Of a DNA stretch of 64,000 bases, positions 1-64,000 are shown one piece after another (positions within the stretch are counted from its first letter, which is position 1; every line of letters starts with the position of its first letter). The translations under genes and the position numbers were made by a program. This stretch comes from an uncultured Mucispirillum sp. (GTDB taxonomy: Bacteria; Chrysiogenota; Deferribacteres; Deferribacterales; Mucispirillaceae), in assembly GCA_944324465.1 (NCBI GenBank), contig CALUWI010000009.1, forward strand, positions 62,001 through 126,000, written 5' to 3'. The notes beneath the pieces are model-generated. The model was not told where the DNA came from. It worked only from the letters and a program-made list of their open reading frames with translations, and searched no databases.

Positions 1-22
1 ATCGTAAATAACAGGTTAAGTG

Positions 23-592
23 ATGAAACATATAATAACTTTATTTTTCATTCTTTTTGCTTTTAATGTATCTGCTCAAAATGTTTTTAATCCTGTTATT
101 ATTGATGAGTATAAAGCATTAGACAGCCAAAGCGCCATAGAATATCTGCAAAGAAAACTTAATCCTAAATTTCCTAAAGATACACATATTAAAATTGATG
201 ATATAACCCTTTCAGGTGAAAATTTTAAAATGATTTCATTTTATTATTCTGAATATGACGGGGCAACAAGAGGCACAAGCCAGTATTTTATTTCCTTTTG
301 GAAAGATAATAAAGATTATCTTACATGTATAGGCTCTAATTTATTAAATATATATGACCCTGTTGTTACAATATCTAATAATATTATAAATATAAAAGCA
401 TATAAATTATATGAACCATTATCTGTTTATTATTACTCTTTTAGATATGAAAGACCAGCAATTTTATTGCACTCTATAATGGAAATATCAACTGACGGCG
501 ATAATAATACAGAAATGAAATACTACTATTCTGCTGATAATTCATCTATCAATATTAATTCAATATTTGCTGATAAATTAATTAAAAAATAA
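23..592 (+). CDS. Secreted hypothetical protein
   Basis: I do not recognise this family. The N-terminus is a Lys-His start followed by a hydrophobic stretch and a likely signal peptidase I site (FNVSA|Q), so the mature protein of about 170 residues is probably periplasmic or exported. An in-frame GTG lies one codon upstream at 20, but ATG at 23 gives the cleaner signal peptide. No Cys lipobox, repeats or catalytic motif are visible. It ends three bases before the convergent suppressor-of-fused gene. The promoter lies outside the window. Confidence 0.6.
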   Translation: MKHIITLFFILFAFNVSAQNVFNPVIIDEYKALDSQSAIEYLQRKLNPKFPKDTHIKIDDITLSGENFKMISFYYSEYDGATRGTSQYFISFWKDNKDYLTCIGSNLLNIYDPVVTISNNIINIKAYKLYEPLSVYYYSFRYERPAILLHSIMEISTDGDNNTEMKYYYSADNSSININSIFADKLIKK

Positions 593-594
593 TT

Positions 595-1218
595 TTATAT
601 AACTGATTTCCTGCTGTAATCTGTTATATCTGTTTTTATCATATCCAGCAGTTTATATACTTCTATTTTTTTATCAATTACCGCTTTTAATTCATTATCT
701 GTCATACCTGTAAGCTGTAATATTTTCACTTTTCCATTTACAGTATCCACTGTTCCTGCTTTATGTGCAGTAATTACAAAGCCTGTTAATGCAGATTTAC
801 ATTCAGCATCTATTCCTTGCGTCTGACCTGTATATATATACTGGTTTTCTTTAAAAACTTTCCCGCTTTCAAATACATAACCTGCTAAGCCGTTAAATAT
901 ACTGCATATATTATTACATTCTTTACTTATATTATCTTCATTCATATCTTTAATATTTAGTTTTACAGCAAGCTCAAACCCATATCCACTGTATTCACCG
1001 TTTTCTATTTCTTTTTCTGCTACATCAGAAAAACCTAATGTTACAAATTCAATTATCTCCTTTGTTTTATATAACACAACACTATCAAGCAAGAAATCTC
1101 CACCGAATTCAGCACTGATTAATGGTCTGTAATATTCTGCCTCTATGTTTTTATATTCTTTTTGAAAAAAACTAAGAACTGCACCTGTATTTTGTTCATA
1201 TAAATTACTTTCTTTCAT
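595..1218 (-). CDS. Suppressor of fused (SUFU) family protein
   Basis: A 207-residue soluble protein without signal peptide. The pattern resembles the bacterial suppressor-of-fused domain: an N-terminal segment about a peptide or phospho-ligand fold, a central GYGFELAVKL strand, an IFNGLAGYVFESGK region and a late TGQTQGIDAECKSALTGFV stretch, which is a typical conserved patch. Bacterial members are of unknown role and often occur as immunity-like or stand-alone proteins. Here it stands alone between a convergent secreted hypothetical gene and a terminator of the lytic transglycosylase gene. No toxin gene is adjacent, so an immunity role is not supported by context. The family call rests on motif recall only. 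Confidence 0.6.
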   Translation of the reverse strand: MKESNLYEQNTGAVLSFFQKEYKNIEAEYYRPLISAEFGGDFLLDSVVLYKTKEIIEFVTLGFSDVAEKEIENGEYSGYGFELAVKLNIKDMNEDNISKECNNICSIFNGLAGYVFESGKVFKENQYIYTGQTQGIDAECKSALTGFVITAHKAGTVDTVNGKVKILQLTGMTDNELKAVIDKKIEVYKLLDMIKTDITDYSRKSVI

Positions 1219-1264
1219 ATTTTTCTCCAGCTTTTAATGTTGTTTTATTTACTGATATTATAGT

Positions 1265-1295
1265 TTATATAACTAAAAAGGGAGCTTAAGCTCCC
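1265..1295 (-). terminator. Rho-independent terminator of the mltD-like gene
   Basis: The sequence at 1280-1295 is a perfect 16-base palindrome (GGGAGCTT/AAGCTCCC), and on the minus strand it is followed by a run of five T. It lies 14 bases past the stop codon of the lytic transglycosylase gene. Confidence 0.8.
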
Positions 1296-1308
1296 AGTAA
1301 TGTTTTAC

Positions 1309-2895
1309 TTATCTTACATTCTTCTTAATGGTTAACACCCTGCCTGCATAAATGTTAGAAGATTTTAGTTTATTAATGCTTTTTATGCTTGCTACTGATG
1401 TATTAAATTTTTTAGCTATACTCCATAAGGAATCACCGCTTTTTACTCTGTATTTTACATTAGCAACCTGTCGAGATGATTTTTTTGCAGCATAGCTTAC
1501 ATTAGTATATCCATCTTTTGTTACCATAATATACTGACCAGGGTATATTCTGCTTGGCCTTATATTAGGGTTTAATTTCTGCAAATCTTTCATACGCATA
1601 TTGTGGTTGTGTGCTATGCCTATAAAAGTATCACCTTTTCTGACCTTATAGTATTTTGGGTCTATTTTTTCAAGAACTTGAGCAAACATACTATCTATTT
1701 TTATATTGCTGTATTCTTTAATTGGTATAAATACTTTTCGCGCTGTTAAAAGACTTTCCCTTTTTATACCGTTTACTCTTAAGATATCTTCTTTTGTTAC
1801 ATCAAACTTTTGAGCAATTTCAGCAACACTTTCACCACGCTTTCCTTCATATATTTTATATCTTGCTCTTTCTTCCACACTTGCTTTTGCAAGTATGTCT
1901 TTTGCTTCATTATCTCTTAAATAAGGCACTCTTATTTTATATGAGGATGGTGGAGTAATAGGCAGCTTTAATGCTGGGTTTAAATCCCGCATTAATTCAT
2001 AGCTTACACCAAGTTCATCCGCAAGCCAGTAAATATTAGTTGATGCTGGTGCTTCTACTGTAGAAAATAAAAGCGGCATATCTGTAGGCGGTGTAAATCC
2101 GTATTTTAAATAGTTTTTATAAATAATAAGCTGAGCTAAATATTTAGGCACATAATCTCTTGTTTCCAGCTTTAATGTATTTCTGCTTGATATTTTAAAG
2201 AAATCATTTGTATCATGTTTTTTTATAGCTCTTGCCATTCTACCAGGACCTGCATTATATGCAGCAAGTGCAAGATACCAGTCACCAAATCTTTCATAAA
2301 GAGATTTTAAATATTTTGCAGCGGCTCTTGTAGCTTTTTCAAAATCACGCCTTTCATCTATCCAGAAGTTCTGCTCCATGCCGTACATTTTACCAGTACC
2401 CTGCATAAACTGCCACATTCCTGTTGCTCCTGCATGGCTTACAGCATGAGTATTATAACCGCTTTCTGTAAAAGCAAGCACCACTAAGTCACTAGGCAGA
2501 CCTTCCTGTAAAAATATATCTTTTACTAGATACATATATTTATTAGAACGGTTAAGCCAGCTTTGAGTAGTTGACGGCACTCGCTCTGTATAGTATTTAA
2601 TATAGGCATTTACCCTGCCTGTCATCGCCATAGGTACATTAAATTCTTTAAATTCTTCATAGTATGGCGAATTTTCTTCTATATCATCATTAGAATATGA
2701 TGAATATATACTTAAATCAGGCAGTGGAAGTGTGCTGTCATCAATAGCTGTAAATATCTCATAATAATCTGAGTCTTCTTTCACTATTTTTCCAGCTTCC
2801 CTTATAGTATCCTTTACCTGCTGATTTGCTGCTCCTGCACAGCCTGATATTATAAATACTCCTGCAAGTATAATGCTTAATTTACTTTTCTTCAT
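1309..2895 (-). CDS. mltD: Membrane-bound lytic murein transglycosylase D-like lipoprotein with three LysM repeats
   Basis: Cleaves the glycan strands of peptidoglycan by a lytic transglycosylase reaction, probably from the inner face of the outer membrane. A lipoprotein signal ends at the lipobox ISGC (Cys19). The SLT domain spans about residues 110-270 and contains the catalytic Glu144 in AFTESGYN, then GATGMWQFM and AAYNAGPGR motifs. Three LysM modules follow at about 345-395, 417-465 and 482-527, each with the xVxxGDxxxxIA pattern. This is the family 1E/MltD layout at normal length (528 residues). It sits 15 bases downstream of an LpoA-like lipoprotein gene, so both peptidoglycan proteins probably form the end of the mnmG-rsmG transcript. 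Confidence 0.88.
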   Translation of the reverse strand: MKKSKLSIILAGVFIISGCAGAANQQVKDTIREAGKIVKEDSDYYEIFTAIDDSTLPLPDLSIYSSYSNDDIEENSPYYEEFKEFNVPMAMTGRVNAYIKYYTERVPSTTQSWLNRSNKYMYLVKDIFLQEGLPSDLVVLAFTESGYNTHAVSHAGATGMWQFMQGTGKMYGMEQNFWIDERRDFEKATRAAAKYLKSLYERFGDWYLALAAYNAGPGRMARAIKKHDTNDFFKISSRNTLKLETRDYVPKYLAQLIIYKNYLKYGFTPPTDMPLLFSTVEAPASTNIYWLADELGVSYELMRDLNPALKLPITPPSSYKIRVPYLRDNEAKDILAKASVEERARYKIYEGKRGESVAEIAQKFDVTKEDILRVNGIKRESLLTARKVFIPIKEYSNIKIDSMFAQVLEKIDPKYYKVRKGDTFIGIAHNHNMRMKDLQKLNPNIRPSRIYPGQYIMVTKDGYTNVSYAAKKSSRQVANVKYRVKSGDSLWSIAKKFNTSVASIKSINKLKSSNIYAGRVLTIKKNVR

Positions 2896-2910
2896 TAAAT
2901 ATTAACCCTT

Positions 2911-4491
2911 TTATTTTGGCAGTGATTCTGTGCCTTTTTCTATTTTTGGCTTAAATTTGCTTTTTTCCACTAATTTATAACCATCTGCATATAAAAGAAC
3001 TGGAGTTCTCACCGCATATCCGTTTACTATTTCGTCTATATTTGTAATATATTTACCTTCTTCATCTTTATTAACTATTTTATTAATATATGTAATAATA
3101 TCATAGCCTAATGCACTTTTACCGCTCATTGGAACACCATAAAAACCTTTATAGTCATTTGATATTCTGCTGTATTCTTCATTGCCTGCTAAAAATGCAG
3201 AAGTTAATATATACACTCCTTTAAAATATGAACGCTGGTCATTTGTTATATCATATTCTGGAATATAGCTTGTCATTACAAGTACATCTTGTATTGTGCT
3301 GTTTATATGCCAGTATTTTGCAATAGGTATAATATCAAGTATTTCTTTTTCGTCTGCCATAATGATAATTACATAAGGTGTTTCTTTATCTTCCTGTAAT
3401 ATATTCTGCAGCTCTACTTGATATCTGCCTGATGTTTTTACAACAAATGCTTCTTTACCTGCACTTTTAAATGTATCAGCAATTATCCTGCCATGTGTTT
3501 CATGTAAATCTGATGTAATAATTACTGCTTTTGATTTATTTTTCACTATTTTTAATTCGCCGGCAATCTCACTTAACTGCAGCCAGTCTACCCCAAGATT
3601 TGTTTTATGACCGCCTATGAATAAGTCATAGTTATTTAATCTTAAAAGCATATCTGTTTTGCTTTCTTCATCTGCTGCAAAATCTGATACAGGCTCAAGC
3701 TGGTAGTTATTGTTATATTTACCCATACCATATATCATACCTGCTGCCACATCATCAAATATATCGCCGCCTGCTAAATTTATTTTTGCATCAGGCTTAA
3801 TATTTACTTCTTCTATTTCACTGGCTTCTGATGACACAGTATCCATATTTTCTACTGCTCCACCTATACCTATTGCCTGCAGATATTCTTCATAAGTCAT
3901 ATTATCTGTCATAATAGGCAGCGGCTGTTCTTCAATATTATCTGTTGCTATTTCTTTAAATTTTTCTTTACCGTCTATTGCTATATCAAGGCAGGTATTG
4001 ATTTCATTATCATTTGTTACAAGCACACCAAGCTGATTACAGTATATCTGCATTACACGCATATATATAGGTGTCCTTCTCATTTCCCGCACATTATTTG
4101 CCATATTTATGGCTGCACCTTTCTCTCCCTCTCTAAGTAACGATTCCATTTTCCAGAGCTGGCCAAAGATAGTCATTTCTTCATCAAGGTTTTTTGAATT
4201 GTAGCTTTTATCTATAAGCAGTCTGCCATAGTTTTCATCACCATAGTAAAGATAGTATGAGCCTAAAAGAAGTGTGGCAGAATCTGCAATAAATAAATCA
4301 GGGTGGACAGTTAACTCTCTTAACTTAACAATATCTTGATTCTGAAGCTGCCTTGCTGCATAATATTCTGGATAAAAAGTTTTACTCTGCTGGCCTTTTA
4401 ATGCACAGCCGTTTAATATTATTACAGCACTAACGGCTAATAATACAGTAAGTCCGCGTAATTGGTGATTCAATCCTAATTTTTTCAACAT
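2911..4491 (-). CDS. Lipoprotein with periplasmic-binding-protein type 1 fold (LpoA/LppC-like)
   Basis: An N-terminal signal with lipobox ILNGC (Cys29) anchors this 526-residue protein in a membrane. The N-terminal third resembles a helical TPR-like region. From about residue 285 the pattern IFIGGHKT, AVIITSDLHETHGRIIADTFKSAGKE and KGVYILTSAFLAG looks like the leucine-binding type 1 fold. This two-part layout is that of LpoA, the outer-membrane activator of penicillin-binding protein PBP1A, and its neighbour is a lytic transglycosylase; a role in cell-wall growth is therefore inferred. The start overlaps the end of rsmG by 62 bases. No later Met would keep the signal peptide, so the long overlap is probably real. 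Confidence 0.65.
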   Translation of the reverse strand: MLKKLGLNHQLRGLTVLLAVSAVIILNGCALKGQQSKTFYPEYYAARQLQNQDIVKLRELTVHPDLFIADSATLLLGSYYLYYGDENYGRLLIDKSYNSKNLDEEMTIFGQLWKMESLLREGEKGAAINMANNVREMRRTPIYMRVMQIYCNQLGVLVTNDNEINTCLDIAIDGKEKFKEIATDNIEEQPLPIMTDNMTYEEYLQAIGIGGAVENMDTVSSEASEIEEVNIKPDAKINLAGGDIFDDVAAGMIYGMGKYNNNYQLEPVSDFAADEESKTDMLLRLNNYDLFIGGHKTNLGVDWLQLSEIAGELKIVKNKSKAVIITSDLHETHGRIIADTFKSAGKEAFVVKTSGRYQVELQNILQEDKETPYVIIIMADEKEILDIIPIAKYWHINSTIQDVLVMTSYIPEYDITNDQRSYFKGVYILTSAFLAGNEEYSRISNDYKGFYGVPMSGKSALGYDIITYINKIVNKDEEGKYITNIDEIVNGYAVRTPVLLYADGYKLVEKSKFKPKIEKGTESLPK

Positions 4492-5017
4492 TTAAACCTC
4501 GCTTTTTTATTACAGGTAATGCTTCTTTTAATTCTTCATCCAGTCTTTCACCTTTATACATTACCCACTTAGTGTTTTGTTTTGATATCTGATATGAGTT
4601 TTTTAAAAGCTCTTTTACAGTAGATACTCCCCTTGCTGTAATAATATCAAAACTTCTATCTTTTATGTTTTCTACACGCGTATTTAATACTTCAATATTT
4701 TTAAGCTCTAATGCTTTGGCTGATTCTTCTAAAAATCTGCATTTTTTGCCTATACTCTCTATAAGAGTAATCTTTAATTCTGGGAAAAAAATGCCAAGCA
4801 CTATTCCTGGAAAGCCGCCACCGCTGCCAATATCTGCTAAACTGCCCTGTGGAGCTTCATACTGCTGAAAATAGTATATACTATCAAAATAATGTTTCAA
4901 GTAAAATTCTTCTTTTTCCTTAATAGCAGTTAAGTTTATTTGACAGTTTAAATGTAATTCATAAAACTTTTCAAGCTTTTTTTCTATTATATCTGTTGTT
5001 TTTATTAATTTATCCAT
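4430..5017 (-). CDS. rsmG: 16S rRNA (guanine-527-N7)-methyltransferase RsmG
   Basis: Methylates N7 of G527 in 16S rRNA using S-adenosylmethionine; loss confers low-level streptomycin resistance in other bacteria. The SAM-binding loop LADIGSGGGFPGIVLGI is clear, preceded by NLTAI and KHYFDS motifs and followed by VENIKDRSFDIITARGV, all hallmarks of the GidB family. Length 195 residues is slightly short of the usual 200-215. It overlaps the end of mnmG by eight bases and its own last 62 bases overlap the following lipoprotein gene, so translation is likely coupled. The mnmG-rsmG pairing near the origin is common across bacteria. Confidence 0.95.
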   Translation of the reverse strand: MDKLIKTTDIIEKKLEKFYELHLNCQINLTAIKEKEEFYLKHYFDSIYYFQQYEAPQGSLADIGSGGGFPGIVLGIFFPELKITLIESIGKKCRFLEESAKALELKNIEVLNTRVENIKDRSFDIITARGVSTVKELLKNSYQISKQNTKWVMYKGERLDEELKEALPVIKKRGLNVEKIRIESPITRTYCIISR

Positions 5018-6875
5018 TATTTTTCTTCTCTTTATTTATTGCAATTTCTAATATTGATACTGCAGACATACTCATTCCCGGTATCCTTAATGCCTGCCCC
5101 AGAGTTTTTGGCTTTATTCTGCTAAGCTTTTCTCTGTACTCCCTTCTTAAGCCTGAAATATTGCTGTAATCAAAATCATCTGGTATTTTTTTATCTTCTA
5201 ATGATTTATATTTCTTTATATCTTCTTCCTGCAGGCTTATATACCCTGAATATTTTATAATTGTTTCCACCTGCTTTGCTGGCCTGCCTGTTAAACTTGT
5301 TAGACCCATATCATATATCATATCAATATTTGTTTCAGGCCTTTTTAAAAACTCATAGCAGGATATGCCTCTATCTAAAGATATATTATATTTTTCCAGC
5401 TTTTCTCTGTTTTCTTTTAATCGTATAGTTTCTTTTTTAAATCTTTCTACTTCACTATATACACTTTCTTTTTCCTGTAAAAATCTTTCATATCTTTCTT
5501 TAGATATAAGACCAAATTTATATCCGTATTCTATCAGCCTGTATTCTGCATTATCTTCTCTTAAATGCAGCCTGTATTCTCCACGGGAAGTAAACATTCT
5601 ATAAGGCTCATCCACCCCTTTTGTTACCAGGTCATCAGTTAATACACCGATGTAGCTTTCATTTCTTCCTAAGATAAATGGCTCTTTATTATCAAGAGAT
5701 AATACTGCATTAATACCTGCCATTAAACCTTGACATGCTGCTTCTTCATAACCGCTTGTACCGTTAATCTGCCCTGCAAAATAGAGCCCTTTTATTATTT
5801 TTGTTTCATAGGTTGGATATAATATCGTTGGCTGGAATGCTTCATATTCTATTGCATAAGCTGGGCGGATAAACTGGCAGTTCTCAAGCCCTTTAATAGT
5901 TCTGTATGCTGCAAGCTGTGCATCTACCGGCAGAGATGTAGAAAATCCATTAGGATATACTTCCCTGCTGTCACTTCCTTCCCTTTCTAATATTATCTGG
6001 TGTCTTGTCCTTTCTGGAAATTTTGCAATTTTATCTTCCATACTTGGACAGTATCTGGGACCTATCCCTTTATCTGCAGAATTATAATATATACTTCTAT
6101 GAATATTTTCTTTTACTATTCTGTGCGTTTCTTCATTAGTATATGTTGCATAACATTTAATCTGGGGCAGTTTAAAACTTTCATTTTCAAATGAAAACGG
6201 AATCTTTTCGCCTTCCATTTCATATACTTCAAGTTTAGAAAAATCTATTGTACGAATATCTATTCTTGCAGGTGTGCCTGTTTTTAATCTTACTGCACTA
6301 AAACCTATTTCTTTTAATGACTTTGAAAGCTCTATTGATGGCTTTTCATAAGTTCTGCCTGCTGGAAAGCTGGTTTCTCCAATAAATACTTTACCGTTTA
6401 AAAATGTTCCTGTACATATTATTGCTTTTTTACATTTAAAATCTTCACCCCAGGTATTACCTATGCCGTATATTTCATTATCTTTTATATAAATCTGAGA
6501 TGCTTCGCCCTGTTTTACTTCCAGATTGCTTTGGATCATTAATGTATTTATCATTCTTCTAACATATACTTTTTTATCAGCCTGCCCTCTTGAGCTTTTT
6601 GCAGCTGCACCTTTTTTACTATTAAGCATCTGGAACTGGATACATGCATCATCAATATTTTTTGCTATCTCTCCACCTAATGCATCTATATCTTTTACAA
6701 GATTGCCTTTTGCAAGTCCACCGATTGCAGGGTTGCAGCTCATTTGTGCAATGCTGTCTATCGTTGATGTTAAGAGCAGAGTTTTTGCTCCCATTCTTGC
6801 GGCTGCAAGTGCTGCTTCACAGCCTGCATGACCTCCACCAACAACTATTACATCATATATTTTTTCAAAATTCAT
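5010..6875 (-). CDS. mnmG: tRNA uridine-5-carboxymethylaminomethyl modification enzyme MnmG, copy 1
   Basis: With MnmE this FAD enzyme makes the 5-carboxymethylaminomethyl group at wobble U34 of tRNAs. The FAD-binding GGGHAGCEAALAAARMG, Cys47 in MSCNPAIGG, RLKTGTPARID, GPRYCPSMEDK with the second conserved Cys, and GQINGTSGYEEAA are all present, as is the C-terminal MnmE-contact region (SGLRREYREKL, LGQALRIPGMS). At 621 residues it is full length. Compared with copy 2, this one keeps the RLKTGTP motif but has KGAAAKSSRGQAD where typical MnmG has KGPAVRxxRAQAD. It is the copy transcribed together with rsmG. Confidence 0.95.
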   Translation of the reverse strand: MNFEKIYDVIVVGGGHAGCEAALAAARMGAKTLLLTSTIDSIAQMSCNPAIGGLAKGNLVKDIDALGGEIAKNIDDACIQFQMLNSKKGAAAKSSRGQADKKVYVRRMINTLMIQSNLEVKQGEASQIYIKDNEIYGIGNTWGEDFKCKKAIICTGTFLNGKVFIGETSFPAGRTYEKPSIELSKSLKEIGFSAVRLKTGTPARIDIRTIDFSKLEVYEMEGEKIPFSFENESFKLPQIKCYATYTNEETHRIVKENIHRSIYYNSADKGIGPRYCPSMEDKIAKFPERTRHQIILEREGSDSREVYPNGFSTSLPVDAQLAAYRTIKGLENCQFIRPAYAIEYEAFQPTILYPTYETKIIKGLYFAGQINGTSGYEEAACQGLMAGINAVLSLDNKEPFILGRNESYIGVLTDDLVTKGVDEPYRMFTSRGEYRLHLREDNAEYRLIEYGYKFGLISKERYERFLQEKESVYSEVERFKKETIRLKENREKLEKYNISLDRGISCYEFLKRPETNIDMIYDMGLTSLTGRPAKQVETIIKYSGYISLQEEDIKKYKSLEDKKIPDDFDYSNISGLRREYREKLSRIKPKTLGQALRIPGMSMSAVSILEIAINKEKKNNG

Positions 6876-7103
6876 ATATACCTTGTTTCACTGCTTTTAT
6901 AATTTTTCTGTTATTTTTTATTAACAGCTTTATATTATATCATCTTTTATTAATATCTGCTATATGTTTATTTTATTTTTCTTCTATTTTATTATATTTT
7001 AACTGCATTTATTCAATGCTGCAATACAGTGCTTATTTTTTTACATTTAAAATATGGTCTATTTTTAGTCTTTGTTCTTTAATTTACTTATTAAAGTACA
7101 TTA

Positions 7104-7349
7104 TTAAATTACTCTAAGAATTAATGCTGTAACCAATGCCGTTATTAATGAAAATATAAAACTGTTCCTTTGACTTCTCCCACGCCATATATATGCAAAG
7201 TTCATAAAAACTAATAATAAAGGTATTATATAAACATATTTAAACCCAGTATCAAAATATGTCCTTATAACTGCCGATAATGTACCTGTTATTATAATTA
7301 ATGACATAGTAAAAAAGAAAATTATTTTACATGCTTTCCATTTAGTCAT
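7104..7349 (-). CDS. Small membrane protein of unknown function
   Basis: An 81-residue ORF with a plausible ribosome binding site (GGTGA) before ATG. Three hydrophobic stretches (about residues 8-25, 36-53 and 64-81) predict an integral membrane protein. I do not recognise a family. It lies between mnmG copy 1 and a run of decayed membrane-protein genes, so it may itself be a survivor of that cluster. No catalytic motif is visible. Confidence 0.45.
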   Translation of the reverse strand: MTKWKACKIIFFFTMSLIIITGTLSAVIRTYFDTGFKYVYIIPLLLVFMNFAYIWRGRSQRNSFIFSLITALVTALILRVI

Positions 7350-7376
7350 TTTATTATTTTCACCAAATTATGTTAA

Positions 7377-7660
7377 TTATTTCAGTACAGTGTATCTTAT
7401 TACAAAACTAATTATTACATAATATATCTTTATTATACTGCATAATGCAATACTTGTGATAATTATTACAAATTTTCTAAGAAAATTAAATAATAATCTA
7501 TACCGACTGTATTCCTTTGATATAACATTTTTTCTTAAATCAGCCCTGATATTGATTTATATTTTAATAAATCATTTCCAAAACCTTTATTTATAAAATA
7601 ATCAGCAAATAGAATTATTACTGCATTTGTTACTATATATTGTGTATAATACTTTACCAT
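7377..7660 (-). pseudogene. Frameshifted small membrane-protein gene
   Basis: ATG at 7660 is preceded by AAGGAATT and opens a 41-codon frame that starts MVKYYTQYIVTNAVIILF and stops near 7536. A second frame overlaps it and continues as ISIRADLRKNVISKEYSRYRLLFNFLRKFVIIITSIALC to a stop at 7377-7379. Joined by one frameshift near 7550 they give a product of about 94 residues with two hydrophobic segments. Neither half resembles a known family to me. The reading as one broken gene is inference from hydrophobicity and continuity. Confidence 0.35.
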
Positions 7661-7700
7661 AATTCCTTTTTATACTTTGCACTTTTTATTTTATACATAC

Positions 7701-7740
7701 TATACTGTATTATGTTTCACGTGAAACATAATACAGTATA
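7701..7740. promoter_or_regulatory. parS centromere site 1, inside a 40-base perfect palindrome
   Basis: TGTTTCACGTGAAACA at 7713-7728 matches the general bacterial parS consensus exactly; ParB binds it to load the partition complex near the origin. The symmetry extends 12 bases further on each side, so 7701-7740 is a perfect 40-base palindrome. It lies eight bases beyond the 3' end of a decayed membrane-protein gene, the same arrangement as parS site 2. parA and parB are encoded at 44.7-46.3 kb. The palindrome could also act as a transcription terminator. Confidence 0.92.
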
Positions 7741-7748
7741 ACACAATA

Positions 7749-8250
7749 TTATATTGATAATATTAAACTATATGCAATAAGAAATAAAACTATTGTTAGT
7801 CCATTTATAGAGCCAAGCACAACTTCATAAAGCCGTATCATAAATGGAGATTTTTTGCATCTGTTTTGTTTTCTGCATCATTATCATCCAATATCTTATA
7901 TTCAGAAGATTTGATTTTTCCTTTTTTATAAAACAAGTAAAAAATACCTGCCATAAACATAAATATAATTATTCCAACTTGTGCATATGGTCTATATACA
8001 TTCATATTGACTGACTGAATTTCTTTACTAAATTTAATACTCCATAACACTGCAAATAAAGCTGATGACATACAGCAGATTGCCATATTTATGTTTTCAT
8101 TATATTTTTTTATAACACTGTATTCATAAAAACCGAAATTTAAACATAAGAAAAATAGCATTGGTCATAAGTACCATAAATATATATGATTGATTCTAAT
8201 ATTACTGCGGTAATAATTAGCTTTAAAATTTCACTTCTCATATATTCCAT
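7749..8250 (-). pseudogene. Decayed small membrane-protein gene, copy A
   Basis: Three overlapping frames together look like one membrane protein. The first begins at ATG 8250 (MEYMRSEILKLIITAVILES) and stops near 8140; the second is the 107-residue frame at 7838-8161; the third continues past 7850 as SPFMIRLYEVVLGSINGLTI and ends at 7749-7751. The second break falls at an A6 run (GCAAAAAATC) and one added A would rejoin the frames. The C-terminal part resembles the tail of copy B at 10363-10825 (AKNS...YEVVLGSI versus AKNS...FEVVLGII). Both copies end beside a parS site. Function unknown. Confidence 0.45.
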
Positions 8251-8274
8251 TCTCTCTGCTTATGTTGTAATTAT

Positions 8275-8312
8275 AAAAAATAAGCTGCAGATAACTTAAC
8301 ATTATCTACAGC
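8275..8312 (-). terminator. Likely terminator of mnmG copy 2
   Basis: An 11-base stem with one mismatch (8284-8294 with 8302-8312) and a seven-base loop lies 17 bases past the mnmG copy 2 stop codon. On the minus strand the stem is followed by TTATTTTTTAT. This fits an intrinsic terminator, somewhat weak in G+C. Confidence 0.6.
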
Positions 8313-8328
8313 CTGCTAAATATAATAT

Positions 8329-10191
8329 TTATTTTTTACTTTTATTATGCTTGTAAATTTCAACAGCTAAAACAGAAATTGCAGTTTTTGTAAGCCCTGG
8401 TATTCTTAATGCCTGTCCTAATGTTTTAGGCTTAATATTTTTCAGCTTGTCAGAATATTCTAACCTTAGGCCTGAAATATTATCATAAGAAAAATCTTCT
8501 GGAATAACTATGCTTTCTATATCTTCCTTATTACTTTCTTCCATACTTTCTATATAGCCTGAGTACTTGATTTTAATTTCAACCTGTCGTGCTTTTCTGC
8601 CGCTTAAGCCACCGCCTGTTAATTTTATTATATCATCATAACTTAACTGTGGTCTTTTTAATAATTCTTCAGCTTTAAATGACTGACTTATACTTACACC
8701 AAATTTTGCAAGATATTCTTCATTTTCTGCTGTTTTCTTAATAAGCGTACTTTTAAGTCTTTCTATTTCATTATTAATTTCCTGCATATCGTTCTGATAT
8801 CTTTCATATCTTGTTTTAGAGATAAGACCTAATTTATACCCATACTCTATCAACCTTTCTTCCGCATTATCTTCTCTAGTTAACAGCCTGTATTCACTGC
8901 GGGAAGTAAACATACGGTACGGCTCAGTAATACCTTTTAATACTAAATCATCAGTAAGAACACCAATATAGCTTTCATTTCTGCCTAAAACGAACGATTC
9001 TTTATTATCAAGAGAAAGAACAGCATTTACTCCAGCCATAAACCCCTGTACTGCAGCTTCTTCATAGCCGCTTGTACCGTTAAGCTGTCCGCCGAAAAAG
9101 AGCCCTCTTACAAGTTTAGTTTCATAAGAATGGTTAAGTCCTGTTGGCTGATAGGCATCATACTGTATAGCATAAGCTGGGCGGATAAACTGGCAGTTTT
9201 CCATTCCTTTTACTGTTCTATATGCTGTTATCTGTGCTTCAACTGGAATAGAACATGAAAATCCGTTTACATGTACTTCTTTTGTATTTAACCCTTCCGG
9301 CTCAATTACAAGTTTATGACCAGTTTTTTCTGGAAATTTAAGAACTTTATCTTCCATACTTGGGCAGTATCTTGGACCATTACTTTCTCTTGCACCATTA
9401 TAAAAAAGGCTTTTTTCTACAGCTTCTCTTATAACTTTATGTGTTTCTTCATTAGTCTGAGTACCATAGCATTTAATCTGCGGCAGATTTATGCTTTCTG
9501 TTTCTGCAGAAAACGGTATCATTACATCATCACTTACATATTCTTCTAGTCCATTTAAATTTAAACTGTCAATATGAAGCCTTGCTGGAGTATCTGTTTT
9601 TAATCTTATAGGATTAAAGCCTATTTTTTTCAGAGAAAGCGAAAGACCTGTTGCGGCAGGCTCATACATTCTGCCTGCTTCTATCACTCTATCCCCTATA
9701 AATATTTCCCCACCAATAAATGTACCACCGCATATTACAAGTCTTCTTGCAAGAAATGTTTGACCGCATGCTGTTTCAACACCACGAACTGCACCATTTT
9801 CCACAAGTATTTCTGTAACTATGCCCTGCTTAACATCAAGAGAAGGTGTATTCATTATTACAGTCTGAAATCTGTCTTTATATAAATGCTTATCAGCCTG
9901 TGCCCTGCTGCACCATACTGCAGGCCCTTTTCTTTTATTAAGTACTCTAAATTGAATACCTGTTTCATCAATATTTTTTGCCATTTCCCCGCCAAGAGCG
10001 TCCATATCTTTTACCAGGTTGCCTTTTCCTATACCACCAATAGCAGGATTACAAGGCATTAAAGCAATATTATCAATAGAGATTGTAAGCAGTAAAGTAT
10101 CTGCCCCCATTCTTGCAGCAGCAAGCGATGCTTCACAGCCTGCATGACCTGCACCAACAACTATAACATCGTAAATTTTTTGAAAATCCAT
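8329..10191 (-). CDS. mnmG: MnmG paralogue, copy 2
   Basis: A second full-length MnmG (620 residues) with FAD loop GAGHAGCEASLAAARMG, Cys47 in MPCNPAIGGIGKGNLVKDMDALGGEMAK, RYCPSMEDK and GQLNGTSGYEEAA. It retains the more typical KGPAVWCSRAQAD where copy 1 is unusual, but has RLKTDTPARLH where MnmG normally reads RLKTGTPxRID, and GTFIGGEIFIGD in place of GTFLNGKVFIGE. The two proteins align end to end and look like old, diverged duplicates, since identity appears well below that of a recent copy. Whether both modify tRNA, or one has a changed role, cannot be told here. It stands alone between its own terminator and parS site 2. Confidence 0.9.
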   Translation of the reverse strand: MDFQKIYDVIVVGAGHAGCEASLAAARMGADTLLLTISIDNIALMPCNPAIGGIGKGNLVKDMDALGGEMAKNIDETGIQFRVLNKRKGPAVWCSRAQADKHLYKDRFQTVIMNTPSLDVKQGIVTEILVENGAVRGVETACGQTFLARRLVICGGTFIGGEIFIGDRVIEAGRMYEPAATGLSLSLKKIGFNPIRLKTDTPARLHIDSLNLNGLEEYVSDDVMIPFSAETESINLPQIKCYGTQTNEETHKVIREAVEKSLFYNGARESNGPRYCPSMEDKVLKFPEKTGHKLVIEPEGLNTKEVHVNGFSCSIPVEAQITAYRTVKGMENCQFIRPAYAIQYDAYQPTGLNHSYETKLVRGLFFGGQLNGTSGYEEAAVQGFMAGVNAVLSLDNKESFVLGRNESYIGVLTDDLVLKGITEPYRMFTSRSEYRLLTREDNAEERLIEYGYKLGLISKTRYERYQNDMQEINNEIERLKSTLIKKTAENEEYLAKFGVSISQSFKAEELLKRPQLSYDDIIKLTGGGLSGRKARQVEIKIKYSGYIESMEESNKEDIESIVIPEDFSYDNISGLRLEYSDKLKNIKPKTLGQALRIPGLTKTAISVLAVEIYKHNKSKK

Positions 10192-10339
10192 ATAAACCCT
10201 TTTTTAAAAAAATTTGATGATTATAATAATTTTTTTTATTGATTTTGTAAAGAAATTAATTAGATTTGTTCTATTTTGAAAGCTGATGAATAGTAAAATG
10301 GAAATTAGAATCTATTTTCTTCAGTAATAAATAAAGAAC

Positions 10340-10369
10340 TTTTTAATGTTTCACGTGAAACATTAAAAA
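10340..10369. promoter_or_regulatory. parS centromere site 2
   Basis: TGTTTCACGTGAAACA at 10347-10362 is again an exact parS match. The perfect symmetry extends over 30 bases (10340-10369), with flanks of A and T that differ from those of site 1. The stop codon of the decayed membrane gene copy B begins at the base after the core site. It lies 156 bases upstream of the start of mnmG copy 2. Confidence 0.92.
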
Positions 10370-10825
10370 AAATATTTAAAATAAACATTCATAAAAACAA
10401 CCACAACACTATAAGATATTATACCTAACACAACTTCAAAAATTATTTTAGATTGAATTGGATAAAGGAAAGAATTTTTTGCAATATCAGAATCAGAATA
10501 ATAATTAGAATGAGTAAACAAAACAGCTAAATTCATCAACAGAGTTTTACGACGGTCTTTTTTTTACATGTACTATATAAAATTTAGAATCAGTAGGATT
10601 TATTCTTTTTCCATATCTCAAATTAAAGTATGTTTCACTAATAAAAGCTGCAATTAAAAATAAAACAAAAAGATGTTCATAAGTGTATAAATAAAAATCA
10701 GATGAAGAAAAAGAACAAATAAAGTTTATAAAGCTAATAACAAATAAAGTTAAAAAAAAGAAAAACAATGTATACAAAAAAGCATAATTATATATAAAAA
10801 AACCAAAATATAAAAGTATATACAA
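10363..10825 (-). pseudogene. Decayed small membrane-protein gene, copy B
   Basis: A 92-codon frame (10547-10825, TTG start, no ATG) ends HVKKRPS at an A8 run (10558-10565 on the plus strand as T8). If one A is removed the frame runs on as DRRKTLLMNLAVLFTHSNYYSDSDIAKNSFLYPIQSKIIFEVVLGIISYSVVVVF to a stop at 10363-10365. The joined product of about 150 residues is very hydrophobic and Phe-rich with roughly four membrane segments. Its tail resembles that of copy A. It lacks a good start codon, so it is probably dead rather than switched. Confidence 0.45.
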
Positions 10826-10867
10826 AAAAAGTAATTAAGATTATAATAAACAGAATAAAGGTGAAAA

Positions 10868-11551
10868 ATGATTGAAAAAGATATAAAAAACGAAAGGATG
10901 ATGGGCCCTGATTCTTATATCATAATATATGAGCTGTTAAAAGAAAAAGTAACAGATGAAAAAATAAGGATATTAGATTTAGGCTGCGGCAAAGGGCTCA
11001 CATCAATATATTTAGCAGAAAAATATAAAAATGCAGAAATTTTTGCTGTAGATTTATGGGTGGAAGCAAAAGAAAATTATATCTTTTTTAAAGAGAATAA
11101 TCTTGATAACAGGATAATACCTTTAAACTGCAGTGCAGAAAAAATGCCTTTTGCTGAAAATTATTTTGATATGATAGTAAGTATAGATTCATATCATTAT
11201 TTTGGACTGGAAAAAGATTTTTTTAAATACAATATAAAACCGCTGCTTAAAGAAAACGGGGAAATATATATTGCAGTGCCTGGACTTAAAGATGATTACG
11301 AAAAAGTGCCGGAAGATTTAGAGCATCACATAAGCCAGGATGATTTTAAATTTTTTAAAAGTATAAACCACTGGGAAAATCTGATTAAAAAAGATTTAAA
11401 AGAAATTAAAGTGCAGGAAATGAAATGCTTTGATGAAGCATGGCAAAGCTGGCTGAGCTGTGATAACCCATATGCAGTAGAAGATATAGAACTTTTAAAA
11501 GCAGATAATGAAAAATACTTAAATCTAATCTCTATAAAAGGAAAAATATAA
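10868..11551 (+). CDS. Class I SAM-dependent methyltransferase
   Basis: A 227-residue soluble protein. Motif I (ILDLGCGKGLTSIYLAEKY, about residues 36-54), an acidic motif II (IFAVDLWVEA), NCSAEKMPFAENYFDMIVSIDSYHYFG and a following LKENGEIYIAVPG form the standard Rossmann methyltransferase core of the UbiE/type 11 group. The ending contains a Trp-rich segment (EAWQSWLSCDNPYAVED). The substrate cannot be deduced: neighbours are a decayed membrane gene and a drug/metabolite transporter. Small-molecule methylation is more likely than RNA or protein methylation for this subgroup. Confidence 0.8.
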   Translation: MIEKDIKNERMMGPDSYIIIYELLKEKVTDEKIRILDLGCGKGLTSIYLAEKYKNAEIFAVDLWVEAKENYIFFKENNLDNRIIPLNCSAEKMPFAENYFDMIVSIDSYHYFGLEKDFFKYNIKPLLKENGEIYIAVPGLKDDYEKVPEDLEHHISQDDFKFFKSINHWENLIKKDLKEIKVQEMKCFDEAWQSWLSCDNPYAVEDIELLKADNEKYLNLISIKGKI

Positions 11552-11685
11552 GACTTTAAAATTCAGCCTGTAAGCAATTTTAAGGAATTATAATACATAA
11601 ATAAGAAAAAAAACGGCTTACAGGGCAAAATATGGATTAGGCAGTATAAGTTATTGATATAAAAGTATAATTTTAGGGTATAAAA

Positions 11686-12552
11686 ATGTGGATATTATAT
11701 GCAGCAGCTTCAGCAGTATGTGCAGGTGTTACAACTATATTTCTAAAAAAGGGAGTGCATACAACAAATACAAATGTGGCACTTGCCTTAAGAACATTAG
11801 TTATATTAATTTATTCCATTATTATAGTATTAATAGTAGGCTCACAAAATCAGATTTATAATATTGAAAGTAAAACATGGCTCTTTTTAATCCTTTCAGG
11901 TTTATCTACTGGTGCTGGCTGGTATTACTATTATAAAGCATTACAGTTTGGAAATATAAATAAAGTATCCCCTTTAAGTAAAGGAAGTTTAGTATTAACT
12001 ATTTTATTATCTTTTATTTTCCTTAATGAAGAAATAACTGCCAACAAGCTCTTTGGTGTAATAGTGATTACTATTGGCACATATTTTATGATAGATTATA
12101 AAAAAAGCAAAAGTGAAAATACAGATAATAATAAATGGCTTATATATGCCCTGCTTTCACTTTTATTTTCAGCACTTACCCCAATCTTTGGAAAAGTAGG
12201 TATTGATAATATAGAATCAAACTTAGGCAGTGCCATAAGAACCTGTGTAGTTGTTATTGCTGCATGGCTTATACTGTTTATCAAAAATGATTTTAAAGAA
12301 TTTAAAAATGTAGATAAATCAGAAATTAAGTTTATAGTTCTTTCAGGTATAACAGGCGGCAGCAGCTGGCTTTTATATTATAAAGCATTACAGGATGGCA
12401 TAACTTCAGCAGTAGCAGCAATAGATAAATTAAGTCTGCTTGTTGCTATAATACTTTCATATTTTATATTTGATGAAAAAATGAATAAAAAAACTGTATT
12501 AGGTTTAATGCTTATCCTTGCAGGAACAATAGGACTTGCTGTTAAAATATAA
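11686..12552 (+). CDS. EamA (drug/metabolite transporter) family permease
   Basis: A 288-residue inner-membrane protein with about ten hydrophobic segments in two homologous halves; each half contains a GASxxxYYKALQ-like repeat (GAGWYYYYKALQFGNINKVSPL and GSSWLLYYKALQDGITSAVAAI), which is the internal duplication expected for two EamA domains. Members export amino acids, nucleosides or other small metabolites; the substrate is not evident. The gene lies 134 bases after the methyltransferase gene, with a 9-base inverted repeat (11567-11575 and 11616-11624) in between, and converges with mnmE. Confidence 0.85.
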   Translation: MWILYAAASAVCAGVTTIFLKKGVHTTNTNVALALRTLVILIYSIIIVLIVGSQNQIYNIESKTWLFLILSGLSTGAGWYYYYKALQFGNINKVSPLSKGSLVLTILLSFIFLNEEITANKLFGVIVITIGTYFMIDYKKSKSENTDNNKWLIYALLSLLFSALTPIFGKVGIDNIESNLGSAIRTCVVVIAAWLILFIKNDFKEFKNVDKSEIKFIVLSGITGGSSWLLYYKALQDGITSAVAAIDKLSLLVAIILSYFIFDEKMNKKTVLGLMLILAGTIGLAVKI

Positions 12553-12592
12553 TTAATAAATTAAATCATAAATAAAGATTATATTTAAACTA

Positions 12593-13948
12593 TTATTTAC
12601 CAATGCAGAATGAAGAAAAGACAATATCTAATACTTTTTCAGTATAGTTATCACCTGTAATCTCAGAAAGCAGACTGATTGCTCTTTCTAAATCAATACA
12701 GAGCATATCAATAGGATATATTCCAAGGGATAAATTGATTTTTTCAATAATTTCTTTTATCTCTATTAATATAGTATGGTGTCTTTCAGTAATTGCTGCA
12801 GCATTTGTTTTTATTTCATTATCATGCAGGCTTGTTTTCTCTCTTAATATATCCACGAGCTTTTCTATATTTATACCAGTTTTTGCTGAAATATAAATAT
12901 CTGCATTATCATAAGATTTATTATCTGTAATATCTAATTTATTGCCTATAATAATACGGTTAGAGTATTTTGTATCTTCTAGTATATTATAGTCTTCTTC
13001 TGTTAATGGGCGGGATACATCAAGCAGCAAAAGAACAATATCAGCAGTTTCTATTTTCTGCCTGCTTCTATCTATTCCTATCTGTTCTATATTTTCATCT
13101 GATGAGCGGATACCTGCAGTATCAGTTAAATGAACAGGAATACCGCCAATATATAAGCTCTCTTTAATAAAATCTCTTGTAGTGCCTGCAATATCAGAAA
13201 CAATAGCTCTTTCTTCTTTTAAAAAAGCATTCATTAAAGAAGACTTACCAACATTTGGTTTTCCTGCAATAACTATTTCTAATCCGCGGTTTGCATTTCT
13301 ATAGCTTTTATATGATGAAATAAGGCAGTCTATTACTGATAAAATATTTTCGCAGTTCTGCTTTAAAACAGGAAGTTCTTCATCAACTGTATCTTCATCT
13401 GGAAAATCTATTTTTGCTTCCATAACAGCTTTCATTTTTAAAAGTTTATCTTTTATACTGTCAAGCTCATGTTTTAAAGAACCCTGCAGCTGATTATATG
13501 CAGAATTAACACCTTCAACAGATTTTGCAGAAATTAATTCCTGAATAGATTCTGCCTGAGTTAAGTCTATTTTTCCGTTTAAAAAAGCACGCTTAGAAAA
13601 TTCGCCCCCTTCTGCAGGTCTGATATTTAATGAATAGATTGCAGAAAGTGCCGCATTAACAAGAACAGGGTTGCCGTGAAAAGATATTTCTACTACATCT
13701 TCCCCTGTAAAAGAATGGGGCGCTTTAAAATAAACCGCTAAAACATCATCGTGAAGATTTTCTTTTTCTATATTAAAGCGGTAAAGGCTTACATAGTTTG
13801 GTTTAATATCAGATACATTGATACTTTTGCCGCCCTTTTCCATTAAAGAATATATCTTTAATGCATTACTTCCTGAAATACGCAGTGATATAACAGGACT
13901 TGTAACAAGTGGAGTAATAGGGGCAGCAATAGTATCAGTATTAATCAT
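12593..13948 (-). CDS. mnmE: tRNA modification GTPase MnmE
   Basis: Partner of MnmG in making the cmnm5 modification at tRNA wobble uridine. The N-terminal tetrahydrofolate-binding domain (about 1-118) is followed by a helical domain that is interrupted by a G domain with GKPNVGKSSLM, DIAGTTRD, DTAGIR and NKLD motifs. The catalytic C-terminal CIGK (Cys448) is intact. At 451 residues it is standard. The first base of its ATG is the last base of the folD stop codon, indicating coupled translation behind folD. Confidence 0.95.
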   Translation of the reverse strand: MINTDTIAAPITPLVTSPVISLRISGSNALKIYSLMEKGGKSINVSDIKPNYVSLYRFNIEKENLHDDVLAVYFKAPHSFTGEDVVEISFHGNPVLVNAALSAIYSLNIRPAEGGEFSKRAFLNGKIDLTQAESIQELISAKSVEGVNSAYNQLQGSLKHELDSIKDKLLKMKAVMEAKIDFPDEDTVDEELPVLKQNCENILSVIDCLISSYKSYRNANRGLEIVIAGKPNVGKSSLMNAFLKEERAIVSDIAGTTRDFIKESLYIGGIPVHLTDTAGIRSSDENIEQIGIDRSRQKIETADIVLLLLDVSRPLTEEDYNILEDTKYSNRIIIGNKLDITDNKSYDNADIYISAKTGINIEKLVDILREKTSLHDNEIKTNAAAITERHHTILIEIKEIIEKINLSLGIYPIDMLCIDLERAISLLSEITGDNYTEKVLDIVFSSFCIGK

Positions 13949-14799
13949 TATAATTTCTCAATCATTTTAAATGCTTTTAAAGTGTTCTGCATAAGTGTTG
14001 TAATAGTCATAGGACCAACACCGCCAGGAACTGGTGTAATATAAGAGCATTTATCTTTTACATCATCAAAATCAATATCGCCGCAGAGTTTGCCGTCTAC
14101 TCTGTTTATACCTACATCTATTACAACAGCACCTTCTTTAATAAATTCTTTTGTAACAAATTTAGGTTTGCCAATAGCTGCTACTAATATATCAGCATTT
14201 GCACAAACTGCTGGCAAATCTTTTGTTTTAGAGTGGCATATAGTAACTGTTGCATTAGCTTTTGTAAGCATAGCAGCAATTGGTTTACCAACAATATTAC
14301 TTCTGCCAATAACTACAGCATTTTTTCCAGTTAATTCTATACCGTAATCTGCCATCATATTCATTACACCAAAAGGTGTGCAAGGCATAAGGCAGTCTTC
14401 ACCAATGTTTAAAAGACCAACATTATAAGGGTGGAAACCGTCTACATCCTTTTCTGGTTTTATTGCCCTTAAAATAGTTTTTTCATCACAGCCTTTAGGC
14501 AGTGGAAGCTGTACTAATATACCATGTATTTTATCATCGTTATTATATTTATTAACAAGAGCAAGCACATCTTCAGTTGTAACATCAGCACTTATTCTTT
14601 CTACAACAGAGTAAAAACCTGCTTCAACTGCTGCTTTTTCTTTTGAATTAACATATACACTGCTGGCTGGGTCATCACCTGCCAAAATAACTGCAATACC
14701 AGGCATTTTACCAGTTTTAGCTTTTAATTCTGCTGTTTCTTTTTTAAGATTTTCTCTAAATTTAGCAGATAACATTTTACCATCAAGAATTACTGCCAT
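13948..14799 (-). CDS. folD: Bifunctional methylenetetrahydrofolate dehydrogenase/cyclohydrolase FolD
   Basis: Interconverts 5,10-methylene-, methenyl- and 10-formyl-tetrahydrofolate. Visible motifs: YVNSKEKAAVEAG with the catalytic Lys, VQLPLPKG, PEKDVDGFHP, IGRSNIVGKPIAAMLTKANATVTICHSKT and PVPGGVGPMTI. The open frame extends upstream to 14874, but ATG at 14799 is chosen: it is preceded by GGGGGAAG and starts MAVILDGK, as in the family. It overlaps the gyrA end by 17 bases and shares one base with mnmE, which itself uses methylene-tetrahydrofolate as one-carbon donor. Confidence 0.95.
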   Translation of the reverse strand: MAVILDGKMLSAKFRENLKKETAELKAKTGKMPGIAVILAGDDPASSVYVNSKEKAAVEAGFYSVVERISADVTTEDVLALVNKYNNDDKIHGILVQLPLPKGCDEKTILRAIKPEKDVDGFHPYNVGLLNIGEDCLMPCTPFGVMNMMADYGIELTGKNAVVIGRSNIVGKPIAAMLTKANATVTICHSKTKDLPAVCANADILVAAIGKPKFVTKEFIKEGAVVIDVGINRVDGKLCGDIDFDDVKDKCSYITPVPGGVGPMTITTLMQNTLKAFKMIEKL

Positions 14800-17257
14800 T
14801 ATCTTCCCCCTGCATTTCTTCTTCATTATCGCTGTCATCTTTTGGAACAACAGTAAATGATATAATTTCATCACCTGATGTATTCATAAGTCTTGTGCCT
14901 TGTGTATTTCTGCCTATAACTGATACTTCAGATGCTGCAATTCTTATTGTTTTGCCGTTTTTAGTAATAAGCATAATATCATCTTCATCTTGATGTATCT
15001 GCCTTACACCTACTACAAGTCCAGTTTTAGAAGTAAGTTTCATAAGTTTTAAACCTTTACCGCCACGAGACTGGAGCCTGTATTCATCTTTATCTGTGCC
15101 TTTTCCATAACCTAATGATGTTACAGCTAAAAGCGGGCTGTCTTCTTCAACAACTTCTGCAGAAACAACAACATCATCTCTTTCAAGCATTATACCGCGA
15201 ACACCAGTAGCTGTTCTTCCCATAGGGCGGACATCTTCAACACTAAACTGAATAGTTTTGCCGTCCCTTGTAGCAAGGAAAACTTTATCATCATCGCCAG
15301 TTAATAATGTAGTAACTATTTCATCATTATCTTTTAAGTTAAGTGCAATTATGCCGCTTCTGCCGCTTTTAAATTCTACTGTTTTAACTCGTTTTACTAT
15401 ACCGAATTTAGTAGCAAAGAAAATAGATTTAGTTTCATCTTTTTCAGGCAGTGTTAAGAATGATGCTATTTTTTCATTTTCATCTAAAGTTAAAAGGTTA
15501 GAAATATGTCTGCCTTTTGAATCTCTTGACTGCTCTGGTATCTGGTACACTTTTAAGAAATGTACTTTACCTTTAGTAGTAAATATGAAAAGGTGGCTTT
15601 TATTTGTTGTATAAATTATTTCTTCAACAAAATCTTCGCTTTTATTAGCAGCACCTATTTTACCTTTACCGCCTCTTTTTTGTGCTGTAAAGTTATTAAG
15701 AAGTGTTCTTTTAATGTAACCGTTATGAGTGATTGTAACAACCATTTCATCATTTGGTATTAAATCTTCATAATCAATATCATCTATACTGTCAGCAATT
15801 TCTGTTTTTCTTTCATCGCCGTATCTTGTTTTAATATCAACTATTTCTTCTCTAATAACACTCATAAGTTTTGATTTAGAATTAAGTATAGAGTTATAAT
15901 ATTCTATATCTTTTTTAAGCTGTTCATATTCTTCATTTAATTTATCAATTTCAAGTCCTGTAATTTTAGCAAGACGCATATCAAGTATTGCCTGAGACTG
16001 CACATCTGATAAATCAAACCTGTCCATTAATGCTTTTTTAGCAGTAGGTGTATCTTTAGATTCTTTAATTATTTTTACTACTTCATCAATATTTTGAACA
16101 GCTATTCTTAAACCTTCAACTATATGCATTCTTTCTTCTGCTTTCATAAGTTTATAGCGTGTTCTTCTAGTAACAACTTCTATTCTGTGGTTCAAAAATT
16201 CTGTTAAAATATTTTCTAAAGTTAAAAGCTGAGGTCTTCCGCCAACAAGGGCAACCATATTAAAACCAAAAGAAGATTCTAATGCAGTAAATTTATAAAG
16301 TCTGTTTAAAATAACTTCTGCTGATTCGCCTTTTTTTACATCTATTAATATTTTAATACCTTTCATACTTGATACATCTCTAATATCAGTAATACCAGGT
16401 ATTTTTTTCTCATTAACAAGTTCAGCAATTTTTTCAACAAGTACAGATTTATTTACCTGATAAGGTATTTCAGTAATAACAATCTGTTCTTTGCCGCCTT
16501 TTACTTCAACTATTTCGGCTCTTGCTCTAATTCTGATACTTGCTCTGCCTGTTTTATAAGCATTTATAATATCCCCTTTTCCCATAATAATACCACTTGT
16601 AGGAAAATCAGGACCTTTAATAATATTAAATAAACCTTCTTCTGTATAGTTTTCTTCATCTATCATATAAAGAAGTCCGTCCATAACTTCTGTTAAGTTA
16701 TGAGGCGGGATATTTGTAGCCATACCAACAGCAATACCAGAGATACCATTTATTAAAAGGTTAGGTATTTTTGTAGGGAAAACTGTAGGTTCAGTCATAG
16801 AGCCGTCATAGTTTGGCATAAAGTCAACTGTATTACAGTCAATATCTGCCATAAGTTCATCACTTATGCGTGCCATTCTAGCTTCTGTATAACGAGATGC
16901 AGCAGCACTGTCCCCATCTATTGAGCCAAAGTTACCCTGACCAATAACAAGTGGATATCTCATAGAAAAATCTTGAGCAAGACGAACAAGTGCATCATAA
17001 ATAGCACTGTCACCATGAGGGTGAAGTTTACCCATAGTATCCCCAACAATACGGGCAGATTTTTTATTAGGTTTATTGTACTGCACACCCATTTCATTCA
17101 TTGTAAAAAGAACACGCCTGTGAACTGGTTTTAAACCGTCCCTTACATCTGGCAGCGCCCTTCCTGCAATAACGCTCATTGCATAATCTAAGTAGCTGTT
17201 TTTAAGAGTATCTTCTATTGATACATCTTGAATATTTTTATCTAACATATCACTCAT
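14783..17257 (-). CDS. gyrA: DNA gyrase subunit A
   Basis: Breakage-reunion subunit that introduces negative supercoils with GyrB. The winged-helix region [19 protein letters not shown] carries Ser and Asp at the positions equivalent to E. coli 83 and 87, that is the quinolone-susceptible residues. The catalytic Tyr lies in [11 protein letters not shown] gyrase box is present as QKRGGKG, followed by six blades of a DNA-wrapping C-terminal propeller, which distinguishes it from ParC. 824 residues, standard length. It ends inside the start of folD and begins 15 bases after gyrB, consistent with a dnaA-dnaN-recF-gyrB-gyrA-folD-mnmE transcription unit. Confidence 0.97.
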
Positions 17258-17272
17258 TTATTTTCACCATTC

Positions 17273-19648
<2,376 letters not shown>

Positions 19649-19656
19649 TTATATAT

Positions 19657-20667
19657 TTATTTTATATTTATAACATTTTCAAAATTAAGCCGAGTATTAT
19701 CAACACCTGTGTATAAAACTTGTCTGTTATTTGAAAAAATATTTTTTATAAATTCAGCCCGCTTTTTATCAAGAGCTGCTTCAAAATCATCTAAAAGAGT
19801 TATTATACTTATTTTTCTGCTTTCTTCAATAATTTTTATAAAGCTGTATAATGAGAGCAGTATAAATGTTTTTTTCTGACCTGTTGATGAAAATTTTTCT
19901 ATTATTTTTTCATCAAGGCACATTTCTATTTTATCACGATGGACGCCATATAATGACTTTTTCATAAATTTTTCTTTATTTAGTAAAGATGTGTCTGATA
20001 TATTGCTGGAATAATTTATAAAAACATTTTCCATGGTGAAATCTAAACTGTTATATAATTCTTTTAGATTTTTATTAACCTCATCAATAATTTTAACCCG
20101 TTTACTGGATATTTTGTTTGAAAGATATACTATTTTTTCATTCAATACATCTAAATATATAAAATCAGATGTTTCTTTATCAAATTCTGCCTGTTTTTGT
20201 GATAAAAGCCTGTTATAATGTTTTACATCATATATATGCTCTTTATCATAGTAAAAAATAAATCTGTCTATAAAATTACGCCTGTCCTGCTGGTCTTTTG
20301 ATAATATACCAAGCATTTCAGGTGTATAACAGGCAACAGGGTGATTATATACATAATCTGCAATATCTTCTATATCTTCCCCGTTTACCATTGTTATTCT
20401 TTTATTTTTAAATAAACATACTGCATCGCTTGTAAGTGAGCCGTTTTTTATTTCACTTTCTATTCTGAAAAATTCTTCATTAAAAGTAACAGCTGATGAT
20501 AAAGGCTGTTTTTTAAAACTTCTAAGTCCAAATAATATATATATTGCCTCAAGTATTGTTGTTTTACCTGAGCCGTTTTCGCCTATAAACAATGTTTCAT
20601 TACTAAGCTCATAAAAAGAGTTAGTATGGTTTCTTAAGTTTATAAGCTTTAAATTAGATGCATACAT
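19657..20667 (-). CDS. recF: DNA replication/repair protein RecF
   Basis: SMC-like ATPase that helps RecOR load RecA at gaps. Walker A GENGSGKTTILEAIYILF (about 30-47), the signature near STGQKKTFILLSLYSFIK and Walker B LLDDFEAALDKKR are clear. At 336 residues it is a little shorter than the typical 355-370. It lies seven bases after dnaN. Part of its 3' end has a decayed second copy at 23.53-23.89 kb. Confidence 0.93.
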   Translation of the reverse strand: MYASNLKLINLRNHTNSFYELSNETLFIGENGSGKTTILEAIYILFGLRSFKKQPLSSAVTFNEEFFRIESEIKNGSLTSDAVCLFKNKRITMVNGEDIEDIADYVYNHPVACYTPEMLGILSKDQQDRRNFIDRFIFYYDKEHIYDVKHYNRLLSQKQAEFDKETSDFIYLDVLNEKIVYLSNKISSKRVKIIDEVNKNLKELYNSLDFTMENVFINYSSNISDTSLLNKEKFMKKSLYGVHRDKIEMCLDEKIIEKFSSTGQKKTFILLSLYSFIKIIEESRKISIITLLDDFEAALDKKRAEFIKNIFSNNRQVLYTGVDNTRLNFENVINIK

Positions 20668-20674
20668 TTATTTT

Positions 20675-21787
20675 TTATATTTTATCTATAGATATAGGAA
20701 CAACTAAATATCTGTAATTACTTTCACTTGGAGTAATTAAAACAGGTGAGCGTTTATCACTCATTTCAAGTGTAAAATCTTCTGTTTCTATAATATTTAA
20801 TATTTCATTAATATGCTTTGCATTTAATATTATTTCAAAGCTCTCTGCATTAAAGTCTAAAATATCTATAATTTCAGAGCCTTCTCCATATATTGTCTCA
20901 AGGCTGGACATTTTAAGTGTAGAGTTATTAAATTCTAATATAATACCTGGTGTTTCTTCACTTGTAATAGCAGAAACCCTTTTAGATGCTTCTATAAATG
21001 ATTTCCTGTCTATTTTAGCTTTTACTGGGTATTTTTCAGCCATAAAAAGCCTATCTATATTTTTAACAAACTTTTCTATTAATTTAGAATATACTGTAAT
21101 ATTATCAGCTTTAAAAGAAATCTGCCTTCTGTCTGTTTCTATTTCTATTAAGCCTTTATTTTCAAAAACTCTTATAATCTCTGAAACTGTTTTTTTAGGA
21201 ATATTTACTGTAAAATCATTTGAATACTCTGTATCAAATTTTGCAGATGCTATTGCTACTCTCTGCATACCTGTTGCAGAAATCTCTAACATATCTCTGT
21301 TAACAGTAAACTGTGCACCAGTATATTCAAGTTTTTGAGAATCATTTAATATACAGAATACTGTTCTTTTTAATAAGGTAACTAAATCTGATGAATTAAT
21401 TTTAAGATAATATTCTGGTATTATTTCACCCATAGATGGAAAGTTTTCTGATGGTATTGTAGAAAGCTTAAATTTAGATTTGCCGCATATAACATTTAAT
21501 CTTGTATCATCATACTGAAAATCTATTAATGCTCCATCTGGTAATTCTTTTATAATATCTAAAAGTTTTCTGCAGCTTACAGTTATTCTTCCTTCATGCT
21601 CTATATTATGAACTTCAAAATTACATGAAAAGCCCATTTGATAGTTGGTTGCTTTTATATTAACCATATTATTTTCTGCTTCCATGTAAATATTTTGAAG
21701 AATATCATTTAACCCTTTTGGATTAGTGAAACTGTTAGCATATTGTAAGTATTTTAATATGTCTTCTTTAACAACTGAAAAATGCAT
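20675..21787 (-). CDS. dnaN: DNA polymerase III beta sliding clamp
   Basis: Ring-shaped processivity factor for the replicative polymerase. The protein starts MHFSVVKEDILKYLQYA and has three repeated clamp domains over 370 residues; conserved patches include FSCNFEVHNIEHEGRITVSCRKLLDIIKELPDG, SKFKLSTIPSENFPSM, GVxRVAIAS-like GMQRVAIASAKF and a late SPVLITPSESNYRYLVVPI. Its position between recF and the candidate origin, downstream of dnaA, is the classical arrangement. Confidence 0.95.
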   Translation of the reverse strand: MHFSVVKEDILKYLQYANSFTNPKGLNDILQNIYMEAENNMVNIKATNYQMGFSCNFEVHNIEHEGRITVSCRKLLDIIKELPDGALIDFQYDDTRLNVICGKSKFKLSTIPSENFPSMGEIIPEYYLKINSSDLVTLLKRTVFCILNDSQKLEYTGAQFTVNRDMLEISATGMQRVAIASAKFDTEYSNDFTVNIPKKTVSEIIRVFENKGLIEIETDRRQISFKADNITVYSKLIEKFVKNIDRLFMAEKYPVKAKIDRKSFIEASKRVSAITSEETPGIILEFNNSTLKMSSLETIYGEGSEIIDILDFNAESFEIILNAKHINEILNIIETEDFTLEMSDKRSPVLITPSESNYRYLVVPISIDKI

Positions 21788-22132
21788 AATTACCTCATTA
21801 GTTATAAGCTGAAATATTACTTTGCTTATATATATATAAGTTTGTTATTGTTATTGAGCTGTGGATAACTCAAATAAGTATTAAAAATTATATATTTTAT
21901 AACAAATTTTAGCAATAATAAATTGTTATCCTAAACTAAGATTTTAAAAAAAATATTATAAAATTTCAAGAATTTTGTTTAATTTTCTTATAATACTCCA
22001 AAAATATTTCAAATTACTTATACTTTTTTTAACAGGTTATCCCAACAATAATTTTGATAACTTTATAAATTATTAATAAATAAAGTAATTATAATGTGAT
22101 AACCTGTGGAAAACTTTTTAATAATATTAGAG
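21788..22132. other. Candidate chromosomal replication origin (oriC) between dnaA and dnaN
   Basis: This 345-base gap has no ORF and is extremely A+T rich. It holds a perfect DnaA box (21860-21868) and weaker candidates: TGTGGAAAA at 22105-22113, TTATCCCAA at 22037-22045 and TTATCCTAA at 21926-21934. The A/T-only stretch about 21940-22030 could be the unwinding element. The dnaA-dnaN spacer is the usual oriC location. Box strength other than the perfect one is inference. Confidence 0.7.
21860..21868 (-). promoter_or_regulatory. Perfect DnaA box
   Basis: TGTGGATAA on the plus strand equals TTATCCACA on the minus strand, the consensus DnaA-binding 9-mer. It lies 73 bases upstream of the dnaN start codon, so DnaA could also influence dnaN transcription. 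Confidence 0.8.
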
Positions 22133-23506
22133 TTATCTTTGGAAAACTTTCATCCTGTTTGAAAGTTCTTTTAAAGTATTAACTGTATAGTCATTATTAG
22201 CTGCTATTTCTTTTTCTATTTTATTGATTGAGTTTTTAATTGTGGAATGGTCTCTATTAAATATTGCACCAATAGAAGCTAAAGATGACGGCGTATTTTT
22301 ATATATAAGATATATAGCCATATTTCTTGGTATAACAATATTTACTGCCCTGCTTTTTGACTGCATATCAACAAGTTTTATATTGTAGTAATCACATACT
22401 ATCTGAATTATTTCATTAGGTGATAATACTCTGTCTCTTTGCAGAAAGAAGTTTTTAAGTTCGCTTTGAATATAATCAACAGTTACTTCCACATTATAAA
22501 GCTGCCCTTTAACTACTATAGTATTAATTACACCAAGTAAATCTCTTGTACTGTCTGATTTAATATTTTCAGCTACAAACTTAATAACTTCATCTTTGAT
22601 GTAGTATTTATTAATTTTTAAATAGTTTTCTATAATAGCTATTTTTTCATCAACTGATGGTGTACCTATCTCTACAATTAATCCGCTTTTAAAACGGCTT
22701 GAAAGACGCCTGTCTAAATCTATTATATCATCAGGCAGTGAGTTTGATGTTAAAATAATCTGCTTGTCATTACTGTAAAGTTTTGAGAAAAGAAAGAAAA
22801 ATTCTTCCATTGTAGCTTCGCCTCTTGAGATGAACTGTACATCATCAAAAAGCAGCACATCAGTTGCTTCGTATTTATTATTAAATTCATGCAGTCGGTT
22901 TGTTTTTAAAGAGTTTAAAAATTCTCTTAAATAAAGTTCACCAGTAACACACAGCACATTTTTTTTAGGGAAGTTTACCCGCATATAGTTGCCTACTGCA
23001 TGCATAAGGTGAGTTTTTCCAAGACCTACATCACCATGAATATAAATAGGGTTATTCAGCCTTTCAAAACCTTTTGCAGCATTCAAGCAGGCAGCATAAG
23101 CAAATCTGTTAGATTTACCTGCAACAAATGTTTCAAATGTATATTGCTTGTTTAAAGGAACACTGTAGTAATCATTACTGTAGCTTTGCTTATCTTCTTT
23201 TTCTTCACTTGAACTGCTTGAAGATTTATCTTTCTTCTCTGTTTCTGTATTTCCTTTTAAAGTAATTTTTATATTTGCATCTATAATGTGGAAAGCATTT
23301 TTTAAAATCTCTTTAAGATAATCTAAATAATGGTCTTCTACCCACATTTTTATATATTTATTTGGAGCTTCTAAAGTGATAGTATTAGCTTCAATGGATA
23401 CAGTTTTTAAATCTTTTATCCATTTTAATATTTCTTCATCTGTGATTTTTTCTTTGATTTCATTAAAAATATGCTGCCATGATGCAGCTTTATTAGTATT
23501 TTCCAT
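22133..23506 (-). CDS. dnaA: Chromosomal replication initiator DnaA
   Basis: AAA+ protein that opens oriC. Domain I occupies about residues 1-90, followed by a Ser/Lys/Glu-rich linker (SSSSSEEKEDKQ), then domain III with Walker A GDVGLGKTHLMHAVGNY, Walker B LLFDDVQFI and sensor motifs (ILTSNSLP, RLSSRFKSGL). The C-terminal domain IV helix-turn-helix has the signature FNRDHSTIKNSINKIE. 457 residues, standard. Ribosome binding site GGAGG-like (ATGGAGGATAAGT) precedes ATG. A broken second copy of its first 30 or so codons lies just upstream at 23.90-23.99 kb. Confidence 0.97.
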   Translation of the reverse strand: MENTNKAASWQHIFNEIKEKITDEEILKWIKDLKTVSIEANTITLEAPNKYIKMWVEDHYLDYLKEILKNAFHIIDANIKITLKGNTETEKKDKSSSSSSEEKEDKQSYSNDYYSVPLNKQYTFETFVAGKSNRFAYAACLNAAKGFERLNNPIYIHGDVGLGKTHLMHAVGNYMRVNFPKKNVLCVTGELYLREFLNSLKTNRLHEFNNKYEATDVLLFDDVQFISRGEATMEEFFFLFSKLYSNDKQIILTSNSLPDDIIDLDRRLSSRFKSGLIVEIGTPSVDEKIAIIENYLKINKYYIKDEVIKFVAENIKSDSTRDLLGVINTIVVKGQLYNVEVTVDYIQSELKNFFLQRDRVLSPNEIIQIVCDYYNIKLVDMQSKSRAVNIVIPRNMAIYLIYKNTPSSLASIGAIFNRDHSTIKNSINKIEKEIAANNDYTVNTLKELSNRMKVFQR

Positions 23507-23532
23507 ACTTATCCTCCATTATATATTAATTT

Positions 23533-23893
23533 TATTTTAAAATATTTTCAAAATTAAACCTAGTATTATCAATACCTGTGTATAAAATATATCTGTTATT
23601 TGAAAAAATATTTTTATAAATTCAGTCAGCTTCCTGTTAAGAGCAGCTTCAAAATCATCTAAAAGAGTTATTATATTTATTTTTCTGCTTTCTTCAATAA
23701 TTTTTATAAATATGTATAAACAGAGCAGTATAAATGTTTTTTCTAGCCTGTTGATGAAAATTTTCTATTATTTTTTCATAAATGCATATTTTATTTTATC
23801 ACGATAGACGCCATATAATGACTTTTTCATAAATTTTTTTTTATTAAGTAAAAAATGTGTCTGATATATTGCTGGAATAATTTATAAAAATAT
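23533..23893 (-). pseudogene. Remnant of a duplicated recF 3' end
   Basis: The plus-strand sequence aligns base by base with 19667-20030, the last third of recF, with scattered substitutions and small indels that destroy the frame. Shared stretches include TCAAAATCATCTAAAAGAG and GACGCCATATAATGACTTTT. It directly follows a remnant of the dnaA start (23896-23990) and lies upstream of the intact dnaA. No protein product is expected. Confidence 0.88.
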
Positions 23894-23895
23894 TG

Positions 23896-23990
23896 TTTCT
23901 GTTTTAATATTTCTTCATCTGTGATTTTTTCTTTGATTTCATTAAAAATATGCTGCCAGGATGCAGTTTTATTATTATTAGCTATACTTA
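23896..23990 (-). pseudogene. Remnant of a duplicated dnaA 5' end
   Basis: This stretch matches the first 90 or so bases of dnaA and its ribosome binding region (23420-23518) almost perfectly, for example ATTTCTTCATCTGTGATTTT and AAAATATGCTGCCA. The start codon has become ATA and the Shine-Dalgarno GGAGG is altered to GCAGG. The match stops abruptly near 23895, where the recF-like remnant begins. Confidence 0.88.
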
Positions 23991-24004
23991 TCCTGCATTA
24001 AAAA

Positions 24005-24919
24005 TTAGAAAAAGGCTGAAATGTCTATTCCTGCAGAATAGCCAATACCTGTGCTGTTATTATTAAATAACTGCACCTGTTTAGATACATAGTTGTGGCC
24101 GTCTATTATAAATTCCACATAAGGGCTGATTCTTACTATATCCTTAATTGTAAAGCTGTATCTAAATCGGGCAGCTATTCTATCTACATAATATTTTTCC
24201 TGCTCGCTGTAATATACATCTTTTATAAGGTTTGAAAGCTTATACATATCATTATCCATTTCAAACTGGAACTGAAAAATGTTGCTTTTATTTACACCCA
24301 GATTAAGTGAAAAAAATACATCAATCACCGGCACATATTCAAACTCTATTGATGAATATTTTAAAAAGTCTACTTTAAAGTAAGTTAAAGGAAGCCCAAA
24401 TATAACATTTACACCAGGCTTGCTGTATTCATATCTTATAACTGGAAGTGGATAGCCGTCTAAAAAATCTCTGCTTGTAGAATATTCTACACCTAAATAA
24501 AGCCTTGAATAGTAAGGAAGTGCTTTTCCTTTTATATTTTCATACTCTGTAACATGCTGGAATATTCTAAAAGCATAAAATACATCAAAATCAAGTAAAT
24601 TTAATGATGTAAAAGGTTTATCACTGGCAGAAGTAAGCCCAAAGCCTGCCCAGTGGCTGCCTGCTTTATAACCATAAGTTAATCCTACATGGGATAATAT
24701 ATCCTGCCCCAAAACCTGACGAAATTCATATCCGAACTGGTGGGGTGTGCTTGTGTGAAGTCCTGAAACTTCTATTGTATGTGTGTCATAATTTGCAGTA
24801 TCAAGCCATCTGTATTTTATATTAAGCCCTTCATAAGGCTTATATAATGCATTAGATGCATAACTGTTTAAAGATATTAATAATATAACAAATAAAAAGA
24901 ATATCTTTTTATTCATCAT
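24005..24919 (-). CDS. Predicted outer-membrane beta-barrel protein
   Basis: A cleavable signal peptide (MMNKKIFFLFVILLISLNSYAS) is followed by about 280 residues of alternating hydrophobic and polar positions with many Tyr, Phe and Gly, and the chain ends in AFF, that is a C-terminal aromatic residue as required by the barrel assembly machine. The family is unknown to me. It overlaps the end of the preceding PEP-synthase-like gene by 11 bases, so the two are probably made together. Role unknown. Confidence 0.6.
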   Translation of the reverse strand: MMNKKIFFLFVILLISLNSYASNALYKPYEGLNIKYRWLDTANYDTHTIEVSGLHTSTPHQFGYEFRQVLGQDILSHVGLTYGYKAGSHWAGFGLTSASDKPFTSLNLLDFDVFYAFRIFQHVTEYENIKGKALPYYSRLYLGVEYSTSRDFLDGYPLPVIRYEYSKPGVNVIFGLPLTYFKVDFLKYSSIEFEYVPVIDVFFSLNLGVNKSNIFQFQFEMDNDMYKLSNLIKDVYYSEQEKYYVDRIAARFRYSFTIKDIVRISPYVEFIIDGHNYVSKQVQLFNNNSTGIGYSAGIDISAFF

Positions 24920-26762
24920 CTACCTGAAAAAGTGTATTTTTTTCAACAGCAATACTTTTCAAAAACAGTGGTGCAAATCTTACACCAGTCCATAATGGAA
25001 TATTATTAAGCACTGCAAATTCGCAGGCATAAGAAAGTGGTGTAACATTTTCTAAAATCATACCTTTTGCATTTTTATAATTTTTAAGTTTTGTAAAAGG
25101 CAGGTTATATGCAGCAATAATTTTATCTGCATAATCATCAAGGTTTAAATCAGTTTCTACTCTGCCTTCACAGTTTATTCTATTTAAGCCATACACAGCA
25201 AAGTTTTTAGTATCTTTATATCTTACTATCATATCTTCTGCAATATGAGCAGTATCTGATAAATCATAAGCATAAATTTCTGGCGGCATAAGCTGAGCTG
25301 CATATCTTTTATTTCTCCATTTTCTAAAATATACAATCTCTTTTGTTTCGCCAAAAAGTGTATCATAATAAAGTCTGCGGATTTCATCATGGTCAAGGAA
25401 GAAAATATCTTCTTTTCTGTCTATCTTGCCTTTTGTAACACCAAGTTCACCTGTTTTTAAAAGTGCTTTCTGGGCATTAACTACAAAAGCAGATGCTGTT
25501 ATAAATAATTCATCACGCATATCTAAAAGTTTATGCATATTTTTTATAGCTTTTTTCAGTTTAGATTTTCTTGTGAAAAATGGAAGCTTTTTCATATACA
25601 TTTTTACTTTATCAGTACTTTTTTCTATATTAAATTTAACTGATGCAGTATTAGATGAAAAATCAAGATAATCTGGTATAACCATTTCATCTTCTTTATA
25701 AAAAATAGAATTTTCTCTAGTTCTATATACTGCATTTAATACTATTGATATGTTTGGAAACTTTTTAAGCAGTACAGATAAATTGTTTATAAATTCTATA
25801 GTAATGTATTCATATATGATAGCAAACTGAACTGGTAAATCATAAAAACTTTTTTCTGCAATATTATTAATATTTACTTTTGATACTGAATTTTTAAGCT
25901 CTTTTAATACTTCATCTATCTCATCAAAAGTTACAGGGAAAAAAGAACGGTTTAATTTATCCAGTTTAGATATACCCATTTTTAAAAAAAGATTTGGAGA
26001 AAATACACGCCTGTATAATGATTTATTAAGCCCAATAGTATGCATCATTTTTTCAAATGCAGTCATATTTATATATATTCTGCCGTCAACAGGTACAACA
26101 GAAGGTGATGATGTTTTAAGATTGCATGAAACAAATAAAGGATTTAATATATCAAGCAAATCATTAAAAATAGATGCAGTAAAATGAGAACATACCTGTG
26201 GAAAAAATGAAGAAAAATATCCATTAGATAATATCACTTCTTCATCATATATTCTTGATTTGCTTTCACCATATTCTGAAGCAGCAAGTGGTCTAGGTAT
26301 TGTATAATCCCTCATATCATCTTTAAATGTTTCTATAACTTCTACTGCATTTTTTATAAAACATTCATCATCAGTTAAAAAAACATCCATTTCAAGTGGA
26401 CATTTTGCCACTCTTTCTGCTTTAAAAATAGTATCAAGCAGTATATTTATTTCTGCATTATTTAAATCAGGTCTGCCTGTTATATATCTTATATTATCAG
26501 AATACTGTCCTTTTAATATTATAAAGCGAATATTATCTATAACAGCAGTAAAAAAACCAAAGTTATTTTGATAATGTGGATATATTTTTATATCTTTGCC
26601 TGTTACTACTGCATGAGCATTATTTTCAGTACTATCTTCTTCACTTTCACTTTCTTTATCATTATTTTCTTCTGCAGTGCTTTCTGCTGCTGCACCATAT
26701 ATTTTTAAACCTGATTTACCAAGTAGTTCAAGAAGATTTTCTTTTACTGCTAATTCATCCAT
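24909..26762 (-). CDS. Degenerate PEP-synthase/phosphotransferase-like protein without catalytic His
   Basis: This 617-residue soluble protein resembles the middle and end of phosphoenolpyruvate synthase or rifampicin-phosphotransferase-like proteins. Around 90-150 the pattern (AERVAKCPLEMDVFLTDDECFIKNAVEVI) is like the end of the ATP-grasp domain; at 175-245 it reads like the linker (SNGYFSSFFPQVCSHFTASI, VDGRIYINMTAF); near 465 DIFFLDHDEIRRL; and the last 60 residues resemble the mobile phosphohistidine domain. There the usual TSHAA is LSYAC, so the phosphorylated His is Tyr. The N-terminal ATP-binding core is absent and replaced by an acidic Glu/Ser-rich stretch (27-50). An enzymatic role is unlikely; a regulatory or structural one is possible. 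Its partner gene encodes a barrel protein. Confidence 0.55.
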   Translation of the reverse strand: MDELAVKENLLELLGKSGLKIYGAAAESTAEENNDKESESEEDSTENNAHAVVTGKDIKIYPHYQNNFGFFTAVIDNIRFIILKGQYSDNIRYITGRPDLNNAEINILLDTIFKAERVAKCPLEMDVFLTDDECFIKNAVEVIETFKDDMRDYTIPRPLAASEYGESKSRIYDEEVILSNGYFSSFFPQVCSHFTASIFNDLLDILNPLFVSCNLKTSSPSVVPVDGRIYINMTAFEKMMHTIGLNKSLYRRVFSPNLFLKMGISKLDKLNRSFFPVTFDEIDEVLKELKNSVSKVNINNIAEKSFYDLPVQFAIIYEYITIEFINNLSVLLKKFPNISIVLNAVYRTRENSIFYKEDEMVIPDYLDFSSNTASVKFNIEKSTDKVKMYMKKLPFFTRKSKLKKAIKNMHKLLDMRDELFITASAFVVNAQKALLKTGELGVTKGKIDRKEDIFFLDHDEIRRLYYDTLFGETKEIVYFRKWRNKRYAAQLMPPEIYAYDLSDTAHIAEDMIVRYKDTKNFAVYGLNRINCEGRVETDLNLDDYADKIIAAYNLPFTKLKNYKNAKGMILENVTPLSYACEFAVLNNIPLWTGVRFAPLFLKSIAVEKNTLFQVDDE

Positions 26763-26865
26763 TTATATAAAACCTCACATTAATAACTTTAAAACTGAAA
26801 AAGATAGAATAATATATTCTGTAAATAATATAAGAAATATAACACTAATCTATGCACCTGTATAA

Positions 26866-26899
26866 AAGTGCGCTGAACTTAATATTACTTAAGTTCAGC
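26866..26899 (-). terminator. Terminator-like hairpin after purC
   Basis: An 11-base perfect stem (26872-26882 with 26889-26899, GCTGAACTTAA) with a six-base loop lies nine bases beyond the purC stop codon. Minus-strand sequence after the stem is GCACTTTTATAC, a short T run, so termination may be modest. Confidence 0.65.
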
Positions 26900-26907
26900 T
26901 TATTATA

Positions 26908-27786
26908 TTATTCTGCTGTTAAAAGCTCAGCAATTTCTCTGTATCTTTTAGATGTTTCTTTTGATATATTTTCAGGAAGAACAGGTCCTGGAGCCTGTTT
27001 ATTCCAGTCAAGAGTTTCAAGATAGTTGCGGACAATCTGTTTATCCATGCTGTCCTGCACCTGACCTGGTTTATATTTATCTGCAAACCAGAAACGAGAT
27101 GAATCAGGTGTTAAAACTTCATCTATTAATATAACTTCCCCATCATAAAGACCAAACTCAAGTTTTGTATCTGCTATAATAATACCTTTAGTTAAAGCAA
27201 GCTCAGATGCAAAAGTGTATATTTTAATAGTGTAGTCACGCATTTTTTCAGCATACTCTTTGCCTACTATTTCGCACATTTTTTCAAATGATATACTTTC
27301 ATCATGGCCAACATCTGCTTTTGTTGATGGAGTAAAAATAGGTGATGGCAGTTTATCTGCTTCTTTTAAACCAGCAGGTAATTTTATACCGCATACAGCA
27401 CCAGTTTTTAAGTAATCTTTCATACCTGAGCCTGTAATATAACCGCGGACAACACATTCAGCTAAAAGTGGTTTAGCTTTTTTTACAAGCATACTTCTGC
27501 CTTCAAGTATATCTTTATATTTATGCACTTCTGCTGGCATTTCTTCTATTTTAGTAGTAATAAGATGATTTTTTATGATATGAGAAGTTTTGTCAAACCA
27601 GAATTTTGAAAGCTCTGTTAAAACTTTTCCCTTCCCTTCTATACCTTCTGGAAGAATTACATCAAAAGCAGATAATCTGTCAGTTGAAACTATTAATAAT
27701 TTATCGCCTAAATCATAAATATCCCTGACTTTTCCTCTGCCTACAAGTTTTAAATCAGGAAATTCTGTTTTCATTACTATATTCAT
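26908..27786 (-). CDS. purC: SAICAR synthetase (phosphoribosylaminoimidazole-succinocarboxamide synthase)
   Basis: Purine biosynthesis: joins aspartate to CAIR using ATP. Family motifs: [86 protein letters not shown] and [15 protein letters not shown] start at 27801 would add five residues, but ATG at 27786, preceded by GCGAGGTGA at good spacing, is preferred. 292 residues, the longer (eukaryote-like/IIb) form. It stands alone, diverging from the Lrp-type regulator. Confidence 0.95.
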
Positions 27787-28016
27787 ATATTCACCTCGCA
27801 AATTATATTGATAATATTTTTCTCAATTAAAATCAAGAAATATAATTGTATACCCCACAATTTTTATATATAAGAAATACAAAAGTGAAAAAAATTTGTA
27901 TGCAAGATTAATTTTTATGGAAAAACATAAAAATTTACAAAAAAAATTAACTATTTACTTGAAATATAAAATAATTTAGTTTATATATACTAATTATTTG
28001 AAAAGTGAGGTAAAAT

Positions 28017-28466
28017 ATGGCTCTTGATTCTATAGATGTACAAATATTAAATATGCTTATAGAAAATGGCAGAATATCATACACTGATATTGCCAAAGAA
28101 GTTGGTATGAAACCCCCTTCCGTTATTGACAGAATAAAGAAAATGGAAAGTGACGGTATAATTTATGACTATACTGCAAGAGTAGACTATCGCAAAATGG
28201 GTTTTGATATGGTTGCTTTTGTTGGTGTTGTTATGGATAACCCTGTGTATATTGATGATTTTGAAAATATTTTTAAAAATGTTGATGAAGATATAGTAGA
28301 GTGTTACCATGTAACTGGTGATTTTACACTTCTTTTAAAAGTAATTACTAAAAATACTAATACATTAGCAGGCATTATCCGCAAATTAAGAGAGCTGCCT
28401 GGAGTAGCAAGCACAAATACAATCTTAGTTTTTTCAACTATGGTTAACAGAGTTCATAAAATATAA
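28017..28466 (+). CDS. Lrp/AsnC family transcriptional regulator
   Basis: A 149-residue regulator with an N-terminal winged helix-turn-helix (LDSIDVQILNMLIENGRISYTDIAKEVGMKPPSVIDRIKKME, residues 2-45) and a RAM ligand-binding domain with FVGVVMD, VECYHVTGDFTLLLKV and LRELPGVASTNTILVFSTM. Such proteins sense amino acids or related metabolites as octamers. The Shine-Dalgarno TGAGGTAA lies before ATG. It is divergent from purC across a 230-base A+T-rich gap, which is a plausible place for its own operator; targets are not evident. A GT2 gene follows six bases later. Confidence 0.92.
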   Translation: MALDSIDVQILNMLIENGRISYTDIAKEVGMKPPSVIDRIKKMESDGIIYDYTARVDYRKMGFDMVAFVGVVMDNPVYIDDFENIFKNVDEDIVECYHVTGDFTLLLKVITKNTNTLAGIIRKLRELPGVASTNTILVFSTMVNRVHKI

Positions 28467-28472
28467 AAAGCT

Positions 28473-29249
28473 ATGCATACTGTATCTGTTATTATTCCTG
28501 TATATAACAGGACTTTTTCAATCAGGGATGCAGTAGAAAGTGTACTAATACAATCAATTAAGCCGTTAGAGATAATTGTTATTGATGACGGCTCGTCTTT
28601 TAATATGGCATCATATCTTAAAAACTATATGCACCATATTCGCTTAATAAAATTAAATGAAAATAAAGGTGTCAGTTTTGCAAGAAATACTGGCATAAAA
28701 GCTGCATCTGGTGAATATATTGCATTTTTAGATTCAGATGATTTGTTTCTTCCTGAAAAACTTGAATATCAGATAAATTATATGGCAGAAAATAATTTAC
28801 TGATAAGCCATACTGATGAATTTTGGTATAGGAAAGACAGGTGGATAAATCAGGGAAAAAGTAATAAAAGATATGGTGGGTATATTTTTGATAAAATACT
28901 TGATAAATGCAGAATAAGCCCTTCTTCTTTAATAGTCCATAAATCTGTTTTTGATGAGGCAGGATATTTTAATGAAGATTTAAGAGTGTGTGAAGATTAT
29001 GAAATATCTTTAAGATTTGCCTTAAAATATAAGATAGGATATTTGGAAAAAAAACTTATCATAAAGCGGGCTGTTGAGGATAACAGCTTAAGTGCAGGTA
29101 TCAGCCATATAGAATATATCAGGTATGAAATTTTAGAGAAATTGTATAGAGAAAATGCGAATATACTTGATAAAAATACAAAAATCATATTAATTAATGA
29201 GCTTGAGAGAAAGAAAAATATAATAAAGCCTTTCCTGAATAAATTCTAA
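28473..29249 (+). CDS. Family 2 glycosyltransferase
   Basis: A 258-residue GT-A enzyme: VSVIIPVYNRTFSIRDAVESVLIQS, IIVIDDGSS, NKGVSFARNTGIKAASGEYIAFLDSDDLFLPEKL with the DxD-like SDD metal site, and a later VCEDYEISLRF catalytic Glu-Asp region. No membrane segment is visible, so it acts at the cytoplasmic face on a lipid-linked or nucleotide-sugar acceptor. It is translationally close to the Lrp gene and far from the glycan locus at 50-64 kb, and has no poly-G tract. Confidence 0.88.
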   Translation: MHTVSVIIPVYNRTFSIRDAVESVLIQSIKPLEIIVIDDGSSFNMASYLKNYMHHIRLIKLNENKGVSFARNTGIKAASGEYIAFLDSDDLFLPEKLEYQINYMAENNLLISHTDEFWYRKDRWINQGKSNKRYGGYIFDKILDKCRISPSSLIVHKSVFDEAGYFNEDLRVCEDYEISLRFALKYKIGYLEKKLIIKRAVEDNSLSAGISHIEYIRYEILEKLYRENANILDKNTKIILINELERKKNIIKPFLNKF

Positions 29250-29370
29250 AATATAAGCAGTTTATAAAAATATCTTATATATACTTATAGTGTATATGTA
29301 AAACAGTATCAAAATATAATATAAAGCAGTGCCTTTATGTTAATAAATATATATTAGGAGTCAGTGTTTT

Positions 29371-32229
29371 ATGAAGTTTGTTAAAATGTTTTGCTCAATA
29401 TACACAACTATTGTGTTATTGGCAATTTATGCCATCTTGTGTGCAGCAGCTACATTTATAGAAGCTGATGCAGCATACGGCGTACAGGCAGCTCAGGATA
29501 TGATTTACCGCACAGCATTATTTAATATTGTGCATCTTCTTCTGCTGCTTAATCTTATTGCAGTTTTTGTATATAGAAAAGTATGGAAGTCAAAAAAGTA
29601 TTACAGCATTATACTGCATATATCTTTTATAGTGATTTTATTAGGTGCAGCATTAACAAGATTTTTTGGCTTTGAAGGTATTGTACATATTAGGGAAGGA
29701 GCATCATCTAATGTAATCATTACTGATGAAGAATATTTAAATATAAGAGTTGCTGTTGAAGATAATATTTATTATACAAATATTCCAGTTCGCTATAACA
29801 GTGTAACCCAGACAAAATTTCATGAAAAAATACCATTAAACAATTCTCTACTGGAAGTAAAATATAACTCATATACTCCAGGAAATCAAAATACACCACC
29901 AATTATTAATGTAACAGCATCATATAATGGTGATACAAAAACAATGGATTTACCTCAAAGCTATCTTGATGCAAATATTGGTGAAACATTTGAATTAGGC
30001 GGAATGTATTTTCAGCTTGTATGGGGCCCTGCAGAGATATCTGTTCCTTTTGAAATATATTTAGAAGATTTTATTTTAACAAGATATCCTGGCTCTAAAA
30101 GCCCGTCTTCTTATAAATCAAAAATATTAGTTACAGATTACAATGATAATTCCAGCTTTGGATATGAGATATTTATGAATAATGTATTAGATTATAAAGG
30201 CTACAGATTTTTTCAGTCATCTTATGACCCAGATGAAAAAGGCACGATTTTTAGTGTAAATAAAGACCCGGGTAAAATTCCAACATATATTGGCTACTTT
30301 TTATTAACTGTCGGTTTTATTCTCTCATTCTTTGGCAAAGGAAGTAGAGTATGGAGATTAAGCCATTATCTTAAAAAACAGAAATTATATGTATATTTTA
30401 TAGCTTTTTCATCATTTTTAATGCTTTCTGCATCAAACCTTTATGCTGCAGATAATACTTTTGAAAAAGAAAACTGGATACAAACAGCTTATGCCTCTAA
30501 TGTGGTGGAAAATGATAATACTTCTGCTCAAGAGCATGAAACACATGTGATAACTCAGGAAGAAATAGATGTACTTTTAAAAAATATTTCTGAAAAAATG
30601 CAGGCTCATTCTGAAATTGCAGGCAGGCTTCTTGTTCAGGATATGCAGGGCAGAATAAAGCCTCTTGATACTCTTGCAATGGATATGGTGCATAAATTAA
30701 TCAGAAAAGATGAATTTATGGGCATGAACCATGTAGAAATATTTTTAGGCATGATGATGTATTATGATTATTTTAAGCATGTGAAAATGTTTAGAACAAG
30801 CTCTGAAGAATTAAGAGAAAAACTTGGTACTCCAAAAGATGAGAAATATGTGTCATTTGCAGATGCTTATGATGAAAACGGCGAATATAAATTAAAAGAA
30901 TATATTGATGCTGCATATCAGTCAAACCCTGCTCATAGAACAAAATTTCAAAAAGATTTAATCAAGTTTGATGAGAAAATGGGTTTAGCTTACTATATGT
31001 ATACAGCACAGATGTTTTTAGTGTTCCCTGATATTACAGGCAAAACAACAGGCTTTTTATCACCAGGAAATGCAATGGCATCTTTTGATACAGAAAACGC
31101 CGCTAAAATTCGTGATTTATTACAGCAGTATTATGCAGGTGTAGATAAAGGCTTAAATGAAGGAAACTGGCAGGATGCAGATAAATATTTAGGTTTAATC
31201 AGCGAATTTCAAAGAACAAATGGTGCTCACCTTATACCAGCAGAAAGCCGTATAAGTGCAGAAATCATGATGAATAAATATAATCCATTTAAAAACTTAA
31301 CTTATCTTTATGTTTTACTTGGCATTATAATGTTTATCTTTGTAATTACTGCTATTATCAAAAATAAACCAGTAAATAGTACTGCAGGAAGAATATTTTT
31401 TGGCATATCAATATTAGCAGTTGTTCTGCATACTGCAGCATTAATATGCAGGTGGTATATTGCAGGCCATGCACCATGGAGTAATGCTTATGAATCTATG
31501 ATATATATAGCATGGGCAGGAGCATTAGCTGGCCTTTTATTCTTCCAAAGGTCGCTTTTAGCAATAGCTGCAACTAACTTTGTAGCAGGTATCACATTAT
31601 TTGTTGCAAACCTTGGTTTTATGGACCCGCAGATTGGTACATTAGTTCCAGTTTTAAAATCATACTGGCTGAATATTCATGTATCAGTTATTACAGCAAG
31701 CTACAGCTTTTTTGGATTATGCTTTGTGCTTGGTATTATAAGTATGGTGCTTTTTATTTTAAGAAGTCCAAAAAGAGCACATATTGACCAAAGTATAATC
31801 AATGTACACTGTATTAATGAAATCAGTATGATTTTAGGTTTAGGTCTGCTTACTGTTGGCACATTTTTAGGCGGTGTATGGGCAAATGAAAGCTGGGGCA
31901 GATACTGGGGATGGGACCCAAAAGAAACTTGGTCGCTCATTACTGTTATAGTTTATACAATCATACTTCATGCAAGGCTTGTTAGAAAATTAAATAACCC
32001 ATATATATTCAGTGTATTAAGCACACTTGGCTTTTATACTGTAATGATGACATATTTTGGAGTAAACTATTACTTAACAGGTATGCACTCTTATGCATCA
32101 GGCGAGCCAATACCTATACCAACATTTTTATATGTAATGGTAGGTCTGCATATTGTATTAATTGCAGTTTCATTTAGAAAAAGAAATCTTGATATGCCGG
32201 TATTTAATTCAACAGATAAAGGTATATAA
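29371..32229 (+). CDS. ccsBA: Fused cytochrome c synthetase CcsBA (ResB-CcsA)
   Basis: System II enzyme that brings haem across the inner membrane and attaches it to apocytochromes c. The first part (about 1-345) is ResB/CcsB-like with four membrane segments and a large periplasmic domain. After a membrane-adjacent linker with a long periplasmic segment (about 365-640), the C-terminal CcsA part (about 650-940) contains six or more membrane segments and the WWD-type haem motif WANESWGRYWGWDPKETWSL with flanking His residues. Fusion into one 952-residue chain is known from Campylobacter, Helicobacter and Bacteroides relatives. The cell therefore makes c-type cytochromes. Shine-Dalgarno AGGAG lies about ten bases before ATG. 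Confidence 0.93.
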   Translation: MKFVKMFCSIYTTIVLLAIYAILCAAATFIEADAAYGVQAAQDMIYRTALFNIVHLLLLLNLIAVFVYRKVWKSKKYYSIILHISFIVILLGAALTRFFGFEGIVHIREGASSNVIITDEEYLNIRVAVEDNIYYTNIPVRYNSVTQTKFHEKIPLNNSLLEVKYNSYTPGNQNTPPIINVTASYNGDTKTMDLPQSYLDANIGETFELGGMYFQLVWGPAEISVPFEIYLEDFILTRYPGSKSPSSYKSKILVTDYNDNSSFGYEIFMNNVLDYKGYRFFQSSYDPDEKGTIFSVNKDPGKIPTYIGYFLLTVGFILSFFGKGSRVWRLSHYLKKQKLYVYFIAFSSFLMLSASNLYAADNTFEKENWIQTAYASNVVENDNTSAQEHETHVITQEEIDVLLKNISEKMQAHSEIAGRLLVQDMQGRIKPLDTLAMDMVHKLIRKDEFMGMNHVEIFLGMMMYYDYFKHVKMFRTSSEELREKLGTPKDEKYVSFADAYDENGEYKLKEYIDAAYQSNPAHRTKFQKDLIKFDEKMGLAYYMYTAQMFLVFPDITGKTTGFLSPGNAMASFDTENAAKIRDLLQQYYAGVDKGLNEGNWQDADKYLGLISEFQRTNGAHLIPAESRISAEIMMNKYNPFKNLTYLYVLLGIIMFIFVITAIIKNKPVNSTAGRIFFGISILAVVLHTAALICRWYIAGHAPWSNAYESMIYIAWAGALAGLLFFQRSLLAIAATNFVAGITLFVANLGFMDPQIGTLVPVLKSYWLNIHVSVITASYSFFGLCFVLGIISMVLFILRSPKRAHIDQSIINVHCINEISMILGLGLLTVGTFLGGVWANESWGRYWGWDPKETWSLITVIVYTIILHARLVRKLNNPYIFSVLSTLGFYTVMMTYFGVNYYLTGMHSYASGEPIPIPTFLYVMVGLHIVLIAVSFRKRNLDMPVFNSTDKGI

Positions 32230-32233
32230 TAAA

Positions 32234-32265
32234 ATACCCCAGTTTAAAATCTTAAACTGGGGTAT
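32234..32265. terminator. Bidirectional terminator between convergent ccsBA and barrel-protein genes
   Basis: A 14-base perfect stem (32234-32247 with 32252-32265, ATACCCCAGTTTAA) and an AATC loop. On the minus strand it is followed by TTTTATT, and it lies within 30 bases of both converging stop codons. Confidence 0.8.
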
Positions 32266-32294
32266 AATAAAAATATCATAGAATAATATTTTAC

Positions 32295-33044
32295 TTAAAA
32301 TCTGTAACCTGCTTCTATACCAACTTTAACATTATTAAGCACTGGGTTATGCGGATTATTGTATGCATTAGAAGAATTATGTTGCATAAGAATATAATCT
32401 AATCTTAACCCTGTATATATATTATTTTTAAAATTATATCTTAACCCTGCTTGAAATAAGAAACCTAATCCATTATTTAAGTCTTCTGTTATAATATTAG
32501 TTCCAGAAGTAGTATCTTTTTCAGTTATTTTATTTGAATAAAGAGTAAAACCTAAACCAGCCCATGGAACAAAACCAGATTCACCTCTTTTTGTTTCATA
32601 TTGAAAAATAATAGATGGGCTTAATGTAAAAAGCGACATATTTCTAGTATATTTCCCTGTAATACCAGTTTGTCCTGTATAAACAATATTTGTAATATCT
32701 GTTTCAGGAGAACCGCTAATAGATAAATCCAAACCTATTGCAAGCCATCTTTTAAGATTAATTTTTCCATTAAAGGATATACCACCGCCGTGATTTACTG
32801 GATATTTTACTCCAAGAGTTTCTACACCAGCTTCAATAGTTTTACCATTTCTTCCAGGTATAATTGCATCATAATAAACAAATAAACCAGCAGTAATACC
32901 ATATGGCAGTTCTCGTTTATACTCATCACTTATCCAAGAACGGTTATTTGCACTATCATCTTCACTTTTTTGCTGAGCAAATGATTTTTCAATAAAACTT
33001 CCAAAAATAGAAAATAAAACTATAAAATAAAATATTTTTTTCAT
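32295..33044 (-). CDS. Predicted outer-membrane beta-barrel protein (OmpW/Opa-like size)
   Basis: Signal peptide MKKIFYFIVLFSIFGSFIEKSFAQ, then about 225 residues with amphipathic strands and a C-terminal GYRF, so it should insert as an eight-strand barrel. Patches such as GGGISFNGKINLKRWLAIGLDL and FLFQAGLRYNFKNNIYTGLRLDY resemble the OmpA-N/opacity-type porin-like fold. Function unknown. It is monocistronic: terminator at 32234-32265 and a 250-base leader with no other gene. Confidence 0.65.
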   Translation of the reverse strand: MKKIFYFIVLFSIFGSFIEKSFAQQKSEDDSANNRSWISDEYKRELPYGITAGLFVYYDAIIPGRNGKTIEAGVETLGVKYPVNHGGGISFNGKINLKRWLAIGLDLSISGSPETDITNIVYTGQTGITGKYTRNMSLFTLSPSIIFQYETKRGESGFVPWAGLGFTLYSNKITEKDTTSGTNIITEDLNNGLGFLFQAGLRYNFKNNIYTGLRLDYILMQHNSSNAYNNPHNPVLNNVKVGIEAGYRF

Positions 33045-33253
33045 TAATACACCTCATAATAAAAAATAAATTCGTAATAAATACATAATTATATATGGCA
33101 GGTATTCATAGTTATGCAATTTTTAGAAAAAATAAATACAAATATTATACTATCAACAAAATTTTTACATAAAATATACAGGATAATAAATTTAATATAA
33201 TTTATATATATCTGTTTAAGAATAATATTAATTAGATATAAGATATAAAACAT

Positions 33254-33286
33254 AAAAAAACCTCTGCCCACTTTAGTGGACAGAGG
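33254..33286 (-). terminator. Strong Rho-independent terminator of the clostripain-like gene
   Basis: An 11-base stem with one mismatch (33261-33271 with 33276-33286, loop TTTA) followed on the minus strand by seven T. It lies 12 bases past the last stop codon of the interrupted protease gene. Confidence 0.85.
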
Positions 33287-33298
33287 TAGTATAATAAA

Positions 33299-35368
33299 CT
33301 AGTTTATAGTTTGTTTTGGTGTAATATAAGTTTCATTTTTGATGTTTGGAATAATAAATCTAAATTGTGGTGTTTCTGCTGCTTCAAAAGGAACAATGTT
33401 AAATTGTAAACAGTTTTCACTTTCGCATGTAATTTGATAAGTTGGCAGATTATTAGCAGCTTTAGCAGTAACTTCGCTGCTGTAATCAGGTATAGTTACA
33501 ATATCACCAGCTTGAAATGCAAATGCTTTTTGAAGACGAGATGCGTTATCACCAATTACTCTAAATGCTGGTTCATTTACTATTATATACTGTCCATTAT
33601 CATCTTTATCATACATAAACTGTGCAAGTAAGTTATACTGTATATTATCCCTTGTAAGAATAAATTGTGATTGTGCTGCCTTGAATAATGCTTTATCACT
33701 GTCTATAGAGTTTTTAATTTCAACTCTAATAGGGTTGTATTCTTCTGTGCCATAAGGAGCGACAGCAAACAAGTTAGCATAATTTATATTTTCAAATCCA
33801 GTATCTACTTTAATTGTATATTTAATTTCATTATTATTTGCTGTATCTGCTGTTGTTATTGTATAATCACCAGCAACAGTACCTATTCTTGTTATGCCAC
33901 CAGTATATGTTCTTATTAACTCTAATGTAGAATTATAACTTGGTGCAAAATTGCTTGTATAATCAATTGATACATTTGTACCGTCTTTTATGAAATTATC
34001 AGCTGTTCTTGTTGTTTCTGTTTCAGCATATGGTGTGATTATCTCAAGCATTTTTATATATTCTGGGCTGAAATTTTGTACAGCTGCACTATAAACCGGT
34101 ACATTTTCACTTATAGGTTTATTGTTAGAAACATATATTTGCCCATAATTTGGAGCATAAAAAGATATGCCATAAGATTCTTATAAAAATGGTGATGTTT
34201 CATTAATTTTTACAGAGTTACTAATAATATCAGTAATATTTTGATTATATGTTGAATAATCTAAACCATACCATTTTGTTTCATTAAGGCTGTTTATAAC
34301 TGCCTGTAAATCATATAAACCAAACAGTCCATTACCATATGCATCTGAGCGAGAAAGAGCAACATAAAAGTTATTAAATGTTTTTACAGGATTAGCTTGA
34401 AAATCTGCTGCAATTTTATTTGATAACTCATCTAATGCGCCGCTGAGAGCTTTTACTTGTTTTAAGTCAACTGCAGATATATTAGTTGGTATTACACCAT
34501 TTCGCCCAGAAATTTGAAAATAAGTAGATGTAATAGTATCTAAAAGCTGTTCAGTTGTCTGGTTTTGAGCTATACCGCTTGTAATATCACCTAAAAGCCA
34601 AGGAAATTCTACTTCACTTTCTTCTGATGCAACATAATATTTACCGTAGTCTGCTAAACCATGCATCCATTCTGCTGTTCCCATAAGGCAGGCAGCAAAG
34701 CCTATAATATCAAATTCAGTATTAGTTGCAGTTTTTGCCATATTAAAAGCTCTTTGCATCTCAGATAAATTTACACCAGTGCCAAATCCCATAATAGAAC
34801 CACCGCCGTGGCTGAAAAAGATAACTACATATCTATCTGCTGGATAATTTTTTACACCATAAGTTAAAAACTCTCCAATTGTATCACCAGAATTTATATT
34901 TACACAGCCTGTTTCATTTTTTTGAAGACACACTTTACCTTTATTTTCAAGCAGTTTAAGACCTTCATCTTTTGTAACCTGCCACCTTTTAGCTTGATAC
35001 CAGTCTTTTATATAAAATTTTGCAGGGTCTGCACCAGCTGCTATTATTTCTTCATCAGTCCATTTCATATAATCATCGGTAGAGCCTGTTTGTATCACAA
35101 TATTAGTGTTTTCAGGATTTAAATTTTCAATCATTCCTTTAATCATGTAGTTTGCTGGACCATATCCTACAGCATCTTGTTTAACACCATCATAATAAGC
35201 CTGTTGGAAAAAACTTTTTGCTTCTTCTGGATATTCATAAGTTGTCCCTTCAATATACATTAAAACTGTTGTTTTAATAGGTGTTGCAGGGTTAGAATCA
35301 GATGAATCATTATTGCTGCAGCCAGCTGCAATAAATAATGCAAATAAAATTAATAAATATTTCTTCAT
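33299..35368 (-). pseudogene. Clostripain (peptidase C11) lipoprotein gene with an internal in-frame stop
   Basis: One reading frame of 690 codons is interrupted only by TAA at 34181-34183. The first 395 residues form a lipoprotein signal (lipobox IAAGC) and a C11 caspase-like protease domain with the catalytic His187 in FFSHGGG and Cys227 in GFAACLMGTAEW. After the TAA the same frame continues ESYGISFYAPNYGQIYVSNN, typical of the family's SYGxSIYFP region, and on for a further 294 codons of a beta-rich domain. ATG at 35368 is preferred (GGAGG upstream) over 35386. The change is probably CAA or similar to TAA. The 5' part could still be translated. Host-associated bacteria use C11 proteases for secreted-protein processing; role here unknown. 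Confidence 0.82.
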
Positions 35369-35453
35369 TACTGCCTCCATTTTCATTGATAAATTTAATA
35401 CAAAGAAATATTAATGTTTGTGTATTATAACAAATAAATTAAAGTAATATATA

Positions 35454-35975
35454 TTACTGATTTACTTGATAATCACCCTGATTTATGCGCTTTTTAACAT
35501 GTTTTTTTATAGTTTCTCTTTTAGTATTAGGCAGTCTGTCAATAAAAAGTGTGCCGTCCAGGTGGTCAGACTCATGCTGTAATATTCTTGAAAGTCTGTC
35601 AGTTGCTTCTACTACTTTTTCGTTGCCAAACCTGTCCTGATACTTAACTTTTACTTTCATATATCTTTTAACATAAGCATATTCACCAGGAATAGAAAGG
35701 CAGCCTTCTTCTTCTAATATTTCGCCTTCTTTTTCTAAAAATACAGGGTTAATAATTTCCATTGGATTTTTATTATCTGGGCCAGTTAAATCATCAAGCA
35801 CAAAAAAACGTTTAGATACACCAACCTGTGGTGCTGCAAGCCCTATCCCTTTTGCTTCATACATTGTCTCAAACATATTATCAAGCAGTGTATGAAGTTC
35901 TTCATTAAACTCTGTTACTTCTTCTGCTTTTTTTCTTAATACTTCACTTGGAAATGTTTTTATTTCTAATATCAT
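35454..35975 (-). CDS. def: Peptide deformylase
   Basis: Removes the N-formyl group from nascent proteins. All three metal-site motifs are present: GIGLAAPQVG, EEGCLSIPGEYAYVKR and QHESDHLDGTLFIDRL (HExxH, about residues 134-138). 173 residues, standard. It follows the DUF721 gene by 15 bases in an obgE-DUF721-def arrangement. Confidence 0.95.
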   Translation of the reverse strand: MILEIKTFPSEVLRKKAEEVTEFNEELHTLLDNMFETMYEAKGIGLAAPQVGVSKRFFVLDDLTGPDNKNPMEIINPVFLEKEGEILEEEGCLSIPGEYAYVKRYMKVKVKYQDRFGNEKVVEATDRLSRILQHESDHLDGTLFIDRLPNTKRETIKKHVKKRINQGDYQVNQ

Positions 35976-35990
35976 AACTTATCCTTTTTT

Positions 35991-36443
35991 TTATTTTACA
36001 ATCCAGCTTTCAAAATTATTATGCTGGAAATAATTTATCAAATATTTTTTAAAATTTTCTGCTATTTCTTTATTATTTATTTTTTTAACAGAATTTTCAA
36101 TATAATTTTTGCATTTATCTGAAAGTTCATAGGTAGTTTGGTTATCTTGTTTAATTTTTTCATATTTTGGACTGTATTTAAAAACTACTTTTAATACATC
36201 TAATCCCTTTTCATTAAGTTTTATTTTAAAATCTTCTGTCATATAGGAAAGGTCTGTAAACCAGATATTATCATGAACTTTAATAGTAAGTGTTTTTGTA
36301 TAAGGGTCAAAATTGTATGGAGTAGTAACGGTTTTTAAGTTATCCATTATTACAGAATACCATATTTTATAAATATGGCTCATCTGTAAAATGCTACTGT
36401 TAGAGCTGTTCTGTAGTATTTGATTCAGCTTCTTCATATTCAT
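35991..36443 (-). CDS. DUF721/DciA-like protein
   Basis: A 150-residue protein with the DUF721 pattern: IYKIWYSVIMDNLKTVTTPYNFDPYTKTLTIKVHDNIWFTDLSYMTEDFKIKLNEKGLDVLKVVFKY. This family includes DciA, the loader or activator of replicative helicase DnaB in bacteria that lack DnaC/DnaI. Assignment to DciA function is inference; the fit is to the KH-like core only, with an added basic C-terminal tail. The start (ATG 36443 or 36437) overlaps the end of obgE by 38-44 bases, implying tight coupling. Confidence 0.6.
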   Translation of the reverse strand: MNMKKLNQILQNSSNSSILQMSHIYKIWYSVIMDNLKTVTTPYNFDPYTKTLTIKVHDNIWFTDLSYMTEDFKIKLNEKGLDVLKVVFKYSPKYEKIKQDNQTTYELSDKCKNYIENSVKKINNKEIAENFKKYLINYFQHNNFESWIVK

Positions 36444-37437
36444 TCCTGTGAGCTTTCACCATATCAGAAACATATTCTATTAATTCTTTTGTACCGCTGC
36501 GTGTAAGTGATGAAATTCTAAAAAGAGTAATATTATTTTCTTCTGCAAATTTTTCAAACTCAAAAAATACATCATCGTTGCAGGCATCCATTTTTGTAGC
36601 TGCTACTATCTCTTTTTTATCTTTTAAAGATTCAGCATAGAGAGAAAGTTCATTTCTGATAGTTTTATATCTTTCTATCATAGATTCTTCACTTGATGCA
36701 TCTATAAAATGCAGTAAAAGAGAAGTTCTTTCAATATGTCTTAAAAACTGCTGACCAAGCCCTGCTCCTGCATGAGCATTTTCAATTAAACCCGGCATAT
36801 CAGCAATAACAAAGCTGCCCCCATGCCCGTCTTTTATTACACCTAGATTTGGAGTAAGTGTAGTAAATGGGTAATCAGCTATTTTTGGTTTTGCAGCTGA
36901 AACTACAGATATAAAGGTAGATTTTCCTGCATTAGGGAACCCTATAATACCAACATCTGCTAAAAGTTTCAGTTCAAGTTCTACTTCTATTTCCTGCCCA
37001 GGTTTACCATCTTCTGCATATCTAGGTGCTCTCTGTTCTGGTGTTGCAAAGTTCATATTGCCTCTGCCGCCTCTGCCGCCAAGTGCTGCTAATACTTTTT
37101 CACCGTCATGAGTAATATCTGCAATAATATCCCCAGTTTCTGCATTTCTAATAATTGTACCAAGTGGAACAGGAAGTATTAAATCCTCCCCTGCTTTTCC
37201 GTGCATATCACTGCCTTTGCCCTTTTCACCATCTGGTGCTTTATATACTGATTTATAACGGAAGTCCATTAATGTATGGCGTGCTTTATCACCAATGAAA
37301 TAAATACAAGCACCATTACCACCATTGCCGCCGTTTGGACCGCCTTTTGGTACATATTTTTCTCTGCGGAAGCTAATGCAGCCGTCTCCGCCGTTACCTG
37401 CTTTTAGTTTAATAGATGCTGTATCAATAAATTTCAT
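36400..37437 (-). CDS. obgE: GTPase ObgE/CgtA
   Basis: Large-subunit ribosome maturation and stress-response GTPase. The glycine-rich Obg fold is clear (GNGGDGCISFRREKYVPKGGPNGGNGGNG), followed by the G domain with GFPNAGKSTFI, DYPFTTLTPNLGV, DMPGLIENAHAGAGLG and AATKMD. At 345 residues it has the two core domains and a short acidic C-terminus. It follows rpmA after a terminator; the rplU-rpmA-obgE order is widespread. Confidence 0.95.
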   Translation of the reverse strand: MKFIDTASIKLKAGNGGDGCISFRREKYVPKGGPNGGNGGNGACIYFIGDKARHTLMDFRYKSVYKAPDGEKGKGSDMHGKAGEDLILPVPLGTIIRNAETGDIIADITHDGEKVLAALGGRGGRGNMNFATPEQRAPRYAEDGKPGQEIEVELELKLLADVGIIGFPNAGKSTFISVVSAAKPKIADYPFTTLTPNLGVIKDGHGGSFVIADMPGLIENAHAGAGLGQQFLRHIERTSLLLHFIDASSEESMIERYKTIRNELSLYAESLKDKKEIVAATKMDACNDDVFFEFEKFAEENNITLFRISSLTRSGTKELIEYVSDMVKAHRNEYEEAESNTTEQL

Positions 37438-37463
37438 ATAGTTTTAACCTGTAGAATAAATAG

Positions 37464-37490
37464 AATAAAAAAAGCCGGTATAAACCGGCT
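37464..37490 (-). terminator. Terminator after rplU-rpmA
   Basis: Seven-base perfect stem AGCCGGT (37473-37479 with 37484-37490) with a four-base loop, followed on the minus strand by seven T. It separates the ribosomal-protein pair from obgE, so obgE expression needs readthrough or its own promoter. Confidence 0.85.
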
Positions 37491-37514
37491 CAATAAACCA
37501 TATAAATGGTGTAA

Positions 37515-37778
37515 TTAACATGCTTTTTCAGTTTCAATCATTACAAACTGACCAAGTCTGCCTTTATCAACAAACTTAACATAGCCAGGAATAAGAGCGA
37601 ATAAAGTATCATCTTTACCGATACCTACACCTTCGCCTGGTTTATATTTAGTGCCTCTTTGGCGAATGATAATATTACCAGCTTTAACTAATTCGCCGCC
37701 AAATTTTTTAACGCCTAATCTTTTGGAATGGCTGTCCCTACCGTTACGAGAACTACCGCCTGCTTTCTTGTGAGCCAT
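37515..37778 (-). CDS. rpmA: 50S ribosomal protein L27
   Basis: 87 residues starting [29 protein letters not shown], the canonical L27 N-terminus that reaches toward the peptidyl-transferase centre. There is no N-terminal extension such as the cleaved one of Firmicutes. It is nine bases downstream of rplU. Confidence 0.97.
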
Positions 37779-37787
37779 TGTTATCTC

Positions 37788-38096
37788 CTATCCATTAATT
37801 TTAACAACTTTTACTTTAGTAAACATTTGTCTGTGACCTTGGCGTTTACGATAATCTTTTCTTCTTTTCTTTTTGAAGATGTAAACCCTGTCAGCTTTTC
37901 CGTGCTCAAGCACTTCAACTTCGATAGAAGCTCCTTTAACAAAAGGCGAACCTGCAGTTTGCTTATCACCTGAAATAAAAAGAACTTCTTCAATTTTATG
38001 AGTGGCGCCTACTTCAACTTCTAATTTTTCAACATTGATAATATCGCCTTCTTTTACGGTGTATTGTTTTCCACCAGTTTTAATTACTGCGAACAT
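37788..38096 (-). CDS. rplU: 50S ribosomal protein L21
   Basis: 102 residues with MFAVIKTGGKQYTVKEGD at the start and KKRRKDYRKRQGHRQMFTKVKV toward the end, both diagnostic. The open frame extends upstream to 38156, but ATG at 38096 with GGTGGAGG before it is the real start. Confidence 0.97.
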   Translation of the reverse strand: MFAVIKTGGKQYTVKEGDIINVEKLEVEVGATHKIEEVLFISGDKQTAGSPFVKGASIEVEVLEHGKADRVYIFKKKRRKDYRKRQGHRQMFTKVKVVKING

Positions 38097-38165
38097 GCAG
38101 AACCTCCACCTATTATTAAGGAAAATAAACTTAATACAAAAAAATAGTGCTGTCAAGCAAAATTT

Positions 38166-39338
38166 TTAATTTTCTTGTAATTTTTCTATTCCAGTGCCTT
38201 TTAGTGTAACTTCCCGCCTTTCTCCAGAGTTACTCATTATGATGATTTTCTTAGTAAAATCAGCATTTCTATCTGGTGCAAAGGTAAAGCCTAAATAGCA
38301 TGACTGGCCTTTTTTTAATATAAAATTTGTTTCATTGTTATTAGCAATACATGACGGCAGATTTTTATTATTAACAACTACAAGTCTAAAATTTGAATCT
38401 TTACTTTCTGATAAAATAGAATAATGCTGGTCAGTATCGCTTGTATTAGGTATAAGAATTTTCTGCACATTTCCACCAAAATATACAGTGCCAAAATCAA
38501 GCATATCTGAAGCTGAGCCGTAAAGAGTATATTCTTTTGCCCCTGAAAGTATTCTTTTATTAAAAACTAACTTAGCAGAAAAATCACCTGCAGAGCTTGG
38601 AAGAAAGCTGATAACTATGCCACATGGACTGTCTTTTGGTTCTTTTATTTCATTGCCTGAAATTTTGCATGTGCTTAAGCTGGAATCTATTGTAAATGCT
38701 GCATCGCCATTTATTTCATAAGTAAGTGGAGAATTATCTTTCTGGCTTGTTTTAAATATTTTAATATATGCATATTTATCACTTTTTGTGCCTGCAGTTT
38801 CATTCTGCCATTTAATAGAATATTCTGCTCTTTTGTTATCAATATTTTCACCGCTGTTATCTGTATAATATAATATAGTAAAATCAGGCATTAAAATACC
38901 TCTGCCTGTAATATTATATTCAAGAGTATCTTTCTGGCTTTTTATATACATAATTTCTGAATATTCTTTAACTTCTGTTGGTGAAAAAGTAAGGTGCAGA
39001 CGGCATTTCTGCTCTGCAGGAATAGAAAATACAGTTTCCCCATAATGCTGAATACAAGAATCTTCAGTAATTGTAGAAAATGTTTCTTTAGTTTCATTAT
39101 CAAATATTTCTTCAGTTAATGGTGCAGCTTTAATATCGCTTGTCTGCATAGAAGGATGGGAAGAAAATGAAACAGCATATTCCATAGTGATGGATGCATT
39201 ATTTTCTATAGTAATAATCTGGCTTATAGAGTTAGCCCTGTCTTTATTAAAGAATGAATTTCCAAAATTAATAGTATCTGCAAAAGCACTGCTTGAAATA
39301 ATTATAAATATAAAAGTAAAAACTGCTTTGTATCTCAT
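38166..39338 (-). CDS. Secreted protein with ASH/choice-of-anchor-D Ig-like domains
   Basis: Signal peptide (MRYKAVFTFIFIIISSSAFA) followed by repeats of an immunoglobulin-like pattern: about residues 95-155 CIQHYGETVFSIPAEQKCRLHLTFSPTEVKEYSEIM...ITGRG, and 330-387 CIANNNETNFILKKGQSCYLGFTFAPDRNADFTKKI...LKGTG, with a middle copy around 220-275. Each includes a paired Cys and the FxPxxxxxF core of the ASPM-SPD-2-Hydin (ASH) fold, known as choice-of-anchor D in surface proteins. It lies upstream of pglB's stop and downstream of nothing in the operon sense; a 65-base gap separates it from pglB. Periplasmic or cell-surface role likely. Confidence 0.65.
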   Translation of the reverse strand: MRYKAVFTFIFIIISSSAFADTINFGNSFFNKDRANSISQIITIENNASITMEYAVSFSSHPSMQTSDIKAAPLTEEIFDNETKETFSTITEDSCIQHYGETVFSIPAEQKCRLHLTFSPTEVKEYSEIMYIKSQKDTLEYNITGRGILMPDFTILYYTDNSGENIDNKRAEYSIKWQNETAGTKSDKYAYIKIFKTSQKDNSPLTYEINGDAAFTIDSSLSTCKISGNEIKEPKDSPCGIVISFLPSSAGDFSAKLVFNKRILSGAKEYTLYGSASDMLDFGTVYFGGNVQKILIPNTSDTDQHYSILSESKDSNFRLVVVNNKNLPSCIANNNETNFILKKGQSCYLGFTFAPDRNADFTKKIIIMSNSGERREVTLKGTGIEKLQEN

Positions 39339-39402
39339 ATATTCTCCTAATTAACATAAAAATACATTATATACTCTTTTTTTGCAATATAAAAACATAA
39401 AC

Positions 39403-41505
39403 TTAAAAATCTTTCGGATTTACTTTATATACTACACCATAAGGATACTGGTTTATAACTGGTGTAAAATATTTTTCATCAGCATTTTGCAGCAGAAAAA
39501 GCTGTACGAATGATGAGTTTAAAAGTTCTGGGGAAAGAATATAAGTAATAAATCCATTTGCAGCAGGCATTAAAACTACAGAATAGCCCATTTTCAGAGT
39601 ATAAGTTTGGGTATTAGTTAATTTGCCGTTATCTGTAAGCATAAGCCTGCTAAGCTGAATATTATTAGAATTAGCTGAAAGAATACCTGTTTCCACATTA
39701 ATATTAATATTATTTGAGCATAAAAGTGTATTATTGTCACCAGGCTGGCAGAATGTGGTAAGTATTGCTTCAGTATTGCCTGCTAAGTAAGAAATAGCAC
39801 TGTATTTTTGTATCATATCAAAAGTAAATAATATATAAATGTTTTCATCTTCAGGCCCTTTATCATAGGAAGTCATAACACTGGATACTTCATCAATAGT
39901 TTTATTGTCCTTAAACATTTTCTGCACTTCTTCATAGCCGCCTTTTGCAATATATGAAGATATATTATAAAGTTCTTCCTGACTGCCTGTCAGGCTTTTT
40001 GCAATCATCCATGTTTTTGGTGTAGACTGGCTCATACCACTGTGATATACAGGAAACCCTGTAACATCAGTAATAGCAAGACCGTAATCCCACCATGTAT
40101 ATACTGTAGAATTATCAGGCAGTTCTTTGCCCATTTTTTCTATTAAAGCATAGATAGATGTATCAATAGAAGGGCCAGGTACCATACCGTAAGCTGTTAA
40201 TTTTGCCGCAAAGATACCAATTAAAAGCATAATAGTAAGTATAAGTGGAGCGAATGTATTTATATAAATGCTGCGGTTTTTATACTGCATTGATAATTTT
40301 CTAAAAATATAGTGAGAAGCAATGTATATAAGATATCCAAATCCGATAGCAATAACAGGCATTAAAAACATTGCAAATCTGCCTGAGCTTATAAAAGTAA
40401 CAAAACCCATTGCAAAGATTGGTGCAAGTGGCAGTGCTTTTTTAATGTTAGCAATAAAAAATAAAATACCGCCAATAAGTCCAAGTATAAAAAGCAGTGA
40501 GTTTTGGATAGTAAAATTAACTATACCGCTGAAAGATTCTGCAGCAGCTTCGCTTATTGTATTATATACCCACGGGATAGGTGAATTAGCTTCTAAGTTA
40601 TTTGGAAGAAACGGAATATATACAGCCATTGAACCTATTAATGCACCAAGAGAATCTATAAATACAATGGGGTTAGATGTAAGTATATATATAAGTGAAG
40701 CAATCAGTATATTTTTGTATTTATGATTATATATAAACAGCGAAACAGCAAATACTATAAAATATACAAGGTTAAAAAGTATGTGGTTGTAAAAATGCTG
40801 AAAAGCAAGCATTGTAAGTCCTAAGCAGGCAGAAAGGATATAAAGATAAGTTTCTTTTTTAGCTTTTGATGCAGTAAGTAGAAAAAGGCTTGCAAGGAAA
40901 AGGAAAAACATATTTCCCCCGTCTGTATCAAACCTGCCTATTGATGTTCTGCCGTAAAAAACAGGTGCAAATGTAGTTAAAAGCCCAGTGATAATGCCTA
41001 ATGCAGGATATCCAGCAAAATAGAAATAAAGGCATACTGCAAGTATAAAAATACTGCCAAGCCACGGCACCATATTAATGGCAGCATTATAGTAATCAGT
41101 ACCTGTAATATTATGTATTTTTGCAAGGATAACACTTAAAAGTGGTGCAGGGTCATAAAAAGGTACGCCCTCTGGATAGAATATGTCTATATCATTGCCG
41201 CCTGGTACATATTCATCTGCATTTAATTCTTTTGCATGTCTTGTATATTTATAAGCATCAAGAGTAGTCATCATTGGAGTATTTTCATAAAAGAACTGCT
41301 CTTTATTCTGCTTCCATACATCAAACTGGTCATACCTTGCATTTACTGAAATAAAAAATGCAGCAAGTGCAGCAATCATAAATACAATAAAAGAATATTT
41401 AGAACTTTCTGTTGGAAAGTTAATATATGAAGTTATTTTATTATATTTTGCACAAAACGCCTGTATGGCTTTATTTTCTGCAGCTTTTTGCCTAATATCT
41501 GCCAT
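39403..41505 (-). CDS. pglB: PglB/STT3-type oligosaccharyltransferase
   Basis: Integral membrane enzyme that moves a lipid-linked oligosaccharide onto Asn of exported proteins. About twelve or thirteen hydrophobic segments occupy residues 36-440, then a periplasmic domain. Catalytic features visible: an acidic site in the first external loop (TTLDAY, Asp83), GRFDTDGGN (Asp193, Asp195), the TIxE motif in external loop 5 (TISE, 316-319), SGRFAMF (371-378) and the diagnostic WWDYG at 471-475. The 700 residues match Campylobacter PglB length. No lipid-linked glycan synthesis genes of the classic pgl cluster adjoin it, so its glycan donor is unknown. It overlaps the aminopeptidase gene by 14 bases. 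Confidence 0.9.
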   Translation of the reverse strand: MADIRQKAAENKAIQAFCAKYNKITSYINFPTESSKYSFIVFMIAALAAFFISVNARYDQFDVWKQNKEQFFYENTPMMTTLDAYKYTRHAKELNADEYVPGGNDIDIFYPEGVPFYDPAPLLSVILAKIHNITGTDYYNAAINMVPWLGSIFILAVCLYFYFAGYPALGIITGLLTTFAPVFYGRTSIGRFDTDGGNMFFLFLASLFLLTASKAKKETYLYILSACLGLTMLAFQHFYNHILFNLVYFIVFAVSLFIYNHKYKNILIASLIYILTSNPIVFIDSLGALIGSMAVYIPFLPNNLEANSPIPWVYNTISEAAAESFSGIVNFTIQNSLLFILGLIGGILFFIANIKKALPLAPIFAMGFVTFISSGRFAMFLMPVIAIGFGYLIYIASHYIFRKLSMQYKNRSIYINTFAPLILTIMLLIGIFAAKLTAYGMVPGPSIDTSIYALIEKMGKELPDNSTVYTWWDYGLAITDVTGFPVYHSGMSQSTPKTWMIAKSLTGSQEELYNISSYIAKGGYEEVQKMFKDNKTIDEVSSVMTSYDKGPEDENIYILFTFDMIQKYSAISYLAGNTEAILTTFCQPGDNNTLLCSNNININVETGILSANSNNIQLSRLMLTDNGKLTNTQTYTLKMGYSVVLMPAANGFITYILSPELLNSSFVQLFLLQNADEKYFTPVINQYPYGVVYKVNPKDF

Positions 41506-43000
41506 TATCTGCCTCTAAGTAATGTGTTTTTAAAAACTGGAATAAAAGTCTTAAGCCAAAGCCGGTAGCTTCTTTTCCAAAAATTGGGTGAGCTTTTTCT
41601 AAATAAGCAGGGCCTGCAATATCTAAATGTATCCAAGGATAGTTGTCTACAAACTGTTTTAAGAATAATGCAGCATGCAGTGCACCGCCTTCTCTGCCGA
41701 ATGTGCTCATATTCTGAATATCTGCAACAGTGCTGTTTATGCCCTGTTCATAGCCGTCAAAAAGCGGAAGTTCCCATACATCTTCTGCCTCCTCCCATGA
41801 AATATCGCTTATCTGTTTGCTTAAAAATTTTCTGTTTGAGAAAAGTCCTGCACAAAATGGTCCAAGAGCTACAACACAGGCACCAGTTAATGTGGCAGCA
41901 TCAATAATTATTTCTGGGTCTGTTTTTGTTGCCATATAAAGAGCATCGGCTAAAATAAGTCTTCCTTCAGCATCTGTATTTAATATTTCAACAGTTTTGC
42001 TGCTTGCAGAAGTTATTACATCACCAGGAACAAGAGCATCTCTGCCTATAATATTTTCCGCCAGTGGTATGTATGTATTGACATTTATTTTAAGTTCAAG
42101 TTCAGCAATCAGTTTTGTTAATGTAAACATTAATGCAGCACCCGACATATCTGTTTTCATAGTAGTCATACTGGCTGCAGGTTTTAAACTGGAACCGCCG
42201 CTGTCAAAAGTAATGCCTTTGCCAACAAGAGCAATATTTTTATTTGTTTCTGGAGCACCTTTATATTCTATATGTATAAATCGCGGCATATTGCTGCTGC
42301 TTCTGCCTACTGCATTTAAAAGATTTAAGTTATTTGCTGTAATCTCTTTTTCATCCCAGATAGTTACTTTCATAGCATTATGGCTGTTTGACTTAACAAA
42401 ATCAGCAAATAATGCAGGTGTTAAGTGGTTTGCAGGTGTATTTATTAAATCTTTCATAATATTGATATTTGTAAAAACAGTATTCCACTGTTCTGCATTA
42501 TCATCAATATATTTTTTAAGACGCGGCATAGCTGTAATTATTTCTGCTTCAAAAGTATGTTCAGGCGATTTTTTAGACTTAAAGTTTTCAAAAGAATAGT
42601 CTGCAAACATAAAGCCTTCTAAAAATGCTTTTGTGCTTGAAAAATCTTTTTTCTCATTATAAATATCTTCAAAAGAAATCATAGAAAATGATGATATTTT
42701 ATCTTTTTTGAAAATAGAAGCAGTTTTAGCACCAAGCTCCATATAAAACCTTGCATCTTCCTGCTCTTTTGGAATGTGGATAATATATATTTTTTTAAGT
42801 TTTTTATTAACATCTAAATAAAAACTCTTAGATTCTTTTTCTTCAAAGTTAAAATAGTCTGACTGGATAATTTTTTGTATTTCATCGTCTATTTTTTTAC
42901 CAGTAATCAGCCTTAAAGAGCGTATATTTTTATACACTGGTATTAATATGGCATCTTTTTTAGAATCAACTGCGATTTTTTTTCTGCATGAAATCTTCAT
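41492..43000 (-). CDS. pepA: Leucyl aminopeptidase (M17)
   Basis: Cytosolic two-metal aminopeptidase. The catalytic region includes GKGITFDSGGSSLKPAASMTTMKTDMSGAA and NTDAEGRLILADALYMA, with WELPLFDGYEQGINSTVADIQN and HLDIAGPAY toward the end. The open frame reaches 43063, but ATG at 43000 with AGGTGA upstream and MKISCRKKIAVD is preferred, giving 502 residues. It ends inside the pglB start, so pglB is probably translated from the same message, a link with no obvious biochemical reason. Confidence 0.93.
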   Translation of the reverse strand: MKISCRKKIAVDSKKDAILIPVYKNIRSLRLITGKKIDDEIQKIIQSDYFNFEEKESKSFYLDVNKKLKKIYIIHIPKEQEDARFYMELGAKTASIFKKDKISSFSMISFEDIYNEKKDFSSTKAFLEGFMFADYSFENFKSKKSPEHTFEAEIITAMPRLKKYIDDNAEQWNTVFTNINIMKDLINTPANHLTPALFADFVKSNSHNAMKVTIWDEKEITANNLNLLNAVGRSSSNMPRFIHIEYKGAPETNKNIALVGKGITFDSGGSSLKPAASMTTMKTDMSGAALMFTLTKLIAELELKINVNTYIPLAENIIGRDALVPGDVITSASSKTVEILNTDAEGRLILADALYMATKTDPEIIIDAATLTGACVVALGPFCAGLFSNRKFLSKQISDISWEEAEDVWELPLFDGYEQGINSTVADIQNMSTFGREGGALHAALFLKQFVDNYPWIHLDIAGPAYLEKAHPIFGKEATGFGLRLLFQFLKTHYLEADNGRY

Positions 43001-43130
43001 AATAATCACCTGAAAAATAATAGTATATAAATTTCTGCCAATATTTATAATAAATTTTTTCAAAAAAAAACATAAAAATTTTAATTTTAAACAAAAATTT
43101 TTAAAAATTATTAATTCCTGAAAAAGTTCG

Positions 43131-43160
43131 TTGCAATATTATATAATGTATATATATAAT
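43131..43160 (+). promoter_or_regulatory. Candidate promoter of the diguanylate cyclase gene
   Basis: TTGCAA (43131-43136) and TATAAT (43155-43160) are 18 bases apart; transcription would start around 43167, leaving a leader of about ten bases before ATG at 43178. It sits in the 177-base gap to the divergent aminopeptidase gene. Confidence 0.4.
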
Positions 43161-43177
43161 AACTTACGGGGTAGTAA

Positions 43178-44542
43178 ATGGTAAAAACACAGGAAAAGCC
43201 ATTGTTTTATGGTCATAAAATATTGTTATTAATAGCATTAGAGTTTGTGCTGGCATTTTCAGGTTTAGGATATTTTATTCCTTACGGCAGTGCAACTATA
43301 ATGTATATACCTGTAATAGCTGCAGCTTATTTTTACGGCATAAGAGCAGGTGTGCTGCTGGGAGCTGTTTTTGGTATAACAAGCATATGGAAAGCATCAA
43401 TGGCAGGTGTTGGCTACTTTGATTCTTTATTCTCCCCTTTTTCAAGCGGCAATATAGCAGGCAGTATATATGTTGCTCTTATAGCAAGAATACTTTTTGG
43501 TTTTGCTGCAGGTGTGCTTTTTGCTTTATTTAAAAATATAAAAATCAATGAATATATAAAAGTAACAGTTTTATCTGTTGCTGCTCACTTAATACATACT
43601 TTTCTTGTACTTATACCTATGGAATATCTTTTCCCTAAAGCTCATATAGATGAAAAATATATTGCAGGAAACATATTTTCTGTTAATGAGATACTGCAGG
43701 TTATTCTTTTAACTGTCAGTATGTGTGTAACTGTATATATATCAAAAAATAAACGGCTTGCAGAAATAGAACAGATTTTAGATGAAGGCAGGCAGTCATA
43801 TTATACAAAACGGTTGAAAATTGAAGGTGCATTTTTTGTACTTTTCTTGTTTTTAGTTATTCTTGCATTAATGTTTCATCTGCATGATATGACATTAATG
43901 GTGGTAAATGCTACAAATATAGAACTGCCCTTTCATGCCCGCATTATGTTTATAAACCTGCAGATACAGTTTTTAGTAGGTGTTGCAGCTATAGCACATA
44001 TAATAGGTGTTTTTGTTACATCTTATAGAATTTACTCTGTTTATCATATTAATAATGCAGATAAAGACTCAATGACAGGCTTATACAGCAAAACAACAGC
44101 AGTAGATTATGGGGCAACAGTAATAAATAATAAAAAAGATTTCCCAGATACATATTTTATGATTATAGATATAGATAATTTTAAGGGGATAAATGATACT
44201 TACGGTCATTTAATGGGTGATAAAGTAATTATAAATATTGCAAGATTTTTAGAGAAGCATTTTGGTGCTTATGGTTTAGTTTCAAGGTTTGGCGGCGATG
44301 AGTTTGCTGTATTTATTACAAGGTCATTAAGCATAAATGATATAGAAAAGAAAATACAGGAATTTCAGTCTGATGCTGCAAGTATATCATTAGATGATGA
44401 GAGAAAAGTTACATGCAGTATTGGAGTATGCCATGTGGATAATGAGAAAAAGTTTGATGAAGTATATAGAAAAGCAGATGAAATGCTGTATCTTATAAAA
44501 ACATCAGGCAGAAATGGGTATAAATTTTATAAAAAAGTGTAG
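43178..44542 (+). CDS. Membrane diguanylate cyclase with a GGDEF domain
   Basis: Makes the second messenger cyclic di-GMP. The C-terminal GGDEF domain (about 295-454) has an intact active site GGDEF at 372-376 and the preceding FMIIDIDNFKGINDTYGHLMGDKV. The product-inhibition RxxD site is absent (GAYG at the same place), so it may not be feedback-inhibited. The N-terminal 190 residues hold five or six membrane segments with the pattern PYGSATIMYIPVIAAAYFYGIRAGVLLGAVFGI, which looks like the substrate-binding S component of ECF vitamin transporters. Two further hydrophobic segments follow. Sensing a small molecule in the membrane is inferred. Confidence 0.85.
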   Translation: MVKTQEKPLFYGHKILLLIALEFVLAFSGLGYFIPYGSATIMYIPVIAAAYFYGIRAGVLLGAVFGITSIWKASMAGVGYFDSLFSPFSSGNIAGSIYVALIARILFGFAAGVLFALFKNIKINEYIKVTVLSVAAHLIHTFLVLIPMEYLFPKAHIDEKYIAGNIFSVNEILQVILLTVSMCVTVYISKNKRLAEIEQILDEGRQSYYTKRLKIEGAFFVLFLFLVILALMFHLHDMTLMVVNATNIELPFHARIMFINLQIQFLVGVAAIAHIIGVFVTSYRIYSVYHINNADKDSMTGLYSKTTAVDYGATVINNKKDFPDTYFMIIDIDNFKGINDTYGHLMGDKVIINIARFLEKHFGAYGLVSRFGGDEFAVFITRSLSINDIEKKIQEFQSDAASISLDDERKVTCSIGVCHVDNEKKFDEVYRKADEMLYLIKTSGRNGYKFYKKV

Positions 44543-44680
44543 GAAATCAGTAAAATATAAATAAATTTATAAATTTATAAAAGAAAAACTTGCAAGCTTT
44601 AGAATATAATGATATTAGATATAGATTGTATTATCTTTTGATAGGAAAAATGTTGTTACATACAGGGGGCTGATAATTAC

Positions 44681-45466
44681 ATGAGTTGTAAGGTTATAGC
44701 TGTAGCTAACCAGAAAGGCGGTGTTGGCAAAACAACCACAGCAGTAAACCTTTCTGCATCACTTGCAGTGGCAGAAGCCAGAGTTTTGCTTATAGATTTT
44801 GACCCTCAGGGGAATGCAACCAGCGGCTTAGGTGTTATGCCTGAGCAGATAGAAAATGATATTTATGATGTTTTAGTTAACGGTGCTGATATTAATTCTG
44901 CACTTTGCCATACAGAAATAGAAGGGCTTGATTTAGTTCCTGCAAGAATAGAACTTTCTGCTGCAGAAGTAGAGCTTATTCAAGAGCTTTCAAGAGAAAC
45001 TAAATTAAAAAGAGCTATTGCAGAATTAAAAGAACATTATGATTATATATTAATAGACTGTCCGCCATCATTAGGGCTTTTAACTGTTAATGCATTAACT
45101 GCAGCAGGTTCAGTTTTAATTCCTATGCAGTGTGAATATTTTGCTATGGAAGGCTTAGGGCAGCTTTTAAATACAATTAACTTAATTAAGGAAAATTTAA
45201 ACCCTGATTTAACAATTGAAGGCATACTGCTTACAATGTATGATGCTAGAAATAATCTTTCAAAAGAAGTAATGAATCAGGTAACTACACATTTTCCTGA
45301 TAAGGCTTTTAAAACAGTAGTGCCAAGAAATGTTGCTTTAAGTGAAGCACCAAGTTACGGCAAGCCTGTAATATTATATCAGGCAAAAGCAAGAGGCTCA
45401 GAATGTTATATAGAGCTTGCAAAAGAAATACTTAATAAAGCAAATCAGCAGGAACAGGATAAATAA
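44681..45466 (+). CDS. parA: Chromosome-partitioning ATPase ParA (Soj)
   Basis: A 261-residue deviant Walker-type ATPase: KGGVGKTTTAVNLSASLA (11-28), LLIDFDPQGNATSGLG, YDYILIDCPPSLGLLTVNAL. It moves ParB-bound origins during segregation. No long N-terminal HTH domain is present, so it is the chromosomal Soj type. Stop and the parB ATG overlap by one base (TAATG). Confidence 0.95.
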   Translation: MSCKVIAVANQKGGVGKTTTAVNLSASLAVAEARVLLIDFDPQGNATSGLGVMPEQIENDIYDVLVNGADINSALCHTEIEGLDLVPARIELSAAEVELIQELSRETKLKRAIAELKEHYDYILIDCPPSLGLLTVNALTAAGSVLIPMQCEYFAMEGLGQLLNTINLIKENLNPDLTIEGILLTMYDARNNLSKEVMNQVTTHFPDKAFKTVVPRNVALSEAPSYGKPVILYQAKARGSECYIELAKEILNKANQQEQDK

Positions 45467-46335
45467 TGAAAAAACCATTAGGACGAGGGCTTGATTCTTT
45501 AATTCCACGCAGCAGCGAGGAAGCACAGGCAAAACACAGCGGTGTTGTTACATCTAACTTTTTTGAATTAGGCTTATCTGAGATTGTGCCAAATGATAAC
45601 CAGCCACGCCGTGTTTTTGATAAAGAACTTTTAGAAGAACTGGCAGAAAGTATTAAACTTAAAGGTGTTATTCAGCCTATTATTGTTACTAAGCTGGACA
45701 GTGGCAAATATATGATAATTGAAGGGGAACGCAGGTGGCGTGCTTCTGGTATTGCAGGCAGGCAGAGTATACCTGTAGTTGTCCGCAATACTGATACTGC
45801 AAAAGAGCGTTTAGAACTTGCACTTATCACTAATGCTCAAAGAGAAGACTTAAACCCTGTTGAGCTTGCAGTTGCATATAAAAAACTTATGGATGAGCAC
45901 AGCTATAAACATGAAGATTTAGGTGTAATAGTTGGCAAAAGCCGTTCAGCAGTTACTAACAGATTAAGACTTTTAAACCTTCCAAAAGAAGTGCTTGATT
46001 TAATAGAAAATAAAAAAATCAGTGAAGGACATGCAAGAGCATTACTGACACTGGAAGATAAAGCAGAAATTATTCGTATGGCACACCTTATTACAGAAAA
46101 AAATTTATCTGTAAGAGATGTGGAAAATATGATAAAATCCCGCAATAAGCCATCTGAAAAAAAAGAGAAAAAGCAGGATGCAAATATGCTGGAGCTTGCT
46201 CGTGAGATGGAAGTATTTTTTAACTCGAAAGTAGATATTAAGCCGTCTAAAAAAGGCGGAGTTATAAATATTAAATATAATTCTGATGATGGGCTTGATA
46301 CAATTATAAAAAAAATTAGAGGGGAACAATGCTGA
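45466..46335 (+). CDS. parB: Chromosome-partitioning protein ParB (Spo0J)
   Basis: CTP-dependent DNA clamp that binds parS. Box I (PNDNQPRRVFDKELLEELAESIKLKGVIQPIIV), the arginine-rich box II (IEGERRWRASGIAG) and a helix-turn-helix (GKSRSAVTNRLRLLNLP) are present in 289 residues. Two perfect parS sites occur at 7.7 and 10.3 kb in this window. The last seven bases overlap the bactofilin gene. Confidence 0.95.
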   Translation: MKKPLGRGLDSLIPRSSEEAQAKHSGVVTSNFFELGLSEIVPNDNQPRRVFDKELLEELAESIKLKGVIQPIIVTKLDSGKYMIIEGERRWRASGIAGRQSIPVVVRNTDTAKERLELALITNAQREDLNPVELAVAYKKLMDEHSYKHEDLGVIVGKSRSAVTNRLRLLNLPKEVLDLIENKKISEGHARALLTLEDKAEIIRMAHLITEKNLSVRDVENMIKSRNKPSEKKEKKQDANMLELAREMEVFFNSKVDIKPSKKGGVINIKYNSDDGLDTIIKKIRGEQC

Positions 46336-46715
46336 AAGTAGCAAAAGAAACCGGTGGCGGCATAGACGCATTTTTAGGACAAAATACATCATTTAATGGT
46401 ACATTAGTTTTTGAAGGTATCGTTAGATTAGATGGTAACTTTGAAGGTAATGTTAAAAGTAATGATACATTAGTTATTGCAGAAAGCGGTAATGTAAATG
46501 CTCAAATAGAAGCAGGTATAGTTAAAATATCTGGTACATTTGACGGATTAGTTGTTGCAAAAAATAAAGTGGAGCTTTATAAACCTGCTGTTGTATCTGG
46601 CACAATAAGAACACCAGTTTTAAAAATGGAAGAAGGTGTTATTTTTAATGGAACACTGGAAATGGATAACGGCAGAAATAAGCCACTGACAGGTAAAAAA
46701 GAAGAAGAAAAATAG
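46329..46715 (+). CDS. Bactofilin
   Basis: A 128-residue polymer-forming cytoskeletal protein (DUF583). The central right-handed beta-helix is seen as repeated short strands (FNGTLVFEGIVRLDGNFEGNVKSNDTLVIAESGNVNAQIEAGIVKISGTFDG). Bactofilins build filaments without nucleotides; in Myxococcus they scaffold the ParABS apparatus, and here the gene starts inside the end of parB. A role in positioning the segregation machinery or in cell shape is inferred. Confidence 0.85.
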   Translation: MLKVAKETGGGIDAFLGQNTSFNGTLVFEGIVRLDGNFEGNVKSNDTLVIAESGNVNAQIEAGIVKISGTFDGLVVAKNKVELYKPAVVSGTIRTPVLKMEEGVIFNGTLEMDNGRNKPLTGKKEEEK

Positions 46716-46765
46716 CAGTTATTTTATAGTTTTAGGTAACTGCAAAGCTAAAAAGGAGGCTTACT

Positions 46766-47524
46766 ATGAGTCGTAAACCATTAATTGCAGGTAACTGGAA
46801 AATGAACAAAAATGTATCTGAGGGTGCAGCTTTAGCCGCTGAAATCGCAGGTGCAGATATTGATTATTCTACTAGAGATGTGCTTTTTGCCCCACCATTT
46901 ACTGGTATATATGCAGTAGCAGAAGCTGTAAAACAAGCAGGCGGTAAAGCATTAGTTGCAGCACAAAATATTTACTTTGAAGAAAGCGGTGCTTTTACAG
47001 GTGAAGTTTCATCTTCTATGATAAAATCAGCAGGTGCATCATGGGTTATTCTTGGGCACTCTGAACGCAGAAGCATTTTTGGCGAAACTGATGAAATCAT
47101 TAATAAAAAAGTAAAAAAAGCATTAGCTGACGGTTTATCAGTTATTTTATGTGTTGGTGAAACTCTGTGGGAGCGTGAAGCAAAAGCAGAAGTTGAAACA
47201 GTTCTTGCTCAAACTGGTAAAGGTTTAGAAGGTGTAGAAGACCTTTCTAATGTTGTGATTGCTTACGAACCAGTGTGGGCAATAGGAACAGGTAAAACTG
47301 CTTCCCCTGCTGATGCTGAAGCAATGCATAAAGCAATTAGAGAATATATTGCAAAAATTCGTTCTACTAGTGCAGCTGAAAATATTCGTATTTTGTACGG
47401 CGGCAGTATGAAACCAGAAAATGCAAAAGAATTAATGGCATGCCCTGATATTGACGGCGGTCTTGTTGGCGGAGCAAGCCTTAAAGCAGACCAGTTCTTA
47501 AAAATAATTAATTTTGATAAATAA
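46766..47524 (+). CDS. tpiA: Triosephosphate isomerase
   Basis: Glycolytic isomerase of DHAP and glyceraldehyde-3-phosphate. AGNWKMNK with the catalytic Lys, VILGHSERR with His, AYEPVWAIGTGKTA with Glu and the flexible loop, and YGGSMKPENA are all present. 252 residues. Shine-Dalgarno AAGGAGG precedes ATG. Confidence 0.97.
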   Translation: MSRKPLIAGNWKMNKNVSEGAALAAEIAGADIDYSTRDVLFAPPFTGIYAVAEAVKQAGGKALVAAQNIYFEESGAFTGEVSSSMIKSAGASWVILGHSERRSIFGETDEIINKKVKKALADGLSVILCVGETLWEREAKAEVETVLAQTGKGLEGVEDLSNVVIAYEPVWAIGTGKTASPADAEAMHKAIREYIAKIRSTSAAENIRILYGGSMKPENAKELMACPDIDGGLVGGASLKADQFLKIINFDK

Positions 47525-47539
47525 TTAATTGCATATACT

Positions 47540-47561
47540 GGCTTATTTATAAAAATAAGCC
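47540..47561. other. Hairpin between tpiA and secG
   Basis: A nine-base perfect stem GGCTTATTT/AAATAAGCC with an ATAA loop lies 15 bases past tpiA. No T run follows on the plus strand, so it is more likely a processing or weak pause site than a terminator. Confidence 0.45.
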
Positions 47562-47611
47562 ATATAAATTTACGGAGGTTAGAGGGATATACCCTTAAAA
47601 GTTAGGAAGTT

Positions 47612-47971
47612 ATGTATACAATTGTTTTAGCACTATATGTATTTGTATGTATTTTATTAATAATTGCAGTTTTATTACAGAACAGCAAAGGTTCAGATTT
47701 AGGTGCAGCATTAGGCGGCGGCAGTGGTGAAATGTTTGGACCAAAAGCACCTGCAAGCATTATGAATAAAATAACAACTGTGATAGCAGCAGCATTTCTA
47801 GTGCTTTCTCTTATTTTAGCAATTATGTCAGGCTTAGGTAATGACAGTGTTATGAGAAAAGCAAATGTTCTTTCACAGCAGCTGCCAGCTGAGGCAACTC
47901 CACAAGCACCAGCAAATATGCCTGCTCAAGGAAACAGTCCTGTTATTCCATCTAACACTCCTGCTGAATAA
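47612..47971 (+). CDS. secG: Protein translocase subunit SecG
   Basis: Small SecYEG subunit. Two membrane segments (about 3-25 and 50-72) flank the conserved LLQNSKGSDLGAALGGGSGEMFGPKAPASIMNKIT loop. A Pro/Ala/Gln-rich tail follows. 119 residues. The tpiA-secG order is widespread. Confidence 0.93.
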   Translation: MYTIVLALYVFVCILLIIAVLLQNSKGSDLGAALGGGSGEMFGPKAPASIMNKITTVIAAAFLVLSLILAIMSGLGNDSVMRKANVLSQQLPAEATPQAPANMPAQGNSPVIPSNTPAE

Positions 47972-48004
47972 TAAGTATTATTAATTAGTCAAAAGGTTGT
48001 GAAT

Positions 48005-49660
48005 GTGAAGAAAAATATTTTACTAATATCTTTGTATCTAATTACAGTATTACTTTTTAGTTCCTGTAAAAATAAGCCTGAAAAAGAGGCTGTGCAGGAA
48101 ATAAATATAGAGCCGGCAGAACAGGCGGCAGTAGAAATACCTTATGGTGATGCATTATCTACTGGAGAAATTGCAGAACCAATAAACCTGATTCCTGCCC
48201 TTGCATCAGATTCTGCAAGCCATAATGTAACTCAGTATATTTATAATGGTTTAGTAAAATATGATAAAGATTTAAATTTAGTTGGTGATTTAGCAGAACG
48301 CTGGGAAATATCTGAAGATAAAAAAGTTTTTACATTTTACCTAAAAAAAGGTGTAAAATGGCATGACGGAGTAGAATTTACAGCAGATGATGTAAAGTTT
48401 ACTTATGAGTTTATGATTTCAGATGATACACCAACTGCCTATGATGGTGATTTTAGAGCTGTAGAAAGTGTAGAGGTTATAGACAGATACACAGTAAAAG
48501 TTACTTATAAGGAAGTATTATCCCCTGCACTTGCAAGCTGGGGTATATGGATGATGCCACGCCATGCTTTAAAAGATAAACCAAGCCGCTCTCCACTGCA
48601 AAGGAAGCCAATAGGCACAGGTCCATATAAACTGGAATCCTGGAAAGCAGGACAGTCTATTACATTAACAGCCTTTCATGATTATTTTGAAGGCAGACCA
48701 AAAATAGAAAAAATATTTATAAGAGTTATTCCTAACCAGACAACTCAGTTTTTAGAGCTTTTAAACGGCTCAATAGACATTATGGGTATGACACCTAAAC
48801 AGGATGCTCTTGATACAAATACACCAAAATATACAGCAAATTATAATACATATTCTTTTCTTGATTTTTCATATACTTATGTAGGCTATAATTTTAAAAG
48901 AGCGCCATTTGATAATAAGCTTGTCCGCCGTGCATTAACTCATGCTATCAATAAGCAGAGCATAGTAGACGGGCTGCTTTATGGTAAAGGTATTGTGGCA
49001 GAAGGTCCATATAAGCCTGATTCATTCTGGTATAACCCAAATGCAAAAGGTCCAGAATATAATGTGGAAAAAGCAAAAGCACTGCTTGCAGAAGCCGGCT
49101 TTAAAGATACAGATGGTGACGGAATACTCGAATATAATGGCAAAAAGTTTCAGATAGAATTAATGACTAACTTAAATAACGATGTTCGCGGTAAAATTGC
49201 AGAGCTTGTTCAGCAAAGCTGGGCTCGTATCGGCATAGATGTGCAGATAAAAGTTTTAGAATGGGCAACAATGCTTGGAGAGCTGAATAAAAGCAACTTT
49301 CAGGCAGTTATTTTAGGCTGGTCTACTGTTTTAGACCCAGACCAGTATGATATATGGGCAACAGAGCGATGCGGTGGTAATGGTCAGAATTATATCTGCT
49401 ATAGCAATGAAGAAGTAGACAGACTTTTAATAGAGGGCAGAAAAGTTTTTGACAATGAAGAAAGAAGGCTCTATTATGACAAAGTACAGGAAATGTTAGC
49501 TGATGAGCAGCCATACACATTTTTATATTTCCCATACAGTAATATTGCTCTTAACAAGCGTTTTCAAAATGTAGAGCCTGCAAAAGCTGGTATCACATAT
49601 AACTTTATAGACTGGTATGTGCCACAGCAGTATCAGAAATACAAAGTAATGGTGGAATAA
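48005..49660 (+). CDS. Peptide ABC transporter substrate-binding lipoprotein
   Basis: Family 5 solute-binding protein (DppA/OppA type). A lipoprotein signal ends in LLFSSC; motifs such as GEIAEPINLIPALASDSASHNVTQYIYNGLVKYDKDLNLVGDLAERWEISEDKKVFTFYLKKGVKWHDGVEFTADDVKFTYE and RPIGTGPYKLESW are diagnostic. A GTG at 48005 is preferred over GTG at 47999 since AAAAGG then lies at a proper distance. No permease or ATPase genes adjoin, so it must pair with components encoded elsewhere. The next gene begins after a G11 tract. Confidence 0.88.
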   Translation: MKKNILLISLYLITVLLFSSCKNKPEKEAVQEINIEPAEQAAVEIPYGDALSTGEIAEPINLIPALASDSASHNVTQYIYNGLVKYDKDLNLVGDLAERWEISEDKKVFTFYLKKGVKWHDGVEFTADDVKFTYEFMISDDTPTAYDGDFRAVESVEVIDRYTVKVTYKEVLSPALASWGIWMMPRHALKDKPSRSPLQRKPIGTGPYKLESWKAGQSITLTAFHDYFEGRPKIEKIFIRVIPNQTTQFLELLNGSIDIMGMTPKQDALDTNTPKYTANYNTYSFLDFSYTYVGYNFKRAPFDNKLVRRALTHAINKQSIVDGLLYGKGIVAEGPYKPDSFWYNPNAKGPEYNVEKAKALLAEAGFKDTDGDGILEYNGKKFQIELMTNLNNDVRGKIAELVQQSWARIGIDVQIKVLEWATMLGELNKSNFQAVILGWSTVLDPDQYDIWATERCGGNGQNYICYSNEEVDRLLIEGRKVFDNEERRLYYDKVQEMLADEQPYTFLYFPYSNIALNKRFQNVEPAKAGITYNFIDWYVPQQYQKYKVMVE

Positions 49661-49666
49661 AGGATA

Positions 49667-49677
49667 GGGGGGGGGGG
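49667..49677. repeat. Poly-G tract, 11 G, in the leader of an RgpF-like gene
   Basis: Eleven consecutive G lie between the preceding stop codon (49658-49660) and the GTG start at 49684, six bases before it. Length changes would alter spacing in the ribosome binding region rather than reading frame. It is the longest of seven such tracts. Confidence 0.9.
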
Positions 49678-49683
49678 AATGTA

Positions 49684-50601
49684 GTGAAGCGAATTTGTCT
49701 TTTTGCAGGATATAACAGTAAAGGTATAATAGAAGATTATGCTCTTTATTATTTGCAGGAGCTTTCAAAAATATCAGATGTATATTATTTAGCAGATAAT
49801 AAAATACTGCCGGAAGAACTTGAAAAACTAACACCTTATGTAAAAGGCGCTTATGGATACAGCCATGGCAAGTATGACTTTGGCTCATGGCAGGAGTTAA
49901 TAAATAAAATCAGCTGGGAAAAGCTCGCAGAATATGATGAGCTGATACTAACAAATGACAGCGTATTTGGTCCTTTATATAATTTTCAAGAATTTATAGA
50001 AGGGATAGAAAAAGACAAAGAGTGGGACTTATGCGGGATAAATACTGCCTATGACTTCCACACATGGCATTTAAGCAGCTACTTCCTGGTTTTAAGAAAA
50101 AAAGGATTTTTATCAGATACATTTAAAGAGCATATAAGCTCTATAGAAAAAGAAGATGATGTTAAAAAGGTAATAGAAAAATATGAAATAGGGCTTTCCA
50201 AAAAAATGGTGGAAGCGGGCTTTTCTGTCAAGAATGCAGTTAAGTTTAGAAAAAATATTTATCTTTCCTGGCGTAATTTTTATCTTGCAGGTTCTCCGTT
50301 TATTAAACGGAAAATTTTTAATGATGAGCTGTTTCTAATCTGCAAAACTCTAGGATGGGAAAAGTTCCTAAAAAAATATGCAAAATATAATACATCACTT
50401 CTATATAACTATGTAAATGAATTTAAAAGCAGATTTAGAATATTCAGGCTTTTAAATAACAAAATTTTCTGGCAGTATGCATGTAAAGGGATAATTAAAA
50501 TAGTTTTTACAAAAGAAAGAAAACTTATTCGCATATTTGGCATATACCTGCTTAATGTTTATAACTATGACAATAATAAAATAAAACTGGTGGAGAGGTA
50601 G
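49684..50601 (+). CDS. RgpF-like (rhamnan synthesis F) glycan enzyme
   Basis: A 305-residue protein of the RgpF family, which takes part in rhamnose-glucose polysaccharide and other surface glycan assembly. Conserved features: MKRICLFAGYNSKG start, YDFGSWQELINKI, LILTNDSVFGPLYN and WDLCGINTAYDFHTWHLSSYFLV. The 3' part is a basic region. Only GTG at 49684 is available as start in this frame. It has a close paralogue at 59728-60629 (same MKRICLFAGY opening and motif series). The G11 tract in its leader may tune translation. Confidence 0.75.
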   Translation: MKRICLFAGYNSKGIIEDYALYYLQELSKISDVYYLADNKILPEELEKLTPYVKGAYGYSHGKYDFGSWQELINKISWEKLAEYDELILTNDSVFGPLYNFQEFIEGIEKDKEWDLCGINTAYDFHTWHLSSYFLVLRKKGFLSDTFKEHISSIEKEDDVKKVIEKYEIGLSKKMVEAGFSVKNAVKFRKNIYLSWRNFYLAGSPFIKRKIFNDELFLICKTLGWEKFLKKYAKYNTSLLYNYVNEFKSRFRIFRLLNNKIFWQYACKGIIKIVFTKERKLIRIFGIYLLNVYNYDNNKIKLVER

Positions 50602-50604
50602 AAT

Positions 50605-51021
50605 ATGGACAACTGCAGATTAATTGAGCTTACATCTCATGGAGATAACCGCGGAAGTTTAATAGCTTTAGAAAAAGAGCATAATGTCCCTTTTGATATA
50701 AAAAGAGTATTTTATATTTATGATACTAAAAGAGGAACTCCAAGGGGGCAGCATGCAAATAAAAAATCAGAGCAGATGCTTATATGTGTAAGTGGTTCCT
50801 GCAAAGTAAAAGTTGATAATGGAAAAGGTATACAGGAAATTTATGAATTAAATACACCAGAAGTGGCTCTATATACAGGTACTATGCTTTGGCGGGAAAT
50901 GTATGACTTTTCACAAGGATGCGTTTTAATGGTGATAGCAAGTGAATACTATAATCCAGAAGAATATATAAGGGACTATAAACAATTTATAACAATGATA
51001 AATGGGGGGGGGAATAATTAA
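50605..51021 (+). CDS. fdtA: FdtA/WxcM-like dTDP-sugar 3,4-ketoisomerase
   Basis: A 138-residue cupin that converts dTDP-4-keto-6-deoxyglucose to the 3-keto isomer. Patterns HGDNRGSLIALEKEHNVPFDIKRVFYIYDTKRGTPRGQHANKKSEQMLICVSGSCKVKVDNGKG match the family; the usual active-site HAH is HAN, a form I believe occurs in a subgroup. Together with the following acetyltransferase and aminotransferase this suggests dTDP-Fuc3NAc or -Qui3NAc synthesis. The last codons run through a G9 tract (51004-51012) so that residues 134-136 are Gly. Confidence 0.78.
   Translation: MDNCRLIELTSHGDNRGSLIALEKEHNVPFDIKRVFYIYDTKRGTPRGQHANKKSEQMLICVSGSCKVKVDNGKGIQEIYELNTPEVALYTGTMLWREMYDFSQGCVLMVIASEYYNPEEYIRDYKQFITMINGGGNN
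51004..51012. repeat. Poly-G tract, 9 G, at the 3' end of the ketoisomerase gene
   Basis: In the present length the frame closes with TAA directly before the next ATG. One G more would end the protein one codon earlier (GGG GAA TAA); one G fewer would run out of frame about 15-20 codons into the acetyltransferase gene. Confidence 0.85.
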
Positions 51022-51480
51022 ATGTTTATACATCCGCTTTCTGATGTTCAAAGTAAAAATATAGGGCAGGATACAAAAATATGGCAGTTTTGTGTTGTGC
51101 TTGTAAAAGCTGTAATTGGTAAAAACTGCAATATATGTGCTCATGTTCTAATAGAAAATGATGTAATTATAGGCGATAATGTTACTGTCAAAAGCGGTGT
51201 TCAGCTGTGGGACGGTATTCGTATAGAAGATAATGTTTTTATTGGTCCAAATGTAACATTCACTAATGATTTATACCCACGCTCAAAAAAATATCCAGAA
51301 AAATTCCTTCAAACAATAGTAAAAAAGGGAGCATCAATTGGAGCAAATGCAACCATTATTCCTGGTATTACTATCGGAGAAAATGCTATGATAGCAGCAG
51401 GAAGCATTGTAACAAAAGATGTGCCAGCTAATACTTTATATAAAACTAAAATAAATGTAGAGACTAGGAGTCTAATATGA
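51022..51480 (+). CDS. Left-handed beta-helix acetyltransferase (sugar N-acetyltransferase)
   Basis: A 152-residue hexapeptide-repeat acyltransferase, with repeats from about residue 17 ([67 protein letters not shown]) and a late [33 protein letters not shown]. This matches the WbbJ/FdtC type that acetylates the 3-amino of dTDP-3-amino-3,6-dideoxyhexoses. ATG follows the ketoisomerase stop codon directly and its end overlaps the aminotransferase start by four bases. Confidence 0.8.
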
Positions 51481-52556
51481 TTAAATTTTTAGATTTATAC
51501 AAAATAAATGAAAGGCACAGAAAAGAAATAGATGAAAGAATAAAAAAGGTATTAGACAGCGGCTGGTATTTACTGGGAAAAGAAAATGATGAATTTTGTA
51601 ATAATTTTGCAAAATTCTGTGGTGCAAAATATGCTGTAGGTGTAGCAAATGGACTTGATGCCTTAAAACTTGCTATTATGGCTTTAGGCTTTAAAAATGG
51701 CGATGAAATATTAGTGCCGTCAAATACATATATTGCTTCAATTTTAGCAATAAGTGAATGTGACTGTAAACCTGTTTTAGTTGAACCTGATATTAATACA
51801 TATAATATAAACCATGCTTTAATAGAAGCAAAAATTACAGATAAAACAAAAGCGGTTTTAGTGGTGCATTTATACGGTCAGGCAGTAGATATGACAAATA
51901 TTAAAGCTGTGGCTGAAAAATATAATTTAAAAATAATAGAAGATGCAGCTCAAGCACATGGAGCAAGTCATAAGGGAATAAAAACAGGAAATCTTGGTGA
52001 TATTGCAGGTTTTTCTTTTTATCCTGGTAAAAATTTAGGCTGTTTAGGTGACGGCGGTGCTGTTACTACAAATAATGAAGAACTTTATAATAAAGTAAAA
52101 GCATTAAGAAATTACGGCTCACATAAAAAATATGAAAACTTGTATATAGGTCTAAATTCCAGATTAGATGAAATACAGGCAGCAGTATTAGATGTAAAAT
52201 TAAAATATTTAAATAATGATAATGATTACAGAAGAAAAATAGCAAAATATTATATAGAAAATATAAAAAATGAAAAAATAATACTTCCAAACTACAACGA
52301 TGAACATGTTTATCATATTTTTGCAGTTAGAACAGAAAAAAGAGATGAGCTGCAAAACTATCTTAAAGAAAACGGCATAGAAACATTAATACACTATCCT
52401 ATCCCGCCACATAAACAGGTATGTTATAAAGGAATATTAGGGGACAGCTATCCAATCAGTGAAGAAATACACAGAACTATATTAAGCATGCCAATTTCTC
52501 CAGTCATAACAATGGAAGAAGCAGAAAATGTAGTCAAAGTATTAAATAATTACTAA
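51477..52556 (+). CDS. fdtB: DegT/DnrJ/EryC1 family PLP-dependent sugar aminotransferase (FdtB-like)
   Basis: A 359-residue aminotransferase. The PLP Lys lies in [44 protein letters not shown] and [20 protein letters not shown] are further family marks. In the Fdt or Qdt pathway such an enzyme aminates the 3-keto sugar made by FdtA. The stop codon shares its last base with the next ATG. Confidence 0.82.
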
Positions 52557-53611
52557 TGGTATATATAATGGAAAATAATATAAAAGTATCTGTAATAATA
52601 CCAGTGTATAATGCTGGAAAATATTTAAAGCAGTGTATAGATTCTCTAGTAATGCAGTCGCTAGCAGAAATGGAAATAATTTTTGTAAATGACTGTTCCC
52701 CATGCAGCGATGATGAAGAGCTTATTATGCAGTATATGGAAAAAGACAGTAGAATTAAATATATTAAACATGAACAGAATAAAGGCACTGCTGGTGCAAT
52801 AAATACTGGGCTTGAAAACTGCTCTGGAAAATATGTTACAATTGTTGGAAATGACGACTATCTGCTGGATAATAAATGTTATGAGTATCTTTTTGCAGAG
52901 GCAGATAAAAGTAATGCAGATGTAGCTGGCTTTGGAGCATATTCTTTTAATGACGGAAATGACAGGGATAGAGTGCAGATATATAAAAACTCATATTACA
53001 AAAAAGCACGTAAAGTTAACCCAGAACACTTTCCATCAGAAGTTACATGGAATAAACTTTTTAAAACAGACACTATCAAAAAAAATGATTTACAGTTTAA
53101 TACAAATGCAAAATATGAAGATATTGAGTTTTGGTACAGGTATGTAATCACAGTTAATCCTGTAATGGTTTATATAGATAAAAATTACTATATGTACAGA
53201 CAACGAGCAAACTCTGTAATGTCTACACCTGCAAATTATATTAAAAGATTTGATGTTTATAAAATGATATATAACTTTATAAAAGCAAATAATAAAGAAA
53301 AAGAATACAGAACAAATATAATAAAATGGTTTAATTATCCAGAACAGTATGAATATTTCACTGATGAAATAAAAGATATATACAGGCAGCATTCAATAGA
53401 GTTTATGAAAGAAATAAATGTAACAGCAGATGAAATATTTAATTTTTTAGATATGAGAGTATTTAAGCTATTTTTCAGTGATAAATTTATTACAGAAAAA
53501 TACAGTGAAGTAATTGAAAATTATAAATCAGTAAAATATAAATATATAAAAGTAAATGTGTTATTCTATAAGTTAAAAAGAGAAATTAAAAGACTGATTG
53601 GAAAATTTTGA
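52556..53611 (+). CDS. Family 2 glycosyltransferase
   Basis: A 351-residue GT-A enzyme: VSVIIPVYNAGKYLKQCIDSLVMQS, FVNDCSP, GTAGAINTGLENCSGKYVTIVGNDDYLL with the acidic metal site. The C-terminal 120 residues are basic and hydrophobic, ending in KLKREIKRLIGKF, like the GT2 at 60639 with which it shares the same layout. ATG at 52556 gives TAATG coupling; ATG at 52568 is an alternative. No poly-G tract. Confidence 0.87.
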   Translation: MVYIMENNIKVSVIIPVYNAGKYLKQCIDSLVMQSLAEMEIIFVNDCSPCSDDEELIMQYMEKDSRIKYIKHEQNKGTAGAINTGLENCSGKYVTIVGNDDYLLDNKCYEYLFAEADKSNADVAGFGAYSFNDGNDRDRVQIYKNSYYKKARKVNPEHFPSEVTWNKLFKTDTIKKNDLQFNTNAKYEDIEFWYRYVITVNPVMVYIDKNYYMYRQRANSVMSTPANYIKRFDVYKMIYNFIKANNKEKEYRTNIIKWFNYPEQYEYFTDEIKDIYRQHSIEFMKEINVTADEIFNFLDMRVFKLFFSDKFITEKYSEVIENYKSVKYKYIKVNVLFYKLKREIKRLIGKF

Positions 53612-53620
53612 GGTTAAAAT

Positions 53621-54469
53621 ATGAAAATATCAGTAATAATGCTTACATATAACCATGAAGATTACATTGAAAAGGCAGTAAAAAGTGTATGTGCACAGCA
53701 GGGTGATTTTGAGCTTGAAATCATAATAGGTGATGACTGCTCAAAAGATAATACTGCTGCAATTATAGAAAAGCTGTCAAAAGCACACAAAGAAATAAAA
53801 ATATTCAGACCAGAAAAAAATATCGGTATGCATGAAAATCTAAAAACATGCTTATCACTTGCACAAGGCGATTATATAGCGATGTGTGAGGGAGATGACT
53901 GGTATATAAGCCCTTATAAGCTGCAAATGCAGATGGAATTTTTAGAAAATCATAAAGACTGTGTAATGTGCAGCCACAGCTATATAGAATATAATCAAAA
54001 AGAAGATAAATACAGCACAGTAAATTATCAGCAGGAATATAATGGTGGGGGGGGGATATATACTTTTGAACAGTTAGTAGTAGAATATAAATGGTCTAAT
54101 TTTACTACATATATGTATAGAAAAGAATTGATAGATAAACTGCCAGAGTTTATATGGGAGCTTAATGGAGCCGATTACAGTTTTAATATGCATTGTGCAG
54201 TTTATGGCAGCCTTGGTATTATTAAAGAACCTTTAAGTGTATATAGAGCAGGCATTGGCCAGTGGTCAAGTTTATCACAAGTAAAGCAGCAGCAGGATAC
54301 ATTAGATTTTGCATATAAATCTAAAGAGCATTTTCACAAATATTATAATGGTAAGTATGATGATATATTCGATAAAAGAATTGAAAAATCCATTAAAAAT
54401 TTAAAAAGAGTTAAAGCAAAGGCATTTAAAAATAAAATAAGAAGATTTTTTAAAATAAAAGAGAAGTAA
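53621..54469 (+). CDS. Family 2 glycosyltransferase with a G9 tract
   Basis: A 282-residue GT2: MKISVIMLTYNHEDYIEKAVKSVCAQ, IIGDDCSKDNT, NIGMHENLKTCLSLAQGDYIAMCEGDDWYISPYKL with GDDWY as metal site. A G9 run at 54047-54055 encodes Gly143-145 in YNGGGGIYTFEQL, in the linker beyond the nucleotide-binding half. The present length keeps the frame open through the end, so the gene is ON. Losing or gaining one G would truncate it about halfway. Confidence 0.85.
   Translation: MKISVIMLTYNHEDYIEKAVKSVCAQQGDFELEIIIGDDCSKDNTAAIIEKLSKAHKEIKIFRPEKNIGMHENLKTCLSLAQGDYIAMCEGDDWYISPYKLQMQMEFLENHKDCVMCSHSYIEYNQKEDKYSTVNYQQEYNGGGGIYTFEQLVVEYKWSNFTTYMYRKELIDKLPEFIWELNGADYSFNMHCAVYGSLGIIKEPLSVYRAGIGQWSSLSQVKQQQDTLDFAYKSKEHFHKYYNGKYDDIFDKRIEKSIKNLKRVKAKAFKNKIRRFFKIKEK
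54047..54055. repeat. Poly-G tract, 9 G, inside a GT2 gene (frame ON)
   Basis: Nine G after AATGGT in the middle of the GT2 at 53621-54469; codons GGG GGG GGG in the open frame. It is exactly nine like most others in the locus. Confidence 0.88.
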
Positions 54470-54548
54470 ATTTAAATTATTTATAAATGAATTTTCTATA
54501 AAAAATTTTTCTACAAAAAGATATAACTACAAATATAAGGGATAAAGT

Positions 54549-56003
54549 ATGGTATTCAGCTCTTTCACCTTTTTGGTGTATTTTCTTCCATTTACACTGA
54601 TTGTTTTATATTTGCTGCCACATAAATATAGAAATATATTCTTATTAATAATGAGCCTAATATTTTATATGTGGAGCAGTCCACAGTATCTGCTTGTAAT
54701 GATTGGAGTTATAATTATCAACTATTTTGTTGGCATATATATAGATAAGTATGATATAATTGGGGGGGGGCAAAGTAAAAAATTAAAAAGTAGAATATTG
54801 ATTATTGGTATTGTTGTAAATGTATTAGTGCTTTTTATTTTCAAATATTTATCTTTTACTATAAATAGTCTTAGTGAAGCAGCACAAATGCTTGGTTTTA
54901 ATGGCTGGACATTTACAAATATAGTCCTGCCTGTTGGTATTTCTTTCTATATTTTTCAAAGTATTTCGTATCTTGTAGATATTTATAGAAAAGATGCGCC
55001 TGTTCAAAAAAGTATAAAAAATTTAGCCTTATATATTTCCATGTTTCCACAGCTTGTAGCAGGACCAATTGTAAGGTATAATTCAATAGCACAGGATATA
55101 GAGAGAAAAAGAGAAATTTCTTTTGATGTATTTATACTTGGTTTAAAGATTTTTATTATAGGGCTTGCTAAAAAAGTGCTGATAGCAAACCAAATGGCTG
55201 TAATTGCTGATACTATGTTTACTCAAGATGCTGCCTATTTAACTGCTTTAAATGCCTGGATAGGCGCGCTGGCATATACATTTCAAATATATTTTGATTT
55301 CAGCGGTTATTCTGATATGGCAATAGGTCTTGGCTTAATGATAGGCTTTAAATTTCCACTTAACTTTAATTACCCATATATATCATACAGCATAACAGAC
55401 TTCTGGAGGCGGTGGCATATTTCTCTTTCCAGCTGGTTTAGGGACTATGTATATATACCTCTTGGTGGAAACAGAGTAAAAATATCTAGAATGTATTTAA
55501 ATCTTTTAATTGTATTTATAATTACAGGGATATGGCATGGAGCAAACTGGACATTTTTAGTATGGGGCTTATTTCATGGTTTTTTCTTAGTCCTTGAAAA
55601 GTTTACAGGGCTTAATAAAATGGAAAAATATAAGCCTTTTCGATGGATAATAACTATGGTTATTGTAATTACTGCATGGGTATTTTTCAGGGCAGATACA
55701 ATACATGATGCATTACTTTATATAAAAGCAATGTTTGGATTTAACAGTAATGGAGAGATGCTTATTTTAAGCAAGCTTTATTTAAATAATCCTGCTTTTT
55801 ACATATTAATGATTGTGGGAATAATTGGTTCAACACCACTTATTAAAAAATATTTTATAAAAAATATTGATGCATTCAACCCTGTAAATGTATCTGAAAA
55901 GGTTTTATATCTGCAGAATATTATAATAATCGTATTTTTTGCAGCAGTTTATATAATGCTTGCAAATAATACATATAATCCATTTATTTATTTCAGATTT
56001 TAG
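54549..56003 (+). CDS. MBOAT family O-acyltransferase (AlgI-like) with a G9 tract
   Basis: A 484-residue polytopic protein, about ten hydrophobic segments. The MBOAT marks include WRRWHISLSSWFRDYVYIPLGGNRV and IWHGANWTFLVWGLFHGFF with the catalytic His, as in AlgI, which passes acetyl groups across the inner membrane for alginate or peptidoglycan/polysaccharide O-acetylation. The G9 run 54762-54770 encodes Gly72-74 near the second loop and is in frame (ON). The next gene is AlgJ/AlgX-like, the usual partner. Confidence 0.88.
   Translation: MVFSSFTFLVYFLPFTLIVLYLLPHKYRNIFLLIMSLIFYMWSSPQYLLVMIGVIIINYFVGIYIDKYDIIGGGQSKKLKSRILIIGIVVNVLVLFIFKYLSFTINSLSEAAQMLGFNGWTFTNIVLPVGISFYIFQSISYLVDIYRKDAPVQKSIKNLALYISMFPQLVAGPIVRYNSIAQDIERKREISFDVFILGLKIFIIGLAKKVLIANQMAVIADTMFTQDAAYLTALNAWIGALAYTFQIYFDFSGYSDMAIGLGLMIGFKFPLNFNYPYISYSITDFWRRWHISLSSWFRDYVYIPLGGNRVKISRMYLNLLIVFIITGIWHGANWTFLVWGLFHGFFLVLEKFTGLNKMEKYKPFRWIITMVIVITAWVFFRADTIHDALLYIKAMFGFNSNGEMLILSKLYLNNPAFYILMIVGIIGSTPLIKKYFIKNIDAFNPVNVSEKVLYLQNIIIIVFFAAVYIMLANNTYNPFIYFRF
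54762..54770. repeat. Poly-G tract, 9 G, inside the MBOAT gene (frame ON)
   Basis: T then nine G then CAAAG. The run lies in codons 72-74, in a loop after the second or third membrane segment, so a length change would truncate the acyltransferase early and turn it OFF. Confidence 0.88.
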
Positions 56004-56011
56004 GTGCTGAT

Positions 56012-57250
56012 ATGAAAAAAATAACTTTATTAGTAATATTAATTTATATTATAAATTTGGTCTTAGTTTTACTTATAGACGAAGATATAAATAAACTTAT
56101 TTCAATATTATTCATAAGTATTATATATGCAGCACTATATATATGTATTATAAAAATATACAGAAAAACGAAAAGGGCAGATAATATATTATTTTTTGCA
56201 TTTATAATTATTATAACAATGCAGGGCTTAATATTTTTTAACTATAAAAATACTGTAAGCAGTATAGAAAACAGAGTTTTAGCATCGCTGCCAGAGGTAA
56301 ATTTATTCCATGAAAATTTTGCAGAAGAAATGGATGCATATATAAATGACCGAATAGGTTTAAGGAATGAGGCAGTAAAAATATACGGTATAATTCCATA
56401 TATAAAAGATTACAATATACAAGATAAAGTAATTAAAGGAATAAATGGCTGGCTATATTTAAATGATGGAGATAGTTATCTTTATTATCAAGGAGTAAAA
56501 AACTATACAGATGAAAAATTAGAGCAAATAAAAAGTAATATAAAAAGTAATATGGAATTCTGTGAAAAAAATAATATAAAATTAATAACAATAATACCAC
56601 CAGATAAAACAACTGTTTATCCAGAATATTATAACCCATATATTAAAAAACTGCCTGGAAAGACAAATTATGAAATATTAAAAGAATTCATTGAAAATAC
56701 ATTTCCAAATAAAAATATTATACTACCATATAATGAGATAATAAATGCAAAGCAAGATAAAGTAATATACTTTTCAAAAGATTCTCACTGGAATTCTTAT
56801 GGTGCATATTCAGGCTATAAAGTTCTGGCAGAAGCTATAGCAGAAGTATTTCCTGCATATAAAATAATTAGTGAAAAAGATATTATAAAATGTGATAGAA
56901 GTGAGTATACTTATAATGATTTAGAAAAAATGCTTGGAATAAAAAATATTACAAAAGATAACAGCACAGATATTTGTCCAAAAGAAAAAAATATATTAGA
57001 TTTAAGATATGAAAATGCCCATAAAACTATATGGTGGCAAAAATCATATGGAAGTAAGGATGCTCCAAAAATACTTTTAGTCCATGATTCGTTTATGGTC
57101 GAGCTTGCACCTTTTATAGAAAAAGGAGCATTAGCAATAGGCAGTATATGGACTTATGATAAAGATTTTAATAAAATATCAGATATGATATTATCATTTA
57201 AGCCTGATTTAATTATATGGGAGCGCGTAGAAAGACTATGGGCTGATTAA
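56012..57250 (+). CDS. AlgJ/AlgX-like SGNH-type acetyl-transfer protein (DHHW family)
   Basis: A 412-residue protein with three N-terminal hydrophobic segments and a long extracytoplasmic part. Family marks: NRVLASLPEVN, YINDRIGLRNEAVKIYG, DGDSYLYYQG, DSHWNSYGAYSGYKVLAEAI (the DxHW motif) and LVHDSFMVEL. These proteins work with an MBOAT partner such as AlgI to O-acetylate surface glycans. It follows the MBOAT gene by eight bases and converges with a GT gene. Confidence 0.8.
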   Translation: MKKITLLVILIYIINLVLVLLIDEDINKLISILFISIIYAALYICIIKIYRKTKRADNILFFAFIIIITMQGLIFFNYKNTVSSIENRVLASLPEVNLFHENFAEEMDAYINDRIGLRNEAVKIYGIIPYIKDYNIQDKVIKGINGWLYLNDGDSYLYYQGVKNYTDEKLEQIKSNIKSNMEFCEKNNIKLITIIPPDKTTVYPEYYNPYIKKLPGKTNYEILKEFIENTFPNKNIILPYNEIINAKQDKVIYFSKDSHWNSYGAYSGYKVLAEAIAEVFPAYKIISEKDIIKCDRSEYTYNDLEKMLGIKNITKDNSTDICPKEKNILDLRYENAHKTIWWQKSYGSKDAPKILLVHDSFMVELAPFIEKGALAIGSIWTYDKDFNKISDMILSFKPDLIIWERVERLWAD

Positions 57251-57288
57251 TTAACTGCATTAAATTTTTATATCAAAATAATTTTTAA

Positions 57289-58200
57289 CTATAACGATAT
57301 TGCAAGCCCCCCCCCATTTTTAAGACTTTCAATTTCTTTAAGAGCAGAAATGTAAGATGCTTTCATTTTGCTTTGCGCATATTCATCGGAAGAATTATTG
57401 ATTTTGTTCATTATATTTTTTCTAACTGATGACATATGGTGCATAGCAATATTCCCTAAAATAAATGGCTGATATTTGCCGTAAATTTTAAATATTAAAA
57501 ATTTAAATAATATTAATTTATTTAAAAGCCTTGTAGGGTCTACATGGCATATATAGTAATGGTCAAAATGAAAAGGGATAAATGAAGAATATTTATTTAT
57601 TCTGCTGAAAAAAGGCACATAGTATTCAGCATTTAATTTTCTATATATTGGTTCTAACACATAGTGATATATGATTACAAAAGAATGGCTTATATTATGC
57701 ATAAGAATATATTTTTTAGCCTTTTCCATTTCATCTTTAAAATAAAACTCATCACAATCCATAGTCATAAAATATGTGCAGCCTGCTTTTTTTGCAGCAT
57801 TTAAACCTAAAGTGCGTTTTTGTTTTTCATATTTTGGGGCATGACCGTTTCTGCCGTCTTTATGGATATATGTATACTCTATTAATTCATCAATCAATCC
57901 AGCATCTTTTAATCTTTGTAAAGCAGGCAGTAAATCATCATCACACTTATTTCCATACCAGGAAGTGGTTTGGTATACAACATTAATGTAATCTACACTT
58001 TCTCTGATAGATAGTATGCTTTTTTCTAATAATTCATGACCATCAAATACAGAATATGAAACTCCCCACTTATGTTTTGCATTAAGTCTTTTTGTATTAA
58101 TATTGTTTATATGACTTGTTAGTTTTGCATTTCTATATTCTTTTCTTTTTGTGCTGTTTAAAAATCTAAGGCTGAGTATTTTAATTAATAATTTATACAT
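57289..58200 (-). CDS. Glycosyltransferase (GT92/GT2-like) with C-terminal G9 tract
   Basis: A 303-residue transferase-like protein on the opposite strand: SYSVFDGHELLEKSILSIRESVDYINVVYQTTSWYGNKCDDD and later CTYFMTMDCDEFYFKDEM with a DxD site, the pattern of GT92/GT2-type enzymes. Upstream Met positions exist to 58251, but ATG at 58200 has AAGGAG at good spacing. The tract at 57307-57315 (C9 on plus) encodes Gly at the seventh to fifth codon from the end (NGGGLAISL). Slippage would only change the last few residues. Confidence 0.75.
   Translation of the reverse strand: MYKLLIKILSLRFLNSTKRKEYRNAKLTSHINNINTKRLNAKHKWGVSYSVFDGHELLEKSILSIRESVDYINVVYQTTSWYGNKCDDDLLPALQRLKDAGLIDELIEYTYIHKDGRNGHAPKYEKQKRTLGLNAAKKAGCTYFMTMDCDEFYFKDEMEKAKKYILMHNISHSFVIIYHYVLEPIYRKLNAEYYVPFFSRINKYSSFIPFHFDHYYICHVDPTRLLNKLILFKFLIFKIYGKYQPFILGNIAMHHMSSVRKNIMNKINNSSDEYAQSKMKASYISALKEIESLKNGGGLAISL
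57307..57315. repeat. Poly-C tract (G9 on the coding strand), 3' end of the GT gene
   Basis: Nine C on plus. One more base replaces the last five residues by about fifteen (ACNIVIV...), one less gives a tail of about six residues. The effect on function is likely small, unlike the internal tracts. Confidence 0.85.
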
Positions 58201-58343
58201 AATAATCTCCTTACTAATCAAAAATATAGCAATTAAAAAACAGGCAGTCAATAACGATTTTTAATAATAAACTATTGACAATTTAAGTACAATAAGACAT
58301 TCTATATAGTAATAAGGAATTTCTTTTTCCGGAGGTCAATGCA

Positions 58344-58748
58344 ATGTCTAAAATAAGAGTATTAATCGCAAAACCAGGTCTTGACGGCCATGACAGAGGT
58401 GCAAAAGTTGTTGCCCGCTCATTAAGAGATGCTGGTTACGAAGTTATTTACACAGGTCTTCGTCAGACACCTGAAGCAATTGTTGCAACAGCTATTCAGG
58501 AAGATGTTGATGCTATCGGCTTATCTATCCTTTCTGGTGCTCATAATACAGTATTTCCTAGAATTATTGAACTTTTAAAAGAAAAAAATGCATCAGATAT
58601 AGTGGTATTTGGCGGCGGTGTTATACCAGAAACTGATATTCCTGGTTTATTAGAAGCTGGTGTTGCTCATATTTTTACACCAGGTACTCCAACTGATGAA
58701 ACAGTTAAATTTTTAGAAGAAAATGTTAAACCAAAAAGCAGAGCATAA
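58344..58748 (+). CDS. B12-binding subunit of methylmalonyl-CoA mutase-type enzyme (small subunit)
   Basis: A 134-residue stand-alone cobalamin-binding domain: [38 protein letters not shown] with the DxHxxG base-off B12 motif, then LSILSGAHN and [13 protein letters not shown]. It is the C-terminal domain of methylmalonyl-CoA mutase made as a separate chain, as in archaea and Deferribacteres-like bacteria. The large catalytic subunit is not in the window. The G-protein chaperone MeaB follows. Shine-Dalgarno CGGAGG precedes ATG. Confidence 0.9.
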
Positions 58749-58775
58749 TAAGAAAATATATTGTTAATGTATTAG

Positions 58776-58804
58776 GGGGCATATAAAACTGCTCCCATTT
58801 TTTT
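58776..58804 (+). terminator. Intrinsic terminator or attenuator between the B12 subunit and meaB
   Basis: GGGGGCA at 58776-58782 pairs with TGCTCCC (58791-58797, one G-T pair) around an eight-base loop, followed by six T. It lies 28 bases past the B12 subunit's stop and 15 bases before the meaB start, so it could reduce meaB transcription. Confidence 0.6.
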
Positions 58805-58818
58805 ATAAGGTGGCTTTT

Positions 58819-59727
58819 ATGAATGAATTTTGCAGTAAAGTTTTTAATGGAGATGTGCGTGCATCAGCCAGGCTTATGAGGCTTGTTGATGACAGGGCAG
58901 AAGGTTATGAAGAATACATGAAAGAGGTATGGAAACATACAGGGCATGCTCATATTATAGGCATAACTGGTGCACCAGGTGCTGGTAAATCTACTATGAC
59001 AGATAAACTTATTGCAAAATACAGAAGTATGGGCAAAACAGTAGGTGTTGTAGCTATTGACCCTACAAGTCCATTTTCTGGTGGAGCTATTCTTGGGGAC
59101 AGAATAAGAATGGCAGACCATGCAACAGATGAAGGGGTATTTATCCGCAGTGTAGGCACAAGGGGACATCTTGGCGGACTTTCTGTATCTACTATGGATA
59201 TTGTTGCAGTAATGGATGCAATGGGAAAAGATATTGTTATTATTGAAACAGTTGGTGTAGGACAGGACGAAGTAGAGATAGCAATGGTTGCTGATACTTG
59301 TATCGTAGTAACTGTGCCAGGTTTAGGTGATGATATACAGGCAATTAAAGCTGGTATTTTTGAAATAGCAGATATTTTTATAGTTAATAAGGCAGACAGG
59401 GAAGGTGTTGAAAGAACTGTTAAAGATTTAGAAATGATGCTTGAAATGGTTCACCAAAGAACTGGCTGGGATGTGGAAGTATTAAAAACAGTTGCTGCAA
59501 GAGATGAAGGTATTGATGAAGTTGTAAATGCTGTAACAAAACATGCAGAATTTTTTGATAAAAATATTAAGCCAAAGCGTATGGAAGACAGGCAGCTTCA
59601 TGTGGCTTATGGGGTAGTCAGAGAAAAAATAGTAAAAGAAATCTTTAAAGAAGATGAAATAAGAAAATTACTGCAAAACGGACTTGACCCATATTCTGCA
59701 GTAGAAAAATTATGGGGAAAAAGATAA
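58819..59727 (+). CDS. meaB: Methylmalonyl-CoA mutase-associated G protein MeaB (ArgK family)
   Basis: Metallochaperone GTPase that loads and protects adenosylcobalamin in the mutase. Walker A GAPGAGKSTMTDKL, DPTSPFSGGAILGDRIRM, ETVGVGQDEVEI with the Mg site, NKADREG. ATG at 58819 with AAGGTGG before it is preferred over GTG 58810, giving 302 residues. It ends in ATAAATG-type coupling with the next gene, an RgpF-like glycan gene. Confidence 0.93.
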   Translation: MNEFCSKVFNGDVRASARLMRLVDDRAEGYEEYMKEVWKHTGHAHIIGITGAPGAGKSTMTDKLIAKYRSMGKTVGVVAIDPTSPFSGGAILGDRIRMADHATDEGVFIRSVGTRGHLGGLSVSTMDIVAVMDAMGKDIVIIETVGVGQDEVEIAMVADTCIVVTVPGLGDDIQAIKAGIFEIADIFIVNKADREGVERTVKDLEMMLEMVHQRTGWDVEVLKTVAARDEGIDEVVNAVTKHAEFFDKNIKPKRMEDRQLHVAYGVVREKIVKEIFKEDEIRKLLQNGLDPYSAVEKLWGKR

Positions 59728-60629
59728 ATGAAAAGAATATGTCTTTTTGCAGGTTATGATAAGAATAATATTATTCATGATTATGTAGTATATTACTTAA
59801 AAGAATTATCATCTGTATCAGATGTATATTATATGGCAGATAATGAAATAAGTGATGAAGAAAAAGGAAAAATATTACCTTATGTAAATGGGGGGGGGTA
59901 TACGGCTTTAACCATAAGAAATATGACTTTGGCTCATGGCAGGAATTAATCAACATTATAGGCTGGGAAAGGCTGGCAGAATATGATGAGTTAATTTTAG
60001 CAAATGATAGTGTATTTGGACCATTATATCCGATAAAAGAACTCTTTGATAAAATAGAAAAGGATAAAGAATGGGATATATGTGGAATAAATAAAGATGT
60101 TAAATATAATAATTGGCATTTAAGTAGTTATTTTTTGGTGTTTAAGAAAACAGTATTCAATACAAATATTTTTAAAACACATATTGAAAATGTATGTCCA
60201 GAAAGTAAACTTGCTGACATAGTAAATAAATATGAAGTTCCCTTTATGAAAAAGTTTTATGAAAATGGATTTATAGTCAAATGCATTTTAGAAAAAGATG
60301 TTAATATATATGATGAGTGGAGAGAAGCTCTAAAATTTGGTTCACCATTTATGAAAGTGAAGGGTATATTAAGTGATGAGATTCTTATAAAAGATTTATT
60401 ATATATACAAAAGGAATATAACTATCCTGTCAGATATATAATCCCCAAAATCAAAAAAAGATTTCTGCGAGATATTCGTAGAAAATTGTTTCAAATAAAT
60501 ATTAAAAAAGATAGAATAACTATCAGGCTTTTTGGTTTTTATATTATACGAAAAGAGCCAGAAAAAAATAAAATTACAGTATATGATTATAATAAGGAAA
60601 ACTGCCCTATAAAAATAATAAGTTATTAA
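59728..60629 (+). CDS. RgpF-like glycan gene, phase OFF at a G9 tract
   Basis: Second member of the RgpF-like pair. ATG at 59728 opens MKRICLFAGYDKNNIIHDYVVYYLKELSSVSDVYYMAD and runs into G9 at 59890-59898, after which the current frame ends at 59949. One G more (or two fewer) restores VYGFNHKKYDFGSWQELINIIGWERL and the frame then continues without stop to 60629, giving about 301 residues, matching the paralogue's 305. The gene is therefore intact except for the tract length and looks switched OFF in this molecule. It follows meaB directly (stop then ATG). Confidence 0.88.
59890..59898. repeat. Poly-G tract, 9 G, causing the OFF frame of an RgpF-like gene
   Basis: The only tract in the locus where the present length breaks the frame of its gene. 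The homologous sequence in the paralogue (GVKGAYGYSH region, 49.8 kb) has no G run, which supports the tract as an inserted or expanded element. G10 or G7 would be ON. Confidence 0.9.
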
Positions 60630-60638
60630 AGGAATATT

Positions 60639-61691
60639 ATGGAAAAACTTTTAAGCATTGTAATACCTGTATTTAATACAGACTTATATTTAAAAGAATG
60701 TTTGGACAGCATTATTAATCAGACATATTCAAATATTGAGATAATATGTGTAGATGACTGCTCGCCAGATAACAGTGCAGAAATAATAAAAGAATATGCA
60801 GCAAAAGATAACAGAATAAAGTATATAAGACATACTGAAAACAAATTTCAGGGTGGGGCAAGAAATACAGGCATACAGGCAGCAAATGGGAAATATATTA
60901 CTTTTGTTGACAGTGATGATTATCTTCTCGATATGGACTGCTATAAAAATGCAGTGGATAATCTGGAAAAGTATGATGCAGATATAAGTATTTTTTCATT
61001 TACAGAAGAAAAAAAAGGACAGAAATTTAATTATAAACTTAGTTCATCTGTATTAGGTATTAAAAGTTTGAATAGCAGTAATTTTACAAAAGTACATTGT
61101 TCTCCATGCAATAAGATATTTAAACTAGATGATATTAAAAATCATAAATTATCTTTTCCAGAAAAACTAAAATTTGAAGATGAGGCGTTTTGGTATAAGT
61201 ATATTGCAGCAGTAGAGCCAAAAGCATATGTAGAAAATAAATACTATTATGCATACAGAATCCGCAGCGGCTCTACAATGGATACTCGTGATAAATATAT
61301 ATATCATTACCTTGATGTAACACTAGATATTATTAGTTATTTAAAATTAACAGGTAAAGAAAACTATTATGGCAGTGCACTGCTGAATCTGCTATACAGC
61401 CCTGCAGTAAGCGATGAAATATATAAGTTATCAGAAGAAGATAGAAAAATAGTTGCAGATAAATTTTATCAGTGCATAAATTTTGCAGGTCAAAATATAA
61501 AAGATATCAATGAAAGAGTTGGTGCAAGAGTATATGCCTATTTTATAGAAAATAAATTTATCCGTGAAAAATATATAGAAGAAATTAAAAAATTATCAAA
61601 AATAAAATATAAAATTTTAAAACCAAACCTTTTCTTTTATAAACTTAAAAGAGAAATAAACAGAATAATATTACAGATAAAAAATAAATAA
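60639..61691 (+). CDS. Family 2 glycosyltransferase
   Basis: A 350-residue GT2: LSIVIPVFNTDLYLKECLDSIINQTYSNIEIICVDDCSPDNSAEIIKEYAAKDNRIKYIRHTENKFQGGARNTGIQAANGKYITFVDSDDYLLD and a later LKFEDEAFWYKYI segment. Its C-terminal KLKREINRIIL tail is like that of the GT2 at 52556, and the two may be paralogues. No poly-G tract. Confidence 0.88.
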   Translation: MEKLLSIVIPVFNTDLYLKECLDSIINQTYSNIEIICVDDCSPDNSAEIIKEYAAKDNRIKYIRHTENKFQGGARNTGIQAANGKYITFVDSDDYLLDMDCYKNAVDNLEKYDADISIFSFTEEKKGQKFNYKLSSSVLGIKSLNSSNFTKVHCSPCNKIFKLDDIKNHKLSFPEKLKFEDEAFWYKYIAAVEPKAYVENKYYYAYRIRSGSTMDTRDKYIYHYLDVTLDIISYLKLTGKENYYGSALLNLLYSPAVSDEIYKLSEEDRKIVADKFYQCINFAGQNIKDINERVGARVYAYFIENKFIREKYIEEIKKLSKIKYKILKPNLFFYKLKREINRIILQIKNK

Positions 61692-61705
61692 GGTATTATA
61701 AAATT

Positions 61706-62647
61706 ATGGATATATCAGTAATCATTCCTTCATTAAATGGCAGAAAATATTTTGATGAGTTTTTATCATCAGTTATAAAAGAGTGTGAAAGCACTCCATA
61801 TAAAGCAGAAATAGTAATAGTTGATGACGGTTCAGAAGATGACAGTATACCGTATTTAGAAAGTATTGCATCAGATATATTAAAGCCCTATAAAAATACA
61901 AAAAAAGGTGCATGTTCTGCAAGAAACTATGCTGTATCAAAATCAAGCGGTAAATATTTAGTTTTTTTAGATAACGATGTAATAATAGAAAAAGGATTTT
62001 TTGAAAAAATAGTTCCAATGTTTAAAGACAGCAGTGTTGGTGCAGTAGCATGTGCAGGCTATCAGTATGACAGCAGGCAGCAGATAGACGGAATAAAACT
62101 GCTGAAATTTAAAAGAGGCTTTTTTAGATTTACAAGTAACATTTTAAATAAAGATATAAAAGAAGATTTAGATGAATATTTATCTTTCGGTGTGCAGGGT
62201 GCTTATTTTGCATGCAGAAGAGATGTATTTGATGAAGTATACGGCATAAGTGAATTATTTGAGCCTTATCTATTAGAAGAAACAGATTTAATGTATAAAA
62301 TATTAAAGCATGGATATAAAATATTATATCAGCCAAATACTCATCCGCTGCATAAATGGGGCGGCACAATTGCAAGTAAAGTATCACCAAGAACAAAATA
62401 TCTTTCAGTTAGAAATAAGTATTTATTTAATTTTATACATCTTCATTCTAAAAAATTATTTATACAGTTTATTTTGTTAAATATATATAGATTATTTAAA
62501 TCAAATGACAGAAAAGCATTAATAGAGCTTTATTCTATGCGCAAAGAGATACTGCAGGAAAGAAAACGGGAAAAAAACAACTCTGTAAAAACTGATACAG
62601 AGCTTTTAAATCTTTCAAAAAAATACAGTAGAGATATTGTTAAATAA
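61706..62647 (+). CDS. Family 2 glycosyltransferase
   Basis: A 313-residue GT2: SVIIPSLNGRKYFDEFLSSV, VIVDDGSEDDSIPYL, GACSARNYAVSKSSGKYLVFLDNDVIIEKGF (DND metal site) and EPYLLEETDLMYKI with an acidic catalytic site. Resembles WcaA-type or rhamnosyltransferase-like enzymes. It converges with and overlaps the GT9 gene by eight bases at the 3' ends. Confidence 0.86.
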   Translation: MDISVIIPSLNGRKYFDEFLSSVIKECESTPYKAEIVIVDDGSEDDSIPYLESIASDILKPYKNTKKGACSARNYAVSKSSGKYLVFLDNDVIIEKGFFEKIVPMFKDSSVGAVACAGYQYDSRQQIDGIKLLKFKRGFFRFTSNILNKDIKEDLDEYLSFGVQGAYFACRRDVFDEVYGISELFEPYLLEETDLMYKILKHGYKILYQPNTHPLHKWGGTIASKVSPRTKYLSVRNKYLFNFIHLHSKKLFIQFILLNIYRLFKSNDRKALIELYSMRKEILQERKREKNNSVKTDTELLNLSKKYSRDIVK

Positions 62648-63671
62648 GTTTACTTGTTGCATCTATAACATCATCAATATTATATTTATCCAAATCAAAG
62701 GTATCAGAATTACATTCGCAAATTATATAATCTACAAAGTTTGGTTTGCCAACGGTATTGCCCTTCATACCATATGAAACTATTTCGCATACATTAGTGC
62801 CAACAGCTGAAGCTATATGGATTAATGATGTATCAACTGATATAAGTAAATCTGCAGCTTTGATTAATGCGCAAGTATCCTGTATATCAGTTTTATAAGT
62901 AATATGAAGGTTTGGGTTGTTTATAGTGTTAACAATTTCTGTATACTTATCAAGATAAGCAGAATATCCTAAAATAAAAATATGATAATTAGGAAAATGA
63001 TTTAAAAGGTGTTTTAAAGTATCACTGATTTTTGATGATGATATATTTTTATCACTGCCTTCACCATTAAATATTATTATTTTATTATTGCCGGCAATTG
63101 ATTTAAAGTATTCTTTAGCTTTATTTTCCTTATCTTTATTTATATAAAGCTCATATTGGTTATTTTTATCAATATCACGGCTTATTATAGAATATGCAGA
63201 GCCTTCATCTGAACTGAAAAGATGAGTATATGTTTTATATAAAAATTCTTTATCATACTTATATTTATTATTTTCTTTAAATTTACCAGCAATAGCTCCA
63301 TGGGGTTTTGATGAAAATAAGCCCCCCCCCATGATAAATTTAATCATAAACCTATTAGACCATTTATATGAACTGTCTACATCAATTAATATGTCATATT
63401 TTTCGTGTCTTGCTTTTAATAAGTTTTTTAAATGAAATATTGGGTTTAAGAAAATTTTTGTCCTTGTAATTTTATTAAAAGGTTTATTATATGTATTAAA
63501 AAAATAAAATTTATCTACATATGGGTTGTTTTTAAAAGCAGCAGCGTGCATTTTTGTACAAAATATATGCACTTGAGCATCAGGATATATTTTTTTGATT
63601 TCTCTTGGATAGCCAGTGTAAATAACACCATCACCTAAAGCACGCGCCATAGCCCATATTAAAACTTTCAT
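62640..63671 (-). CDS. Family 9 (heptosyltransferase-like) glycosyltransferase with a G9 tract
   Basis: A 343-residue GT9: KVLIWAMARALGDGVIYTGYPREIKKIYPDAQVHIFCTK and the C-terminal GT9 pattern KAADLLISVDTSLIHIASAVGTNVCEIVSYG. Such enzymes add heptose or related sugars in LPS core; here the partner is unknown. The tract at 63322-63330 (C9 on plus) encodes three Gly near residues 114-116 (FIMGGGLFSSKPHG) and is in frame (ON). Confidence 0.85.
   Translation of the reverse strand: MKVLIWAMARALGDGVIYTGYPREIKKIYPDAQVHIFCTKMHAAAFKNNPYVDKFYFFNTYNKPFNKITRTKIFLNPIFHLKNLLKARHEKYDILIDVDSSYKWSNRFMIKFIMGGGLFSSKPHGAIAGKFKENNKYKYDKEFLYKTYTHLFSSDEGSAYSIISRDIDKNNQYELYINKDKENKAKEYFKSIAGNNKIIIFNGEGSDKNISSSKISDTLKHLLNHFPNYHIFILGYSAYLDKYTEIVNTINNPNLHITYKTDIQDTCALIKAADLLISVDTSLIHIASAVGTNVCEIVSYGMKGNTVGKPNFVDYIICECNSDTFDLDKYNIDDVIDATSKLI
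63322..63330. repeat. Poly-C tract (G9 on the coding strand) inside the GT9 gene (ON)
   Basis: Nine C on the plus strand, internal to the GT9 frame about one third in. A change of one base would truncate the enzyme. Confidence 0.88.
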
Positions 63672-63684
63672 AATCCACCCTTTT

Positions 63685-64000
63685 TTATCTATATTTTTTT
63701 ATCTTAAAAGGTTTAATTATTAATTTATAGTATAAGCTTATAAATTTAATAAAATAAAAAGATAAATTATAGGATAATGCCTTTTGGAAACGTTTAAACC
63801 AGCTTATTTTCCATTTCTGACAGTTAAGCTCATTAACATTTATCGACATAATTTTATTTTTATACTGATTGACTAATACATTAAATTCTTTTTTAGGAAT
63901 ATGGCGAAGTATAGAATTTCCTAAAGTATTGCCTATAATAATTTCTATAATCTGATTATGTAAAAATAATATATTTTCTTGAAGTACATTATATTTTTTA
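63685..64000 (-). CDS. Partial gene: C-terminus of an unidentified protein
   Basis: A minus-strand frame open from the window edge to TAA at 63685-63687, 13 bases before the GT9 start, giving about 104 residues. The end is Lys, Tyr and Ile-rich with a hydrophobic-basic tail (FYFIKFISLYYKLIIKPFKIKKYR) similar in feel to the basic tails of GT2 enzymes at 53.6 and 61.7 kb. The start and active part lie outside the window, so family cannot be named. Confidence 0.5.
   Translation of the reverse strand, partial: KKYNVLQENILFLHNQIIEIIIGNTLGNSILRHIPKKEFNVLVNQYKNKIMSINVNELNCQKWKISWFKRFQKALSYNLSFYFIKFISLYYKLIIKPFKIKKYR

Follow-up and report, generated by a model that had tools for sequence, protein, structure and literature searches.

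The window, the whole 64,000-nucleotide stretch analysed here, carries dnaA, dnaN and recF on its minus strand, with a decayed segment, hereafter the scar, between dnaA and the gene upstream of it. The two gene remnants within the scar are written dnaA' and recF'. The full local order is an outer-membrane-like gene (omp), dnaA start, recF end, the intact dnaA-dnaN-recF, and gyrB. The features are listed below.

19657-20667, minus strand: intact recF, parent of recF' (repeats; general ATPase Pfam PF13175, PF02463 (below cut-off); synteny)
20675-21787, minus strand: intact dnaN (profile search)
21788-22132, minus strand: oriC-like spacer between dnaA and dnaN; DnaA boxes at 21860 and 22105 (sequence)
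22133-23506, minus strand: intact dnaA, 457 aa (Pfam PF00308, PF08299, PF11638)
23507-24004, minus strand: whole scar, 498 nt, filling the interval from the omp-like gene to intact dnaA
23517-23526, minus strand: putative tandem-duplication joint, recF 3' flank to dnaA 5' flank (alignment)
23530-23894, minus strand: recF', a frameshifted copy (91% identity) of the final ~375 nt of recF
23888-23899, minus strand: putative deletion joint between dnaA' and recF' (alignments to the parents), decayed, identical in both species that carry it
23896-24000, minus strand: dnaA', the ribosome-binding-site region and about the first 95 nt of dnaA, 88% identity to 23409-23528
24005-24919, minus strand: outer-membrane-like gene directly upstream of the scar (name guessed from sequence; no Pfam match)

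The earlier note had described this segment as the start of dnaA fused to the end of recF on the minus strand, and comparison with the genome's own sequence confirmed it. On that strand, about 105 nt with the dnaA ribosome-binding site and start are followed by about 365 nt of the recF end. The similarity search within the genome matched the scar to recF with E = 9e-143 (90%, 380 nt) and to the dnaA start with E = 5e-38 (88%, 120 nt), both far above chance. The repeat finder returned near-constant direct-repeat offsets, 3865-3869 for the recF part and 479 for the dnaA part, and pairwise alignment gave strong identity to both parents (91% for recF', 88% for dnaA'). The boundaries proposed at first hold within about 15 nt, with dnaA' running to about 24000 and including the ribosome-binding-site region.

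The claimed destruction of start codon and frame was also borne out. The dnaA' start codon changed from ATG to ATA (23985-23983) in both scar-bearing species, the forward frames of the scar contain stops in all three, and the recF' frame is broken by 1-nt deletions common to both species. Start, frame and coding constraint are thus all lost, as in a pseudogene. The longest exact run between recF' and recF is 36 nt in the window genome and 53 nt in the second species. dnaA' and dnaA share a perfect match of 57 nt in a copy that is about 9% diverged otherwise; the match hints at gene conversion between the two, although conservation of the dnaA start across species is good as well.

The parents have ATGGA in common at the inner joint (dnaA TTAAAATGGATAAA, recF CACCATGGAAAATG); we infer its position from alignment because the joint has decayed. 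At the outer joint, recF' extends a few bases beyond the recF stop into the 3' flank of recF itself (AATATATAA.GGGA), after which the sequence switches to the original dnaA 5' flank and ribosome-binding site (TAATGGAG; also given as TAATGGAGGATAAGTATG). This passage from recF 3' flank to dnaA ribosome-binding site is what would be expected of a tandem-duplication joint. The parental flanks nearly match there, with TAA.GG(A) at the breakpoint. Both joints fit a tandem duplication and a deletion that each used short homology.

The comparison covered 60 relatives and ten genomes of the genus, with one genome per species. The scar was carried by two of the ten genus genomes, the window genome (G000) and G003, where it lies on contig CALVEY010000009 with the same two joints and private changes of its own. 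Second DnaA N-terminus fragments were likewise found in these two only. In G001, G002, G005-G009 and the family members, omp is directly followed by dnaA, with a spacer of about 20-30 bp. The assembly of G004 is split within dnaA; on its contig L037, omp adjoins dnaA with no scar match between them. The order pep-omp-dnaA-dnaN-recF-gyrB is common to the other genus genomes and the family as far as contigs reach, and the outer-membrane-like gene at 24005-24919 stands at what was originally the left flank of dnaA in this genus. We presume that the scar-free relatives display the ancestral layout. If dnaA' recombined with dnaA, however, the scar would be lost and the simple order would return, so close ones such as G002 could in principle be revertants. 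The search of relatives suggested in the earlier note therefore had a mixed outcome: the same scar was found in G003, and a full second copy of the dnaA-dnaN-recF block in none of the 60 relatives or 10 genus genomes. Such an intermediate is expected to be short-lived, and finding one would support a collapsed duplication rather than define it. Two findings go beyond the earlier note: a second species also has the scar, and its divergence there is strangely low.

The unit concerned probably included oriC, as judged from boxes and skew. Both DnaA boxes of the dnaA-dnaN spacer have counterparts in G003, G006 and G009 (four Mucispirillum species compared). In the finished genome of G006, the cumulative GC-skew minimum lies at about 1.425 Mb (of 240 kb examined) and dnaA at 1.419-1.420 Mb, which places the minimum within about 5-8 kb of dnaA.

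Gene order, joints and scar-free relatives support tandem duplication with internal deletion, the origin first proposed, as the best explanation. Fragments of the first and last genes are fused in unit order, on the same strand and beside the intact unit, and the relatives have a simple, apparently ancestral order at the site, as would be expected of a collapsed duplication. In a Mucispirillum ancestor, an illegitimate event would have fused the recF-gyrB and omp-dnaA spacers and thereby produced a tandem copy of the 3.87 kb dnaA-oriC-dnaN-recF unit. The upstream copy would then have lost about 3.4 kb of its interior, starting some 95 nt into dnaA and stopping some 375 nt short of the recF end, and with it its oriC-like spacer, its dnaN and the bulk of its dnaA and recF. 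The leftover sequence would have decayed neutrally, and homologous exchange would have moved it between lineages, leaving it in two species. Two dnaA/oriC copies may have carried a cost, and the deletion may have been favoured; two functional dnaA copies have been unobtainable in some bacteria (reviewed in PMC6615170), a finding that points to a reason for the loss of the extra copy. We consider it likely that the scar is a fossil of this history, with no evident function.

The main alternative, which we regard as rather unlikely, is that a stalled fork near the origin switched template twice, first jumping from the dnaA start to the recF end and then returning to a point immediately upstream of dnaA, and made the mini-copy in one step without a full second unit. 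The final arrangement would be identical, the short matches at both joints fit microhomology-mediated switching, and the lack of a full duplication among the relatives agrees with it. However, two jumps (about 3.4 and 3.9 kb) would be required in a single event, whereas origin-spanning tandem duplications and duplication with internal deletion have each been documented in BCG (PMC2448323, PMC6615170).

The two scars have one origin. A separate origin per species, with each scar paired with its own recF, was rejected (AU p = 0.0002). The stem common to both scars measures 0.079 substitutions/site, and the private branches 0.015 (G000) and ~0 (G003). By codon position, the stem substitutions number 12/5/7, without an excess at third positions. 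Among these 24 changes, G>A and C>T account for 11, transitions and transversions stand at 15 vs 9, and the GC content drops along the stem from 24% to 20%. This pattern is that of an unconstrained copy. As for the source lineage, rival placements (G000 vs G003 recF) gave AU p of 0.22-0.83, and the recF of G000 is the nearer parent-type sequence for both scars.

Between G000 and G003, recF' differs by substitutions at 5 of 365 sites (1.4%) and by five 1-nt indels. Fourfold divergence between the same genomes is 0.12 for recF, 0.16 for dnaN, 0.23 for dnaA, 0.30 for omp and 0.28 for pep, a nearby range of 0.12-0.30 uncorrected and up to 0.38 corrected. The first 45 nt of dnaA' differ at 7 of 45 sites, like ordinary neutral sequence, so the low-divergence tract begins inside the scar. 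Neutral decay alone since the two species separated would not be expected to leave so little divergence, and a second process is needed. Over the roughly 64 kb compared, zero-divergence tracts occur at 32295-33044 (0/94 fourfold sites) and 56012-57250 (0/104). Because similar low-divergence mosaic tracts occur elsewhere in the window, the scar was most likely passed between lineages by homologous exchange some time after its formation; the tracts favour such lateral exchange over hidden constraint.

The same comparison revealed other features of the window. The stretch 32295-33298, an OMP-like gene with its flank (flanking spacer 2%), is nearly identical to G003 amid genes at 25-30% and looks like a tract of recent exchange. 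The 676-nt spacer at 10192-10867, in which no gene is convincing, differs from G003 by 1.5%, against 8-25% in many other spacers. The cluster at 51022-58748, with glycosyltransferase-like genes, has mosaic fourfold divergence from G003 of 0 to 0.11. At a point between 29233 and 29311, G003 has about 6.5 kb of extra sequence. A tandem full-length mnmG/gidA-like pair (5010-6875 and 8329-10191, minus strand), about 68% identical, is also present in G003 as both copies.

The search for a function gave no sign of one. No ORF is common to both scars on the gene strand, with just short AT-rich chance frames; the scar shows neither RNA structure (z = +0.93) nor any Rfam match; and 23 promoter-like sites were counted in the scar vs a shuffle mean of 23.0. 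It is improbable, in our judgement, that the segment gained a role as a leader, promoter or DnaA-responsive dnaA control region and that purifying selection explains the interspecies identity of 98.6%. The few changes in recF' beside nearby fourfold sites at 12-30% would agree with such a role, and the scar parts dnaA from omp and places TTATACACA, a DnaA-box-like site (23577-23585), 71 nt upstream of the dnaA ATG. However, this site is merely part of recF, recF' gathered as many 1-nt indels as substitutions, the candidate functions came out empty, and exchange tracts of equal or lower divergence lie elsewhere in the window. Slightly more doubtful still is that the remnant serves as a standing recombination handle, a new dnaA control region, or both. 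If it did, the direct repeats flanking dnaA-oriC-dnaN-recF could allow the origin block to be amplified anew or excised time and again, control of dnaA could be changed by the displaced 5' region and its DnaA-box-like site, and the near-unchanged scar in two species would be explained.

Chance similarity or an assembly artefact is scarcely credible: the segment is AT-rich, G003 is a metagenome assembly and the window genome (31 contigs) may be another, but both E-values are extreme, and a second genome has the same joints with private changes.

Collapsed tandem duplications leave ordinary gene-remnant scars, in which a truncated, fused pseudogene lies beside its parents in the same orientation. 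Unlike these, the Mucispirillum case involves the replication initiator and, probably, the origin. No relevant literature on Mucispirillum dnaA was found, and the origin-containing duplications found in the literature come from BCG strains; their long-term fate is rarely seen. The DU1 family comprises oriC-spanning tandem duplications with dnaA, dnaN and recF in several BCG substrains (M. bovis BCG Pasteur, Danish, China and Birkhaug), and in BCG 3281 a 7 kb unit is triplicated (PMC2448323, PMC4395146, PMC6615170). The event proposed for Mucispirillum would likewise have duplicated in tandem a block that contains dnaA, oriC, dnaN and recF. However, DU1 units span 7-30 kb, their copies showed no sequence differences, and they come from vaccine strains and from a single clinical isolate of BCG (PMC2448323, PMC4395146, PMC6615170), whereas in Mucispirillum the unit measures 3.87 kb, one copy has shrunk to about 0.5 kb of dead sequence, and the scar persists in two species. 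In DU2, a 100 kb unit was duplicated and then underwent a 64 kb internal deletion (PMC2448323). That duplicated segment also lost its interior afterwards, but it lies away from the origin and keeps a large functional remainder. The gut-metagenome lineage studied here shows the apparent aftermath, with one copy removed and a scar that lasted long enough to decay by about 8% before, it appears, passing from one species to another. On a small scale, it documents that in nature a second dnaA/oriC block can form and disappear again. The scar is a rare but understandable fossil, and what it adds to the BCG cases is a natural, decayed end state of a probable origin-block duplication, present in two species.

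Follow-up and report, generated by a model that had tools for sequence, protein, structure and literature searches.

A G11 tract before an RgpF-like gene of Mucispirillum as a putative Shine-Dalgarno element of variable length

An 11-base G tract occupies positions 49667-49677 (+ strand) of the window, the 64,000-nucleotide stretch of an uncultured Mucispirillum genome analyzed here, just upstream of a GTG-started gene with an RgpF domain. This leader element is real and probably functional. In our preferred reading, to which we give about an even chance, the run is a Shine-Dalgarno (SD) element of variable length that either originated as a coding switch or alternates with one, and its length has a shallow, graded effect on expression. 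The position of the run, its gap to the GTG, its complementarity to the 16S rRNA tail and the lack of another usual start are observed, and from these we infer its use by ribosomes. The main rival is a relic tract without a length effect.

The G11 tract and the operon that it heads

The upstream neighbor of the tract is a gene for an OppA-like extracellular solute-binding protein (47999..49660, + strand; PF00496, 4.8e-101), which takes the same place in all nine orthologous loci. Its TAA (49658-49660) is followed by six bases, the G11 tract, AATGTA, and the GTG at 49684. The leader TAA-AGGATA-G(n)-[AT]ATGTA-GTG is common to three species, with n=11 in the window, n=10 in locus L035 (genome G009), and n=7 in L084 (G002); the six-base gap between run and GTG is the same in all three. 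Two further elements on the + strand are kept in L035 and L084. One is an SD-like AAAGGA (49659-49664), with 19 bases between motif and GTG in the window. The other is an AUG-UAG start-stop (49679-49684) that overlaps the GTG and, from sequence and model, is a candidate decoy start.

G runs of this kind are far more frequent than expected. The window holds 16 overlapping G8 matches versus 0.08 expected, and none of 100 dinucleotide shuffles reached 16. The whole source genome (G000; 2.42 Mb in 31 contigs) has 78 such matches, which correspond to 35 separate G/C runs of 8-11 bases. The G11 tract is the longest of the 35, a homopolymer far beyond chance and long enough to slip, as a contingency tract should be.

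The gene behind the tract (49684..50601, + strand) encodes 305 aa. The protein matches PF05045 at 4.4e-26, with 92 bits against a gathering threshold of 25, although only residues 37-217 align, to positions 5-202 of the 503 in the profile. No NCBIfam name was found for it, and its seven closest matches among named records are all from Mucispirillum genomes. An earlier note made from the sequence had described a G11 leader tract in the ribosome-binding region of a GTG-start RgpF paralogue. Its coordinates were exact, the domain and a paralogue at 59728 were both found, and the six bases between run and GTG agree with the placement.

The RgpF-like gene is the first of six between 49684 and 54469 that overlap or are separated by 0-9 bases, all on the + strand. 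After a 3-base gap comes an FdtA/WxcM-like sugar isomerase gene with its own terminal G9 (50605..51021; PF05523, 4.5e-50), then genes for a hexapeptide acetyltransferase (51022..51480; PF00132), a DegT-family sugar aminotransferase (51477..52556; PF01041, 6e-109), and two family 2 glycosyltransferases (52556..53611 and 53621..54469; both PF00535), the second with an in-frame coding G9 at 54047. By content, the unit is a surface-sugar operon. The G11 tract heads it, right after the stop codon of the unrelated oppA-like gene.

Other runs lie in or near related genes. At the junction of the fdtA-like and acetyltransferase genes (51004-51012 in the window; L034, L035, L084, L037, L038, L040), a G9 or G10 is present in all seven loci with the pair. 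Its length decides whether the fdtA-like gene stops 3-10 bases before the next gene or 40 bases inside it, and the window run is placed like an SD for the acetyltransferase gene as well. The RgpF paralogue (59728..60629, + strand; identified by profile and sequence) is split by a coding G9 (59890-59898) that is out of frame, so that the gene is off at its present length. L056 has a G9 equally far from the start. In L060, from Ca. Gastranaerophilales of another phylum, a G12 (3976-3987) is placed immediately ahead of the conserved N-terminal part of a distantly related RgpF-like gene. A TAG formed with the first G closes the frame of that gene, and no ATG, GTG, or TTG opens it before 4238, so this copy looks off at the G12 length.

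Reading frame and predicted ribosome binding

Upstream of the tract, the frame of the RgpF-like gene stays open over 22 codons (332 aa from stop to stop for the frame as a whole), and these include no ATG, GTG, or TTG. Among the frames entering the tract, one closes at the TAA at 49658, one at a TAG at 49665, and the third joins the gene at n=11; no tract length lets any usual upstream start read into the gene. As a usual start is lacking upstream in the frame of the gene, the tract is not a frame switch in the window species, and the claim that it leaves the reading frame unaffected stands. An upstream start whose frame would connect to the gene at one tract length or another, the hallmark of a translational frame switch, is absent from the window and present in the orthologous locus L036. 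In L035 and L084 (open frames of 310 and 309 aa), a TAG formed at ATA-G closes the frame directly before the run, leaving GTG as the sole usual start.

Ribosome binding was modeled with the 16S tail of G002, GGATCACCTCCTTTCT, as a proxy from a sister species, as no 16S rRNA was found in the G000 contigs. The model scores ungapped pairing to ACCUCCUUU with stacking energies from ViennaRNA and has no standby term; folding is reported apart. For spacing and start codon it uses constants of the published RBS Calculator. With this sister-species tail, the G-run is predicted to be complementary to the 16S end within the usual distance of about 5-9 bases from the start, at a best aligned spacing of 5, and across n=7 to 15 the duplex energy stays at -8.7 to -8.8 kcal/mol. 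Pairing of the run with the 16S 3' end, as the earlier note had suggested, is likewise the best-scoring interaction in the model. Its other suggestion, that the run changes the spacing between AAAGGA and GTG, fared poorly. AAAGGA is 15-19 bases from the GTG at n=7, 10, and 11, compared to a constant 6 for the G-run, and in the model is not the best site for the GTG at any n of at least 4.

With folding excluded, the GTG at 49684 has the highest predicted rate of 40 window starts. The four tract-bearing GTGs score 197-229 in the model versus 1.0-6.3 for the five tract-less orthologues. Also without folding, the modeled GUG rate rises from 135 at n=7 to 229 at n=11. Over these lengths the AUG-UAG score climbs as well (20 at n=7, 265 at n=11), and AUG/GUG increases from 0.15 to 1.16. 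Once local folding is included, the value for the GTG becomes non-monotonic, at 6.05 (n=7), 13.1 (n=9), 18.9 (n=10), and 6.25 (n=11). In E. coli in vivo, an 18-base poly-G leader is described as much less efficient than a normal ribosome-binding site (PMC3310771), which counts against the high rank that the model gives the GTG.

If the run is an SD element, its last G bases would pair with CCUCC of the 16S tail, and the six-base gap to the GTG would be the same at any length. With the SD end thus fixed, a slipping tract would not be expected to turn the gene off. The earlier note had suggested that length may set expression in steps; the most likely effect would be shallow and graded, with modeled output varying only about 2-3-fold. 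On longer tracts ribosomes may dock further upstream and initiate on the useless AUG-UAG five bases before the GTG. Given how tightly the operon is packed, the tract may also set the level of the downstream sugar-nucleotide and glycosyltransferase genes.

The start could instead be masked by RNA structure. Eleven G, by arithmetic alone, allow four GG pairs with single-G loops, making G11 the shortest run that can form a two-layer G-quadruplex by itself and hide the start above a threshold length. The ordinary fold predicted for 49620-49740 does not stand out (z 0.27), which argues against this, and we give masking by a quadruplex hardly any credence.

Only three of the 35 runs are followed, 3-12 bases on, by a start codon with an open frame of at least 60 aa (this tract, L027, and the run at 51004), compared to 230 of 5000 random positions, so an SD run is not a general design in this genome. 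L027 (1501-1510, minus strand; G000 C8:23780) reads ATG GTA TTA A, G10, CTGTT, ATG, with an ORF of 95 aa. Here too a tract has an ATG on its upstream side and another start codon that follows it after 5 bases, much like the form of the RgpF-like locus in L036.

Orthologous loci and the origin of the tract

RgpF-like matches are present in all ten genus genomes, and nine have the orthologue behind oppA. Only matches of the other type were found in G008, the best one behind a meaB-like gene. Across the nine species the tract is in the leader in three, coding in one, and absent in five. The coding form is that of Ca. M. faecigallinarum (L036, genome G001), which reads TAA-GAA-ATG-GGG-GGG-GGT-AAT-GTT-GTG-AAA, with the aligned run in frame between the ATG and the residues conserved in all forms of the gene's start, n=9 counting the G of the ATG, and an open frame of 312 aa. 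Its ATG aligns with the ATA of the window, L035, and L084. The closest relative (L034 in G006; 93% protein identity, 311 aa from stop to stop) has no run and starts with ATG, in TAG-TTT-ATG-AAT-ACA-AAT-GAT-ATT-AAA. Four more distant species have an ATG and five or six codons without a run. A G-run just before an RTGAARMGNAT start was found at this locus alone in the ten genomes, in four of them. A scan of IMG/VR for this leader at other tract lengths returned no matches.

By its position, the window tract is homologous to the in-frame run of L036, and the ATG/ATA difference suggests that an on/off switch became a leader element, or the reverse. OppA and RgpF trees both group the window species with G006, G009, and G002, with G001 as their sister, and either the leader or the coding form may be the older one. 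If the common ancestor of the four already had the leader form, the tract has since disappeared from G006 or the leader there was exchanged for another. As L034 is 93% identical, has lost the tract or always lacked it, and uses an ATG, the leader tract is dispensable.

The ATA (49664-49666) could itself be a rare start and the tract a hidden frame switch, in frame when n is a multiple of 3. The ATA does occupy the position of the L036 ATG. AUA is hardly used as a start codon, and in the three species with ATA, n is 11, 10, and 7, all out of frame. We regard an AUA start as highly improbable.

The same homology bears on the relic alternative, in which the tract is the remnant of a former N-terminal coding switch such as L036 has, and the GTG has been the constant start since ATG became ATA, with length irrelevant. 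The alignment of the L036 ATG and in-frame run with the ATA and tract favors a relic, as do the flat modeled SD energy for n of at least 7 and the tract-less sister L034. Against it, the leader is retained in three species in which just 51% of neutral sites are invariant, and the tract is still 10-11 bases long in two of them. Of the 12 leader bases outside the run, the window, L035, and L084 agree at 11; at four-fold sites in the two flanking genes they agree at 115 of 225 (P 0.004). Neighboring sites are non-independent, and the stretch was picked for looking alike. When the seven G columns common to all three are counted too, the figure becomes 18 of 19 (P 6e-5). We prefer the first value, as slippage can keep runs pure; tract purity is weak evidence of selection. 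On balance we consider a relic somewhat unlikely, if still the strongest competitor of the SD reading.

A more specific version of the history is that a one-base change of the start codon switched the mode of control. With ATG, as in L036, the tract would be an on/off frame switch; with ATA, it would be an SD rheostat acting through competition between the GUG and the AUG-UAG decoy, whose reach would grow with tract length. The run would then serve as the SD of a former internal Val codon in the window, L035, and L084. We put this forward as a doubtful but possible account. If true, a point change at a start codon moves a contingency tract between an on/off switch and a dial. The sister species of a gut commensal provide a natural series for this locus, with n=7, 9, 10, 11, and no tract.

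Alternatives before translation and comparison with known systems

The earlier note had also raised transcriptional spacing, with the tract between -35 and -10 hexamers or setting the distance to an activator site. There is precedent in Moraxella uspA1, where G-tract length alters the mRNA level (PMC7302503), and six other tracts in the genome are of the promoter-spacer type. At G11, the best hexamer pair matches at 8 of 12 positions, the score most often obtained in 2000 random placements (10 is reached by 60 of them, 11 by 3), and a -10 at the tract would place the transcription start inside the RgpF-like gene. We consider this explanation very unlikely, and the suggestion was not borne out. 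The nearest good promoter-like site upstream, within the oppA-like gene at 49449-49477 (11 of 12), was rejected as a candidate; the same hexamers occur in two of eight loci and are degenerate in one.

The six other runs are intergenic, with 8-9 G/C between TTGACA- and TATAAT-like hexamers (L009, L023, L025, L076, L077, and L079; at G000 C1:84887, C7:70229, C7:82080, C16:9007, C16:38250, and C20:32282, respectively). One pair scores 12, four score 11, and one scores 10 of 12, with spacers of 14-19. By inspection of the translations, the next gene is lipoprotein-like at its N-terminus in five of the six. These runs are likely a family of promoter-spacer switches. In another group (L011, L069, L074, L080, and L081), tracts are similarly placed in related genes just past a lipoprotein-like N-terminus (~CSKD..G.EIIYG), some in frame and others not.

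The leader run could also be the target of a C/U-rich small RNA that binds it and represses or activates depending on length, as RepG does. The layout and the regulated function closely resemble tlpB-hp0102 of Helicobacter pylori (PMC8295292). A genome-wide search for exact complements of AAGGATAGGGG hits nothing but the site itself, which argues against such a regulator. With one mismatch, CCCCTATCCTT has 8 forward and 8 reverse matches versus 5 and 3 for the reversed control, and only the site is exact. A small-RNA target is in our view improbable, more so than a relic.

Our literature search found no paper on phase variation in Mucispirillum, and the M. schaedleri genome paper (PMC5285517) does not use 'phase', 'homopolymer', or 'slipped' in its main text. 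The search also returned no match for a site that a sister species has in an in-frame form, or for a run used as SD beside a start-stop AUG. Nor did the literature searched describe the wide range of poly-G tracts that Mucispirillum has in genes for surface glycans and lipoproteins.

Graded control by leader G-tracts is already a known kind of regulation. In H. pylori, the tlpB-hp0102 leader G-repeat is under the small RNA RepG, with graded output measured over 6-16 G (PMC8295292). Both systems have a variable leader G-run and a surface-sugar glycosyltransferase gene in the controlled operon; the graded effect measured there is proposed in Mucispirillum. Unlike the H. pylori repeat, a small-RNA target in the tlpB leader, the Mucispirillum run abuts the start and looks SD-like, and the complement search turned up no small RNA for it. 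The uspA1 tract of Moraxella catarrhalis is also a poly-G upstream of the ORF with expression graded by n, changing mRNA levels up to 21-fold (PMC7302503). That gene encodes an adhesin and the effect is on mRNA, whereas the hexamer test found no promoter around the Mucispirillum tract. In Mycobacterium tuberculosis, an indel in the G7 of the espR 5'UTR changes translation and not mRNA (PMC11898584). It too is a leader G-tract, but lies 144 bases upstream and acts via 5'UTR folding, compared to 6 bases upstream and no strong fold here. Helicobacter canadensis has poly-G coding contingency, promoter, and C-terminal tracts (PMC2823697). The other window tracts and the L036 form of this tract are like these kinds, whereas the tract of the window species lies outside the coding frame.
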